Source: Paramyrothecium sp. XJ0827 (Eukaryota; Ascomycota; Sordariomycetes; Hypocreales; Stachybotryaceae). Taken from it: a stretch of 64,000 nucleotides of DNA. The notes below the pieces were generated by a model, which was not told where the DNA came from, made no database searches, and was given only the letters and a program-made list of their open reading frames with translations. Below, piece after piece: positions 1 through 64,000 of this stretch (position 1 is its first letter; each line of letters opens with the position of its first letter). The position numbers were made by a program, and so were the translations under genes. The DNA is taken from contig JAJFPB010000006.1 of assembly GCA_020881915.1 (NCBI GenBank), forward strand, positions 4,516,348-4,580,347, given 5' to 3'.

Positions 1-1138
1 ATTAGGAAATAAGAAATAGAAAATAAGATTAGTACTTAAACTATTAAGAAATTAAGAAATTTATTAAAATAACCTAAATTTAAGAATTTTAAATAGGGAC
101 TTAAATATAATAAAAATAATTTAATAGGGAGATCTAATATCTAGAACCTTAGATATAGTAATAATAAAGTTAATAATAAAGATATCTATAATATAATATA
201 CTATAGGTACTTATAAGACTTAAGTTATTTATTCTAATATATAGGAACTTAATAGAGCTATTAAGATATTACTATATTACTAAGGTCTTTATTAAATATA
301 TCTAAATAAACCTTATAGCTATAGCTATAGTAATACTAGTAGTAAAGCCAAAGTTAATATAAGTTCTATAGAAATATATATTACCTAGTTTTAATAAAGT
401 TAAATTAAATTATAGTAATAAAGTTATTTATTTAAAGAATAGTAATATAAAAATCTACTTATGCCCTACTTATTATAGCTAAAATCTCCTATAGATCTAT
501 TTATTACTAATACTAATACTAGAAGAGCTACCTAATTTACTTATAATCCTAATATTTATTAAGACTTCTATATTAAATCTAGAGCTACTTCTAATACCTA
601 ATAAATAAGATTACTTAAGTAGAGGAAGCTAATAAAGCCAAATATTAACTAATATAATATATAGAAGATCTTAAGATAGCTAAAGTAAATATAAAGGTAA
701 GTATAAGCTATAGTATAGTTTAAGAGCTATAAAAGAAAACTAGTTTTAAAGAAATAAAGAAGAATCTAAATAAATTTAGAAATAAGTTATATTTCTTAAA
801 GAATAAGGCCTATAATCTAAAAATTAAGAGAAATATAAAGAAAATAAAGTATTTAGCTAAGGAGATCTAATAATCTAGACTAGAGATCTTTTATAATAGA
901 TAGTAGGAGTAGGAAGACTTATTACTAAGCTCTTGCTATTATAGTAAATAGTTAAGTAAATCTAACTTATTTAAATTAATAATATCTATTCTAAATAAAC
1001 TTTTTATAGTATAATAATATATATTATCTAATATAAGTCCATGTAAGCCGCTGTGGTAATTAAGCTAATCACGTGACCTATTACGTGACCTTAGTAATAG
1101 TAGTAATAATAGGTCTTTTATTCTTAGTACCTAGGAGG
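1..1138 (+). repeat. Repeat family A, copy 1
   Basis: This copy matches 36,250-37,310 over its length and 2,340-2,880 over its second half. It ends in a conserved boundary (GTACCTAGGAGGA) preceded by an ATAGTAGTAATAATAGG tract. The boundary recurs inverted at 2,888, so this is a real element end. No protein family could be read through the RIP damage. It is probably a transposable element of unknown class and continues left of the window. Confidence 0.7.
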
Positions 1139-2339
1139 AGTACTTAAACTATATAATATATTTATTATTTATATATAAATATAAAAGAAATAAGAAATTA
1201 TATTTACTAAGGATATAAAACTAAGTTATAATAAGTATAGAAGATATAGGGACCCTATTATATTACTAGGATTATATATTATAAAAGGTTAGCTAAATTA
1301 AGGTTAATTCTAGGCCTAGTATTATTAGTAAAAATACTTAATTTTAACTTTAATTTATTTATAATAAAATTAAAGTTCTAATTAAAAGATCTAAGTATTT
1401 ATTTCTTATACTCTATATAAAATAATAAATAGTTAGTTCTATATTAGAGATTAATTATATTTAGATTACTAGTAACTCCTAGATAGTTTTAAATATAAAT
1501 ATTATAAAAAGGTACTTAAAGGTAATATTTATAAGAAGATCTAGAGTAATAAAGAGGTTCTACTTACTAGTAAATTAGTTATTAATTACTAATATAAATT
1601 ATTATACTTTAGGAATAAATTAAGAAAGTAACCTAAGTAATATAGAGAATAGAATATTTCTCTTTTTAATTTTAATTAAGTATAAACTAATTATTTAATT
1701 ATAAGAGAGAGTAATAATCTATAAAAAGTTATTATTAATAGCTAAAGAAGGAATAACTAGGCCTAGATCTAAGTATAGGGTAGATAGTTCTATAGTTTAT
1801 TATTTAATATAGGGAATAGAATTCTCTCTTAAAGTAATAGATTATTTATTACTAATTTATAAAACTTCTTCTCTAGAAGCTAATTAAAAAATATCTTAGG
1901 AATAATATATTATTAATAACTAGTAGATTTTAATTTAAATATAATATATAGAAACTCCTATTTATATATATAGTTCTCTTTCTTAAAGTATATAAGAAAA
2001 TATTTCTTAGATTATAATATATAATACTTCTAGAAGTATTATAGAAAGTAATTTCTTCTAGTAGTATTTCTATACTTCTAATTTTATTTATAGAGATCTT
2101 CTTCTATATAGGTCCCTATTCTTATTAAATATTTTTTTATTTTTATTCTTTTATTTCTAATCTCTTACTTTTAGCTTTTCTTTTATATTAGTATTTAATT
2201 TAGGCTAGTATATTAGAGCTAGCTTATAGATTATACTAGTAATATAGGGACTAATCTATTCTAAGGCTAGTAACCTAAGGCTAATATAGTATTTATATAT
2301 TATATTATATAATATTCTATAGCTTAGTTATAATCTTAG

Positions 2340-2880
2340 ATTAGATTAGATTATAATATACTTCTTATAATCCTAATATTTATTCAGACCTTTTTATATT
2401 AAATCTAGAGCTATAATACCTAATAAATAAAATTACTTAAGTAAAGGAAGCTAATAAAGCTAAATACTAATTAATATTATATATAGAAGATCTTAAGATA
2501 ACTAAAATAAATATAAAAGTAAGTATAAGCTATAATATAATTTAAGAGTTATAAAAGAAAACTAATTTTAAAGAAATAAAGAATAATTTAAATAAATTTA
2601 GAAATAAGCTATATTTCTTAAAGAATAAGATCTATAATCTAAAAATTAAGAGAAGTATAAAGAAAATAAAATATCTAGCTAAGGAGATCTAATAATCTTA
2701 ATTAGAAGTATTTAAATATTAGTTCTAGATTAGAGATCTTTTATAATAGATAGTAGAAGTAGTAAGACTTACTAAGCTCTTATTATTATAGTAAATAATT
2801 AAGTAAATCTAACTTATTTAAATTAATAATATCTATTTCCTAAGAAGCGTTTTAAACTAAGTCCTTATTATATAATAATA
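2340..2880 (+). repeat. Repeat family A, partial copy 2
   Basis: A direct partial copy of 550-1,025, for example the shared run of segments around TAATAAATAA, TTAAGTAAAGGAAGC and AGAAGATCTTAAGATA. It is more heavily mutated than copy 1 and lacks the terminal boundary. Confidence 0.65.
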
Positions 2881-2887
2881 TATATTA

Positions 2888-3660
2888 TAAGTCTATATTC
2901 CTCCTAGGTACTAAGAATAAAAGACCTATTATTATTATTATTACTAAGATTATATAATAAGTTATATAATTAGCTTAATTACTATAGTAGCTTATATAGA
3001 CTTTAGATAATATATATTATTATATAATGAGAATTTAATTTAAAAAGAAAATAGATATTATTAATTAAAATAAGTTAAATTTACCTAACTATCTCCTATA
3101 ATAGTAAGAGCTTTAAGAATATATTCTATCTTATTAGGCCTTTTCTAATCTCTTTATTATACTCTTAAATAACTTCCTATTAGCCTTACTAGGCTTCTTA
3201 TTCTTAAATTAATTAGCTATATTTTAGATATAATCTAGTTCTTATTTTTTAACTAAATCTATAGTACTTTTCTTTAGTTACTAAACTTTACTAATAATTA
3301 AGCTATTTTTAATATCTCCCTTAGCTATAACTTAGGCTTCTTAGGATTTAATTAATATGTAGAAATAGTACTTATAGTCTTTAAGGATCCTTACTTATAG
3401 ACTTTAAAGATTCTAGCTTCTTAAGAGATATCTTAAGGATTAGTTATTATAGTAAGTCTCTTCTAGTATTAGTATTAGTAATAAATAGTAAGAGATTTTA
3501 GCTATAATAAGGCAGGGTATAAGTAGATTTTTATACTACTATTCTTTAAGTAAATAACTTTATTATATTAATTTAATTTAACTTTATTAAGGCTAGATAA
3601 TATATATTACTAAAGAACTTATATTAACTTTAGCTTTACTACTAGACCTATAGTAATATA
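2888..3660 (-). repeat. Repeat family A, inverted copy 3
   Basis: This opens with TCCTCCTAGGTACTAAGAAT, the reverse complement of the family A end at 1,119-1,138. Further in, 3,440-3,650 is the reverse complement of 330-540. Copies 2 and 3 therefore sit head to head as a mutated inverted repeat of roughly half a kilobase per arm. Confidence 0.65.
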
Positions 3661-4741
3661 TAAGCCCGGGCTGGCATTGCGGTCTTTTTTTGTCCTTATC
3701 AGGCATTATATATAGGCGAAAATACTACGCTTTTATTACTATGAACATGGTATATATGATATTACATCTCTATCTTAAAAGATATATCTAGTAGCTATGG
3801 ACTTACTAATATCTTCTTAAGTTAATATGTAGTAATAAGCTTTAAGTACACCTCAAAGTCAGAAACCCAGTTATTAGCTTATATACCTATTATTCTACCT
3901 TATCTTAGAGTCTACTAGAGATCTAATTCTGCAATTATTATCTCCATTATATGTAAGTCTAGCATATTCTTAAGGTTTACTTTAATAGTAGATATTACTA
4001 CGAAGTTCGGGTTAGTTATTACGTACCTGGGCACTAGTATTAGAATTATAGGATCTTATATATAAATGAACGGAAGACATTGTAGAAAACTTAGTAGTTA
4101 AAAGTGTTAGATGCTACGAATTAGTCTATGAGGCAATTAATAATTAATACCGCTACCTACTATCAAGGCGACCACTCGCTACCAGTATGCGGCTTTACTA
4201 GCCTAGGTTTCTTCCTGAAATATTTACCACCCGGCCTGAGCCAAATGTCATGTTGCGCAGCCTTAAATAGCAGAAGTCCTTTAGCTTAGAATACAATTGC
4301 CCTATTATCATAGCAGGCTGACTTCAGGAAAGCCACTTACCTATGTTCGATCGTCGTTGCATGACCAAAAGCCAAACACGAGAGTGAGCTGAAGCTCCCA
4401 ACAACAAAGGCCTGAGCATTCTGGTAGGTATCTTGAGATTGTGGAAGGCTTCTAATCTCCTCGAGTGTTATTAGCCATGTAGAACGTAGCTGTCTCATTG
4501 TGTCTTAGTTAACGTAGTAGTACGTAGGGGGACTTGAATAATAGCTTGGCATGAGTACTAAAGTGTAGTAGATTGATATAAGTTACCTATATCAAGCTCT
4601 ACAAACTGCCTTATAACAGTCTCCAACCTGCACCGCCGGTCTAGGCCCTTTTCGACCTCCCTTTACGTCGCTCCTATCGCCAGAAAAGAACATGTCTCCA
4701 TCCCGCGCGTAACCTAAAGACCCAGGATACCAGTCGGAGAA
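3661..4741. other. Intergenic, no gene seen
   Basis: Base composition changes from RIP-type to ordinary DNA between about 3,660 and 4,100. I see no credible coding region. The right part is the 3' flank of the minus-strand gene that ends at 4,742. Confidence 0.5.
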
Positions 4742-6850
4742 TTAGCATGTTCCCGAATTTAGCCTGTACTGCGTTAATACGGCTGCATGATCTGATGTCC
4801 ACTCGTTATCAGCATGACCTGGCACTGGTTTCGGGTTCCCTAGTATGTAGGTCCTTGATCCAGTAACCTGGATGCCGCCCGCGTGATAAATAAAGTCGAT
4901 ACGATCCTGGGGCTCTACGCGTCCGGTTGTGCCATCACTGAAGGGGAATATCGGAGACCATGTGTTCCCTGGAGTAGTGGCCGGGTCTAAGTTCCCAATG
5001 CGATATGAGTCGATTAGTCCTGCGTCTGCGGGGATTCGGGATGTTGGCCACTGAATATTAGCATACCCGCAATTCTTTGTCTGCAGCGGCGATATCCAGT
5101 CTAGGTGTGATGGAGCATTGAAGTCGCCAAATAGCATAACAGGTATAGTATTCTTAGCCGCAATATGGGAGCTCATGGCCCTAATAATGGCGGTAATCTC
5201 TCCCGTACGACCCGAGGCGGACTCGCTTGCGAGAATCTGCTGAACCGTCTTCCGCTCATAGCATGCTTCGTAAGGACCGTAAGGATAGGCAGTGAGATGC
5301 GCGTTCCAGATATTAACCTGCTGCCGAGAGCCATCTAGGGCAATGCGAGCAGCAATAGCAACGCCAACATGCGGATATGTTGCTGCGAACGGATACCTAC
5401 TCAGGATAGCCGTCTTCCCATCGTTCCCTGCACTCGCCCAATAATACCACCCTAGTGCCTGGCTTAGCACGCGTGCCCGATTGGGCTCCGCCTCCTGGAG
5501 GCCAACGATATCAACGTTACTATCAAGAAGTGCCTTAAGCTGCTTCTGGTGGTAGTTACTTATTCTTAAGCCACCGGCCCACATATTATATGTCATAACT
5601 CGTATATCCTGGACCAGACATTCCCCAGAGTTACGGACCGGTATAGTAACAACTAGGTCAGCAATTGCACCGTTTCCTGTTGCCCGGACAGTAACCTTGG
5701 AAGAGCCTCCAGAAGTCGGGGTGCCGGTTAGAAAGCCGTTTGAGCTTACAGATACCCAGCCCGCGCCCGATACCTTGCTGAAGCTAGCTGGGCTACTGGT
5801 AAGACCGCCAACGCTGGCCGAGTACGCAGTGCCCTCCTTAGCATTGCGAAGAGTTACGCTTCCTATCGGAAAGCTAATTCCCGGGACTGTTACTGTAATC
5901 GGGCTCGCGAGCCAACCGTACGCGTCACGGGCGAGGAAGAAGGCCCTATAGCTGCCTCCTGCAAGGTCGCCGGTCGGGATAGTGACGGTGCCCGACGTCC
6001 CCGGCGCGTATGCCCACTTGAGAGATGGCTCAACCTTAACCTGGTTGACCGGTCCGCCATCTGATGCGTAGATGCCGATCCAGTTTGTTGCATGCGGCAA
6101 GCTCGTCGTGTAGTCAAAGGTAAACAGTGGGCGGCCCCGGTCCCACGTGAAGGATCCACTTCCAGACATATCAACGTATATCGGATTTGCGACCCAAGTG
6201 TACCCTCCCTGCGCAAGGAAGAAAGCTCTGTATCGGCCCGGAACAAGGCTTCCTGCGGGTATATGGACGTAGGCGCTCAAACTTGGGGTGTATGCCCACG
6301 CGAGAGACTCCTCAACCTGGACCTGGTTCACAGGACCGCCATTTGCATGGTAGATGCCGATCCAGTTTTCGGCATGAGGCCGCACCGTCGAGTATTCAAA
6401 AGTGAACAGGGCGCGATCCGCCGTCAGCGACAGCGAGGAGCCGCTGCCGGTAATCGTGATGTATATAGGAGCAGCGAGCCAAGTATATCCGCCGCGAGCA
6501 AGGAAAAAAGCCCTATATTGGCCGGCGGAGACGCTCCCCATGGGTATACGGACCGTACCACTTAATCCAGCGGTATATCCCCATACAAGAGACTGTTCGA
6601 CCTGGATCTGGTTTATAGGTCCACCATTCTGCTGGTAGATACCGATCCAGTTCTCGGCATGGGGCTCTGTAGTCGAATATTGAAAGGTAGCAATGTAGCC
6701 ATCCTGTCGGAAAGAGAAGCTGCTGGCAAGCGTTGCCTCGAGATTGGAGCCTTTACTCTTGTCAAGAGAGTCAAGGGCATGGGAGGCAACCTGGGGCACC
6801 GCAAGGGTAAATGGGTAGACCAGGAAGAGGGAAAAGAATTTGGGCAACAT
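4742..6850 (-). CDS. Secreted endonuclease/exonuclease/phosphatase-family protein with three N-terminal repeats
   Basis: A single exon encodes about 702 residues. I chose the ATG at 6,850; the frame extends eight codons further upstream only to a TTG. Residues 1 to about 18 look like a signal peptide (basic start, FFSLFLVYPFTLAV core), so secretion is likely. Three tandem repeats of about 90 residues follow (about 44-135, 140-228, 232-322), each with PHAxNWIGIY, GGPxNQ and YRAFFLA blocks. Their NWIGIY core resembles the SKICH-like beta-sandwich (inference). A putative Ig-like segment at 325-405 has a GxLTGTPT motif. The C-terminal 414-700 is an EEP (DNase I/sphingomyelinase/phosphatase-like) fold with TYNMW, GLQEAE (Glu453), GDFNAPS (Asp576) and SDHAAV (Asp687/His688), so the catalytic set looks intact. 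The substrate (nucleic acid, phospholipid or phosphoester) cannot be told. Confidence 0.85.
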   Translation of the reverse strand: MLPKFFSLFLVYPFTLAVPQVASHALDSLDKSKGSNLEATLASSFSFRQDGYIATFQYSTTEPHAENWIGIYQQNGGPINQIQVEQSLVWGYTAGLSGTVRIPMGSVSAGQYRAFFLARGGYTWLAAPIYITITGSGSSLSLTADRALFTFEYSTVRPHAENWIGIYHANGGPVNQVQVEESLAWAYTPSLSAYVHIPAGSLVPGRYRAFFLAQGGYTWVANPIYVDMSGSGSFTWDRGRPLFTFDYTTSLPHATNWIGIYASDGGPVNQVKVEPSLKWAYAPGTSGTVTIPTGDLAGGSYRAFFLARDAYGWLASPITVTVPGISFPIGSVTLRNAKEGTAYSASVGGLTSSPASFSKVSGAGWVSVSSNGFLTGTPTSGGSSKVTVRATGNGAIADLVVTIPVRNSGECLVQDIRVMTYNMWAGGLRISNYHQKQLKALLDSNVDIVGLQEAEPNRARVLSQALGWYYWASAGNDGKTAILSRYPFAATYPHVGVAIAARIALDGSRQQVNIWNAHLTAYPYGPYEACYERKTVQQILASESASGRTGEITAIIRAMSSHIAAKNTIPVMLFGDFNAPSHLDWISPLQTKNCGYANIQWPTSRIPADAGLIDSYRIGNLDPATTPGNTWSPIFPFSDGTTGRVEPQDRIDFIYHAGGIQVTGSRTYILGNPKPVPGHADNEWTSDHAAVLTQYRLNSGTC

Positions 6851-6910
6851 GATGGGTCTGGTCAAGGAGAACAAAAGAGTGAGCCGATACCTGTGTCCGA
6901 GCAGATGGAC

Positions 6911-6919
6911 TATTTAAAG
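6911..6919 (-). promoter_or_regulatory. Probable TATA box of the EEP gene
   Basis: On the minus strand TTTAAATAG lies about 60 bp upstream of the chosen ATG at 6,850, in a C/T-rich leader. This supports the ATG at 6,850 over the upstream TTG. Confidence 0.4.
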
Positions 6920-6929
6920 AGTTGGCTCA

Positions 6930-8266
6930 AGCAATTCGCGTGCTTGGTTGTACGTTGTGTTTGTTGCAGATGTCTTTATTGTTGACTTTGTTACGGTATC
7001 TGAGGCTCTGGGTATTAGACCTCCAGTAAGGATGCTCAAGGCAATTAGGTTGGCTTGCTGAGGACATGCTTAGGACGGTGGTTATACCGGTACTGCTGTT
7101 CGCGTAGCTAGAACTAAGGTAGATAAGCGATTATCGTAGGAATGTGGGAATGAGCTACTACCCATAATTAGACCTTGTCCATCTTCGCCACTCCGTACCT
7201 TACAACATCTTCACTGTTGGTTCTATGCAGTTGGTTTAAGGTTACACACCAAAGACGGCCCCGTCTGCCAGGGCCCCCCTGCCCCTGCAGCCGTAATCAT
7301 ACGCGGGGTGTTCAGAAGGCGACCAAAGAGAAACCTGCGGCATCATAATCACGCCACCATAATCATAAAACAGGGATTCTTACTGCATTATTGGCTAATC
7401 GATATCCAGGTCTCCATATAGTGGATATCGAACTGTATTGCTCCAGAACCAGGTGTCTCGTGTATGCAACATTGTATTCTTGCATACTGCATCTGCTCTA
7501 CCGAGATGCCGGGCGCGTCCCCCTCTTCCAGCTTGACGGCTAGCAGCGCCCGCTAGGCCAGCATCAGACTTCGGGTAATACACCACTTCTACTCATGCCA
7601 AGATCCTTCATTGTAACCTCCGATTTACGCTCCAGGGAAGGATATGAGAAGACCAACTGCATGTTCCTACAAGGGTCTTAAAATTGCACTCGGCGGTCAC
7701 ACACAAAAGCATTCACGGCTGAGATTTCAGCTTCAGAATGGGATTCTTCTTACCAACTGCATATACTCGCGCGGGGTAGTGGTTGTTATTCTGGGGGCCA
7801 AGTCAGGGTTCACTGAGCATGACGCACTTCTATTGGATGAATCCTCACGTCTTTCCCCCAAGAGCTAGGTAGGAGACCCTGTGTCTTCATTTTACATGAT
7901 TCTGCCGAGTGAGAAGGCTGATCCGGAACAACCTTCCGGCGAAGGCGGCCAAAACGAGGCTCCGCAGGTGAGGTGATGTCAGACCGCTCGTACGGTTGGT
8001 GAACCAATAGTATCTACCCCAACAGAAAAACTTCGTTCGACTCTAATGCAGGGATAGGTCATGTAAGCCATCTACACAGCTCAATACGGAAGGTAGACTA
8101 TAATTTAGGCTGCGAAGCCGTACCTACAAGCCACCAGACCGAAAACCCCGTCAGCAGTACATAAAGTAGGTCGGTGCTTGTCCTTGGTTAGGTCAGCAGT
8201 AAGCACAATCTAAGCAACCTCCAACCCTTTTTAAACATTATCCACAACATCGTCCTAGCACTCAAT
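6930..8266. other. Intergenic, no gene seen
   Basis: Ordinary-composition DNA between divergently transcribed genes. Only short unrelated reading frames occur. The last 100 bp before 8,267 contain a TTTTTAAACA stretch that could be the core promoter of the downstream secreted-protein gene. Confidence 0.4.
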
Positions 8267-8710
8267 ATGAAGGCAGTTATTTTCCTCCGCCTTCTAAGCA
8301 CATTATGTTCAGCATTTACTGCCTTAGCAGAGTTTAAGCGAACAGATGCTGAGGCCGTCTGTGGTGACCTTGGTGTCATGGATCTAGAAAACATTCCCGA
8401 CTACATCGATCCCAGTGCGGTCAGGCCCTGCAAAGAGCATCCTATTGGGCCACCAAAACTTGTGGGGGATGCGGGTGAGAAGGAGCTCGATGTCAGTGAG
8501 GCAGAAATGGCTTGCTGGCACGGTGAGCCATGCGGATGCACGCGTGGTTACTGTTGGAAATCATGCGCACAACTTGGGTCCGGGCACTGGTGTTGGACGG
8601 CAAAAAATAATAGATTCGGTCCGTGGTCTATGTGTCGCAAAAACAGTGATTGTAATATGAGAATGCAGTGTAGCGCTGGGGACTGTAATGCTTGTGGATG
8701 CAGCCATTGA
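8267..8710 (+). CDS. Small secreted cysteine-rich protein, paralogue A
   Basis: 147 residues, no intron. Residues 1-21 form a signal peptide (MKAVIFLRLL start, cleavage probably after a TALA motif). The mature protein has an acidic N-terminal part with an IDPSAVRPC motif and a C-terminal domain with 12 cysteines from about residue 84, patterned CWHGxPCGC, GYCWKSC, GxWCWTA, WxxC, SDC/NSDC, GDCNACGC. Cysteine spacing and aromatic pattern match the neighbour at 9,123-9,572, so the two are paralogues. Such proteins are secreted by filamentous fungi during host or non-self interactions; the pattern recalls the fungal IDI-2-like small proteins, but that is from memory and unverified. Candidate effector or antimicrobial protein; function not known. 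Confidence 0.85.
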   Translation: MKAVIFLRLLSTLCSAFTALAEFKRTDAEAVCGDLGVMDLENIPDYIDPSAVRPCKEHPIGPPKLVGDAGEKELDVSEAEMACWHGEPCGCTRGYCWKSCAQLGSGHWCWTAKNNRFGPWSMCRKNSDCNMRMQCSAGDCNACGCSH

Positions 8711-8794
8711 GATTTGAGTATGAGTGGCTCAGGGTTGATTATCAAGAGTGAAAGCAAGCAAGCATGGTGCCTTTAGGTAATATTGTAGCTTAAA

Positions 8795-8900
8795 AGATCC
8801 CTCCTAGGTATAGAGAATGAAAGATCTTTTATTACTACTGTGTTGCTTGGGGTTACGTGTGGCCCTGTGACTAGGTGCAGTACACACTAGTGTTACGCAC
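8795..8900 (-). repeat. Solo end of repeat family A
   Basis: CCTCCTAGGTATAGAGAAT followed by an AAAGATCTTTTATTACTACT tract resembles the inverted family A boundary at 2,888-2,940, including a downstream GTTACGTG-like motif, but is only lightly RIP-mutated. It lies between the two convergent secreted-protein genes, so an element end or excision scar separates the paralogues. Confidence 0.45.
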
Positions 8901-9122
8901 CCCAAAGGCAAATACAAGCCCCAAATGTATTTAGTATATATTAAGTCAGACCAAAGCTCCTTGGAGCGCCGGAAAGGCGTGGGCCAGAAATTAATCAAGC
9001 ATCCCACAATCCCTGTGTTCCAACACATGTCAAGGTTTAATTAAGAACTCTTTGGAGGTCACTTGTAGTCCACTACAGATCAGTAGCTGATCCTAGTCTT
9101 TGATAACAATCTGTACTATAGC

Positions 9123-9572
9123 TTAACAGCCGCAGCCACATTGCTTGCAATCTCCCTGACCACACCAACTATTGCCACGGCGTGCAGGCACGCAATCCGA
9201 AGCAGTACCACAGGAGTGCCAGGCACCCCAACCATTGTTATGTGCGAGCCAGCACCACGCACCGGTGCTGGCGGGTCCACACCTCATCCAGCAGCGCGAG
9301 TTGTCACCGCAGCCATAATCCTCCGGTCCCCACCAGCAATCTCGCTTCTGCAGCATCCCAACGTCTTTAGACTTGACATTAGGACTGATATCGGCAGGCT
9401 CCACGCAGGGACGGACTGCCTTAGGATCTATTCCCTTCGCTAAGGCCTCCTCATCGGTCATGTTGAGTCTGAGAACGCCGCCCTTATTGCTGCAGTCTTC
9501 CTCTGCAGGGGCAGCGGCGCCGGAGTTGGCCAAGGCAAGAAGGACAGAGACAAGGGCAAGTGTAGCTTTCAT
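9123..9572 (-). CDS. Small secreted cysteine-rich protein, paralogue B
   Basis: About 149 residues from the ATG at 9,572; the frame reaches further upstream only to a GTG, and the ATG gives an MKAT start like the neighbour's MKAV. A signal peptide (LALVSVLLALANSGAAA) is followed by IDPKAVRPC, a KR dibasic just before the Cys domain (possible Kex2-type processing), and a C-terminal domain with CWWGPEDYGC, CWMRC, GAWCWLAHNN, WHSC, SDC and GDCKQCGCGC blocks. This is the same architecture as the gene at 8,267-8,710, in tail-to-tail orientation. Candidate secreted effector or antimicrobial protein. Confidence 0.85.
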   Translation of the reverse strand: MKATLALVSVLLALANSGAAAPAEEDCSNKGGVLRLNMTDEEALAKGIDPKAVRPCVEPADISPNVKSKDVGMLQKRDCWWGPEDYGCGDNSRCWMRCGPASTGAWCWLAHNNGWGAWHSCGTASDCVPARRGNSWCGQGDCKQCGCGC

Positions 9573-10080
9573 ATTGTCGAAGAATGAATTCACTGCGGAA
9601 TGGTAGTGAGTAGGATGTCGTACTGATTGTTCGTTTGGTGGTGTTGTAGTAAATGTTTGGTACTGAGCAGGGAAGTTTTCAATTCTTAATGCCGGCTAGA
9701 GGTGGGTTTTTATGTTTTTCAGATTCGGATTTCCATTCACATTAATCGTCACTACCTAGTAATCCTAACCTCATTAAGACAAAACGCGCACTTCAGTAAG
9801 CTTTTGACCGAAGGTAGCAAAAGTATTGATGGTTGGTTCCTACCATATAGGCTGATTCCATATGCAACTTGTACCATTAATGAGGCAAGTCGGGCAGATT
9901 AGTATGGAGATCGTGACATGGGTCATTGGGTATGCTGCATATTGGCGTTCATCCCATAATCCAATCGGAATCTCACGCAGTCATCAATATCATTGCCATG
10001 GCTTTGCACCTTCCCGACAAAGAATCGTATCCTTGCTTGAGGGGTAGTGATGTCCCTCCAAACATATTGCCCACGATCAA
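9573..10080. other. Intergenic, no gene seen
   Basis: Contains the upstream region of the minus-strand secreted-protein gene, with a CATAAAAACC TATA-like stretch around 9,705-9,715. I could not recognise the N-terminal Rossmann motif of the downstream dehydrogenase relic here, so that gene's 5' end is probably lost. Confidence 0.4.
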
Positions 10081-10099
10081 AGGACCGTATCAGAGGCCA

Positions 10100-10925
10100 A
10101 AGCCAAGCATGCAGAGATCTGACAAGAAACCCAAAGTTCGTATCAACTTCGAATCACGTAGATGTATCCTCCCTGCATAAAGTGCAATGGAAATATTCAG
10201 GAAGCTGCCGCATTTGTTGGCGGCCGGATTGACTACTGCGTCCATTGTGTTGCGGTGGATTAGTGCAACCTAATAGGGTAATCGGCGTAAAGAGCCAACG
10301 AGAGTGCTTGAGTTTGCGGTAAACAAGAAGCTACACCCCCTTGCTAGTTATCCCTATCCTCGATTTGGGGTGGGCAGTGGGCAGTCTATCGACTAAGTAA
10401 ATTCGAAGGATTTTACCCGTTTCATGCACGCGAATGCAATAGGCAGCTTTCATGTCGCACGCGTAATCTCCGCCTCCATGTGAATGCAAGAGCCACGTCG
10501 CATAAGCGACACGATGGGCCGAGTCGTAACGGGGGCTCCGTTATCTTCGTGAGGTTCAGCTGCGTCCTATGTGGCCACGGCGGGGAATCCCTGCTATACG
10601 AGCTCCAAACATGCGGTATCAGGGGCTTTCCAAGTTTTCAGTTTCGTCCCCTTGCGTCCTCCCAGCCCCTTAATGACTAGGTGCAGACTAACCGCGAACC
10701 TAACAATCTACATTGTTGAGCATCCGTGTCAACTGTCTGTGCGGGACCTGGGCCAACATACTCGTGGCCCCATGCCATGGATGCCACACCTCCACCCCAT
10801 GATGCAGGCAGTACTGCCCCTGAAGCGGCTGGCAAGGGCGGACCAGATGGCAGATGCATTGTTCTTGATGTGCAGCAAATAATCGAAGTACACAACTGGA
10901 CGTAGCTTACCTGGTGCTGATTGAT
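10100..10925 (+). pseudogene. Short-chain dehydrogenase/reductase pseudogene
   Basis: Decayed coding sequence recognisable across all three plus frames. In order: SNHVDVSSLHKVQ (about 10,145), IQEAAAFVGGRIDYCVH (about 10,195), GGSVIFV then GSAASYV (about 10,535-10,575), the SDR active site YTSSKHAV (Tyr codon 10,595, Lys codon 10,607), and near the end HPMMQAVLPLKRLARADQMA (from about 10,795) with a terminal TTG motif. That is the SDR order (NAG-like segment, catalytic Ser, YxxxK, C-terminal R-x-A). Several frameshifts and stops separate the pieces and the GxxxGxG start is missing, so it is not functional. Confidence 0.8.
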
Positions 10926-10929
10926 GGTG

Positions 10930-12349
10930 AGACTTTGAACTGCAACAACCGAACTTGGGCACGACTTTCAGATGTAAAATGGTGGATGTTCTATTGTAGC
11001 AACTCGACGGAATTTTGCCCAATCCCCTGGATCTGGCTTGCTTGAAGAAGATTTGTCATTGTGAGCTTTTTGGCCAGCCGCATTCTTTGAGCATCGAAAA
11101 TCAAGGCCTCGGCAGTTTAGGTGAGATACTCTAAAGCGGACTCAGAATTGAGGCCGTCAGCATTGTAACATCCGCCCCCTGCACTGCTCGATATCCCAGT
11201 TTTCAAAATTGGACCGGCTTGGTGGCCTTCGAAAGTCAAGATTACATTAAGAAGCTACCTTCTCTTATTCGGGTGATTCGTATCATGTCAGAAGCGATTG
11301 GCAAGTGTAGACAGTCTTCAACCGCAGATGTCGCAGCATTCGAGGGGTAAGGCAGGAGATTGTATGCAGTTGGTTTAAAGTTTTTACTAAATCGGCGAAG
11401 GCTGGCGCCAAGAGTGGATTTTCGGCCTACTTCTGCAAGCTGAGCATGCCGCATAGCCGTTGATTTTCTGGCTTGGCAAGCAAGCTTGGTTGGCTTATGC
11501 AGGGCGGGGCAGGCTACCAGTAACACGATCAGCTTGAGTGGGGTTGATGAACATGAGGGCCTTGTCTTTCACCCGCGCAACTTCTCGGCACGCTGACCAG
11601 GATTCCATTCCATGGGGGCCACAAACAGGCAGCCACCATAAGACGGGACGGGTTGTAAGAGCAGGTGGCTCCGCACTGAGGTGAAGAAGGTTATGCTGCG
11701 CAAGTCGGCTAAACGCGAGTAAGATACCGATATGCTACTTTGAGCTTCGAACGGAGAGCAGTTATTGCAGAACCAAGGATTACCGATACTCCGACACCAA
11801 CAAACGGCGCGGTGCTGGAAACGAACGAACGCCCTGCTTTCGATGAAACGGTGCTGTAGACCGCATGTAACCGGGCGTGGCACAACCTGCATGGGCCGCA
11901 TTCTCGCTCCCTCCCAGCAGAACCAACAGGCTCCGTGGAGAAAGGGGCTTTGGATGCCGTTTTGGGTGATCTTCAGCTCATTATGCAGCAGTGAATTGTT
12001 GCGTCGTGCGGGAGCATTGCAGTGTTGCAGCGTACGGCAAGGCACTGGCGCCAAGTGAAGGGAGTAGAGACTCGGCTACACGGATCTGTGCCATCAAGTG
12101 AAACAGAGAACGTTGCTCCCTGGTGTAGTATGATGCAGAAAGATCACAACCACCAGGGACCACGTTTTCCGTGTACCGAGACAGATTGAGATGACTTAAT
12201 TTTCTGGACAATGAATCGAAGGCAAACTCCCCGCCCTTCCAACCGCGCTTCGATCATTGGCCCAGATCAATAAACTATCGGCGCCCTACAGCCGAGGGGA
12301 AAATGTTTGGACTAGGGCGAAATTACCCACACGGCCCAATTCAGAGCGA
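10930..12349. other. Possible further gene remains, unassigned
   Basis: Normal-composition DNA between two recognisable pseudogenes. One minus-strand frame runs open from about 12,054 to 11,569 and another minus frame holds a hydrophobic segment (FVGVGVSVILGSAITAL) near 11,780, but no family or catalytic motif is visible. By context this may be another decayed gene. Confidence 0.25.
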
Positions 12350-13705
12350 TTATCTACTCGGCCCGAATGCTTCTCCTGTACGAAGATCAGGGCTTTGGAC
12401 AAGCTCATCCCACTTCTCAACTGTGTCCCGCATGATATCTGCACCCCACATGAAGTCTTGCCACGATGCATCCCGCCAACGATTTGCGCTTTCTTGAGAC
12501 TCGCTTCAAGCCGTCCTATCCCTCTCCTCTTGCTCAAGTCCATCATGCAGGTGAAGGATACTGCTCGTCGCCGCGACACTTGCGGCCGTACGTTCTGCAC
12601 GTTCCTTGCGCACCGTCTAGTAGGGGCGAAGAGCCAAAGACACTTTTCCCGTACATGTAAAAGCTATAGCCAGCACTGCGGCGTCTTCTAACCCCTTGGA
12701 GGCTCCATGGGTAACATAGGGCGGCATTGGATGGAATGCATCCCCGAGTCCAGTTTTAGAGTGACTCGTGGATATGCAACGGCCACACGAGGATCTCCTG
12801 ATCAGAGTGCGCTAGCCATGCACGAATTGCAGGCGACCAGGGGTGGTAGAAGGCTAGCATTTCATCCCGGCATTCTTTGCCCATCCAGATACCCTGCTCC
12901 GCCTCCGTGCTTATGCTAGCCGAAAGAAGAAGAACGATGGTGTAGAACGTGTTCTACTTCACCGGGTACGTCATTACATGCCCTCCAGGTCTCATGTAGC
13001 GCACTGCCATGTTGCTATCCAGCATGTCCAGTAGAGATTTATCCTGAATGCGGTGGCGCGGGATCAAGATTCGCTATGCCGCATCACCAGTTGGAACGGT
13101 ATTAGCGGAGAAGCCGCTGACAGCTGCCATCTGTTTTCTCATTGTGGATTTGATCCCGTCCACCGCAATCACAAGGTCACCCCTAAACCAGGGATCGCCA
13201 AACTGAACTTTGGGACGAAAATCTGGACCCACACCCACGACAGGGCAGGACGTGAAGATCCGATGACCGCTCTTGCGAGCTGCGTGGAGGAAAACGCGCT
13301 GAAGGTCTCCCCTATGAATGACACCCATGGGAGTCCCATGCTTCTGACCGAGGACGGGCATCAATGGCGAGTAAGAAATCTCTTCATCATTGTCGTAACG
13401 TCTACCAAGTTAGCACTAGCTGAACTATGGACAAACATTATCGTACCGAATGCTGACGCCTGACAGGACCGACATATTCTGTACAACCTCCAACAGAACC
13501 CCAAGTCGGTGCAGAATCCGTGTAGTGTTCGGTGCTAGTTGCAATCCTGCCCCTGGCTCGGATATTGTTGTCGCCGCCTCCAGAATCATAACTGAGTGGC
13601 CAGTCTACGACAGGGTTATGCCTGGCGAAAGCCCTGCTATGCCAGTACCGACAACAATAACTTTGGGTGAGCGGACGGCTCGCCGCCCGGCGTATGACCA
13701 CTCGT
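12350..13705 (-). pseudogene. FAD-dependent monooxygenase (salicylate-hydroxylase-like) pseudogene
   Basis: Reading the minus strand gives an almost complete flavoprotein hydroxylase in broken frames. The FAD-binding Rossmann motif is VIVVGTGIAGLS (about 13,660-13,630), followed by GAGLQLAPNTTRILHRLG. Then come HRGDLQRVFLHAA, DLVIAVDGIKSTMRKQM (the DG motif of this class), NMAVRYMRPGGHVMTYPVK, and the second FAD motif GDAFHPMPPYV near 12,710. The C-terminal ERAERTAASVAATSSILHLH and WQDFMWGADIMRDTVEKWDE end at a TAA at 12,350-12,352. At least six in-frame stops (for example after GITLS, PTGDAA and TYPVK) and several frameshifts kill it. The intact relatives hydroxylate aromatic acids using NAD(P)H. 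Confidence 0.85.
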
Positions 13706-14640
13706 CACGACGAGTCTCCCTGTTCAGTGAGTTGAGGGATACAAGGGTAACTTCGTCATTGATTCAGCAGGGCGAAGAGGTCCAAGCCCAGAATATCTTG
13801 CCGATTTCCCGGCAGTTGTGAAGCACCCGTACAGGACTATAGCGGCGTAGCTCTCGACATTCATCCCGCTAAGCCGGTCGCCGAAGACCTTTGGCTGCAG
13901 CACCCTGTAAGCGCTGCGCACCCTGCGATACTCAGCCGAAGTTCATGTGCTCGCTTCCGTCAGTTACTAACAGCATGGAACTTGATCCTTCTAGGTAAAA
14001 CGGTGGATTGGGTAGCTTTCTGGCCCTATCCTTGTCTCCCTCGCGCCACTGCCGCTCTCTGTGGCATAATAGGCAGATAATGAAATGTGTCCCAGGTTAA
14101 GCAAAGACAACCTTGACAAACCCGGTGCCACTCCCCAGCATATGCACCTCCATGTCTGGGAGTAACAAGAACTCGCCAGTGACGGGGAGTATTCTAACAG
14201 CTCCCGCGCTGACATTAATTGCTCGCCAACCGCATGGATACTACCGTCGTGGATCATCGAGCTAGCACCGCTGGGAACGCGCCAAAGAGATCGTACCAGT
14301 TGCCGAACCCAGAAATGTTCCTGATGAACCTGTGGGTTGAGCGCTTGTTTCGGCCAGCTCGCTACGATTGTGGTGCCAAACACCCACCCTCGGAATACTT
14401 CTCGTATGGCTGGATGCTTCTATTCAACGTAGCCTCTGCGCTTTTATCGTACTATTCCTACTCGTATGATTATACATGTCCGTAATTCGCGGTTTTGGTT
14501 GATGGAGCAAACAATGTGAGGGCAATTTAACTACCACAGTGATATTATCAGGGTGCTCGTATTGTCTCATAGCATCTTTAATTAACGACGTGTAGGGTTC
14601 CGGCTGCAGGAGACTACTATAACGATATGATCTCAACTTG
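13706..14640 (-). other. Decayed coding sequence, family not recognised
   Basis: Minus-strand fragments look protein-coding but sit in shifting frames: GNWYDLFGAFPAVLA (about 14,300), then INVSAGAVRILPVTGEFLLL and EVHMLGSGTGFVKVVF (about 14,215-14,100). They lie between two recognisable pseudogenes on the same strand, so a third broken gene is likely. I cannot name it. Confidence 0.35.
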
Positions 14641-14679
14641 GACTAGTGATGGACGGGTGATTGGTAGTGATTTATCTTC

Positions 14680-15017
14680 CTAGACCGCAACCTGCTAGAT
14701 GGCTCTCTGGGCTTCCGGTTGCGAAAATCCTGCTAGTGTTTCCTTCCAGATGCGCTATTTAATTGGATCGTATTTGGCGGAGTAAACTACCGGTGCCATG
14801 CTATGGAATGTTAGTCTGGCCTCGGGGGTCGCTTTTTGACTTACGCCGTAATCGCCCGTGCCATCAGGTATTGGCCATGGGTCTCGGCTCCGTGGTGCAC
14901 AGCGGCATCAATAATATTGCGAGCAGCTATTTTGAAGCTATACGCGACTCTCCTCTTTAAGAAAGCAGCTTTAGAACCCCCAGTGGTCTGGTTTACCTCG
15001 CGCTTTAACCTAGTAAT
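14680..15017 (-). pseudogene. 3' part of a second short-chain dehydrogenase gene
   Basis: The minus strand is open from 15,017 to about 14,837 and encodes an SDR-like C-terminal region containing AARNIIDAAVHHGAETHGQY, typical of retinol-dehydrogenase-like fungal SDRs. It is followed by a credible 44-bp intron (GTAAGT donor, GACTAAC branch site, CATAG acceptor) and a last exon with APVVYSAKYDP, RIWKETLAGF and PEAQRA. The last exon carries two TAG stops where CAG (Gln) is expected, consistent with CpA-to-TpA change at the edge of a RIP block. The 5' part is lost into the AT-rich DNA beyond 15,020. Confidence 0.6.
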
Positions 15018-15883
15018 TAGAGAGTAGAGTTAGGCTTGGGTTAAGAGGGAGAGAAAAGTTTAAGAGAAAAAAAAGTTTAAGTAAAACTTAATCTTTAAGA
15101 ATTAAGAATTAAATTAATATAAATCTTAGAATTTTATACTAAGTTAAAGATTATAGCTATATAAGTTAAATAATTTATAGAAATAATTATAAATATTTTA
15201 AGATTAAACTTTATTTTAAAGAAATTACTAAGTATTATTTTCTTTATTTTTCTTCTTATTAAGAAATTAATTTTATTAGTTCTTATTAAAAATAGTTTTT
15301 TTTAAAAAAAAAATATATCTTTAAAATTTAATTAAAAATTATTAAAAGTTTTTTTTATTTATTTAGGAATTTTCTTCTATATAGAAGCTATTCTATAGTA
15401 GTAGTTTCTAACTTAGGAAATTACTCTTCTTACTAACTTATATATATAAATATATATTTACTTATATTTTTCTACTATCCTAGTCTAACTAGTAAGTACT
15501 TAGCTCTTTTTCTACTATTTAATTCTAAAGTATATATTATTTTTACTAAATATAAAACCTAATTAATTTCCTAATATAGTCCTTATTTTAGGTCCTAATT
15601 CTACTAGATTTATTTCTACTTATTATTTTTTATTAGAACTAAGTTTTAAGATCTAATTTTACTATATTAAGATCTTATTATTTAATTTCTACTATATTCC
15701 TAGTACTAGGATCTCTATAAGAACTATATTAACTATTTCTAGAAATATTATTTCTTAGTATAAATACTTAATTAGAGATCTCCTAGTATATATTATTATA
15801 ATTCTACTTTTCTCCTATTTTCTTTAATCTTTATACTAGGTATATTTAGTACTATATATATACCTTCCCTAATTAGTTATTAT

Positions 15884-16506
15884 AACCTAACCTAAGGTTA
15901 TAACTAAGCCATAGAATATTACATAATATAATATATAAATACTATACTAGCCTTAGGCTACTAGCCTTAGGCTACTAGCCTTAAGAAAAACTAGCCCCTA
16001 TATTACTAGTATAATTTATAAACTAGCCCTAATATATTAACTTAAGTTAAATACTAATATAAAAGAAAGACTAAAAATAAGAAGCTAGAAATAAAAGAAT
16101 AGAAATAGGAAAATATTTAATAAAAATAAGAACCTATATAGAAGAAGATTCCTATAAATAATAAAGGAACTATAGGAAATCTACTAATATAGATTAATAA
16201 ATTATAATCTTACTATAATCTAGTAAGAACTATTAGATTATAACTAATAAGTAATCTAGTACTCTAGAAATAAAGAACTATATATATAAATAGGAGATTC
16301 TATATTTTATATTTAAATTAGAATCTACTAGCTATTAATAATATATAATCTCTAAAATATTCTTTAACTAGCTTCTAAAGAAGAAATCTTATAAACTAGT
16401 AATAAGTAATCTATTACTTTAAAAGGGAATCTTATTTCCTATATTAAATAATAAACTATAAAACTACTTATTTTATACTTAGATCTAGGTCTAATTATTA
16501 TATATT
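15884..16506 (+). repeat. 5' LTR of the Gypsy relic
   Basis: About 620 bp that recurs in direct orientation at 23,446-24,055. Both copies share a GCCTTAGGCTACTAGCCTTA tract near the start and a CTATATTAAATAATAAACTA tract near the end. In this copy the 13-bp AGGCTACTAGCCTT unit is duplicated. Exact ends are approximate because RIP has removed the TG/CA termini. Confidence 0.75.
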
Positions 16507-19500
16507 AATAGCTCTTATTTTAAGATATATTATTTTCTTAAAGTAATACTTATAATAGTAGAAGAAAGTTCTAAGTTCTTTATATTTACTACTAAAAATA
16601 AAAGTAAAATTAAAGAAATATTATTTAAGATCTTCTTTAGAAATAATATTAAAATAAGAGATTTAAATAAGAAATCTAATAATAACTTTAATAATAAAAA
16701 AAATTAAGAAATTAAAATACTAAAGTAATAAATCTAGATTCTTATAACTAAAATTAATTAAGTCTAAGCTAATATAGCTATAATATTAATTAGATCTTAT
16801 AAAATTAATTACCTTAAGAATATTATTACTTAACTTAAGTAATAGATATAAGAGACTACTAATCTTAATTTCTATATAACCTAGAGTATTAAGGCCTAGT
16901 TCTAAAGGCTTCTAGATATATAGAATACTAAAAAATATAGAAGGGAACTAAATATAGTTATTAAGCTATATAAGTCTAAATCCTTTAATAAGAGCTCTTA
17001 TAAGCTCTAAGGATTTCTTATAGTACTTAGAGCCTACTTTTTATATTTCTTTAATACCTTTATTGTAAATAAGAAATAAATTAAATTTATAGCCTAAAGC
17101 CTAAAAAATAATACCTTTACTTAATTTAAATCTATATTTTATAATTATATTATTAAATCTATAATTAAATATAAGGAAAATATAAAGAAAATCTTTTATA
17201 ACTTTAATAAGTTTAAAGAATATATTAAAAAGATCTTTAGTATTATAAATAAAGTCTAAGAAATAAAGTAAGATCTTAATAAAATAATCTAAATTAAATT
17301 ATATACTAGCTTTATAATATAATTTAAATAGATTATTTTAAAGTTAAAATAAATTAAGAAAGTTTATAAGAAGATCTTTTATAATAAGTATAAGAAGGAA
17401 ATTAAGAATAAACTTATTAAAATTAAATAATTTAAATACTTACTAGAAGAATATATATATAAAGTAATTAAAATTAATAAATATAACTTTAAATATAAAA
17501 GAAAAAAGAAATAATATAAAAATACTCTATATATTAAATATAATATAAATAACTTAAAGTAATAAAAATAAGTAAATATCTCCTATAGAACTAAATTAGG
17601 CCCTATAAAGCTAGAAGTAATCTAAAAAGTAGATATTATTTACTATAATTATAATAAAAAAGAATATTTTATTTAAAAATACTAATAATCTAGGTAAAAT
17701 TAATTCTAAAAAAAGGAAGATTTATTTTAATTACTAAAGATAAGTAATAGCTAGATAAGATTACTATAACTTATATTATTAAAATAATATAATATATTAA
17801 AACTATATTACTATAATTAGATTAGAATTATAAATATAAAATATACTTATAGAATTACTAATATATAAGAAACCCTAAGGAAGTAATTAGGGAAATAATA
17901 GAAAGTAGTTATATATAAGAAATTCTAGATACTTAATTATAGAAATAAATACTAAGCCCTAAAGACTTTAATATTATTATTAATAAAATATTAAGTAAAA
18001 ATAGTAACTTATTCTTAAAGAACTTAAATAAAGAATAAAAGTATTTAAATAATAACCCTAAAGAAAGAATAATAAACTATATAATATAAGAAGTAGGGAA
18101 ATTATAATAGGACCCCTATATAAATAAAAATATCTTTATTTATATAATTATAATAAAAGAAGCCCTATTAAACCCTATATATATATAATTACTAAGAATC
18201 TAAAGAAAGAATAACTTATATATAAATATTAACTATTTATAATACTATAGTATTATATAGATTTTATATCTATAGTATCTATATATAATATATCTTAATA
18301 AGAAAGTAAAAAATAAAACCTTTCTAATAAAAGTAAGAAAATAGAATATTATTTTATTATATAATATAAGAGACCTCTAGTACTAAATTAAGAAAGTAAT
18401 ATATAAATAATATAAGATTATAGTTCTATAAAGAGATCTATATTAATTATAAAAATATTAAAATAAATAAGATATAAGAAATTACTTTATAATCTACTAT
18501 AAATAATATATTACTAAGAAACTTTAGTACTACTAAAACCTATAAAAAACTAAGTAATAGTAACTAAATAAAGCTAGATTATTAAATAAAATAGAAAAAG
18601 CTAAGTTATACTAGGTAAAAAGCTACTAGAAATACCCTATAGAATACTTTTATTATAAAGAAGAAAGGAAGGTAAGATTTTATAGATTTTTAAATCTCTA
18701 TAATAGTACTACTTTAATAAAATATAAAGAAGAATACTAAAGATATTATATATTTAAGAGAATATATTTTAAATATCTAGTAATAATTAATAATATAAAA
18801 AAGATTAATAAAAGAAATAACTAATTACTAGTAGCTACTAATTAACTAAAATACCTAATATAGATCTACCTTCTAAAAAGAAAATTAAATAAAAGAACCC
18901 TTAATTATTATATTAAATAATATAATAAGTACTATATATTAAATAATTTCTATTATAGATATTTTATTACTATAATCTAAATATTAAATCTCTAGAATAA
19001 AGTAAAATAAAAACCCCTATAAAATATTAATAATATTTCTATTAGAATAAATTAAGTAAAAAATAAAAATACTTATTTATAAAAGGGCTATAAATAAAGT
19101 ATAATAATTAAATAATCTTTAATATAATTTAAAACTATAATAAAGTAATATATAAGACTATTATAATTAAAGTAATAATTAATAAATATAAAACTATTAT
19201 AAAATTAGATTCTAAAATAACTTAAAGTTTTATTAATTTTAAGTTAATAAACTAACTCTAATTACTATAAAAAAAAAAAGTAAAAGAAGTTATATTATAA
19301 AGTTAATTAAAAAGAAATTACTTATATATAATAATAGATTTATTAATAAGGAAATATACCCCCTAATACTCTATAATTATAATATAATCTTTAAAATAAT
19401 CTTTAATATTATATTACTAAATAATAAACCTATTCTTCTTAGGAGATTATAATTTAAATTTAAAAATCTATAAATTAATTAAATTATTAGCTAAATATAT

Positions 19501-22500
19501 AAGTTAAGACTTATACTAAAATAGGAACCTAAAGATTAGAAGAAAAAAGAAAAAGTAAATATTTATTATAAACTACTATTTAAATAAAGTAAATAATATA
19601 AAGCTAGAAGAGATTATATAATAAAAGCTACTATAATTAGAAGAAAACTACTATAATCTAGTTTATAATATAAATAAAGCTAAGTTAATATAAACTAAGG
19701 AATCTTATATCTTAAGAAATTATAATAAGTACTAAAATAAATAGTAGAAGATTTATTTAATTAATAAAAAAAAAACCCTAAAATAAAAAAAGAAAAACTT
19801 AAAGAAAAAATAAAGAATATTCTAAAAATATACTATATTTATAAGAAACTATTTTAGAAGAAATTTAAGTTAAAACTACTAGAATACTTCTAATAGAACT
19901 ATAAAATCTACCTTATTAATAGAAAAAAAACCTACTTCTTATTAATTTATAATCTTAATATCTAAGAACTATAAATATTAAAGAAATATATTAAAAAAAA
20001 CTTTAAAAAAGAATATATTTAGTAATTAATCTTATTAGTAAGGTACTTAATTATATTTATATTAAAAAAGAATAAGAAACTCTAATTAGTAGTAAATTAC
20101 TAATAACTTAATAAAATTACTATAAAAAACCGCATTTTATTACTATTTATTATAGAAATATATAATTAATTATATAATAAAATAATCTTTATTATACTTA
20201 ATTTAAAAGAAGTATATAATCTAATTTAAATAAAGAAAGAAGAAGAATAGAAAATAGTATTTTATACTAAGTTTAGCTTATTTAAATATCTAATTATACT
20301 CTTTAAATTAACTAATATATTAGTAATATTCTAAAAAATAATTAATTATATCTTAAGAGAATATATAAATAACTTTATAATTATATACCTTAATAATATT
20401 CTTATTTTCTTAGATAATAAGAAATAATATAGAGAATATATTTATAAGGTATTTAAAGTACTATAAAATACTAATTTATTAATTAAATTAAAAAAAAGTA
20501 GCTTCTATATCTAAGAAATAAACTACCTTAAATATATTATTTAATTTAATAAAATCTAAATAAAGAAAGAGAAAATTATAGTAATATATAAATAGGAATC
20601 TCTAAAGAATATAAAAGATATTTAAAGCTTCTTAGGATTTATTAATTACTACTAATAATTTATTAAGAACTTTAGAAAAATTATAATACTATTAACTAAC
20701 TTTATAAAAAAAGAATAAGAGTTTAATTAGAACTAAAATAAAGAAACTTAATAAATATTCTAAGAAATTAAGAAGCTTATTATAGAAGAACTAGTTCTTA
20801 TTATATTTAATTCTAATAAAATAATTAAATTAGAAACTAATATATTAGATTTTATATTTAGTATTACTATTAGATAATAAGGTAAAAATAAAATACTAAA
20901 ACCTATAGTATTTTAATTAAAGAAGCTTAGTAAATTATTATTTTAATACCTTATTTATAATAAAGAATTTATAATAATAATTAAAGCTATTAAGAAATTT
21001 TAATATTATATTATAGGAAGTAATTATAGAATTAAGATCTATATAAATTATAAAAATATCTCTTACTTTACTATAATTTAAATCTTAATAGCTTAATAAG
21101 TATATTACTATAAAATATTATTAGAACTTAATATAGAAATTATTTATAAAAAAGAATTAGAAAATAAAAGAGCTAATACTTTAAATTAATAAAGTAATTA
21201 TAAATAAGAAATACTAAAAGCTATAAATTAAGTATTTATAATAAATAAAAAAACTAATAACTATAAGTTATATAAATTTAAAAAACTAGAAATAATAATA
21301 AAACCTAATTTAGAACTTAAATAAAAGATTATAGAATATAATAAGCTAATATAAGAATATAAAGTACCCTTAAGTAAATATATTTATTTAGAAGATCTAT
21401 AACTAGATTATAATATCTATAATAAAAAAATCTAAATACTACTTAAAAGATACTTAAAAGAAGTTATTTATATATACTATAAGTACTTTCTAATAAAATA
21501 CTCTAGTATTTAGAAAATATATTAAATAATTTACTAAATATATAATATCTCTAAATTAAGAGACTATATTATAAAATATATTAAGAAATATATAATATAC
21601 TAAAAAAGTAAAGATATTATAATATAAACTATATAGGTTTCTAAAACCCCTACTAGTACTAATCTAATTATAGGAATTAATTTTATAGGACTTTATTATA
21701 AAGTTACTATAATCTAAGAAATTAAGATTAAAAAATAGCTTTAATAGTATCTTTACTATTATTAATAGATTTATAAAGTTTATATATTTTATAGCTTATA
21801 ATAAAGTAATTAGTACTAAAATAATAATATATTATTTTATTAAATATATTATTTTATAATATAGGCTACTAAAAGAAATTATTTCTAATAAAGATACTAT
21901 ATTTATATTAAAATTCTAGTAGAAACTAATAATATAACTTAGAATTAATAATAAACTAAGTACTACTTATTACCTATAAATAAATAAATAAATAAAATAT
22001 TTAAATTAAATTATTAAAATATATCTATATTACTATATTAATTATAAGTAAAATAACTAAACTAAACTACTACTAATTATATAAATTATATATAATAAAT
22101 AAAAATTAGAAACTACTTAATAGTTACTTTACTTTATAAATTATAAATTTAAATCTATATTTAAATAAAAAATCTAAATTAAAATAGCTAATAAGAAAGC
22201 TATAATTAAAGTATAAAATATAAAAATATTATATAATATACTTAAAAAAGAAATTTTATTTATTAAAAATAAAATAATTAAATTCTATAACTAAAAAAGA
22301 TTAAAGAAACTAACTTTAAAGAAAAGAAATATAATTTACTTACTTAAAAAAAATATAAAAATAATATAACTAAGTAATAAATTAGATTTTAAAAAATTAG
22401 AATTATTTCTAATTATTAGAAATATTTCTAATATTATATATAAATTATATTTATTTAATATAATAAAAATATACCTAGTATTCTATATTATATTTTTAGA

Positions 22501-23445
22501 ACTAGCTAAAGGTAATAACTTTATAGAAAATAATATTAAAGTCTTATTAGAAGAACTAAAATATAAAATTAAAAAAATACTAATATAATAAATTAAAGAA
22601 AATAAAAAAATAATATACTTTATAAAATAGAAAAACTATAATAATAATAAAAATACTTAAGAATCTCTAAAATACCTAAAGAAAGCTAAGAAAAAGCTAA
22701 GGAAGTTCTAATTATAAATACTAGATCTAAATCTATAAACTTTTTCTTTAGCTTAAAAAAAAACTAATTTATAGAACTAAAAATACTAATAGTATTAAAA
22801 TTATAAATAATCTAATACTTATAAAAATCTAAGGTAATAAGAAGACCTAAAAAAAACTTAATATTATTTTTCTTATTTAATTTTACTATTTTATAATAAA
22901 ATAATTTATTACTATAATCCTTTACCTTCTAATAAATTTTCTAGATCTAAAATAACTAGCTTATTACCTTAGTAAGCTTAAATTAAAGTTTAGCTAGGCT
23001 CTTCTTAGCTTTCTTCTTCTTAGTATTTAACTTTTCTTACTAAGACTTTAACTAAGTTATTAAAGGAAATTAATAAGAAATATAAAAAGAACTAAAGAAA
23101 TAACTTATAAGTAAAAGCTACTAAAATACTATTATAAGAATATCTATAATAAATATACTTTAGATAATAAAATAACCCTAAGATTAGGATCTTATACTTC
23201 TTATTATACTTAAAATAATAAGTATATAGTATATTAGTAGAAATAGACTTTTTAATAATATAAGATAAAAGACTTAGATACTTAGTAGACTTCTTTAAAG
23301 GTTTTTTAATATAATTTAATATAGTATTAGTATACTTATAAAAGAAAGAAAAAGAAAAGGACCTATATATATAATAGGGACCTATAACCTTAAGTATATT
23401 TAATACTAGGCTATAAGACTTAGCCTTAGAGAAAGAAGTATTATA
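16507..23445 (+). mobile_element. Ty3/Gypsy chromovirus internal region, RIP-inactivated
   Basis: Domains survive as RIP-shifted translations in the order gag, protease, RT, RNase H, integrase, chromodomain. A CCHC knuckle is seen as YYNYNKKEYFIxKY at 17,640-17,681 (Cys to Tyr). The protease DSGAT is seen as DSKIT near 19,205. RT shows LVVNYxxLNKITIKNR near 20,090 and YLNNILIF near 20,390, where the ancestral YLDDILIF has both Asp changed to Asn by G-to-A. RNase H LETNILDFIIG lies near 20,835. Integrase ISNKDTIFILKF lies near 21,885. The chromodomain YFIKxKNYNNNKNTxESLKY lies near 22,617. Many stops replace Gln and Trp codons. Not functional. Confidence 0.85.
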
Positions 23446-24055
23446 TTATAATCTAATCTAAGATTATAACTAAGCTATAAAATATTATATAATATAATAT
23501 ATAAATACTATATTAGCCTTAGGCTACTAGCCTTAAGAAAAACTAGTTCTTATATTACTAATATAACTTATAGGCTAGCTCTAATATACTAACCTAAGTT
23601 AGATATTAATATAAAAGAAGAGCTAGAAATAAAAAACTAAAAATAAAAAAATAGAAATAGAAAAATATCTAATAAAAATAAAGATCTATATAAAAGAAGA
23701 TTCCTATAAATAATAAAGAAGCTATAGAAAATCTACTAATATAGATTAATAAATTATAACCTTATTATAATCTAATAAAAACTATTAAATTATAATTAAT
23801 AAGTAATCTAGTACTCTAGAGATAAAGAACTATATATATAAATAGGAGATTCTATATCTTATATCTAGATTAGAATCTACTAGCTATTAATAATATATAA
23901 TTCCTAAGATATTCTTTAATTAGCTTCTAGAGAAGAAGTCTTATAAACTAATAATAAGTAATCTATTACTTTAAAAGGGAACCCTATTCCCTATATTAAA
24001 TAATAAACTACAAAACCACCTACCTTATACTTAGGTCTAGGCCCGGTTATTATAT
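23446..24055 (+). repeat. 3' LTR of the Gypsy relic
   Basis: Direct copy of 15,884-16,506. It retains more C and G at its 3' end (a CTAGGCCCGG motif near 24,040) than the 5' LTR, so the two LTRs were mutated to different degrees. Confidence 0.75.
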
Positions 24056-24282
24056 TAGTATTAGATTATATAGTTATATTTCTATATATAAATAAATAGT
24101 TAGATACTTAATACTAAGAAATAACTATAATAGCTAAATACCTCCTATAAATAGGAGTATATAGCTAATAGAATATATATAATATAATATCTACTACTAC
24201 TTAGCTCTTAATAATAAGTATACTAAGAATATAGTAGATATTAGTAAGATAATAAAGATAATTATAAATTAGATCTAATAAT

Positions 24283-24865
24283 TATAATAATTAGGGGTAA
24301 TCTTATACTATCTAGGTATAAGGTAACTAAGGATCAAGTGGTATTTATCCTTAGATAGAATAATAGAAAAGTATCTAAAGTATTTTATATAAGTTATTAC
24401 TAGTCTATAAGAGAATAATATAATAAAGATTATCTTAGAAACTATATATTATTAATAGCTATTAAGTATCTAATAGAATATATATAAGAGACTTACTATC
24501 TATATAGTTATTTATATTTACTAGATTACTATAATCCTTTCTAATTACTATAAGTACTTACTTACTATAATTTTTCCTACTAATACTATTCCTAAAGTAT
24601 CTCTTTATTCTACTAGGTAAGTACTATATTCTTACTAAGCCCTAGAATAGTTATAGTATTATACCTAATATATTCTTCTATTATATACCTAAATCTTTTA
24701 CTTTATTAGTTCTATATAATTATATTTTTAATAAAAGTAGATATAGCCTTAAGCTATAGTCTATAGGTTAGTTCCTTTATTTCTTCTATGTAGTATCTAT
24801 TATAGCCTAAATAGGTTATAGTTATTCTATTCTAGCTTAGTTATGGGGTTAGTATGGGTTGTAAT
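24283..24865 (-). repeat. LTR family B, inverted copy
   Basis: Shares AATTAGGGGTAA, AACTAAGGATCA and GGTTAGTATGGGTT segments with 35,248-35,895 in the same orientation. It is the reverse complement of 31,282-31,926 and 50,978-51,621. No second LTR or internal region is evident beside it. Confidence 0.65.
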
Positions 24866-25943
24866 ATATAGGCTATATATATATATATACCTTGCTAAAG
24901 ATTAGGCTTAATTATTATATTAGTACTAAGAGTATTATAGACTTTACTATAAGATATAACTTAGGCTATCTAGTAAATTAAAGTTTATTTACCCTTAAAT
25001 AGCCAAGCTAAGTCTCTATTTAATATTAAATACTTAGTAACTAATTAATATATACTAGGTAGCTATGCCCCCCTTACTAGTAATATATAGTATTATCTAA
25101 GTGTAGATATTTATTACTTATTAGATAACTAATATAGGTATATAGCTTAGTAATATTACTAAATCCTCTAGTTTAGGAATATCTCTTACTTAGAGAAATA
25201 GTATGCCCATTATATACTAAGCTAAATATTTGTCTCCTCTGAGGCAATGCCTGTATTAGCCTTATTTAATATATGTAATTATTTATTAGCTATATTTAGC
25301 CTAATAATATAGTCTATAATATAGTAATATAAGGAAGTTATTACCCCTAAATGCCTTTGGTGGGTTATGGCTTTCTATTTAATAATTAGGAGGTATTATT
25401 TAATAACGTAGATATTAACCTTACTATATTATGCTTTTCTTTCTTATTAAATAATATAGTTACTCTATTAAACTTTTACTATATCTTTATTATTATATTT
25501 GCAATAGACGCTACTACATCCCTTTAATATATTAGTTATATTTAGCTTATCTTCTAATAATAGCGGGAGTCTCCTAAATATTATTAAGGCAAAATACTTA
25601 TATTAAAGCACAAAATACTCTTCTTACTTATTATAAGTAGGTAGATTATCCTCTCAATAGATATAGCCACCCCTTTTTTAGTCCTTGCATTACTAAAAGG
25701 AGGTAATTAGGCCATTATCTTTTTAATATCTATAGTACTTATTAGTATAACTGGATAGGTAAATTATCTTCAAGTCCGTAGATATAATATAGCTTATGTG
25801 TAAATAGTGTGCTTGGATGGCCGGTCAATAGAACCTCCAACGAAATCGCAGCCACCTACTCCTAACTCTAATCGGTCTAAATAGCCTATTCGCACTCTTC
25901 ACTTATGGAGTTTATATCGCCGACAAATATCAATTGCCAGGAG

Positions 25944-26288
25944 TTATTCTGCTATGTTCATCCATTGCATTATCCCGCATTTGGATGGCAACAGAGGGAA
26001 GAGGATCGCATCCGAGGGTTCAAGACCCTGCGAGAACTGGGTATCATCATCAGACTTTTCGCCTGGCCGTTTGCTCTTGCGTGGTATTGCAGACGGTGGC
26101 CGACGCAAGGACGCATGAGCTCCCAGATAAATAATTCCCAAGGCGCTGCCGACGAGCCTCAGCTCAAGCAGGAAGAAGTCAACATCCTCAACAAAGTCCC
26201 AGGCAGATGTCGTTGTGCTATTTAGAGTGGTATTGAGGCCATCGATGCCGCCACTCACATCGGACAAGCCTGTTGAGTTAACCGACAT
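25944..26288 (-). pseudogene. Signal-peptide-peptidase-like N-terminal fragment
   Basis: An open frame of about 114 codons from the ATG at 26,288. It contains LRLVGSALGIIYLGAHASLR followed by RPPSA, then a charged linker and GLEPSDAILFPLL. From family knowledge, fungal signal peptide peptidases (intramembrane aspartyl proteases) begin with this membrane segment, a HAxLRRPPSA motif and an LxPSDAIxFP motif. The match stops at LFPLL and the rest of the enzyme, including the YD and GxGD catalytic motifs, is absent, so this is a truncated fragment next to RIP-mutated DNA. Family assignment rests on remembered motifs. Confidence 0.5.
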
Positions 26289-27290
26289 TTCTCTTCTAAC
26301 CAAGGTCCCAGGCGAAGATTTGAATATGCATCGTCATCAATATTATAGTTACTGGGGGCAAAGAGTTGTTACGAGCGATGTGTTATTTATGTACCACTAG
26401 GAAGAGAGTTGTGAAATATGGGTGATGGCGGTTTGATCGTTGTAGTATTGCCATTAATTATAAGAAGTTACCCTACTAGAAAAAAAGATAGGAAATAAGA
26501 AGAAATAAACTACTATTTAGGCAAGGATGCTATTGAAAATATGCTACAGCCTTCTCTTAGGCCGTAGTGTTGTAGTAAAATCACGCTATTTCATTTACCC
26601 TCAAGGTGCTGCCAGAACTTGACTTAAGATTAAAAAGGGTGAGATCACACCTGCGCCGGTTTATAGCTATGAGACCTACACAAGTGTGCGAGGCCATGTT
26701 TTGGTCCCAGGCCCATAAATCAGACCCCGCACATCCTTTTTAATTAAAGAACGGTAAGCAGATGCCGAGTGAGACTTTTGTTCCGAGCTATCCACGCAAC
26801 ATTCGCAAGCACCATCGCTTTGGTGGTACATCACGCTCGCAGCAAGGGGTCAGCCATCCTCAAGGTTATGTAGATATACCGTAAGCCTCGTATATCCTAG
26901 CTCTACCTATTGCGTATTTAGCCTTAATTTATCCTAGTGGAATTTGCCTTATTTCTTAACTTTATATCTCCCTACTCCGAGGTAAGGATTGTATGGATTA
27001 TCTATAAAGCTAAGGAATATATTGCTCTACCGATTTTACTGCACTTTCTTTTACTAGTCATCATCTCCTGATAATTCTTTCTAGTTACTTGAGGTATAGT
27101 AACTATATACCCGCTTGATTCTTACGTAGATGTGCATGTAGTTACTACTATCTTAGGCTTAGTAACTTATTAATTTATCTTTATTAGTAGAGAATAGCAT
27201 ATCTATACTATAGTTATTTTAAATATTTATATAATTCTTAGCTTCCTCTTAATACTATACTAATATCTAGTAATAGCAAAAGATAGTATC
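26289..27290. other. Intergenic, partly RIP-affected, no gene seen
   Basis: Mixed composition, with the 26,900-27,290 part AT-rich. No coding motif was recognised on either strand. Confidence 0.4.
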
Positions 27291-27291
27291 A

Positions 27292-27437
27292 ATGCTTTCA
27301 AAAGCAGCTTTTTACTAATAACATATTATCTTGCTGCCTTATTCTCTGGTATTATTACTTACCGCGCTTTCTTTCATCGTCTCAAGCGATTCCCTGGCCC
27401 TTTCTGGGCCAAGGTTACTAAGCTATGGCACACCCCT
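27292..27437 (+). pseudogene. Cytochrome P450 N-terminal fragment
   Basis: After an ATG at 27,292 (MLSKAAF), one T short of frame, the sequence reads a membrane anchor YYLAALFSGIITYRAFFHRL and the proline-rich hinge KRFPGPFWAKVTKLWH, the standard start of fungal microsomal P450s. The match ends at about 27,437 and no I-helix or heme-binding Cys motif follows, so only the first 50 or so codons remain. Confidence 0.75.
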
Positions 27438-28132
27438 GACTGCCAGCGTGTGATCACGTGGTTGGAGACACCCCTGCACTTCGATGATTACCACTTCTAG
27501 GACCCAGATCTGGGACCCCCCTTAGACGCAACATAATTTGAATGTGCGCTTTAATTACAGTACAGTCTTAGTCCCAACCATATTCCGTCACACAGCCTCC
27601 CGGATACTTCCCACAGCCTCTCGGATACTTCTTGAAGTGATTCTGCATATAGGTGATGCCAAGGAAGTATACCCTATTTTATCACTGCTCTATAAGACAG
27701 GCCTCTACCACTTCATAGCTACTGGTTTTAACCCACTTGCTCTATATTTTCAAATTATAATTATTCACTATGGAGACTGCCAAACGCGAGGAAGCATTCA
27801 CAGCAAGATTCCATATAAACATGAATCAAAGCAATAAAAGCTTTATAAGAGCTTGCTTCCACTTTCACCCCCTTGGGCGAAATCTGCCCAGTGTGTTCTC
27901 GACAGCTGTCCGTGACGCATATTTTCCTGCACACTGTCTGTTACAGGCAAAGAAACATAAACCTAGCCCTATAGCCAGCCGTTGAAGGACCAGTAACAAT
28001 AGACACTGCAACAACTTGTGCCAACGCAAGTGCGGTTCCTCCCCCTAAATCCAGACGACTAGGTAGGCTAAAGACAAAAGATTATGGTTAACGTCGCTCT
28101 CCTCTGGTAATGTCCGTCAACGCCCTTGCCGT
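27438..28132. other. Intergenic, no gene seen
   Basis: Ordinary DNA downstream of the P450 remnant and at the 3' side of the minus-strand gene ending at 28,133. A near-direct short duplication (CACAGCCTCCCGGATACTTC and CACAGCCTCTCGGATACTTC) occurs at 27,592-27,632. Confidence 0.4.
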
Positions 28133-29290
28133 TTATAGGTTCCAGGTCGTCGCGACCTGATCTATGTCAGCGGCATGTTGGGCCCTGTTGTTATGAATCC
28201 AGCCCCTATACTGTCCGAAGCTGAGAGCCTGGCTTTCAAAGTAAGCCTCAACTGCAATCGCCAGGGTCGTACGCCTGGCGAAGTCGAGGAAGATTGCGCC
28301 GTAAACCGCGCCCTCATCATCACCTCCCATAAATCTGGGCGCCACCCTGTTGGCTGTCACCGTGCCAGCCTGAGGTTTTGGATTCAGCCAGTAGGCTCCT
28401 GAATCACTGAGTTCTGCAGCTATAAATTGCGTTTCCAGGCCCACTCCGGGCCTTCCACTGACGAAAACAGAGAAGCGTGAGGAGAAGTGATCCATAGCCT
28501 CGACGTAGGCGACCGTGACGGATGTAGGCTTGCCCATTTCATGGACCGGAGCCCGACCTGCAGCCAATTCCTGGAGGAGGAACGTTACGTAGTTCCTCTG
28601 TACCTTACCGCGAGCGGCGCGGTTCAGGCGGGAGAAGTGTAAGGCATGCGAAAGCTCTGATGGGATGAGCGTCGGTCTCTCGGTCGCCGTACCGAATAGG
28701 CGATCGTCAAAGTTCTGAAGCCTACCCTTGAGATGGATCAACGGGTAGCCTGTACTTATCGACATTGGCTCGCAAAACGCTAGGCGCTGGGGTAGATTGT
28801 CAGGAAACACGATCTCGATCCGCTTGGCCTGGTCCTTCGTCTCTTGGAGGGTGCGTTGCCTTCCTAGAGGAAATTGGTCATTGTTATTGGGTAACCTGGA
28901 GAATGGCGGAAATCTTTTATGGACATCCTCGTAGTTCTGCATGACCAGGTTCAAGATGCGAAAATGAGCCTCCTTCTCTGCAGCAGTGTTGAGGTTAATC
29001 AAGGATCCATCGCGGATTCTTGTGTCTACCCAAACTGGGAACACCACGAGAGGAAGGGAACCACCCTCTATGATCCGAGCAACGGAGTTCTGGCCAAGGA
29101 TGCGAATGTCCGCGTCGTCAGTCCACGAGTCGATGCCCAAATCCCCATCGTTATTCCGGACACGGCCCCCGTCGTCGGTGATATAGAGAGCTAAGGGAAC
29201 CGCGATGGGCCCAAACCTCCCCAAATGTTCGACATATACATGCTTTGCTGGTTGCCCATTGACGCGAATCGTGACGTCCAGTGTAGGCAT
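28133..29290 (-). CDS. Intronless 385-residue protein with degenerate zincin-like motif
   Basis: ATG at 29,290 and stop at 28,133; no intron, no signal peptide, no membrane segment. The N-terminal third is beta-rich (LDVTIRVNGQPAKHVYV). The middle has NTAAEKEAHFRILNLVMQNY and STGYPLIHLKGR, and residues 208-222 read LIPSELSHALHFSRL. The SELSHALHF segment resembles HExxH metallopeptidase helices with the first His replaced by Ser211 (Glu212 and His215 remain), so it may be an inactive zincin relative; this is inference. The C-terminus has GGDDEGAVYGAIFLDFARR. The frame is fully intact between RIP-mutated blocks, which suggests it is maintained or recently arrived. No family was firmly recognised. 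Confidence 0.75.
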   Translation of the reverse strand: MPTLDVTIRVNGQPAKHVYVEHLGRFGPIAVPLALYITDDGGRVRNNDGDLGIDSWTDDADIRILGQNSVARIIEGGSLPLVVFPVWVDTRIRDGSLINLNTAAEKEAHFRILNLVMQNYEDVHKRFPPFSRLPNNNDQFPLGRQRTLQETKDQAKRIEIVFPDNLPQRLAFCEPMSISTGYPLIHLKGRLQNFDDRLFGTATERPTLIPSELSHALHFSRLNRAARGKVQRNYVTFLLQELAAGRAPVHEMGKPTSVTVAYVEAMDHFSSRFSVFVSGRPGVGLETQFIAAELSDSGAYWLNPKPQAGTVTANRVAPRFMGGDDEGAVYGAIFLDFARRTTLAIAVEAYFESQALSFGQYRGWIHNNRAQHAADIDQVATTWNL

Positions 29291-29299
29291 TATGGAATT

Positions 29300-30540
29300 G
29301 GAGTGCTTTGCCCGTGTAGTAATAACACAGTTATATGTTCTGTTGGTTTTGTTTTATTTATGTTTTTAGTAAGACTTCTTTTGTGTTGTGTTATGTACAT
29401 GTGAGGTGTTACAGAAGTTAGAACGAGGAGATTTGGGAATGAATATGCATATTTATAGCATAAAATTGTCTTCCACTGGCTCGTATTCTAACTATATGGT
29501 TCCTACACGAGGCGGAAGTATAAGCATAAGATCTAGTGTAAAGAACATCAAAAGTGTGACTGGAGACAGATTGAGTAGCTGAAAGCCGAAAAAGCCCCGG
29601 AAATTTTTGTATATATTACTTTCTGAGTCACTGTAAGATATAATTTTATTTAACTCTACTTCTCGTTTCATACAGAACTCTGATATCATATACGTGGCTT
29701 CATATTCCAGATTTAAAGTGTTTGAGCCACATACGCAAGGCAAAACATTATTATAGCATAAGAAGGGTCGTTACGGTAGCTGGGAGACAAGACCTCCGTT
29801 GCTTAACGAAACCAACTCGACCGCATTCCAACGCATCACCTGGCAACCTACAGCTATCCTCAAGTGAAGAGCACGCGCCCACTAGGCGTCAACCTTCAGG
29901 ATGTAAAGTATGGGACGAATGACACAAGTCCAGCAAAGAGGGTGGAAGCCCCGATCTGTCGGCCAACCTCTTGACGATACCTACGCCATCCTGAAAATTC
30001 AGTGCCCGACGTTTTTACGAACTCTATTTAACAGCCGCCACCAAAATACTTTTTCTTTAGCATGGCTACCTCGAATAGAGTCGGACGCTACAAGCTTAGC
30101 AAGTAACTGACCTTCGAGGCTCTTGCCACAGCCTTTTTGGGTTATATACTGTTATTGTTGGATTGTTCTCGATCGTCTTATAGGAATGATGGCACCTAAG
30201 TTCTAATGGTTGTTCACATTCCATCTCGTTACTTAAGTTTAAATACTTAAGGCCGGACGAAACTTTACTAATTAGCCACCGCTAGAGTAGCTTTTTAACA
30301 ATCTCCTAGACAGTCATAAGCCACATAGGAGGTACCGGAGATAAATCCAATCTAATTAAAACCGGGAAAAGCTAGTGACCTTAGCTGCCCGGTATTTCTT
30401 GCCTATGATAGCTATGATAGTAGTACCCGCATTTAGACTTTTTATAAAGAGCTACATTATATATCAAACAGCCCCACGTAGTGCTATGGCTAGGCATGGC
30501 TATTGATGCTATTTGTGTCTAGATTTTGCAAGGGGCCCTA
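29300..30540. other. Intergenic, no gene seen
   Basis: The left end is the promoter side of the minus-strand gene starting at 29,290. The rest has ordinary composition with only short frames. Composition shifts toward RIP-type near 30,540. Confidence 0.4.
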
Positions 30541-30969
30541 TTATATATAACTTATGGACTTAAGTTAAGTCTATTAGTAAATTATACTAAATTCTAAAAT
30601 ATATTAAGGAAGTTAGAATTAAGTCTATTAAGAGAATTAAGATTAAATCTATTAGATATTTTTATAGTAAAACCCTATAAAAAGTAGATTATTAGAACTA
30701 TAATTAAATCTAGAGTATATTAATATAATTTAAGTATAATATAAGTAAAATTAAAGTAAAAAAATAAGAAGTAAAGTTTTAGTAATAAGATTAAAAGTAA
30801 ATTAGAGCTATAGGATCTAAGGTTTATTAAGTATAATTATTAAATAAGAATTAGTATTTAGGTTATTAAGGGATTTATAAGAAAAAAAAGCTTCTTAGGA
30901 ATAAGTATTTTATTTAATATTATATAAGTATATAAAAAGTAGCTATAAGATATATTAAATACTATAGAT

Positions 30970-31200
30970 CTATTAGAACTATTTATCAAGTTATTTAATT
31001 ACTTATTTATTATTTATAAATTATATTAATATATAGTTATTACTAATAAGATTAAAATATATTTATAGACTTATTATTAGATAATTAAGAAGAAAACTAG
31101 AAGTAAAATAATCTAAGAAATAAAGTTAATTTTAGATATTATATTTATATAGAAGTAATTATAATAATTTCTATTTCTAAGCTATATAATAAAGCTAGTT
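30970..31200 (+). pseudogene. RIP-mutated OrsD-type zinc-finger segment
   Basis: The shifted translation ELFIKLFNYLFIIYKLY, ending in ITNKIKIYLxTYY, lines up with the start of the helicase at 56,495 (LPEYPFMLCNQCEH and the following DEVQTHLRRHH), with Cys to Tyr, His to Tyr and Glu to Lys as RIP would give. It is more diverged than the copy at 33,940-34,878, so it derives from a different family member. Confidence 0.5.
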
Positions 31201-31281
31201 CTATTTATTATATTACTAAAGCCTAGGTATTATTTATAGTTAATTTATATATAACTACCTATATAAAGAGTACTAAGTATA

Positions 31282-31926
31282 TTATAACCTATACTAACCT
31301 TATAACTAAGCTAGTATAGAATAATAATAACCTACTCTAGCTATAATAAATACTATATAAACAAATTAAATAAACTAATAGAAGAATTATAATCTAAATA
31401 TATATTAGTTCTTATTAAGGATATAGTTATATAGAACTAATATAGCTAGAGATTTAGATAGATAATAGGGAAATATATTAAATATAATATAGCTATTTTC
31501 CTAGGGGTCTAATAAAATATAGTCCCTACCTAGTAAAGAGAAAAAGAGACTAATACCTAATTACCTTAGAACTAAGAATATAAATAAATTCCTATATAAT
31601 ACTAAGTAAGAGAAGAACTAATTATATATATATACTTATATAATAACTAAGTATATTAAACTAGATATATTAGTAATTACTTTAATAAAGTAATTATAAT
31701 AAGTATATAAATAGAAGAATTCTACCTTAAAATAAATAAAAAACTACTAGCTATTAATAATATATAGTTCCTAAGATAATCTTTATTATATTATTCTCTT
31801 ATAAATTAGTAATAATCTCTTATATACTTTAAATACTTTTTTATTATTTTATTTAAAAATAAATAAATCCTAAATAATTCTTAATTACTTTATATCTTTT
31901 AATATAAGGCTATTCTAATTATTATA
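31282..31926 (+). repeat. LTR family B, forward copy
   Basis: About 645 bp, matching 50,978-51,621 in the same orientation and 35,248-35,895 inverted. Just before it, 31,223-31,280 matches 49,845-49,905 and the match stops at the LTR edge, so the LTR inserted into an older repeat. Confidence 0.7.
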
Positions 31927-33190
31927 TATTAATAGCTCTTATTTTAGGTAATACTATTATACCTAAAGTAATATTAAAAATAATAAGTAAGTTAACTAAG
32001 CTAATCTCTAAGGGAAAGGAAATAGCCTACCCTATAGTACTAAGGCCTCTACCTACTAAAATTACTTCTAAGAAAATCCCCTTAAGAGATAATATTATTA
32101 TAAATAAAGATCTAATTTTATAATTAGACTCTAATAATAATAATAAAATTACTATTTTATAAGTAAAAATCTAGAAGAATATTTAAATTATTAATAAAAA
32201 GCTTAATTAACTCTAGAATAATATTCTTAATACTTAATAAATCTATAAACTTAAGTAATTTATTAAGAACCTAAAAAAGGAAATAGCTAAAATAGTATAA
32301 TTCTATATAAAGAAATCTAAGAGAAATAGGGAAATATTTAAATAATTCTAAGATATAAATCTTAGTAAAATAATAGAAATATAAAAGAATCTAGAAGCTA
32401 TTTTATAAACTAAAAAGCCTAAGCCCTTTAATAGTACTCTAAGTAAGCTCTAGATATTTATTATATTACTTAAAGTATATTACCTAGATTATTTTTTACT
32501 CTTTATATAAGATTATAATAAAGTAATATTTACTACTTATAATCTAATTAGGAAGGTATAAATATAATTTAAATTAACTCTCTAAGACTATATTAATAAT
32601 ATCTCTATTTTCTAAATAAAAAATATAAAACTTATTTTTTTTAAGTTTCTAGATATTTAAGGAAGAAATTAAATATATCTTTAGGACTACTAATAAAATA
32701 TATAATACTAAGTAAGCCCTTAATTTACTTAGATAGATTAAATCCTATACTAAGCTTATTACTAAGTTCCTTTATATTATTATATTACTTTATTAGTTAG
32801 AAAATATCTTAAAGAAAACCTTCTATAATAAGATTAAATCTAATATTAAAAATAAATTTATTAAAGTTAAGTATAATAAAGTCTTATTATTAGAATATAT
32901 ATATAAAGTAATAGAAATTAATAATTATAACTAGAAATACTATAAGAAAAGAGAGTAAAAAGATAAAGTATAAAGCTTTAAGATCCCCTACTAAATAAAC
33001 TAGAAGAAGAAAAAATTTATTCCTACCTCCTTTAGGACTATACCTAGGCCTATAGAAATTAATATAATCTAGAAAATTAATATAGAATTTATATATTATA
33101 ATTATAAAAAGAAAGAATATTATACTTATAACTACTAGAGTAAAATATAAGATAGAAAGAGAATCTATTTCTAGCTAGTTTAAGAAGACT
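31927..33190 (+). mobile_element. Gypsy-type gag relic, RIP-inactivated
   Basis: Immediately after the LTR a TATTAATAGCTCTTATTTTA tract matches the primer-binding-site side of the element at 16,507. A CCHC knuckle survives at 33,092-33,133 as YYNYKKKEYYTYNY (each Cys and the His read as Tyr). No protease, RT or integrase follows, so the element is truncated at about 33,190. Confidence 0.55.
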
Positions 33191-33199
33191 AGTATTATA

Positions 33200-33600
33200 G
33201 AGAGTTATTCTATACTTAGGTATAGGATTAAGTTAGGTATATATAACTATATCCTATATCTTTATATTTATAAGAGGTAATATCTCCTACCCCCGGCCCC
33301 CTAATACATATAATATATTAAGTAGATCTTTAGTCCCTGGGGGTGAAAATAAGTGGGTCTATTTTAAGAGACTAATATATAATATATTAAGTCCTAGTAG
33401 AACTATACTATTTTACCCCTAGGGGTAAAAATTATATATAGGCCCTTCTACTAACTCCTACTAAGTTTATATATATAGTTATATTTATTTTACCTTACTA
33501 AACTTATTTATATATTATATCTACTAGTTTAAAATAATAGTAATAAACTAGTTTTACTTCTAGAAATAAAATTAAGAATATTTTACTTTTTTTATTTATA
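33200..33600 (+). repeat. Direct repeat C, copy 1
   Basis: Recurs at 34,885-35,247. Both copies carry GGTATAGG, CCCTGGGGGT, AAAATAAGTGGGTCTA and an AGGGGTAAAA segment. This copy contains the perfect 20-bp palindrome TTTTACCCCTAGGGGTAAAA at 33,411-33,430. It may be an LTR or solo element of unknown class. Confidence 0.55.
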
Positions 33601-33939
33601 AGTTACTAAATATATTATAAAGTAAAAGTAGAATTATAATTATAGTCTCTATTAGTATAAGTATCTTAAGATTATATTTTATATATTATATTAGAAATAT
33701 TACTAAAGTAAGTAGCCTAGTAAGCTATTTTTATATATTTATAAATAAAATAAATAATAGAGAAATAAAGAATAAGATTTATCTTTTCCTACCTAAAGCC
33801 TCCTTTATAACTTATAATATATTTTTATTATTTTTACTTTACTTTTTTCTTTTTTTTCCCCCCCTAGTATTATATTTTCTTCTTCTAAATATATTAGTAA
33901 AATAATTATATCTTTTTAGTAGGGCCTATAATAGGAAGA

Positions 33940-34878
33940 GATATTAGCTTAGGGCCTATTACTTATAACTTATGCCATAGACTTAAAGGTTTTTAAAATT
34001 ATATAGTATTCTAAAATATACTAGTAAAATTATACTTAAGGGTTTTTATAAAGTAGTATTAAGGGTTTTTAGGTTCTATAGTAATAAAATAGATTATATA
34101 TATACTATTAGAGAGCTATAATCTTAGAAACTAAGTATATATATTTTTATTTAAAATAAAGTAAAATTATATTTATAGTAGCTATTTAAAATTTGGCCTA
34201 AGTAAATAAAGTAAGATTAAAAGTAGGTCCTAATAACTAGGGAGATTATATTAAGGGAATAGAGCTAGCTATAATAAAGGTAGAAATAATCTATTTTTAT
34301 TTAAGTAATTTAACTTTAATTATTTATTACTACTAATTAAGGGTTAAATAAAAATAGAGGTATTTAATCTATTTACAAAGTTACCTAAATATCTATTTAT
34401 ATTTTATAACTAATATAAGTATATATATATTACTAATAAGATTTAGATATATTTATAGAGATATTATTAAGATATTAATAGTAAGAAAAGGGTAAAGATT
34501 ATTTAAGTAATAAAATTAATCCCAGGAATTATTTATAATTAAATATAATTAAGATAATACCTATTACTAGTAGAAGCTATTAAGCTAGTACTAATTATTA
34601 CTAGGCTATAGCTAGATAATATAAGATATAATTAGTGCCTATATATTATCTAATAAGAGAAGTATATGTGGGATTATACTATAGATAAGTACTAGTAGAA
34701 AAATAAATAGAAATAAGGTAATAATTCCTAAAGAAGAACCTATTAAGTAGAGCGGCTTATACTATAGATAATTAGTATTTATTACTAATGGTTTTTCCTA
34801 TCCTATACTAGTAGTATATAATTTAAAGTTCAAGAGCTAGATATTAAACTAGAGCTAGAAGCCAAGGAATAAGATATT
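33940..34878 (+). pseudogene. RIP-mutated copy of the telomere-linked helicase 5' region
   Basis: Aligns with 56,090-57,005, including about 400 bp of 5' flank and the first 170 codons. Differences are overwhelmingly C-to-T and G-to-A; for example the parent start AAAAATGGAGGCATTCGG reads AAAAATAGAGGTATTTAA here. The Cys and His of the fingers become Tyr. The copy ends abruptly at repeat C. Confidence 0.85.
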
Positions 34879-34884
34879 ATATAA

Positions 34885-35247
34885 AAAATTATAGAGGGTT
34901 ATTCCGTGCTTAGGTATAGGGTTAAGTTAGGTATATGTAATTATATCTTAATATTTATAAGGGGTAACTTCCCCTACCCTTACCTTCCCCCTAATATATT
35001 AGGTAGATTTTTGGCCCCTGGGGGTAAAAATAAGTGGGTCTACTTTAAGAGAATAATATATAATAGAACTATACTATTTTACCCTTAGGGGCAAAACTTA
35101 TATATAGGCCCCTCTATTAACTCTAACTAAGTTTATATATATAATTATATTTATTTTATTTTACTGAACTTATTATTTATATATTATATTTACTAATTTA
35201 GAATAATAGTAATAAACTAGTTTTATTCCTAGGGGTAAAATTAGTAG
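34885..35247 (+). repeat. Direct repeat C, copy 2
   Basis: Direct copy of 33,200-33,600, lying exactly between the end of the helicase relic and the start of an inverted LTR family B copy. The palindrome at 33,411 is imperfect here (TTTTACCCTTAGGGGCAAAA). Confidence 0.55.
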
Positions 35248-35895
35248 TATAATAATTAGGGGTAACCTTATACTATTAGATATAGGGTAACTAAGGATCA
35301 GGTAGTATTTTATTCTTAGATAAAATAATAGAAAAGTAATTAAAGTATTTTATATAAGTTATTACTAGTTTATAAGAGAATAATATAATAAAGATTATTT
35401 TAGGAACTATATATTATTAATAGCTAGTAATCTTCTATCTATCTTAAAGTAGAATCCTCCTATTTATATACTTATTATAATTACTTTATTAAGGTAATTA
35501 CTAATATACTTAATTTAATATACTTAGTTATAGTATATAAGTATATATATATAATTAGTTCTTCCCTTACTTAGTATTATATAGGAATTTATTTATATTC
35601 TTAGTTCTAAGATAATTAAGTACTAGCCCCTTTTCTACCTTACTAAGTAAGAACTATATTTTACTAAATCCCTAAAATAGTAGTTATATTATATCTAATA
35701 TATTTCCCTATTATTTATTTAAATCTCTAGCTATATTAGTTCTATATAATTATATCCTTAGTAAAGACTAGTATATATTTAAATTATAGTTTATTAGTTA
35801 GTTTATTTAGTTTTTTTATATAGTATCTATTATAACTAGTATAGGTTATATTTATTTTATACTGGCTTAGTTATAAGGTTAGTATGGGTTATAAT
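35248..35895 (-). repeat. LTR family B, inverted copy
   Basis: Reverse complement of 31,282-31,926. It starts with TATAATAATTAGGGG and ends with GGTTAGTATGGGTTATA. No internal retroelement sequence was recognised to its right. Confidence 0.65.
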
Positions 35896-36249
35896 AAGTA
35901 GCTTAGCTACTATATACCTTAAGTTTAACTATAAGGGAACTTATATAATAAGCTTGGTATATAGGGGTTAGGTTATTAATATATGGGATATGGCTAATAG
36001 AGGGCTTGTTCTTAGCTAGATAGAGACTTAATATACCTAACCCTACCCTACTAAATAGCTAAATAGCTATATATAAACTTTTATATATATCTTTCTTATC
36101 TTCCTTATATATAAGAAGTAAAAAGATTAGTTATACTCTTTCTTTATATTAGTTCTATTTACTTTAAATAGTATATTCTATAATACTATTTTAGTTTATA
36201 TAACTACCTTACTTTATCTTATAATTCTTTAAATAATAATATATATATA

Positions 36250-37315
36250 TTATTAAGAAATTTATTAAGATAACCCAAATTTAAGAATTTTAAATAGGGA
36301 CTTAGATATAATAAAAATAATTTAATAAGAAGATCTAATACCTAGAACCTCAGATATAGTAATAATAAAGTCAATAATAAAGATATATAGGAACTTAATA
36401 GAGCTATTAAGATATTACTATACCACTAAGGTCTTTATTAGATATACCTAAATAAACCTTATAATTATAGCTATAGTAATGCTAGTAGTAAAGCCAAAGT
36501 TAATATAAGTTCTATAGTAGTATATATTACCTGGCCTTAATAAAGTTAAATTAAATTAAAGGATAGTAATATAAAAATCTACTTATGCCCTGCCTTATTA
36601 TAGCCGAAATCTCTATTTATTACTAATACTAATACTAGAAGAGACCTACTACTTATAATCCCGATATTTATTAAGATCTCTTGAATTTCTATATTAAATC
36701 CAGAGCTATAATACCTAATAAATAAGATCACTTAAGTAGAGGAAGCTAATAAAGCCAAATACTAATTAATACCTAAATATATAGAAGATCTTAAGATAGC
36801 TAAAGTAGATATAAAGGCAAGTATAAGCTATAGTATAGTTTAAGAGCTATAAAAGAAGACTAGTTCTAAAGAAATAAAGGAGAATCTAAGTAAATTTAGA
36901 GATAAGCTATATCTCTTAAAGAATAAGGCCTATAATCTAAAGATCAAGAGGAGTATAAAGAAGATAAAGTATCTGGCTAAGGAGATATAATCTGCTTAAG
37001 TTAATGAGCTAAGTTTGAATGGTTCAGAGCTATCTTCAAAAGGCCAAGTTACCTAAGCTCTTGCTATTATAGTAGATAGTTAAGTAAATCTAACTTATTT
37101 AAATTAATAATATCTGCAAGATTAGCTATTTTACTTAATCCTACTTATAGGCATAAATATAAACGAACTTTTTGTAGTGCAATAATATATATTATCTAAA
37201 GTCTATATAAGCCGCTGTGGCAGTTAAGCTGATTACATGACCTATTACGTGACCTCAGTAATAGTAGTAATAATAGGTCTTTTATCCTTAGTACCTAGGA
37301 GGAATATATATATTA
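36250..37315 (+). repeat. Repeat family A, copy 4
   Basis: Direct match to 45-1,138, ending with the same GTACCTAGGAGGA boundary. It keeps more C and G than copy 1 (for example ATAGCCGAAATCTC and AAGATCAAGAGG), so it is the least RIP-damaged copy in the window and the best starting point for classifying the family. Confidence 0.7.
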
Positions 37316-37619
37316 TAATATTTAGTTATTATTATTTATTAGCTTTTTCTTAACTTTATAATTAAATAATAGTAAATAAAATAGCCTTCTATTTAATAAA
37401 GTCCTTTAGATAGTATACTATATTAAGCGAATATTACTAGAGATTTAATAGCTTTATATTATATTACTTCTTAATTTTCTTTACTTCTTATTACTATATA
37501 TAGATAGTCTTACTTTAAAATATAAATAGTATATCTTAAATCTCTTACTTACTCTACTCTTTATTAATCTTTCTATCTTTAATAATATTATAATCCCTCT
37601 AAACCTTAAAGTAATTACT

Positions 37620-39629
37620 CTATATATAATAGTCAGGTCGGTTCCTAACTATATAAGCCTACAGGGTAAGCAGGTTTATGTTAGCAGACAGATCAAGTGT
37701 ATGCAACTGAGCGTCAGAAGGTTGTCTTGTTACGTCTAGTAATGCACAAGTAGATTGTGGTAACCAAGTTGTATTAATAGCTGGTGAGTCTTCTAGCTAG
37801 AATCCGTAGAATCCTCCCCATCTATATAGTTGTCTGTAACCACTATGTCGAACGCTGTCGAACTGCTCGTGTTCGACTTTTGCATTCGAACTGAGTCGAA
37901 CCGTTTGGGTTCGACTTCCTTTCTTCGCCGTTAATCGGTCGGGGCTAGTGAGGCTCGTTTTACTGTCCCCCCTTTCCTCCCTAGGTCACGTGGTTCTCTA
38001 CGGAAGTTGGGTTTATCCGGATAACGGCCACCCTTGCACTCATGCATAGCCGTAACATCTCCTACTAAAATTAATTGCTGTCTACCAAACGGCAAAGACC
38101 TATATTATGCTAGCACCATTCTTATCTCCCGCTAAAATTAATTACCGTCTGCCAAACGCCGTTAATAAAGTATATTAGGGCTTCTAGTAAAATTATGTCT
38201 TTTTCTAGCCTTATATTTTCAACTAATATATAATAGTAGTAATATTTTAGTACTATATTTTATCCCTAATTATAAATATATGACTAAAGCCTCTTCTATA
38301 GATCTAAAATCCCTTAACTTAGCATTCTATATAATCATACTACTAGAGGCTTAAATTACAAAATATTTAATAGTTCTATATACTATTAATTCTATTAACT
38401 TTCTAGAAAACAATCTATTTTCTTAAGTATACCATTCTTTAAGGAAAGGTAAAGGGGATTTATAGAAGCCTCTTGTTATTAAAAACTTATAGGAATACTT
38501 AGAACATAACGAAGAAGGTAAGCTATTATGTGATGTAACTGCCTAGGATGTAGCTAATGTAGCCCTGTACTATTACCCATGAGATAGTTTGGATCTATGG
38601 TGCGGATGATGATATTTGAAGGTACGTTCGAGGAAGATTAAATACTTGAAATCCCTGCGATCTGTAGCGGATAACGGACCTTCGTTCCTGTTGAACAATA
38701 GGGGCAAAAGCTCAAGGCATAGCGCAGAGCGTATGACCGAAACGAGCCTCATTCCGGCAGTATGAAGGTCACATGACTGTACCCAACTCAAATAAGCCTC
38801 GTGTAACTAACCTACTTAAAAGCTGCTTCCGGGTAGGAAGCAGGGAAGAAGAACAAGACAGACAATACACTGATTTCCGGTTCAACAGTTCCCTACCTGC
38901 GTGAATACAACTCCCCTTGTTAGCCTAGATGACCGCCCAATGTAAACTAGCGGTTACTGGTCCACCAGGCTGAGCCCTGTTGCAGCTAATCTCCACAACT
39001 ACTATCTATGACCGCACCTAGGATCGCACCTGGAGTCGCATCTGGAGTGGCATCTGGGACATACAAAAACTGCTTCTTGGATCCCGTCGCGACAAATTGC
39101 TTAGCAGTTAAAATATCCGTGAGAAGCATGCTACATCGAGAGCACCGTCGAAGCAGCCAAGCAAAAACGTCTGGAACAGCTGTCAGACCAATACAAGGTT
39201 CGCGCCGTTTTCCCTAGCTAGACGATACGAGACATTACACGGGCTATTTGCCTAGTGTGAATGTACCGGGGCCGTCCGTACAGATCGAATTTGCGCCTTG
39301 TTGATCAGGGCCTTACATACTTTTCAATAGTGCAGAGCGGAACATTTACAATGCAAAGCATTCCAGTCGTTCCTGATTTCCAAGCATACCAGTCATTCCG
39401 GATGCGGTTGGGAACCAAGGATATTGGCTGGATTCAGTGCCTCAGGCTAACATCACCACCATTTCATCATCTGAATTATGAGTCTCCCCTAAACCTTGTC
39501 TACTTGGCGTCTCATTAATCACCATTAATAGTGTATATATAGTCTCCAGCATCTACTTAACCTATCTCGAAGCCGACAAGAAAATACAGTTTCCTCATTT
39601 ATACCAACGTCTGGTCTGACCATCTTATT
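37620..39629. other. Intergenic, no gene seen
   Basis: Ordinary DNA with a partly AT-rich middle (38,200-38,500). A cluster of GTCGAAC/GTTCGAC heptamers lies at 37,847-37,915. The ACCTAGGATCGCACCTGGAG region at 39,017 has short imperfect GCACCTGGAGT repeats. The last 200 bp serve as promoter for the lysozyme gene. Confidence 0.4.
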
Positions 39630-40434
39630 ATGTACGGATTCGATCAAATCGTTATACTATCCCCAGCCGTCACGGGATTTCTTGAATATTTGTCAACAAA
39701 TTTTGCTCAACCCCAAGCATCAATTGCTACCGTACAGGGCTTTGATATTTCGCACTACCAGGCCAGTGTCAATTTCCAAGCCGCATATAACAGCGGCGCC
39801 CGCTTCGTGATCATTAAGGTTAGTTGCACTTGAACCAATCCCTCTTCCCAAGTCCTGATCCATAAGGTGGAATCGACCATAACTAAACTGCTCCTCATAG
39901 GCCACGGAAGGCGGGACATTTGTCGACCCAAAATTTTATGACCACACCGCCGATGCTACCAATGTCGGCTTCGTCCACGGTGCCTACCATTTCGCGCGCC
40001 CCAGTTCCAGCTCTGGTAGCGTTCAAGCAGACTTTTTTCTTGCCAACGGTGGGACCTGGATAGCAGACGGGGTGACTCTCCCCGGAATGCTGGACCTTGA
40101 GAACAATCCTTCAGGCAGTCAGTGCTATGGGCTATCTCAATCTGACATGGTCGACTGGATCATAGACTTCATCGATACCTATTCAGGCACAACAGGAAGG
40201 TTTCCGATGATATATACTACAAATAACTGGTGGGTCACTTGTACTGGGAATTACAGCGGGTTCTCCAGCTACTGTCCACTAGTACTTGCTAGATATGCAC
40301 GCCTACCAGGCGTGATCCCGGGAGGGTGGACCTCGTATACCATCTGGCAAAATTCGGATACGTATTTATACGGCGGTGACTCGGATATATTCAATGGAGA
40401 TGAGAATGGCCTATTTAGGCTAGCCTCTGGATAA
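39630..40434 (+). CDS. GH25 lysozyme (muramidase), two exons
   Basis: Exon 1 is 39,630-39,818 and exon 2 is 39,901-40,434, joined across an 82-bp intron (GTTAGT donor, AACTAAAC branch, CATAG acceptor); phase 0; about 240 residues. GH25 hallmarks are VQGFDISHYQ (Asp39), GARFVIIKATEGGTFVDPKF across the splice, GAYHFARPSSSSG, MLDLENN with the catalytic Asp128-x-Glu130, YTTNNWW, and a C-terminal WTSYTIWQNSD. Family enzymes hydrolyse the MurNAc-GlcNAc bond of bacterial peptidoglycan. The first 35 residues are not a clear signal peptide, so the true N-terminus or an additional 5' exon may be missed, or secretion may have been lost. A MITE starts about 30 bp after the stop. Confidence 0.8.
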
Positions 40435-40467
40435 TAGTCTATCTACCTAAGCTAGGATAATAATATA

Positions 40468-40663
40468 ACGTAAACCACCCCCGAGTGGTCCATACCACCG
40501 AGTGATCCACACTAGCAAAATGTAGTGGCGATGCGTGCGAAATCATGTTAGTAAATTGTTAAGGCTCACTAACAATTTACTAACATGGATTTAGGTGCAC
40601 CCTCACTCAATTCTGTTAGTGTGGATCACTTGGCGGTATGGACCACTCGGGAGTGGTTTACAT
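40468..40663. mobile_element. MITE with 49-bp terminal inverted repeats
   Basis: The arms 40,468-40,516 and 40,615-40,663 are inverted repeats with five mismatches, all transitions. The element is flanked by TA on both sides (40,466-40,467 and 40,664-40,665), as for Tc1/mariner-type target duplications. It has no coding capacity at 196 bp. Inside is a second perfect inverted repeat with 18-bp arms (40,544-40,561 and 40,570-40,587, CATGTTAGTAAATTGTTA). Confidence 0.85.
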
Positions 40664-41059
40664 TATTCAAGTTAATATTATAAAACCTACTCGATATGGA
40701 GCCGGAACGTGGCCCATTCCAGGCTCTGCGCCAATTATTCCCCGGTCGCCTCCGTCTGCTAGTCACCACCGAGGAAACGCGCCCCGTCCCCAGATATATT
40801 TAAGCTCTTATGTCAAATGGATGTGCCATATTTTAGGGATGAGGGTCTATAGTCATTTAAAGAAAGATAGGAAAGGGGGGTGGGGGGGGGGGTTCTTCAA
40901 CTTTATTTGCTCATCGTTCTCGCCTTCTCCTCCGTGTGAGTGGATAATATAGAGGCAAGAGGCAGAATGTCCTATCCCATTCCACTTGGAAGCATATTCT
41001 TTAAGCTAAGCCCACGGCTTTGGAATTGGCATTCGTAAGCCACGTACGGAAGTACAGGC

Positions 41060-41286
41060 ATAATAATGTCGATAGTTTTATGGGAGCGGAAGGTGAAAGT
41101 GGATAAACCTTAAGCGGCGATGGAATGTAATGTAAGATAACGACGATAATTCTATTGGAGTCAAAGATGAGAGCGGATCAACTTTAAGCAGTGATGGAAT
41201 GTAATGCAAGATAATGTAAGATAATGACGATAGTTCTATGGGAGCGGGAGGTGAAAGTGGATAAACTTTAAGCAGCGATGGAATGT
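41060..41286 (+). repeat. Three-copy tandem repeat of about 75-84 bp
   Basis: The unit begins GATAATGACGATAGTTCTAT and ends GCAGCGATGGAATG. Copies are anchored at about 41,070, 41,144 and 41,228; the middle copy is the most diverged and is followed by an extra GATAATGTAA. Non-coding. Confidence 0.75.
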
Positions 41287-41645
41287 TTTGGCCATTCTAA
41301 AGCCTGGCCGCGGTTACCACGGTTTATCCCTTGGAAAACCCGAGTCGTCACATCAGCTGATTTATTGTCCAGAATACCTGAAAGCTTATTTGCTTCCATT
41401 AAATGGTTTCCTGATTTGCGTCCATAAGTATCTGCTCGTTCCCTCCGGTAGACAGGTAATCCTCTCTACGATCCATGCATACACGTCTACTGTGTGCATT
41501 AATTATTGGGTGTCCCACATCCGGCAGCTATACATACTACTACCGCTCCTATTAAAAGCCTACTAAAGCACACGCACCTTCTGACATCTTTTTATATCGC
41601 ATACCGCCAATCGTATACCACATACCGACCTCGACATATGCCAAT

Positions 41646-42065
41646 ATGGGGCTAGGGGCTACAGAGCACTTCAAACTGCAGCTGGATATCGGCCCAGATG
41701 CTACAATAACAGAAAAACTGGACAAGATAATCGACGGGGGTCAGGGAGAACCGATCAAGCAGTTGAAAACTGCCATATCCTCAATTGTGGGGACACTAGC
41801 ACAAGCTAGTAACAAGGATCCCCGTGACGTCGAAAGGGAGGCAAAGACTTTCCTAGTTCGTATAACTACAGCTGCAGATGATCAGGACTCAGGAGAAGGA
41901 GAAGAAAGAGCCCTCAGGATTAGATGCAAGGCGGAAGTTGAGATCGACACACAGCCCTGCGCTCAAATCAAAAGCGTGGCGCTGAAGGATTTCAGGAGGA
42001 GAGCAACGTTGAATAGGTATCGTGGAAGATCGCCCGGGGAAAAAAAAAACAGGTACTTAACTTAA
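41646..42065 (+). CDS. Hypothetical small protein
   Basis: An open frame of 139 codons with ATG at 41,646. The protein is charged and soluble, with no signal peptide or membrane segment. The first 75 residues look helical (ITEKLDKIIDGGQGEPIKQL, then PRDVEREAKTFL), followed by an acidic stretch DDQDSGEGEE and a basic tail. The tail after residue 125 passes through a run of ten A and may be non-coding read-through or follow an unrecognised splice. No family recognised. It lies between the lysozyme and the Tae4-type gene. Confidence 0.4.
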   Translation: MGLGATEHFKLQLDIGPDATITEKLDKIIDGGQGEPIKQLKTAISSIVGTLAQASNKDPRDVEREAKTFLVRITTAADDQDSGEGEERALRIRCKAEVEIDTQPCAQIKSVALKDFRRRATLNRYRGRSPGEKKNRYLT

Positions 42066-42310
42066 CGTGTGAGGCCCACCAAAATAAAAGTCACTATTCT
42101 TTGGCGCATATCCCCGATGCAAAAGTTACCCTCCACTCCACAACCTGTAACACACGTAGCGCGACAACCCCTCACATCCCACGGGATCTAGGCCCGCAAG
42201 ACCGAAGGGCCATTTCTAGTACTATTCGGGACACAGAGCAAACTGGAGATGGTTAACCAGCGATGGGTGTCAACATCTTGACCTCTTTTTTTGGTCGCTG
42301 GACGGAAAAT

Positions 42311-42354
42311 ACGCACGCACACGCACACACGCGTACACACGCGCACACACACGC
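42311..42354. repeat. CA/CG-rich dinucleotide microsatellite
   Basis: An imperfect (CA)n tract mixed with CGCA and CGCGTA units, flanked by ordinary DNA. Confidence 0.8.
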
Positions 42355-44843
42355 CTTCTTCTCGCCGTCCATCGCGCAGGCGTATCGCCTCTAGGCCTTC
42401 AATCTAAGGCTGACTGACTGCGGGTTTTGCACTAGTGAGAGAGCTGGGACATATTGTCTGCGTATACTCCGTTTGTCCGTAAATGGGATGAAAACTACTT
42501 TCCGGCCTGAATGGACACCTCTCTTCTGCTGTATGGATGAACGTTACTGCGTGATGGTGTGCTGAATGAAGCCTTTGGTGGAACACGGTATCCTTTGGAG
42601 ATGACGGCTTGTGATGAGGGCGAGTTTTCAGCTTAGTGCCATTAATTTTGTCCGGATGATAGAGGAGATCAGCAAAACTGTCATCTATACTCCAGCCGAG
42701 TCGAAAGTCTTCTATTATGAGTTTCTTGTGTATAGCGCTGTAGGAAACACGCGTTATGCTACAGCGTATATGCTGTACAGTGTGTACTATATACGAGGAT
42801 GAAGTCAATGGGAAACTGAGTGACTATTTGTTCTTTATGTATAGCTTCCTTGAGAATGATAAACGGTTTTAGCTTGGATACCCCAGGATAGAGGCTACAA
42901 ATAGCTTTTTAGATCAGACAGGCCGGTAGAGAAACAAAGGAACGCAGCATTACAGTACATACAGCACTCGGAGGTGATGGTTCGTGATGCGGCCGTATTT
43001 AAGCTTACGCGAGTCTGGCCCTTGGAAACCTCCTTCTGATGGCCCCGGGAACAACTAGACTCGAATGGTTCGAAGAAAAAGTGTACTCGCATGCTTCTTC
43101 GCATGCTCTATCTTAATACCGCTTAGCTCTTCCTTTTGACCTAAATGTTTCACCATCGCCTTCTCTTGTTTGTTTCAACCCGGATGGCTTGCTCGCCAGG
43201 ACCCAATGAATGGCGGAAGAAGATTACTTGATGTCGTCTCTGGTGGAAGGACGGGAAGACTTGAAGGTGGTGATGACTCTGTGCTGTTCGCAGTTGCGGT
43301 TCAGACTCGGCGGCGGTCAGGTCGAGACTTGACAGATCCCGACCTTGACTACAAATTATATTCTGCGGTACCGTGGAATAATCTTGATTTATGATAGGAT
43401 CATGCGGGATACTCAAAGCCTCAGTGGTGTGCTGGTTGACCTGTTTCGCGATATTGGCCTCGGTGAAGCCCTGGGCGGGCACCCGCTCTTTTGCGTTCAT
43501 CATTGTGGAAATCGATGAGAAGGAACAAATCAAGGGATATCACAAACAACCTGAAGGCGGACAGGCGTACTGATTAAGGCCCTCTGGTTTATCGGTGCCA
43601 GCTCTGCGTGCGAGCTAATTGTTTGACCCTTACTCGAACGACCGACACTTTTTCAAGGCAGATTGCAATAGTCTCCGCATTCCACTCCACAATAACGGCA
43701 GGGGTGTTACGCATATCTGCTGCAGGTTTTTGACTAAACTTCTTGGTTGATACATATTATATATACTGAACCCCATGTAGTCCACTCAAGGTCCACCTAT
43801 TCGCATAGCCGATGGCCACCACAAGTAAGTCCGCTACTGCGCAGCATGGCAGCGCATGAAAGAGGTCACAGCAATGGGACTCCTGTACTGTAGCAGCGCG
43901 AGTTTCATATTAGCTCTCCCAGAGGGCGGCATGTTTGCCGTGTCATGCTGACCCAAGACGGCCGAGCCCTGATTCTCTTTTCGGCACGGCTGCCTTGTCC
44001 GTGAACGATCCATGTCGCCTGCTCTCACAGAATCTACGGCCCATAAATGCGTAGTACAGCCCTAGTCAAGTCAGGGCGTTGACCAGTCCTGTGAGGGTGA
44101 AAGGCTGTCATCCTCACGGGCTTGAACCAACTCGGCGAGCCCCACCTAGGCCTATTCCGGATCCGCCTCAATCGTCTCGCCCACCTCTACAGCCATCGCC
44201 AAGTCCGTGAGATCGCAACGAAATTCTGCAGAGCCGAACCAGTAAACGGGCAAGTTTCCAAGGATGTGCCAATTCAGAGGACTGGTCTAGCTCGTAGAAA
44301 ATGGGGCGAGTGCAAGGCAAGGTTTCTGCAGGATTGGGGCTAGTGCATTGGTCATCTTTTAGTTAATTGAGAACATTCCTAAAGCAGCTGGTTAGCTTAT
44401 CGCTAAATTAGCGCTCCGAACTGCCGGGACGGGCCACAGCCCGTAATTGGATGACAACCAGCGTTACTCTGCATTCCCTGCCATTTATCACCAACTGCCC
44501 GAAGCTGCAAGGAACATCAAGGACCCACAACGTCTGAGTCAACATGTCGGCACAAAGTAACATCTGAGCCCCCACACGGCTTATTTTCTTCGGGCCCCTG
44601 AGGCCCCTGACGTCAAATGGACTAGTAACGGATGTAATGTGTGTGATGTAGCTATGTACTGAGGGGAAATGCTGGTACATCTATCATCGGCCAATTTGGC
44701 AGAAGACTTAGGTAGCTAGATTTTATCCGGATCCAATTGGTCAATTTGTTGGTCCTTGATGTTCCTTGCAGCTTCGGGCACTCAAGGAGATAACGCACAT
44801 GAAATCCCATACGACTACAATAAAAAGCTTTTCCAGTACAAGT
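42355..44843. other. Gene-poor stretch, no confident gene
   Basis: Several short frames occur on both strands, the longest being a minus frame 43,150-43,533 of 127 codons that begins plausibly (NAKERVPAQGFTEANIAKQV) but then reads like random sequence. It could be one exon of an unrecognised gene. No motif supports a call. A perfect 30-bp inverted repeat lies at its right end. Confidence 0.35.
44496..44780. repeat. Perfect 30-bp inverted repeat pair
   Basis: The arms 44,496-44,525 and 44,751-44,780 are exact reverse complements (TGCCCGAAGCTGCAAGGAAC and the next ten bases), separated by 225 bp. They lie just beyond the stop codon of the minus-strand gene ending at 44,844, so they are probably in or near its 3' UTR. 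Confidence 0.85.
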
Positions 44844-47800
44844 TCAAAGCAAGATCCACAAAGAAATTCGAGTAGCATCACGCCAGTAATTACCGCTCGC
44901 AATTGTCTCCTGCGTAAAGTTCTCCCCGTCAAACAAATCGAAATGACCCGTATAGCTCGGCCCTTGGTGGTCGGGAGGGGGCGTCAGATCCCAAGTGATC
45001 ACGCCCCTCATGTTCTCCAACTGTGTCTTATCAAAATGCTCACCCGACTTCTTCCTGAGATCGAAGTCTGGCTTTCCCCAGATTCGAGTCAGGAACTTCC
45101 GCATTCCTACCACACGAAGCATGTAGAATTTGCCGTCAGCGCCGGGAACCGCGACTTCGTCTCCGCTATCCTTCTCCGGGATGACAGTACCCGTGTATAG
45201 AAGGCCGCGGGATACACGCACCACGCATGTGTTGCCGACCCATGGCTTGTCCACTTGGCCGCCAATTCTCTGTTTGACTTCGGGAGAGGTGTTTCCCGGT
45301 ACGTCCCATCGAGGGAACTCGGCGAGCAGCTGGTCGTAACGCGGCCTGGTTCCTAGCTTCGCGAGCACAGCCGGCGCTACGGGCACGGCGAACGCAACTC
45401 GCACAGCGCCCTTGGCTGTGGTAGCTTCAATCTGTCGATCTTCTCCGGTTGCATCCTTGGCCGCGTTGATGGCCGACTGAATGACGCCGTCTGTGTGGGG
45501 ACTCTCCTCCGTTGTAGGGCCGCCGTTCATTTGTGCAAGGACTTGCGATGTGTGCTCCTCCAACTTCTCGGGAGACACGAGCAACCCCTTGTCGCGTGCA
45601 CGTGCAATAGAAGCAAGCTTCTTGTCCGCATCAATCGTGGCTTGCTGCTTGCTTGTCAACTGCGCAAGCTCTAGCGCGGCCGCTTGGTTGCCAAACGTTG
45701 TCGCTAGGGATGCCGCAGTCTTGAGACCCTCTGTCGCCAGAGTCTGAGTGCCTGCCAAGCCTGCCATATCCCGGAAGGCCGCACTGTTTTGAACAGCACT
45801 CAGAACTCCAGCAAGTCCTTGTGGTGCTGGCGCTGGTAAGGCGTTTTGGAGATTGATGAGAGTGTCTGGCATCTTGGTTGGTTCCGTAGCTGTGTCAGGG
45901 TTAGACCTTCGGCTCGTGAGGAGAGCCGCATCGATAGCACCCAGCTCAGGGTCGGGGTCGTTAAGGGCCCAGTCAAGGTTACCATAGTGCTCTTCGAGGG
46001 CGACACATTCATCCATGATGGTCTGGGCGTACAAGCCGTCCGTCGACAAGCTGATGTTCATTGGGGTGGAGACTCCTTGGTGTTGCTGATAATGATTATA
46101 CAGGCCATCAGGGGTTTTGAACTGTGGCGTGCCAACAAAACAACCCGCCGACACACGGAATATTAAGCAATTTCCAGCAGCCGAGATTGGATTGCGCTCG
46201 ACGACTGAGGCAATGCTGGTCTGAGGGGTCATGCCCGGGACGTAGAAACCATCCAAGAGCATGAACAGACGATCGCGATCCATATTCCACCAAATCATAC
46301 GATGGTAGTACTCCACGTGCTCATTGAGGTGCTCTAGCATCTCGGTTGTTTGGTATACAAGCTCGGCCCTGAGGTTTTGTAGCTCGTACTGGCTGAGCGG
46401 TGACCGCAAGATTGCACCTAGTGTATCGACGTCACCGTTTTCAGGCGACACAAGGTCGCCAACGCCCTCACTAACAGTCACTGTTCTCTTTTCGTAGTCT
46501 GTCTGATACGTGTAAGTGAGAGATCGGACGTTGGCAACAGAGCCTGGCGTAAGCGCTCTTCCTGCCTTGATGGTGAGGGAGGTCAAGGAAGCCCTTGAGA
46601 GGCTGTTATCCGTGAGGTTGACCTGGAAGTCTACCCGTACGGTCCGATTAAAGGCATAAGAAGTGGCCAATGTGAAATCGATAGCGAGTTCTGTGCCGGT
46701 TCGTGTCGTAATCTGGAGCTTGTCGCACCATTTTCTAGCAATCGCAGGCGCATGGTGCCGTTGGAAATGGGCCTCTCGAAGCGCTTCGACTTGCGTAGCC
46801 ACCTGCTGGAAGACGGATAGAGCCGGCATGCCGAGAAGGCCACCTAGAATTGTCCACTTGGTAGCATCGAACTTGCCATCCGTAGTGGACCCTGGCAATG
46901 CCACTCCTAGGTCGATATAAATCGAGCCATAGAGTGATCGAAGAGGATGATCGGCACGCCTGCCATGCGGAATCTGGGAGTACTTGAAACCAGTCAAGAT
47001 ATCTTTCAGGTGTCTCATAGGACGGTCGAAGCGCCTAAGATAGTCAGTTTGTTCTAATCGCTGCTTGTAGTTGAATTCCTCCGCTTACCTCTCTCTTAGG
47101 ACCCTGAGCAGGGTTTCTCGCCAACGATATGCTCTCTGCATTGTGAATGGCTTCATCGCGAAAGGCACAAAGAGCGCTTCGCGGACTCCCGCAAACTCGG
47201 TGTCCACGCGGAGGTGTCTCAAGATATTGTGGTAGATGACAGTCAGGCTGTGGGCGTAGTTGATGTTGCGCACAATCTCAACGGTACCCGTCACTTCTTC
47301 GTCCTGATTGACTTCCTGAACGACCATGCTCTCAAACTTGCGCAAGTCATCGCCGTGGCGGTGGATAGCGTCGCGCCACTGCATCTCCTCTTTGGCCGTG
47401 GTGTCTCGGCCTCCGGATTGCTGACTCGACGACCGGGCGGAAGAGTGAGCGACGCCACCTCCGATGACAAATGGGCCGAGGGCAAGGCCTGCACCGCCCG
47501 CTGCGCCCGTAACACTGCTTTGAGAGCTACCTTGGGCCCACTCGCGCAGGTTCGCCGAGACGACATCTGAGTAGGACGTATCGTGGACCATTGAGTCGTT
47601 CACGTCATTAGAAGCGCGTTGAGACTCGCTGCGGATTGCTCGCTCAGATCTCGACCACTCAATCTTCTGGATCCCTGCAATCGGAGTTAGCGTCATTCAA
47701 ACCGGGTTGTGTTCTGTAGTTTGGACGTACGTTTGGTCTGGCGTGGTGCAAGTGTAAGAGTTTTAGACACTCCGCCGAGGCTGTATCCATTGCTCCGAGT

Positions 47801-49243
47801 GCGAATGCGGAACTCCAAAATGTGACCTCTGCTCACTGTAGTGGCTTGATAGCGGATGCTTTCACTGTCCCATTGCACGGGATACTCGGCCGTCAGCTCC
47901 CTGCGTCCGCGATTGAGACCATTCAGTCTGTCGACGAGGGCGCTAGGAATGCTATCCACAACCAGCTCAAGCCCAAATCGAACCTTGTTTCGTAGGACAC
48001 TGCCGTTGATTAAGGTAGTCTTATCCTCGATGCCGGCGACGAGACTGCGAAGTACACCACTCGTGGATTCCGAATTGATGGAGTTGAGCAACTCATCTGG
48101 AGGGTCAAAATCGAGCTGCGCTGGCTCACGAAGATTGATGGAAGCCTCGGAAGAGATTACCGGCTGCTCGGCTCGAATAATGGAGAAGAAGGATCGCTCC
48201 GATAGAACTCGCTGAGGAGCCGAGAATGGTTTGCAGGAGGCGCCAGGGTCCTCTGTATAGACGTCTGGATTGGCAGCCAGCTCGGATTCTGAGACATCAA
48301 CCGGCTTCCTTGCAGATTCATGAGAGTCACAGGAGCAGCCAGTGCTGCCGATAGTCCCGGTTCCCGGACTCGGATGCTCTAGCTGGCCGGTTTCGGGAGT
48401 ATCTTGTCCACTATCATTCTTGTCAATGAGGGGTAGAAGGATAGATCTGGTTCTTTCTTCCTTTTCCTTCAGCGTCTCGACGACAACGCCAAGGATTGGC
48501 CGCTGAAGCGCAGGACCAGAGAGAAGCCACGCCCAAGCAGTCCATTTACCGGTCTGGAATGTGGCAACAAAGCTTCCGTCAACGGCGACGCGTGTGATCG
48601 CCCAAGACAGGGACGCGATGGGTTGAGGAAGAGCGCGGCTTAGCACAACGGAACCGGTGATCGGACTCTGCTTGCCACCGAACAGGTTCGAGAAGCCATC
48701 GTCGACCCAGCTGATAGTGCCGTTAAACTCGATCGGCACAACCAGCAAGAGAGCCTTCGAAAAGTCAATCGGTGTCTTGGCGTAGGTAGAAACAAGCACC
48801 GCTGGTCTGCGAAGCAAGTTTGGGATTTTCTCGGGCTCCTCAGGTAGCTGCACGAGTTTGGTGATCTCGTCACCAGAGAGGAGAATCTTCGGGGCATCAA
48901 AGTCCGACGTAAGGTCTTCCGGTACGGGAATCTCCCGCTTGATGATGGGTCTTCCGTCGGGGAATAGGAAGTTTAGCAGGATGGGGTTTCCCGGTACTGC
49001 GTTGTTGAGAGTAGGCGAGTCCCGGAATTTATCATCAAGCTCGAATCGCAGCGTGTCTCGAACGACGACGTCCTTCTTAGGGGGCTCCTCTGCGCTGGGG
49101 CCTGGGACTGGTTCCTCCGAAACCTGCACGGCCCTAGAGAAGATAGCATCGTACTGGACGTGGAACGGGGCTAGTTCGGTTTGTCCATTCTGAGGTTCAA
49201 TAGTGATTTTAACCTTGATCGATTTCACCGTGGTTGCGGCCAT
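44844..49243 (-). CDS. Large modular protein with C-terminal Tae4-type amidase domain, three exons
   Basis: Exons 49,243-47,731, 47,674-47,089 and 47,034-44,844 join through introns of 56 bp (GTACGT, GCTAAC branch, TTGCAG) and 54 bp (GTAAGC, CTGAC branch, CTTAG), giving 1,429 codons in one frame. Residues about 1255-1429 match the type VI secretion amidase effector 4 (Tae4) family: NTCVVRVSRGLLYTG with nucleophile-type Cys1303, WGKPD, GVITWDL, and TGHFDLFDG with His1397. The third acidic residue of the usual triad is not obvious. Family members cleave D-Glu-mDAP bonds in bacterial peptidoglycan. The remaining 1,250 residues have no recognised fold: beta-rich blocks, a Cys-x-Cys near a Gly/Ser linker, GYSLGGVSKTLTLAP before the first splice, a glycine-rich AGGAGLALGPFVIGGG segment, and an Ala/Gln-rich helical stretch before the amidase. 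No signal peptide is visible, so export is unclear. The two introns indicate fungal domestication. Confidence 0.75.
47035..47088 (-). other. Intron 2 of the Tae4-type gene
   Basis: GTAAGC donor at 47,088, CTGAC branch site about 10 bp before the CTTAG acceptor at 47,035. Reading through would stop at once at TAA. Splicing gives RERRFDRPMRH across the junction. Confidence 0.75.
47675..47730 (-). other. Intron 1 of the Tae4-type gene
   Basis: GTACGT donor at 47,730, GCTAAC branch site, TTGCAG acceptor at 47,675; 56 bp, not a multiple of three. Unspliced, the upstream frame stops at TGA overlapping an ATG (ATGA), which mimics a bacterial operon. Splicing gives APRQTKRIQKIEWS across the junction. 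Confidence 0.75.
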
Positions 49244-49385
49244 GATCGAAGGCGGCTTTAGGGAAAGCTCGACTTTTAAACAGGATGCGATCAGAGCGGA
49301 GACAAAGCAACGAGGAATAAGGCTGGGGGGATGAGGAAGAGGGCTGCCTCTATGGTGAATACTGGCAAAGGCATGGGGGCAGTAC

Positions 49386-49392
49386 TTATATA
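49386..49392 (-). promoter_or_regulatory. Probable TATA box of the Tae4-type gene
   Basis: TATATAA on the minus strand about 145 bp upstream of the ATG at 49,243, in an otherwise GC-balanced promoter. Confidence 0.45.
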
Positions 49393-49399
49393 CCTTTTA

Positions 49400-49834
49400 A
49401 CCAGCAAACATTGACTTCCTTAGCCAGACTCCCTGCCCTATAAGTTAATATCACGTGTTGTTCTAGCAAATCGAGGCCAATTACGTTATATTAGCGAGTA
49501 ACTGTTAGTCCAGACCAAATTTCCTGGAATGCACTCATTATAGACTGAGATCTAATTTATGGGTCGGAATATCGTGCCGCATCGCAAGCTGGGATCTGCC
49601 CCGCCGTTGCATTCCAAAAAATACAATCTAGACCGGTGGTCTCTGAGGGCTGAAAGCCGGTGGCGGCTATGATCTGATAGCGTTGAGGTTAATCTAACAA
49701 CGCAATCACTGTTATCATCTTCCGGGGGAAGACGGCCCGGGCAAACAGGGCGAATAGATTGGAGAATGATCAGTGTATAATGTAAGTGAAGAAGAATGCT
49801 GCGGCCCTCGACTTGGTTTAATATTGATATTTAG
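49400..49834. other. Upstream region, no gene seen
   Basis: Ordinary-composition flank of the Tae4-type gene with one palindromic CACGTG hexamer near 49,453. It ends abruptly at RIP-mutated DNA at about 49,835. Confidence 0.4.
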
Positions 49835-50977
49835 GGGCTACTACCCTAGGTATTATTTGTAGTTAATTTATATATAACTACCTATATAAAGAGTACTAAG
49901 TAGTCTAAGCTTTTATATAAGATAGCTTTATATAAGACTATTAATTAGATTTTTTTAAGTAAAGTAATCTATATATTTACCTAATAATATTTATATAATA
50001 TTATTAGTAGAGATTCTTAGTATTATATAAGTAATTAAAAATATTCCCAAAGCTATAATCTAATAAAGTACTAATATTATATATATAACTATAAAGAATA
50101 TAGTTATAAGGTATATTTATTTATTTAATACTTATTTTAAACTTATAAGTTAATTTCTATAAGGTAACTTATATTTAGATTAAAAGTAGTAGAGATTTAA
50201 AGATTAAGATTTAGATTAAGATTTATAAATAATAGACTACTAGCTAGTATCTTAGGATTAAATTAAATATATTTCTTTTATAATATAGTATTTAATATAT
50301 TACCTAATATTAAAAGGGCTTAATTATTATCTTTATTTAACTCTTCTTAGTATATTTATACTATACTTTTTATATTAGGGCTTAATATTATAAAAAGCTA
50401 TATTTTAGTTAACTATAAATATAAGATTATACTTTATATTTTATATTAAGCTATATTATAACCTAGTTATAGTATTAAAATATATTTCTATAATTAATAT
50501 TAATTTAAGGGCTAAATACTATAAGATATTAAGGATTACTATAAGGTATAATAGTTCTAAAACCTAGCTATAGTTAAATTACTAGTAAATAGTAACTTAT
50601 TTATTTTAGGACTTAAGATACTAAATAATATAAGCTATAGGGATTACTATATACTAATTATATACTAGAGTAATTTAGAGTAGTACTAGTAATATATATA
50701 TAGTAGTTATATACTATAATATAACTAAGTAAAGCTATAGTTATAAATATACTTATATCTAAGATATTAGATTATTAAAATAATAAATAAAGAAGAATCT
50801 ATAGTACTAATATTTAGCTAACTTAATATAATTATTACTAAAGGTATAATAAAGCTAGAGAGAGAGTATATATAGAGACTAGAGTATAGTAATATATATA
50901 AGGACTATAATTATAACTTAACTTAAATTAAAGAAATAAAGTAGATTAAGTATATTAATATTTAGAATCTTATTATT

Positions 50978-51621
50978 ATAACCCGCACTAACCCCGTAAC
51001 TAAGCCAGTATAGAATAAATATAATCTATACTAATTATAATAGATACTACGTAGAAAAGCTAGGTAAACTAACTAGCGGACTATAACCTAAATATATACC
51101 GGTTCTTACTAAGGATATAGTTATATAGGATTAATATAGCTAGAGGTTTAGATAGATAATAGGGGAATATATTAGGTGTAATGTAGCTACTATCCTAGGG
51201 ATCTAGTAGAATATAGTCCCCACCTAGCAAGGCAGAAAAGGGCTAGTGCCTAATTACCTTAGAACTAAGGATATAGGTGAATTCCTATATAATACTAAGT
51301 AAGGAAAGGGCTAATTATATATATGTACTTATGTACTGCAACTAAGTGCATTAAACTAAGTGTACTAGTGATTACCCCAATGGAGTAATTATAATAAGTA
51401 TATAGATAGGAGGATTCTACCTTAGGATAAATAGAAGACTACTAGCTATTAATAATATATAGTCCCCAAGATAACCTTTACTATACTATTCTCTTATTAA
51501 CTAGTAATAATCCCTTATATACTTTAGATACTTTCCTATTATTCTATCTAAGGATAAATAAATCCCTAACGATCCTTAGTTACCCTATATCTTTTGGTAT
51601 AAGGCTACCCTGATTGTTATA
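50978..51621 (+). repeat. LTR family B, best preserved copy
   Basis: Same orientation as 31,282-31,926. It keeps motifs such as AACCCGCACTAACCCCGTAAC at the start and GGCTACCCTGATTGTTATA at the end, so it is the least RIP-damaged copy. The family B LTR length is about 644 bp. Confidence 0.7.
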
Positions 51622-51629
51622 CTTATTAA

Positions 51630-54600
51630 AGTTTATAATATTACTTTATTACTATAAGCTAATATTAAGAAAAGATAAGAAGAAATTAATAAAGGTACTA
51701 AAAAGAAAGAAGCTTAGGATCTAAAGGTCTTATTTAAAAGCTTTAATTAAGAAGTTAATTACTATAGCTAGTAGTTAAATAGTATCCTAAAGAAGACTTT
51801 ATAATATTTATATAATATTAAGATTAATAAGCTAAATAGTAGATTATTTAGAAATATAATATAAGAGAGATTATAGAAGAAGTATAAAATAATAAGTTAT
51901 TACTACTTAGTATTCTACTAGTAAGTATTTTAATTAAAATAATAAAAAGTAGAAAAGAAACTTATTATATTCTTTATAAATAAATAGTAAAACTAAATAA
52001 AGGAGATTAATTATTATATACTATTTATAAGTATAGCTATAGCTACTCTAAAAATATAATACTAAGATAATCTATTTAGTAGTAATAGTAATAATAACTA
52101 TAGTAAATTAGAGAGTATATCTAGAGATAAAAATATAGGGATTATAAATTCGGTCTTATAAGATCTTAATATAAGTATATTTTAGTTTATAGTAGCTTTT
52201 ATTAATATAAAAATAAGAAATAATATATATAATAATATATTACTATACTTTTATACTATATTAGGTATTTACTAATATCTATTAGGATTTATAGAGGTAT
52301 TTCTCTATATAAGTATATTAGTAACTTTATTATAATTATATTAACTCTTCTATTTAGAGTATAGTTTTAAAGATATATTACTTAAATTAAAATAAATTAA
52401 CTTAAATAAAGTAGAAGAGTTCTAGAAGTACTATAAGAAGTATATATATATTAGTAAGTATAGTATTATTAGTAAGATTATTAACTAGATAATATATAGT
52501 AAGGGTTATTATAATAGAATAGGTAATACCCTATTAATATAGTAATTAGAAGATAAGAGATTACTATATTATAATAGGAAGTAGCTATTTATAGAGGACT
52601 TCTAGTAAGTAATATATAAACTTATTTAGAAGATTAAATAATTAATAAATAATCTATTTAGTAGGTTATAAGCTTAGATTAAATTAATTATTAATTTAAA
52701 GTAAATTATTAATAAGGTTATATAAATAGAGGTAGATTAGTTATTTACTACTAATAAGAAAAATATATAATTAAAGACTAGATTAGGTAAGGCTATTTAA
52801 GCTAATTAAGCTTTACTTTTTAATATAATTAGAGGCAAGTAGTAATATACTAGTATATAGAAGTAGCTCTAATAATTTTATAAATCTACAGAGTATATTA
52901 TATCTCTAGTTTATATATAGGGCAACTAGCTAGGTTATAAGCTAGAGATTATAATAATATAGTACTATAATATAATATAATTAATATATAATATTATTAT
53001 ATATAAGAGCTAGATTATAATTATAATAGATTATAATAAGATAAAAGCAATTTATAATAGTGGCTATAAAGTAGTATAGTTTTTACTAGAGTATATAGAA
53101 TATATAGTAGTAATATATATTTTATAGCTCTAGGATATAAAGCTACTACTTTAATATAGTTATAAGTTATTACTACTATATAAAAATAACTTAGAGTTTA
53201 TATAGAGAAGTAGGAATTCTAGCTACTAGGATATAATTAAGCTAAGTAAGATTATAGCCTAGTAGTTATAGGAGAAAATAAAGATATAGCTTAGTATAGG
53301 TAGGTATTATATAGTTATAATAATAATAGGTTAGAAAATCTATAGCTTAGTAATAAAGTAGGTTAAGGGTTTAGCTAGTAAAGATAATAATAATAAAGGA
53401 GTTAAATTTAATTTATTAATAAGTAAGCTAATAGATATAAGTAGAAGCTAGAATATAATCTAGGATCTATAGGTTATATATAAAATAAAAATAATATAAT
53501 TTAAATATATTATTTATATTAACTTACCTAGGTAATTATAACTAAATATAATTATAATATTCTAAGTAATTAGTAGGCTATAGTATTAGTTTCTAATAGA
53601 AGGTAATTTATTTTATACTAAATAGAAGTATAAGTAACTAAATAATAGTAATATTTAAATTAGATTAAAGAAGAAAGTAAGGTATATAAGAAAAATAATA
53701 ATACTAGCTAAAGTAGAGAGGTAAATAATTAATAGACTTTAGAAATTAATAGGCCTAGGGTTAATATAGTACTTAAATAAGTAAAGGGAGTATATATAGG
53801 TAATCTTAGTACTAAAGGGAAACTAAGGGCTTATATATATTTTATTAATAGGGGCTAGTAAGAGTTTACTCTTTATAGTACTAGCTATTATACTAGACTA
53901 AGAGATAAGTATTATTATAGTTCTATTTATAGTATTAAAGCTTAACTTATTAGATTAAGTAAAATAACTAGGTATAAATATTATTAAGTTTTCTATATTA
54001 AATATCTCTTTAAGAAAGAGGCTTCTAAGAATAATAAAAATAGTAGTTATAAGTATAGATATAGTTCTAATTAAGAGCTTTCTAGTATATATAGAGGGGC
54101 TTTAGATTATAAAATAGCTAGATATAATCTTTATTAATAAGGCTTATATTATAATTACTAATATATTATATTAATAGAGATTAGAAGAACTTAAGGGTCT
54201 ATATTAATTTAAGTAGCTAGTAGTTTTATTAATAGCTATATTACTAATCTAATTTAAGAACTAGTTCTAGAAGGAGCTACTAGTAGAATTAGTAGATATT
54301 ATTTAAGATTAGATAATAAAGCTTAATTACTAGTATAAAGTTAATAAAATTAAAGTAGAACTAGGTATAGTAGAAGCTTAAGTTATTAAGCTAGTTAAGT
54401 AGGTTAATAAGATAATAACTATAGGGTAGAGAGAAGTAGTATATTATAGATTAATTAGCTAGTATAAGGTACTTATAGAAATATTAGGCTATAATATATA
54501 TTATAATAAGATAAAAAGGTTATAATAAAATAAGGTATAAGTAATATAAGTAAAGAGCTACTTCTATTAATAGATTATAGTAATAATAGGGCTAGAGATA

Positions 54601-55130
54601 GAAATAAATATTAGGGGTATAGTAGTAATTATATATATAGAGCTACTATATAGGCTTATTAACTTTATTTAGTAAATAGAATAAGATATAAAATAGGAGG
54701 GTAAAGTAGTGAGGTTAATTATTATATATAATAGGTAGCTATTATATAAGCTAGTAGGAATAGATAAGATTAATAATATTAATTAGATATAAGTAATATA
54801 ATTTATTAAAAGCCTAGGGTACTAGTAGGAAGTAATTTTAATATTTATAAATAGAGTTATAGAAGAGATATATACTAGTATTACTAGAGCTATCTTATAT
54901 AATTATTATAGGTAAGTAGAGTTAGAAATATTAAAAAGTAAAATAATTAAGTTAATTAATAAAAATAAAAAAGTAAGCTAGGGGGGATTAGCTATAAAGA
55001 ATATTATAAGCCTAATTAAGTTATAGTAGAGGCAGTATATATAAAATAAAGTAAGAAATAAGAGAATATTTATATAGTAGTTAGATAAGATAAAAGAGTT
55101 ATATCTAATATACTTTATTAAGAAATATAA
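51630..55130 (+). pseudogene. RIP-mutated RecQ-type helicase relic, different from the telomere-linked gene
   Basis: Read with RIP-shifted codons, the plus strand keeps helicase landmarks in order: a Walker A as GASKSLLFIVLA near 53,848 (ancestral GAGKS), the motif Ia region ISIIIVLFIVLKLNLLD, VISIDIVLIKSF, motif II as IIFINKAYIIIT near 54,130 (ancestral DEAH), YYRLIS, YNIYYNKIK near 54,500 and LEIEINIRGIVVIIYIELLY near 54,595, where intact RecQ enzymes have GTGIDI. The N-terminal 2 kb resembles an OrsD-associated region. Walker A and motif II wording differ from the gene at 56,495, so it is a separate helicase family. Confidence 0.7.
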
Positions 55131-56494
55131 TAGGAGATCTAAAGGGTAAGTATTTTATAGTAAGTACTTAAAGAGAGAAGAGTAATATAAACTAGATATA
55201 GAGAAGATATATAAAGTATTATAGTAGAAGATAGTATTTAGGGCAAACTTATATTACTTCTAATATAAATTACTATTAGATTAGTATAAGGAAAATAAGG
55301 AGAATAAAGAGAATAGAGAATAAATATACTATTATATAAATAAAGTATTACTAGTAGTATTAATAAGATTAAATAATAAAGGACTTAGGAATTAAATTAA
55401 AGATAAGTTTAATATTAATATAGAAAATAAGAAGAAGTTTTTTAAATAACTTATAAAATAAGTAGATTTCTATAGTATAAATAGTATATATATCTATTTA
55501 TTATAGGAAGTAATTATAAGGAAATTAGGTTTTTAATAAAATAGAAGTAAAATAATTAAGTATAGATATTCTAGACTTATAAGTTTAATATTAATATTAA
55601 AGGACTTATAAATCTAAAAGTAAAGGCTTTTTATTTTATTTTTTATTTTAATAATTAGGGTTTAAGAAAATCTATTTAATATTAAAATAATATATATATA
55701 AACTAATAAATTAAATAAAGAACTAAAGTAAAATAAACTAAGTATTAATTAAAGATTTAATATAATAAAATTAATAGTATTATATAAATATTTACTAATT
55801 ACCTAATAAAATAAGTAAAGTAATAGATTTAAGAAAGGCTATAAGGTAGGTTTTTAAGATTTAAATAAAGTAAGTAAAGTATTAGAGTTAATATAAAATA
55901 AAATAAAGACTTAGAGAGCATAGGGGGATTAATTTAGGATTATAAAATATAGGAGAAGTAGTATAAAACTAAAGAAATTTACTATAAGAGTAAAATTATA
56001 AGGTAAGCTATATAATATAGTATAGGCTTAGATTTAGTAAGTTAGCTTTATATAAAATAAGAGAAATAAGAGAGGTTTAATAAAGGAAGGTAAGACCTAT
56101 CACTTATGACTTGTGCCATGGACTCAAAGGTTTTTGAAATTACATACATTTTATTTTCGCGCTAATGAAACTGGCGTCCATGGTTTTTGCAAAGTGGCGT
56201 CTATGGTTTTTGGGTTAGACAGCAGTAAAATACATAATATATATATCAATAGAGAGCCACGATCTTGGAGACTAAGCACGTATGTTTTTATTTAAAATGA
56301 AGCAGAATTGCATTTCTGGTGGCCATCCGAAATTCGGCCCAAGTAAATGAAGTGAGGTTGAGAGTGGGTCCCGACGACCAGGGAGGCCATGTTAAGGGGA
56401 TAGAGCCAGCCATAATAAAGGTAGAGATAACCCATTTCCATTTAAGTAATCCAACTTCAACCATTCATTGCCACCGATTAAGGGTTAAGTAAAA

Positions 56495-59400
56495 ATGGAG
56501 GCATTCGGTCCATTCACAAAGTTACCCGAATATCCATTCATGCTTTGTAACCAATGTGAGCATGCATGTATTGCCGATGAGGTTCAGACGCATTTACGGA
56601 GACATCATCGAGATATTGATAGCAAGGAAAGGGCGAAGATCATCCAAGCGGTAAAGTTAATCCCGGGAATTATTTATGACCAGACGCAGTTAAGACAATA
56701 CCCGTTGCCGGTGGAAGCCATCGAGCCGGTGCCAATCATCGCCAGGCCACAGCCAGATGGTATAAGATGTAATCAGTGCCCATATATTGTCCGACGAGAG
56801 AAGCATATGCGGGATCACGCCACGGATAAGCACCAGTGGAAAAATGAACGGAGACAAGGCGATAGTTCCCGAAGAAGAACCCATCAAGCGGAGCGGCTTG
56901 TGCCATGGACGACCGGCGTTTATTGCCAACGGTTTTTCCCGTCCCGAGCCGGCAGTGCATGGTTCGAAGTTCGAGAGCCAGGTGTTAAACCAGAGCCAGA
57001 AGCCGAGGAACGAGACATCATGCGAAAGATTGAGGAGTTCCACAGTACGCAAGAGCAGCGGTTCAAGGAAGCCGAGAAAGAAGATCGGATCGAAGAAGTG
57101 AACCAGAAATTCGAGGCCAACGCATGGTTGGGCAGGGTGGGTTGGTCAGTCCATTTGAAGGGTTTAGACCGCAATGCATTGCGGGCCATGACCGGACCCA
57201 TCGGGGACGAAGAGGGTGTGTTGCGGCAGGTGTGCGAGAGTTTAGACCGTACCATGGAATGGTCGAGGGGTTTATGCCGCCCGAGCAAAGTTGGGACAGC
57301 CGCGTTATTCGAAATCAACCGGCGAGAAGTTGGGAAGAAACCCGCACAACCGTTTGAAGGGCGGATGGAAGATGATTCATGGATACGATATAAGGAGGTA
57401 TGGCGCAAGATCACAAGCATATGGTACCGAACGCAGCAACAGGAAGACGAGGACGAACGACCGCCGTATCAGTTCACGAGCGCACAGCAGGCAGCGTGGG
57501 ATGCATTCATACAGCATGCACGAACCCGCGACGAAGCGTTCCAGGGCAAGAGTAAACCAACAAACAATCCGCCATCGGATGGAGCAATTGATCGGCAGTG
57601 TTTGGAGATGGTTATGTTGTTTTTGGATCATCAGGTGGGCGATAATGAACATCAGAATGCCATTGTTAGCGCGTTGGCCGTATTAGGCATTCGCGAAGAT
57701 GGTGGTTGGTACGACCCGTCGGATTATACACCCGTTTTGTCAGCCGTGATCAAGGTGGCCCGCATGTTTGCCATCGGTTGGGCATATCGGCAACGCGAGG
57801 AAGAGGTGCAGTTAACCAGGAGGGTGCACAATATGGAGGAGAGATTAGCACGCGAGCGTACGCCGGGCATGTTCACCCGCGTACGGAAAATGGTTCGTAA
57901 GTTTATGACCCGTGTCGGCGACGGACGATCAGAACAACCCGGCCCGATGGATTGGATATTGGAGACACGGACATACGGCATGCACATTCGGTTCAATACA
58001 ACGGCGGGCGGCAGCATCGATTGGAAGGAGAGCAAGTCCAATACAAGCGAACCAAGTTCACAATGGGTCAATTAACGGAAATGATACACGCCGTCGTCGT
58101 CGAGGCGAGGGAGTTATTATGCAAGTTGGCCATGGTTGACGGCAGCGAAGAAGGGTTCAGCAAGTTACCGCATATCCCGTGGGATCGTGTGGAGGACGAC
58201 AATAGCGAGGACAAGGTGGGTTATTCGTTTTTAGAGGACAGCCGCAACACATGGTTGGAGCAAGGCAAGGGTTGGGTATTCACACGGTTGGTTCAGCGCA
58301 AGGAACTGCAAAAGAATGGATTTCGACCGATGAAAAGCAAAAGCATCCGTACAAAAAGAAGGCATTGCAGGAGTACAGCAAAATATTGGAGCGGTTCCGG
58401 GAGTTGATGTGGTTTTTGAAGCATTTATTGTCAATGCCCGCGCGATTATGGGAAATTTTAGGAATACGGTATAAGAACACCAGCAACGGCGGCACACGCA
58501 ACATTTTTATCCACAACGGCGACGTATGTTTCGTTACAGCATACCATAAAAATTTCCAGCAAACGGGCCAGGCGAAAATCATTCACCGTTTTATACCCAG
58601 AGAGGTTGGGGAATTATTGGTTTGGTATTTGTGGTTGGTGTTGCCGTTTTGGCAGCAGGTGCAGGGTATGGTCAAGGGTGCAGACCAAGTAAGCCCATTT
58701 TTATGGAGCGAAGAGATCGCATACCGCAAGCGGCACCACAACAGCGACGAAGACGAGGGATATAGCAGCGAGGAGGAAGGAGAAAGGAGTTTGGAGAAGA
58801 AAAGGGTAGTACGGACGGAATTGGCAACAAGGAGAGTTTGGCACAAGCAAGGTCAAGTCGGGCAAGTCGGTCAAGTCAGGTAGGTCGGTCAAGTCGGTCA
58901 AGCCAGTCGGAAGACGAAGGCATCGATATGACCATACCCGTTGAATGGAAGAATTGGGTGGGGAAAGAAAATGGACACCGGATCGGGCGCGGCGAATTTT
59001 ACAGCAGATCAGCCAGCGATTAATGGGTTGTCGGTTGAATATCAGCGTATGGCGGCACATCGCCATCGCGATATCCAACCGGTATTTAGGAGGCAAGTTT
59101 GCAAAGAGGGTGGGAGAAGACGGGGTGGAATACGAAGACGAGGACGGGATCGACAATGACGCGGCGGATTTACAGGCCGGCCACCAATCGCATATCGCGG
59201 GTATAATTTATGCGCGAGAGTTACAACAAGGGTTAGGAGGCACAGCGCGGATGCGGGAGGAATTCCGGAACATCAGCCACGAGTTACATCGATTTTTCGG
59301 GTTCGGTACAGGGGCGAGTGCGCAGGGCGGGCGGAAGCGCAAGCGAGATCAGTTCGAAAGCGAGCGGGAGGAAGGGCGATTCCGACGATTACATCGGTTA

Positions 59401-61318
59401 CGGCAAGTCGATATTTCCGGACAGTTACAGCAGATGATGGGACGAGGGACAGAGTTTCGTGGTCAACAGTCGAAGGTGATCCGGGCCATCATCGCGGGGA
59501 AACGCCGATTATCCAGATCACAAGCACGGGTGGAGGCAAGAGTTTGTCGTTCATGTTGCCGGCATATTGTTCACCAGAGGGGACAACGATCGTTGTAGTG
59601 CCATTGGTTGCATTGCAGGAAGATTTACATAAACGTTGCACGGAGTTCCAAATTACGTCCCATATATGGAACAGCCAGCAGGGAACGCCGACAGCAAGCA
59701 TAGTTTTCGTGACGCCCGAGTCAGCGGTGACGGGCGGGTTCCGAGATTACGTCAACCGATTGCAAAACCAGGGTGTTTTGGACCGAGTGATTTTAGAAGA
59801 GTGCCACACATTAATGGATGGCAGCGCAACGTTCCGGCCAAAGTTAAGCGAAGTCGGAAAGGTGGTTCGGGAGTGGGGTGTGCAGCGGGTATTTTTAACA
59901 GCCACGATGGGCCCGGACGAGATGGTCGAGTTTTACAAGGTGGCGGCGATCCAGCCCGGGCGGGAGGTAGTGTTTCGAAGCAAAACAACACGACGCAACA
60001 TACGGTACAGCGTCATCAAGGTGGAGCATAGGAGTAATAAAGCAAGGGGCAAAGGGAAGGCACATTGGAGGCAAGAGGAAGAGGAGGCACAGATGGCAGA
60101 AGATAAGAGGATCAAAGAGGTTGTAGAAGCATGGATCCGTGGAGGACACGACGGCAAGGTGATCATTTATGGCGGGTCAGTGGAACGGGTGAAGAGGTTA
60201 GGGAGATGTTTGGTTGTGGCACATATTACAACAAGGTCGACACAAAGGAGGGCAAGAAGGAACGGTTACAGATGTGGATGATGGGAGAGAGAGAATTATA
60301 GTGGCAACGAACGCATTAGGGATGGGAATCGATATACCCGACATAAGGTTGGTAGTGCATGGATGGATGCCGAGGCGAATTCGAGATTACGTACAGGAGA
60401 GCGGGCGAGCGGGACGAGACGGGCAAGTCAGCGATGCGGTTGTTATTTGCCGGGGTTGAAACAAGATAAGCAAGAGGCCGAGAGGCGGCAAAAGGCAAAG
60501 GCCGAGCAGAGCGGGTGGTGTAAGGAAGAAAGAGAGGAGAGAAGTGTGGATTACGTGGAGAGGGAGGAATGCCGGCGAAAGATATTGGATATGTCGATGG
60601 ATGGTCGAACGGATCGAGAGGGGTGTGAAGAAGGTGAAGAGCAATGCGATGTTTGCGGACGAATAGAAGAAAAGTTGGACAACCAAAGCCAAGACCAAGG
60701 CCAAGACCAAGACGAAGTCGAATACGCAGAGGCACAAATAGCGTTCGACCGGCAGAGACGAGATATTGCATTCCAAGAGTGGCAAAGCAGGAAGCAAATG
60801 ATGGAGGAAACGGCGATGGCGAGCGAGTTGGAGGGTTATTTGGAAAGTTGGGCAGAGTGTTGTGCGATTTGCCGGATGGGGGATGAGGCAGATGAGCACA
60901 GAATGGAAGAGTGCCCGTTAAAGGGTACGGCAGGGTACAGAGAGGTGAGCGGGGTTATGGCAAGGATAGAAGAGGAGATGTTTCGAAAGCGAGGGTTTGA
61001 ACCGTACAGCGGTTGTTTTGGGTGTGGGTTGCCATACAAGGTTTGTAATGGATGGAAGGTAATGGATGATGACGGGGGGAGATACGAGAAGATACAGGGA
61101 GGGAAATGTCAGTATGAAGGAGTATTGGCGCGGTTTTACGGGGCAGCCGTTTGTATTTTCCAGGATAAGGTCAAGGGGTTAAGTGGGCAAGAGAGAGAGT
61201 CGAGGGGTTTTATACATGGGCAGGAAGGAGGATTAAGTTATGGGGTGGGATGGAGACAAATGAGATGTGCCGGGGATTTGCAGAGTTATGTAAGTGGATA
61301 ATGGAAGAGGAGGAGTGA
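56495..61318 (+). pseudogene. Telomere-linked RecQ-like helicase with OrsD-type N-terminus, nine frame changes
   Basis: From the ATG at 56,495 the first 510 codons give two C2H2-like fingers (CNQCEHACI..HLRRHH and CNQC..HMRDH) typical of the OrsD/DUF3505 domain, then RNIFIHNGDVCFVTAYHK and REVGELLVWYLWLVLPFW of the helicase-associated region. Helicase motifs follow: TSTGGGKSLSF (Walker A, about 59,530), VVPLVALQEDL, VILEECHT (motif II, with Glu where RecQ has Asp), FLTATM, VATNALGMGIDIPDIR, and QESGRAGRDG. A Cys-rich tail (CAICRMGDEADEHRMEECPL, CFGCGLPYKVC) ends in GGMETNEMCRGFAELCKW and a TGA at 61,316. The frame changes at about 58,024, 58,312, 58,800, 58,972, 59,499, 60,210, 60,293, 60,456 and 61,235, each time by one missing base, mostly in homopolymers. 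It may be an intact gene with sequence errors. Confidence 0.8.
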
Positions 61319-61455
61319 ATAGAGCATTTAGTATAAAGAGAATAGATATTAGGGTTAGGGCGAGAATACAATTATTAGGGGTTGGTGTAGTAGTTATAGG
61401 TAGAGAGAGTTAGGGTATATTTGTAGTTTAGGGTAGTAGTAGGGTTGGAATAAAG

Positions 61456-61459
<4 letters not shown>

Positions 61460-61485
<26 letters not shown>
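61460..61485 (+). repeat. Poly-A tract of about 26 bases
   Basis: An uninterrupted A run about 140 bp after the helicase stop codon. It could be a simple-repeat expansion or the trace of a retro-inserted transcript. Confidence 0.85.
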
Positions 61486-61490
<5 letters not shown>

Positions 61491-61578
61491 AAGGAAAACA
61501 GCGAAGGAATAAAGTGCCGTCCAAGAAAGAGGCAATGCCAGTAAGGCAGAAGAAGAAAGAGAGAATGAGAGAGTAGAT

Positions 61579-61712
61579 TAACAAGCCATCCGGGCAGAAA
61601 AAGAGCGGCATCAGTTAGGCGTAAAAAGGGTGGAGAGAGGGAGAGAAGGAAAGAGAGAGAAGAGTAACAAACCATCCGGGCAGGAAAAGAGCCGCGCCGG
61701 TCAGGCGTAAAT
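61579..61712 (+). repeat. Subtelomeric module, two copies
   Basis: TAACAAGCCATCCGGGCAG at 61,579 and TAACAAACCATCCGGGCAG at 61,665, each followed by AAAAGAGC, GGC and an AGGCGTAAA segment; period about 86 bp. A related AAAAGAGCCAGGCCGGCGAG module recurs at 63,253-63,402. Confidence 0.65.
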
Positions 61713-61744
61713 AAACGGGGAGAGGTATGCCCGTAGAGAGGAGT

Positions 61745-62109
61745 ATTAGATTGGATTGCAGCGCAGGTGTGGGCCGAAGAGGTGAAGAAGATAGTATTTA
61801 AGGCCAGGCGGTTTACGAGTTTCAGCGGGTGTTTTAATTGCGGGATGCCACAGGGGATTTACCAGCAATGGGTGGCGGCAAAGGAGGACGAGGGGCATTT
61901 GCCCAGATATAAGGAAGCAGTGCCAGTATAGAGGTGTATTAGAAAAGGTTTGGGGCGCGGGGTTAGGGTTTTACCACGACGAGACGATGGAAATAATAAA
62001 GGAGATGGGTATAATTGGGGAAGAAGAGGTGGACAAGTTTATATGGATAGGTAAGAAGGTAAGATGGGGCGGGCATGAGACAAATAATATATGTGTGGGG
62101 TTTATATAA
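61745..62109 (+). pseudogene. Second telomere-linked helicase C-terminal fragment
   Basis: Reads FTSFSGCFNCGMPQGIYQQW, then after one frame change QCQYRGVLEKVWGAGLGFYH, and ends KVRWGGHETNNICVGF followed by TAA. This parallels the last 110 codons of the helicase at 56,495-61,318 (SGCFGCGLPY, KCQYEGVLARFYG, WGGMETNEMC) but with clear divergence, so it comes from a different family member. No helicase motor is attached. Confidence 0.75.
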
Positions 62110-62220
62110 ATTTGTAGATTATTATATAATAGAGGTTAGAAGAGATATATAATTTTAGAGGGTTATAGGTATTATTATTTATACGGCGGAGTAGAGACAG
62201 TTAGGGTTAGGTTTAATTAA

Positions 62221-62320
62221 TATGGTTAGGGTGAGGTTTAATTAATATGGTTAGGGTGAGGTTTAATTAATATGGTTAGGGTGAGGTTGCATTTATATGG
62301 TTAGGGTGAGAAAGGTTGCC
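62221..62320 (+). repeat. 25-bp telomere-like tandem repeat, four copies
   Basis: The unit TATGGTTAGGGTGAGGTTTAATTAA starts at 62,221, 62,246, 62,271 and 62,296; the first two units are identical and the later ones diverge at their ends. Each unit contains GGTTAGGG. Confidence 0.85.
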
Positions 62321-63252
62321 CATGTTTGCAGGCCATAGAGTAAGTGTGGATAGTATGGTATAGTATGTAGAGACCAAGGAGTGTTAATAGATTAGGCGGG
62401 ATTTGACGATAAAATCGAAACGTAGGCCCAGACCAATTAGTTTAAGATGGGAACAAGTCAATGAGAAGGGTTAGGGTAAGCAGATAATGAAGGGAGGAGG
62501 GCGGATAGTAGATTAGGTAAAGACAACGGGTTATTAGCAAAGGCAGCGGTAACAGAGAAGCCAGTGTTGTAGTGAAGATATAGAGATAGATAAATGGCGG
62601 CGTAGGTGAATACAACAGTTAGGTAGGAGGAGGCAGGCATGGCGTAGACGGCGAGAGTTATAGCAGCAGCAAGAAGGCAAGCAGTAGCCAAGATGGCGGT
62701 GACAGAGACAGTAGGCATTAGGTAAGATAAAAGAAGGGCCGTCAATAGAGTTAGCAGGCAAGAATTAAAACAAAAGAAGTCAGTAGAGAAGCAACGGACA
62801 ATATAAGCAGGCAGGCAGGAAAGCAAGGGTTTAGCCAGGTAGGTAGAGACAAGGATTAGAATAAATAGCCAAGACGAATAGCGGAGAGGTAAAGAGCAGC
62901 AAGAAAGGGTAAAAAAGAAGGAGGAGGGGTAGATAGAGGGGTTAAGGTTTATATAGGAAGAATAGAGAAGAAAAGTCGGATTACAGAATATACAAAGGCA
63001 GAAGTACAAAAGGGAAGGAAACAGCAGGGATTGCAATGTAATATAAGGCGGGCAGTTAGAAAAGAAGCAAGCAGCAGGCAGTTAGACCCACAATAAGTGA
63101 TGTGCGGCCATGTGGAGGCGGGAGGATTTAGGGGATTAGTAGTAGAGGGCGGAACCGGACCGGGCGAATAGGGTTAAGGTTAAGGGGTAGAGATCGGAGG
63201 TCGGAGGTCAGAGGAGAAGGGAGGGAGGAGGGTTTAAATGGGTTAGGGTTAA

Positions 63253-63402
63253 TAATTAAGGGCGACAGCAAGAAAAGAGCCAGGCCGGCGAGGCCATAGT
63301 TAGGGTTAGTTATAGAAGGGTTTTAGGGGAGAGTTAAAAAGAGTTATAAATAATTAAGGGCGACAGCGGGAAAAGAGCCAGGCCGGCGAGGCCACAGTTA
63401 AG
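63253..63402 (+). repeat. 99-bp period subtelomeric module
   Basis: TAATTAAGGGCGACAGC followed by GAAAAGAGCCAGGCCGGCGA occurs at 63,253 and 63,352, with two decayed relatives at about 63,790 and 63,885 (AGAGTCAGGCCAGTGAGGC and AAGCCAGGCAAGCAAGGCC). Confidence 0.7.
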
Positions 63403-63449
63403 ATTAGGGAGTAATTAGTAATAAGGTAAGATAGCAAGGGAAAGGGTTA

Positions 63450-63625
63450 GGGGGAGGGGTTTATGGTGAGGGTTAGGGGGAGGGGTTTATGGTGAGGGTT
63501 AGGGGAGGAGTTTATAGTGAGGGTTAGGGGAGGGGTTTATGGTGAGGGTTAGGGGAGGAGTTTATAGTGAGGGTTAGGGGAGGGGTTTATGGTGAGGGTT
63601 AGGGGAGGAGTTTAGGGTAATAGTT
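63450..63625 (+). repeat. 25-bp telomere-like tandem array with 50-bp higher order
   Basis: TTTA starts recur at 63,460, 63,486, 63,511, 63,536, 63,561, 63,586 and 63,611. From 63,486 on, two unit types alternate, GGGGTTTATGGTGAGGGTTA and GGAGTTTATAGTGAGGGTTA. Each carries GAGGGTTAGGGG. Confidence 0.85.
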
Positions 63626-64000
63626 AGGAAAAGTAATTAGTAATAAGGTAAGAGCGCGAGGGAAAGATTAAAAGATATAAAAAGAGATAATATAAGGGTT
63701 ATAGAATTTAATAGTATATTTAATAAAATAAATAAAAGTAAAGAGTTATAAGTTAATAGTAGTTAGCATTAAAAAGAGCATATAAATAATTAAAGATAAT
63801 AATTAGAAAAGAGTCAGGCCAGTGAGGCAAAAATAAAGTTATAAAAGGGTTTTAGAGAAGATTTAAAAAGAGTAATTTAGAATGAAGAGTAATAGCAGGA
63901 AACAAGCCAGGCAAGCAAGGCCACAATTAAAGTTATAGGGTTTTAAGATATAGAAGTCCATTATTAAAAGGCAGGAAATGAAGTGAAGTAATCAATTAAA

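What the first reader, a model, noticed from the sequence alone, without database searches (positions are those of the whole stretch)
56317..64000. Strand-specific near-total loss of the CT dinucleotide over the telomere-proximal 7.7 kb
Reading every line of the plus strand from 56,317 to 64,000 I find CT only at 56,455, 56,543, 56,897 and 58,306, and none in the last 5.7 kb, although TC, CC, CA, CG and TT are all common there. AG, the complement of CT, is abundant, so the void is strand-specific. It covers the helicase reading frame (Leu is written TTA/TTG, while GCT, ACT, CCT and CTN codons are avoided), the second helicase fragment and the non-coding telomeric repeats, so codon choice cannot explain it. 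The 230 bp just left of 56,317 hold about ten CTs. RIP in this window is strand-symmetric and hits CA/CG. A strand-biased process acting on C in CpT of the G-rich or coding strand fits, for example deamination of a strand displaced by a transcript hybrid. The mechanism is inference; the void is directly visible.
Basis: partly seen in the sequence, partly recalled or inferred. Interest (0 to 1): 0.95.

Follow-up and report, generated by a model that had tools for sequence, protein, structure and literature searches.

The report
One-strand CT loss at chromosome ends
At the chromosome ends of a fungus, the DNA carrying a helicase gene has lost almost every C-followed-by-T on one strand only, a related element from a second fungus shows the same loss, and this suggests a mutation process tied to chromosome ends that we did not find described.

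Summary
The void is real. Plus-strand 56,317-64,000 holds 4 CT against 231 expected (lowest of 2,000 shuffles 184), while AG is normal. It recurs in 20 near-identical copies of a telomere-linked helicase (TLH) element, 19 at contig ends and one 10 kb in, and flips strand at left ends. A second fungus's element, found as contamination in a bacterial MAG, shares the terminal 12-mer, has an intact helicase frame and the same void, starting at nearly the same internal point and deepening 3'-ward. A same-orientation helicase paralogue just 5' of it has normal CT. Divergent copies show CT creation still suppressed: T>C before T 1/161, elsewhere 34/316. Displaced RIP-mutated copies keep RIP-made CTs. 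Where the second element has CT, the first mostly has TT (15/21).

Best reading: long-running C-to-T mutation at CpT on the G-rich, 3'-ending strand of the terminal element while that strand is single-stranded. Whether an RNA hybrid or end recombination exposes it, and which enzyme acts, is unresolved. Codon choice, RIP, a one-off event and assembly artefact are disfavoured. No prior description surfaced in seven targeted open-access searches.

The parts
56096..64000 (+). Terminal TLH element, right-end copy; left terminus fixed, right side runs to the contig end
   Evidence: The 11 other copies fetched over this border match the window exactly from 56,095-56,097 rightwards for 220-222 bp up to 56,316 and differ from it to the left; terminal 25-mer present once at each of 20 copies, plus 6 further matches
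56096..56316 (+). 5' segment of the element that keeps CT at normal frequency
   Evidence: 10 CT against 12.1 expected; same segment in 11 other copies; 7 of 10 CTs kept in an old RIP-mutated copy
56317..64000 (+). CT void on the plus strand
   Evidence: 4 CT against 231 in shuffles; single change point 56,323, support 56,323-56,561
56495..58075 (+). N-terminal helicase frame with OrsD domain (526 aa), inside the void
   Evidence: the ORF listing; Pfam OrsD E=3e-17; 62% identical to L052 protein over 512 residues
59544..60281 (+). DEAD-box part of the helicase
   Evidence: Pfam DEAD E=7e-8
60214..60459 (+). Helicase C-terminal domain part
   Evidence: Pfam Helicase_C E=5e-14
61302..64000 (+). 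Sequence 3' of the main helicase frame up to the contig end, still CT-void (0 CT); includes a duplicated C-terminal helicase piece at about 61,782-62,118
58306..58307 (+). Residual CT shared by all 20 copies and by the five old copies whose alignment covers it
33955..34897 (+). Old RIP-mutated copy of the first about 940 bp of the element; beyond the same internal border 36 of its 38 CTs stand at CC in the end copy

Best explanation
A strand-specific C-to-T mutational process acts at CpT on the G-rich, 3'-ending strand of the terminal TLH element, from about 230 bp inside the element's conserved terminus to the chromosome end, for as long as a copy stays terminal. SHOWN: near-total CT loss on that strand only, at all end copies of one genome and in one element of a second fungus; deepening loss toward the element's 3' end; suppression of new CTs during 15-30% divergence; CT mainly matched by TT; persistence of RIP-made CTs in displaced copies; normal CT in a neighbouring paralogue. 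INFERRED: that the cause is mutation rather than selection; that the target is single-stranded DNA (the same strand is exposed by an RNA hybrid on the C-rich template, by 5' resection, and as the nascent strand of break-induced replication toward the end); and that a deaminase-like activity preferring CpT does it. The enzyme is unknown. Among the sources of single strands I slightly favour end recombination (break-induced replication with resection), because it also accounts for the near-identity of the 20 copies and for loss that rises from the homology border to the end. A TLH/TERRA-like transcript hybrid is nearly as likely and could act together with it.
For: 4 CT against 231, AG normal, TT raised to 1.60 with mirror AA 0.93. 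Each of 20 copies has one CT in the 3.2-4.9 kb fetched, and the polarity flips at left ends. Second fungus: same terminus, intact 1,556-aa frame, same void and nearly the same onset, deeper 3'-ward. Paralogue 5' of it and paralogous frames on three other contigs of that bin have near-normal CT. T>C before T 1/161 against 34/316 (p=8e-6); purine>C before T 0/327 against 26/1,284 (p=0.005); mirror class not suppressed. Random placement of the C4-copy substitutions predicts 13-21 CT, 1 seen. L052 CT is TT in the window at 15 of 21 aligned sites. In six displaced RIP-mutated copies 264 of 293 CTs stand at CC of the end copy, and CC became CT 264 times, TT 35 times. The eight contig ends without the element, first or last 3 kb, have normal CT.
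Against: Four CTs persist in every end copy, and the one at 58,306 is in all five old copies whose alignment covers it, which sits badly with a fast purge. Internal copies that are not RIP-mutated (C4, C2) remain CT-void although 15-30% diverged, so terminal position may not be required. T is rarer than A on the void strand, which C-to-T alone does not give. The window's onset is sharp, and its gradient rests on only 4 CTs. No known CpT-specific deaminase; the APOBEC_N search was uninformative. The second fungus is one element from one bin, and its contig end is not shown to be a telomere. No experiment shows single-stranded DNA here.
Confidence: 0.6

Rival explanations
1. Transcript-hybrid version of the mutational model alone: RNA made from the TLH promoter to the telomere hybridises to the C-rich strand, and the displaced G-rich strand is deaminated at CpT. 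End recombination plays no part in the exposure.
For: Onset 165-172 bp before the start codon in both species, while the segment before it keeps CT; void strand equals coding strand and is G-rich, with GC skew rising from 0.16 to 0.62.
Against: Loss deepens away from the presumed start; a TATATATA lies before the onset in the window and after it in L052; the same-orientation paralogue 5' of L052 has normal CT; no transcript data.
Confidence: 0.3
2. Selection, not mutation: CT in DNA or CU in the transcript is harmful in a terminal element, so each new CT is removed by selection.
For: Few CTs persist at fixed places in all copies and in old copies; internal copies stay void; third codon positions differ more than first and second, so the gene is constrained.
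Against: 0 CT also in the 2.7 kb 3' of the main frame; every CT of a bare dinucleotide would need an appreciable cost; graded strength along L052; related paralogues with normal CT.
Confidence: 0.13
3. RNA-templated version: the TLH transcript is changed from C to U at CpU, or misread, copied into DNA from its 3' end at chromosome ends, and spread by recombination.
For: Loss stronger toward the 3' end, as 3'-primed copying would give; the L052 frame is one uninterrupted 1,556-aa frame; onset near a plausible transcript start.
Against: No reverse transcriptase was looked for or seen in the element; no editing data; needs two unproven steps.
Confidence: 0.06
4. One-off ancestral event: a single burst removed CT and all copies inherited it.
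For: The 20 end copies are near-identical and count as one.
Against: CT creation still suppressed during 15-30% divergence; void in a second fungus at about 62% protein identity.
Confidence: 0.03
5. Sequencing or assembly artefact at G-rich ends.
For: Frame breaks differ between near-identical copies, so indel errors are probably present.
Against: Shown at contig ends of both orientations, each on the matching strand; L052 comes from an independent metagenome assembly; old RIP-mutated copies record the same void.
Confidence: 0.01

Closest known systems
RIP (repeat-induced point mutation)
   Same: C-to-T changes in repeated DNA of filamentous fungi; active in this genome on displaced TLH copies
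   Different: RIP here hits CA, CG and TG on both strands and spares CT; the void is CT on one strand, with CA raised to 1.34
Strand-coordinated deaminase mutation of single-stranded DNA (APOBEC-type clusters, break-induced replication)
   Same: One-strand C-to-T over kilobases toward a chromosome end; nascent BIR strands are known as mutable single strands (abstract of PMC9262586)
   Different: Known APOBEC contexts are set by the base 5' of C (recalled); here the 3' T decides; no APOBEC-like gene was found, but that search was uninformative
Telomere-linked helicases (TLH) of fungi, e.g. in Fusarium oxysporum and Pyricularia
   Same: RecQ-type helicase genes at most chromosome ends (PMC12857005, passages; PMC8381367, passages)
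Telomere-associated 'Helitron' G103 of Colletotrichum destructivum
   Same: One repeated element associated with the telomeres of all 12 chromosomes (PMC11338638, passages)
R-loop-linked deamination (AID type)
   Same: Would hit the displaced non-template strand, which is the void strand
   Different: AID context and 5' bias (recalled) do not match CpT and the 3'-ward deepening

Membership tests
Telomere-linked helicase element | OrsD / RecQ-type helicase domains | tested here: met
   OrsD, DEAD, Helicase_C
Telomere-linked helicase element | Located at most chromosome ends | tested here: met
   19 of 28 ends of 14 contigs within about 8 kb, one more about 10 kb in; the other 8 ends lack it in the 3 kb seen
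RIP | C-to-T mainly at CpA (here also CpG), on both strands | tested here: not met
   CA 1.34, CG 1.08, AG 1.10, CT 0.02 in the void
Strand-coordinated mutation of single-stranded DNA | Changes at C on one strand only over kilobases | tested here: met
   CT lost, AG kept; polarity flips with the end
Strand-coordinated mutation of single-stranded DNA | Measured single-stranded DNA or hybrid at the site | not testable with these tools
   needs wet-lab mapping
APOBEC/AID deamination | Context set by the 5' neighbour (TC, CC or WRC; recalled) | tested here: not met
   TC 0.79 and CC 1.40 remain while CT is 0.02
APOBEC/AID deamination | An APOBEC-family gene in the genome | tested here: inconclusive
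   PF08210 gave nothing in the genome or in any control; nine PF14441 matches are of a family described as A-to-I RNA editor
R-loop-linked deamination | Onset at a transcript start and loss strongest near it | tested here: inconclusive
   Onset 165-172 bp before the start codon but loss deepens downstream; transcript start unknown

The most novel reading that the evidence does not exclude
Some fungi run a dedicated, chromosome-end-directed cytosine-mutating activity with CpT specificity on the 3'-ending strand. It rewrites the terminal helicase element over evolutionary time without destroying its coding capacity, since C-to-T at CpT cannot create a stop codon in the sense frame. Copies that hold a live chromosome end are written this way and escape RIP; displaced copies lose it and fall to RIP.
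Probability: 0.35. Interest if true: 0.95.

Novelty: categorically new. Interest (0 to 1): 0.88.

Why it matters
A near-absolute one-strand dinucleotide void of several kilobases is unlike RIP or the deaminase footprints I know. If it is mutational, it is a natural recorder of which strand is exposed at chromosome ends and how far inward, and it points to an unidentified activity with CpT preference. It also separates terminal copies (CT-void, not RIP-mutated) from displaced ones (RIP-mutated), so the history of ends could be read from sequence. It can be tested at once in complete fungal genomes that carry TLH elements.

Tried and rejected
Codon choice: rejected, because the void also covers sequence before the start codon and 2.7 kb 3' of the main frame, and paralogues of the protein family have near-normal CT. 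RIP: rejected by context and strand. One-off event: disfavoured by the suppression tests. Artefact: see rivals. Deaminase candidates: nine PF14441 matches, but that family is described as an A-to-I RNA editor in Neurospora; the PF08210 search rang nowhere, controls included, so it says nothing. More species: three scans of viral contigs gave no usable relative (one search gave one locus of 24% identity, L061, not examined). PLSDB by tblastn gave 207 records, all under 60% identity; of the 10 listed, 7 are annotated as RecQ and 3 carry no annotation. Species name: the best-named relatives of the N-terminal frame are Claviceps and Hirsutella; an early guess of Colletotrichum destructivum from assembly size was not pursued (its published assembly has 12 complete chromosomes, passages, this one 15 contigs); a third protein search on another window gene named no close species; the organism is left unnamed. 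SNPs among end copies were too few and too mixed with alignment indels to use. The alignment of L030 was poor (58% identity) and is not relied on. If L052 is analysed only from its element terminus, the best single change point is 4,692 instead of 2,382, which I read as the gradient. Rfam and tRNA scans gave nothing. Helicase-part protein search gave relatives of Claviceps, Purpureocillium and others but no DNA.
Full report
THE OBSERVATION. From 56,317 to 64,000 the plus strand has 4 CT (56,455, 56,543, 56,897, 58,306) where its base content predicts 231. None of 2,000 shuffles fell below 184, and none of the 194 equal windows examined left of 56,096 has a CT odds ratio below 0.96. AG on the same strand is normal (1.10). 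TT is raised (1.60) while its mirror AA is not (0.93). The longest CT-free run left of 56,096 is 128 bp; here it is 5,695 bp.

WHERE IT SITS. The window is the right end of contig C12 of a 51.8-Mb, 15-contig genome that the tools leave unnamed; the best-named protein relatives of the helicase's N-terminal frame are from Claviceps, Hirsutella and Podospora. The void lies inside a repeated element whose left terminus is at 56,096: the 11 other copies fetched over this border match the window exactly from 56,095-56,097 up to 56,316 and differ from it to the left; three of the 11 (C10, C9 and C3 left) share one left flank with each other. Twenty near-identical copies exist: 19 at 99-100% with their terminus within about 8.1 kb of a contig end, and one on C1 (97%) about 10 kb in and cut short on its outer side. 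Of the 28 ends of the 14 contigs other than C6 (not examined), those 19 carry the element, C1 left has it 10 kb in, and the other 8 ends, 3 kb seen at each, have normal CT and AG, as do the first 3 kb of C1. Only C13 left shows an exact array of four or more TTAGGG, so most contigs stop short of the telomere repeats.

ALL COPIES, BOTH STRANDS. Each of the 20 copies has exactly one CT in the 3.2-4.9 kb fetched, matching 58,306. The 12 copies fetched over the 5' part each have the same four CTs (places shifted by up to four bases through indels) and 299-302 AG in about 3.5 kb. Copies at left ends lack AG on the contig's plus strand instead, so the void follows the G-rich strand that ends 3' at the end. 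Because these copies are almost identical they count as one observation; the comparisons below are the independent ones.

A SECOND FUNGUS. A scan of genome contigs with an alignment of 15 N-terminal sequences (14 of the 60 relatives found, plus the window) gave one locus, L052, in a bin labelled Erythrobacter. I take it as fungal contamination: it encodes an intact 1,556-aa helicase of this family, 62% identical to the window's N-terminal frame and 68-73% to two Claviceps proteins. Its element starts with the same 12 letters, CTATCACTTATG, right after a run of N. CT is about normal up to 2,380, is at 0.12-0.29 of expectation between 2,547 and 4,700 (0 of 6.2 just before), and only 3 CT occur in the last 4.4 kb. 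Over the locus the best change point is 2,382 (support 2,328-2,440), 243 bp inside the terminus and 165 bp before the start codon. In the window it is 56,323 (support 56,323-56,561), 226 bp inside and 172 bp before the start codon. Analysed only from the terminus, L052's best single change point is instead 4,692 (4,511-5,225), which I read as the gradient. CT sites lie nearer the 5' side than TT sites in both (L052 p=4e-6; window p=0.0014, on 4 CTs), with no trend in the mirror AG/AA. On the same contig, just 5' and in the same orientation, lies a paralogous helicase (31% identity) with normal CT; related frames on three other contigs of the bin are near normal too. The void is therefore not a property of the protein family.

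STILL ACTIVE OVER LONG TIMES. Relatives inside the genome that are not RIP-mutated (C4 at 152 and 951 kb, 85% identical; C2 at 1.21 Mb, 79%; C2 at 1.70 Mb, 68-79% in short pieces) have CT-free runs of 1,812, 1,813, 1,038 and 1,955 bp. The C4 copies and the C2 1.21-Mb copy have near-normal CT in flanking sequence; the 1.70-Mb run is matched to the window only in parts. Comparing three of them (one of the C4 pair, and both C2 copies) with the end copy, T to C before T happened at 1 of 161 sites against 34 of 316 before other bases (p=8e-6), and purine to C before T at 0 of 327 against 26 of 1,284 (p=0.005). The mirror class on the other strand was not suppressed but raised (34/187 against 53/536, p=0.004). 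Placing the observed C4 substitutions at random gives 13-21 CT on average against 1 seen. Third codon positions of the C4 comparison differ about twice as often as the others (118/567 against 56/570 and 46/569), so the gene was under some constraint meanwhile.

DIRECTION. Of 21 CTs in the L052 frame that align with the window, 15 are TT there, many at leucine codons (CTG to TTG or TTA) and at junctions such as GAC|T to GAT|T; the other six are CC (2), AA, TG, AT and GT. Among 1,511 mapped window codons there are 79 TTA/TTG and 2 CTN leucines, no GCT, TCT or CCT, and one ACT.

DISPLACED COPIES. Six older copies lying inboard of end copies are RIP-mutated at CA, CG and TG. Of their 293 CTs, 264 stand at CC in the end copy, that is, RIP made them from CC; CC became CT 264 times and TT 35 times. 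The old fragment at 33,955-34,897 of this window shows the same border: 7 of 10 CTs of the 221-bp segment are kept, and beyond it 36 of 38 CTs stand at CC. So the ancestor was already CT-void beyond the same border, and most CTs that arise after displacement are not removed.

HOW IT MOST LIKELY WORKS. A mutational process converts C to T at CpT on the strand that ends 3' at the telomere while a copy is terminal. Three sources expose that strand: a hybrid of TLH/TERRA-like RNA with the C-rich strand, 5' resection, and the nascent strand of break-induced replication, which accumulates as mutable single-stranded DNA (abstract of PMC9262586). End recombination also accounts for the near-identity of the copies and for loss that rises from the homology border outward; the onset shortly before the start codon favours RNA. 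I cannot separate them here. The strict CpT context points to an activity not identified here; the nine PF14441 matches are of a family described as an A-to-I RNA editor (passages of PMC12754623).

RESULTS AGAINST. Four CTs persist in the end copies, and the one at 58,306 is in all five old copies whose alignment covers it (L027 does not), which sits badly with a fast purge. Internal copies that escaped RIP keep the void away from ends: either they came recently from another end lineage or the process is not strictly terminal. T is rarer than A on the void strand. The window's onset is sharper than a linear rise from the homology border would give. A TATATATA lies before the onset in the window and after it in L052. 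L052 is one element from one bin, and its contig end is not shown to be a telomere.

WHAT IS KNOWN. TLH genes at fungal chromosome ends, and RIP, are known. I searched the open-access library ten times; seven searches aimed at this feature (listings of 20 of 103, 2, 4, 12 of 299, 4, 3 and 4 papers), and no title or abstract start listed describes it. I saw passages of PMC12857005 (12 of 21 places), PMC11338638 (12 of 14), PMC8381367 and PMC12754623, and the abstract and outline of PMC9262586; no whole paper was read. Subscription papers and preprints were not searchable, so an earlier report there cannot be excluded. I rate the feature categorically new because tested defining features of RIP and of APOBEC/AID deamination are not met, while its mechanism remains inference.

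Noticed in passing
window 56096; loci L040-L051: The element border CTATCACTTATG is preceded at several ends by short (CTATC)n arrays (e.g. L040, L043, L045), and the 12-mer is identical in the second fungus, where a run of N precedes it. It looks like the terminus of a mobile or recombining element.
   Followed up: partly
all 20 end copies versus L021, L024, L025, L027, L028, L029: Twenty near-identical 7-8 kb copies show no RIP in a genome where RIP is otherwise severe, while displaced copies a few kb further in are heavily RIP-mutated.
   Followed up: partly
window 50000-56095: The AT-rich block inboard of the element has GC skew up to 0.55 and weak transition-blind similarity to the helicase at 54,421-54,725 and 55,262-55,344, perhaps an older terminal element erased by RIP.
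   Followed up: partly
G000:C4:150653-155131 and C4:949357-953835 (L022, L023): Two internal TLH copies in opposite orientation, with 0 mismatches and 11 gaps over 3,753 aligned bases, 85% identical to the end copies and still CT-void.
   Followed up: partly
window 58075-60460 and other end copies: Frame breaks of the helicase lie at different places in near-identical copies, so some are probably assembly indels.
   Followed up: no
L052-L057, L059, L060 (bin of JAPYPR010000039.1): A bin labelled Erythrobacter holds a contig with a fungal telomere-linked helicase and further contigs with related frames, i.e. probable eukaryotic contamination of a species-representative genome. A hit labelled Massilia sp. 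(P0013) may be another case.
   Followed up: no
window 44844-47018: A 724-aa gene whose relatives are mostly unnamed metagenome proteins, several with Pfam PF14113, with bacterial and one fungal name (Cryoendolithus) among the 74 hits; possible gene transfer.
   Followed up: no
G000, nine places on C2, C7, C9, C10, C14: At least nine genes with the OTT_1508-like deaminase domain PF14441.
   Followed up: no
window 58306: One CT that survives in all 20 end copies and in the five old copies that cover it; why this one is spared is unexplained.
   Followed up: no
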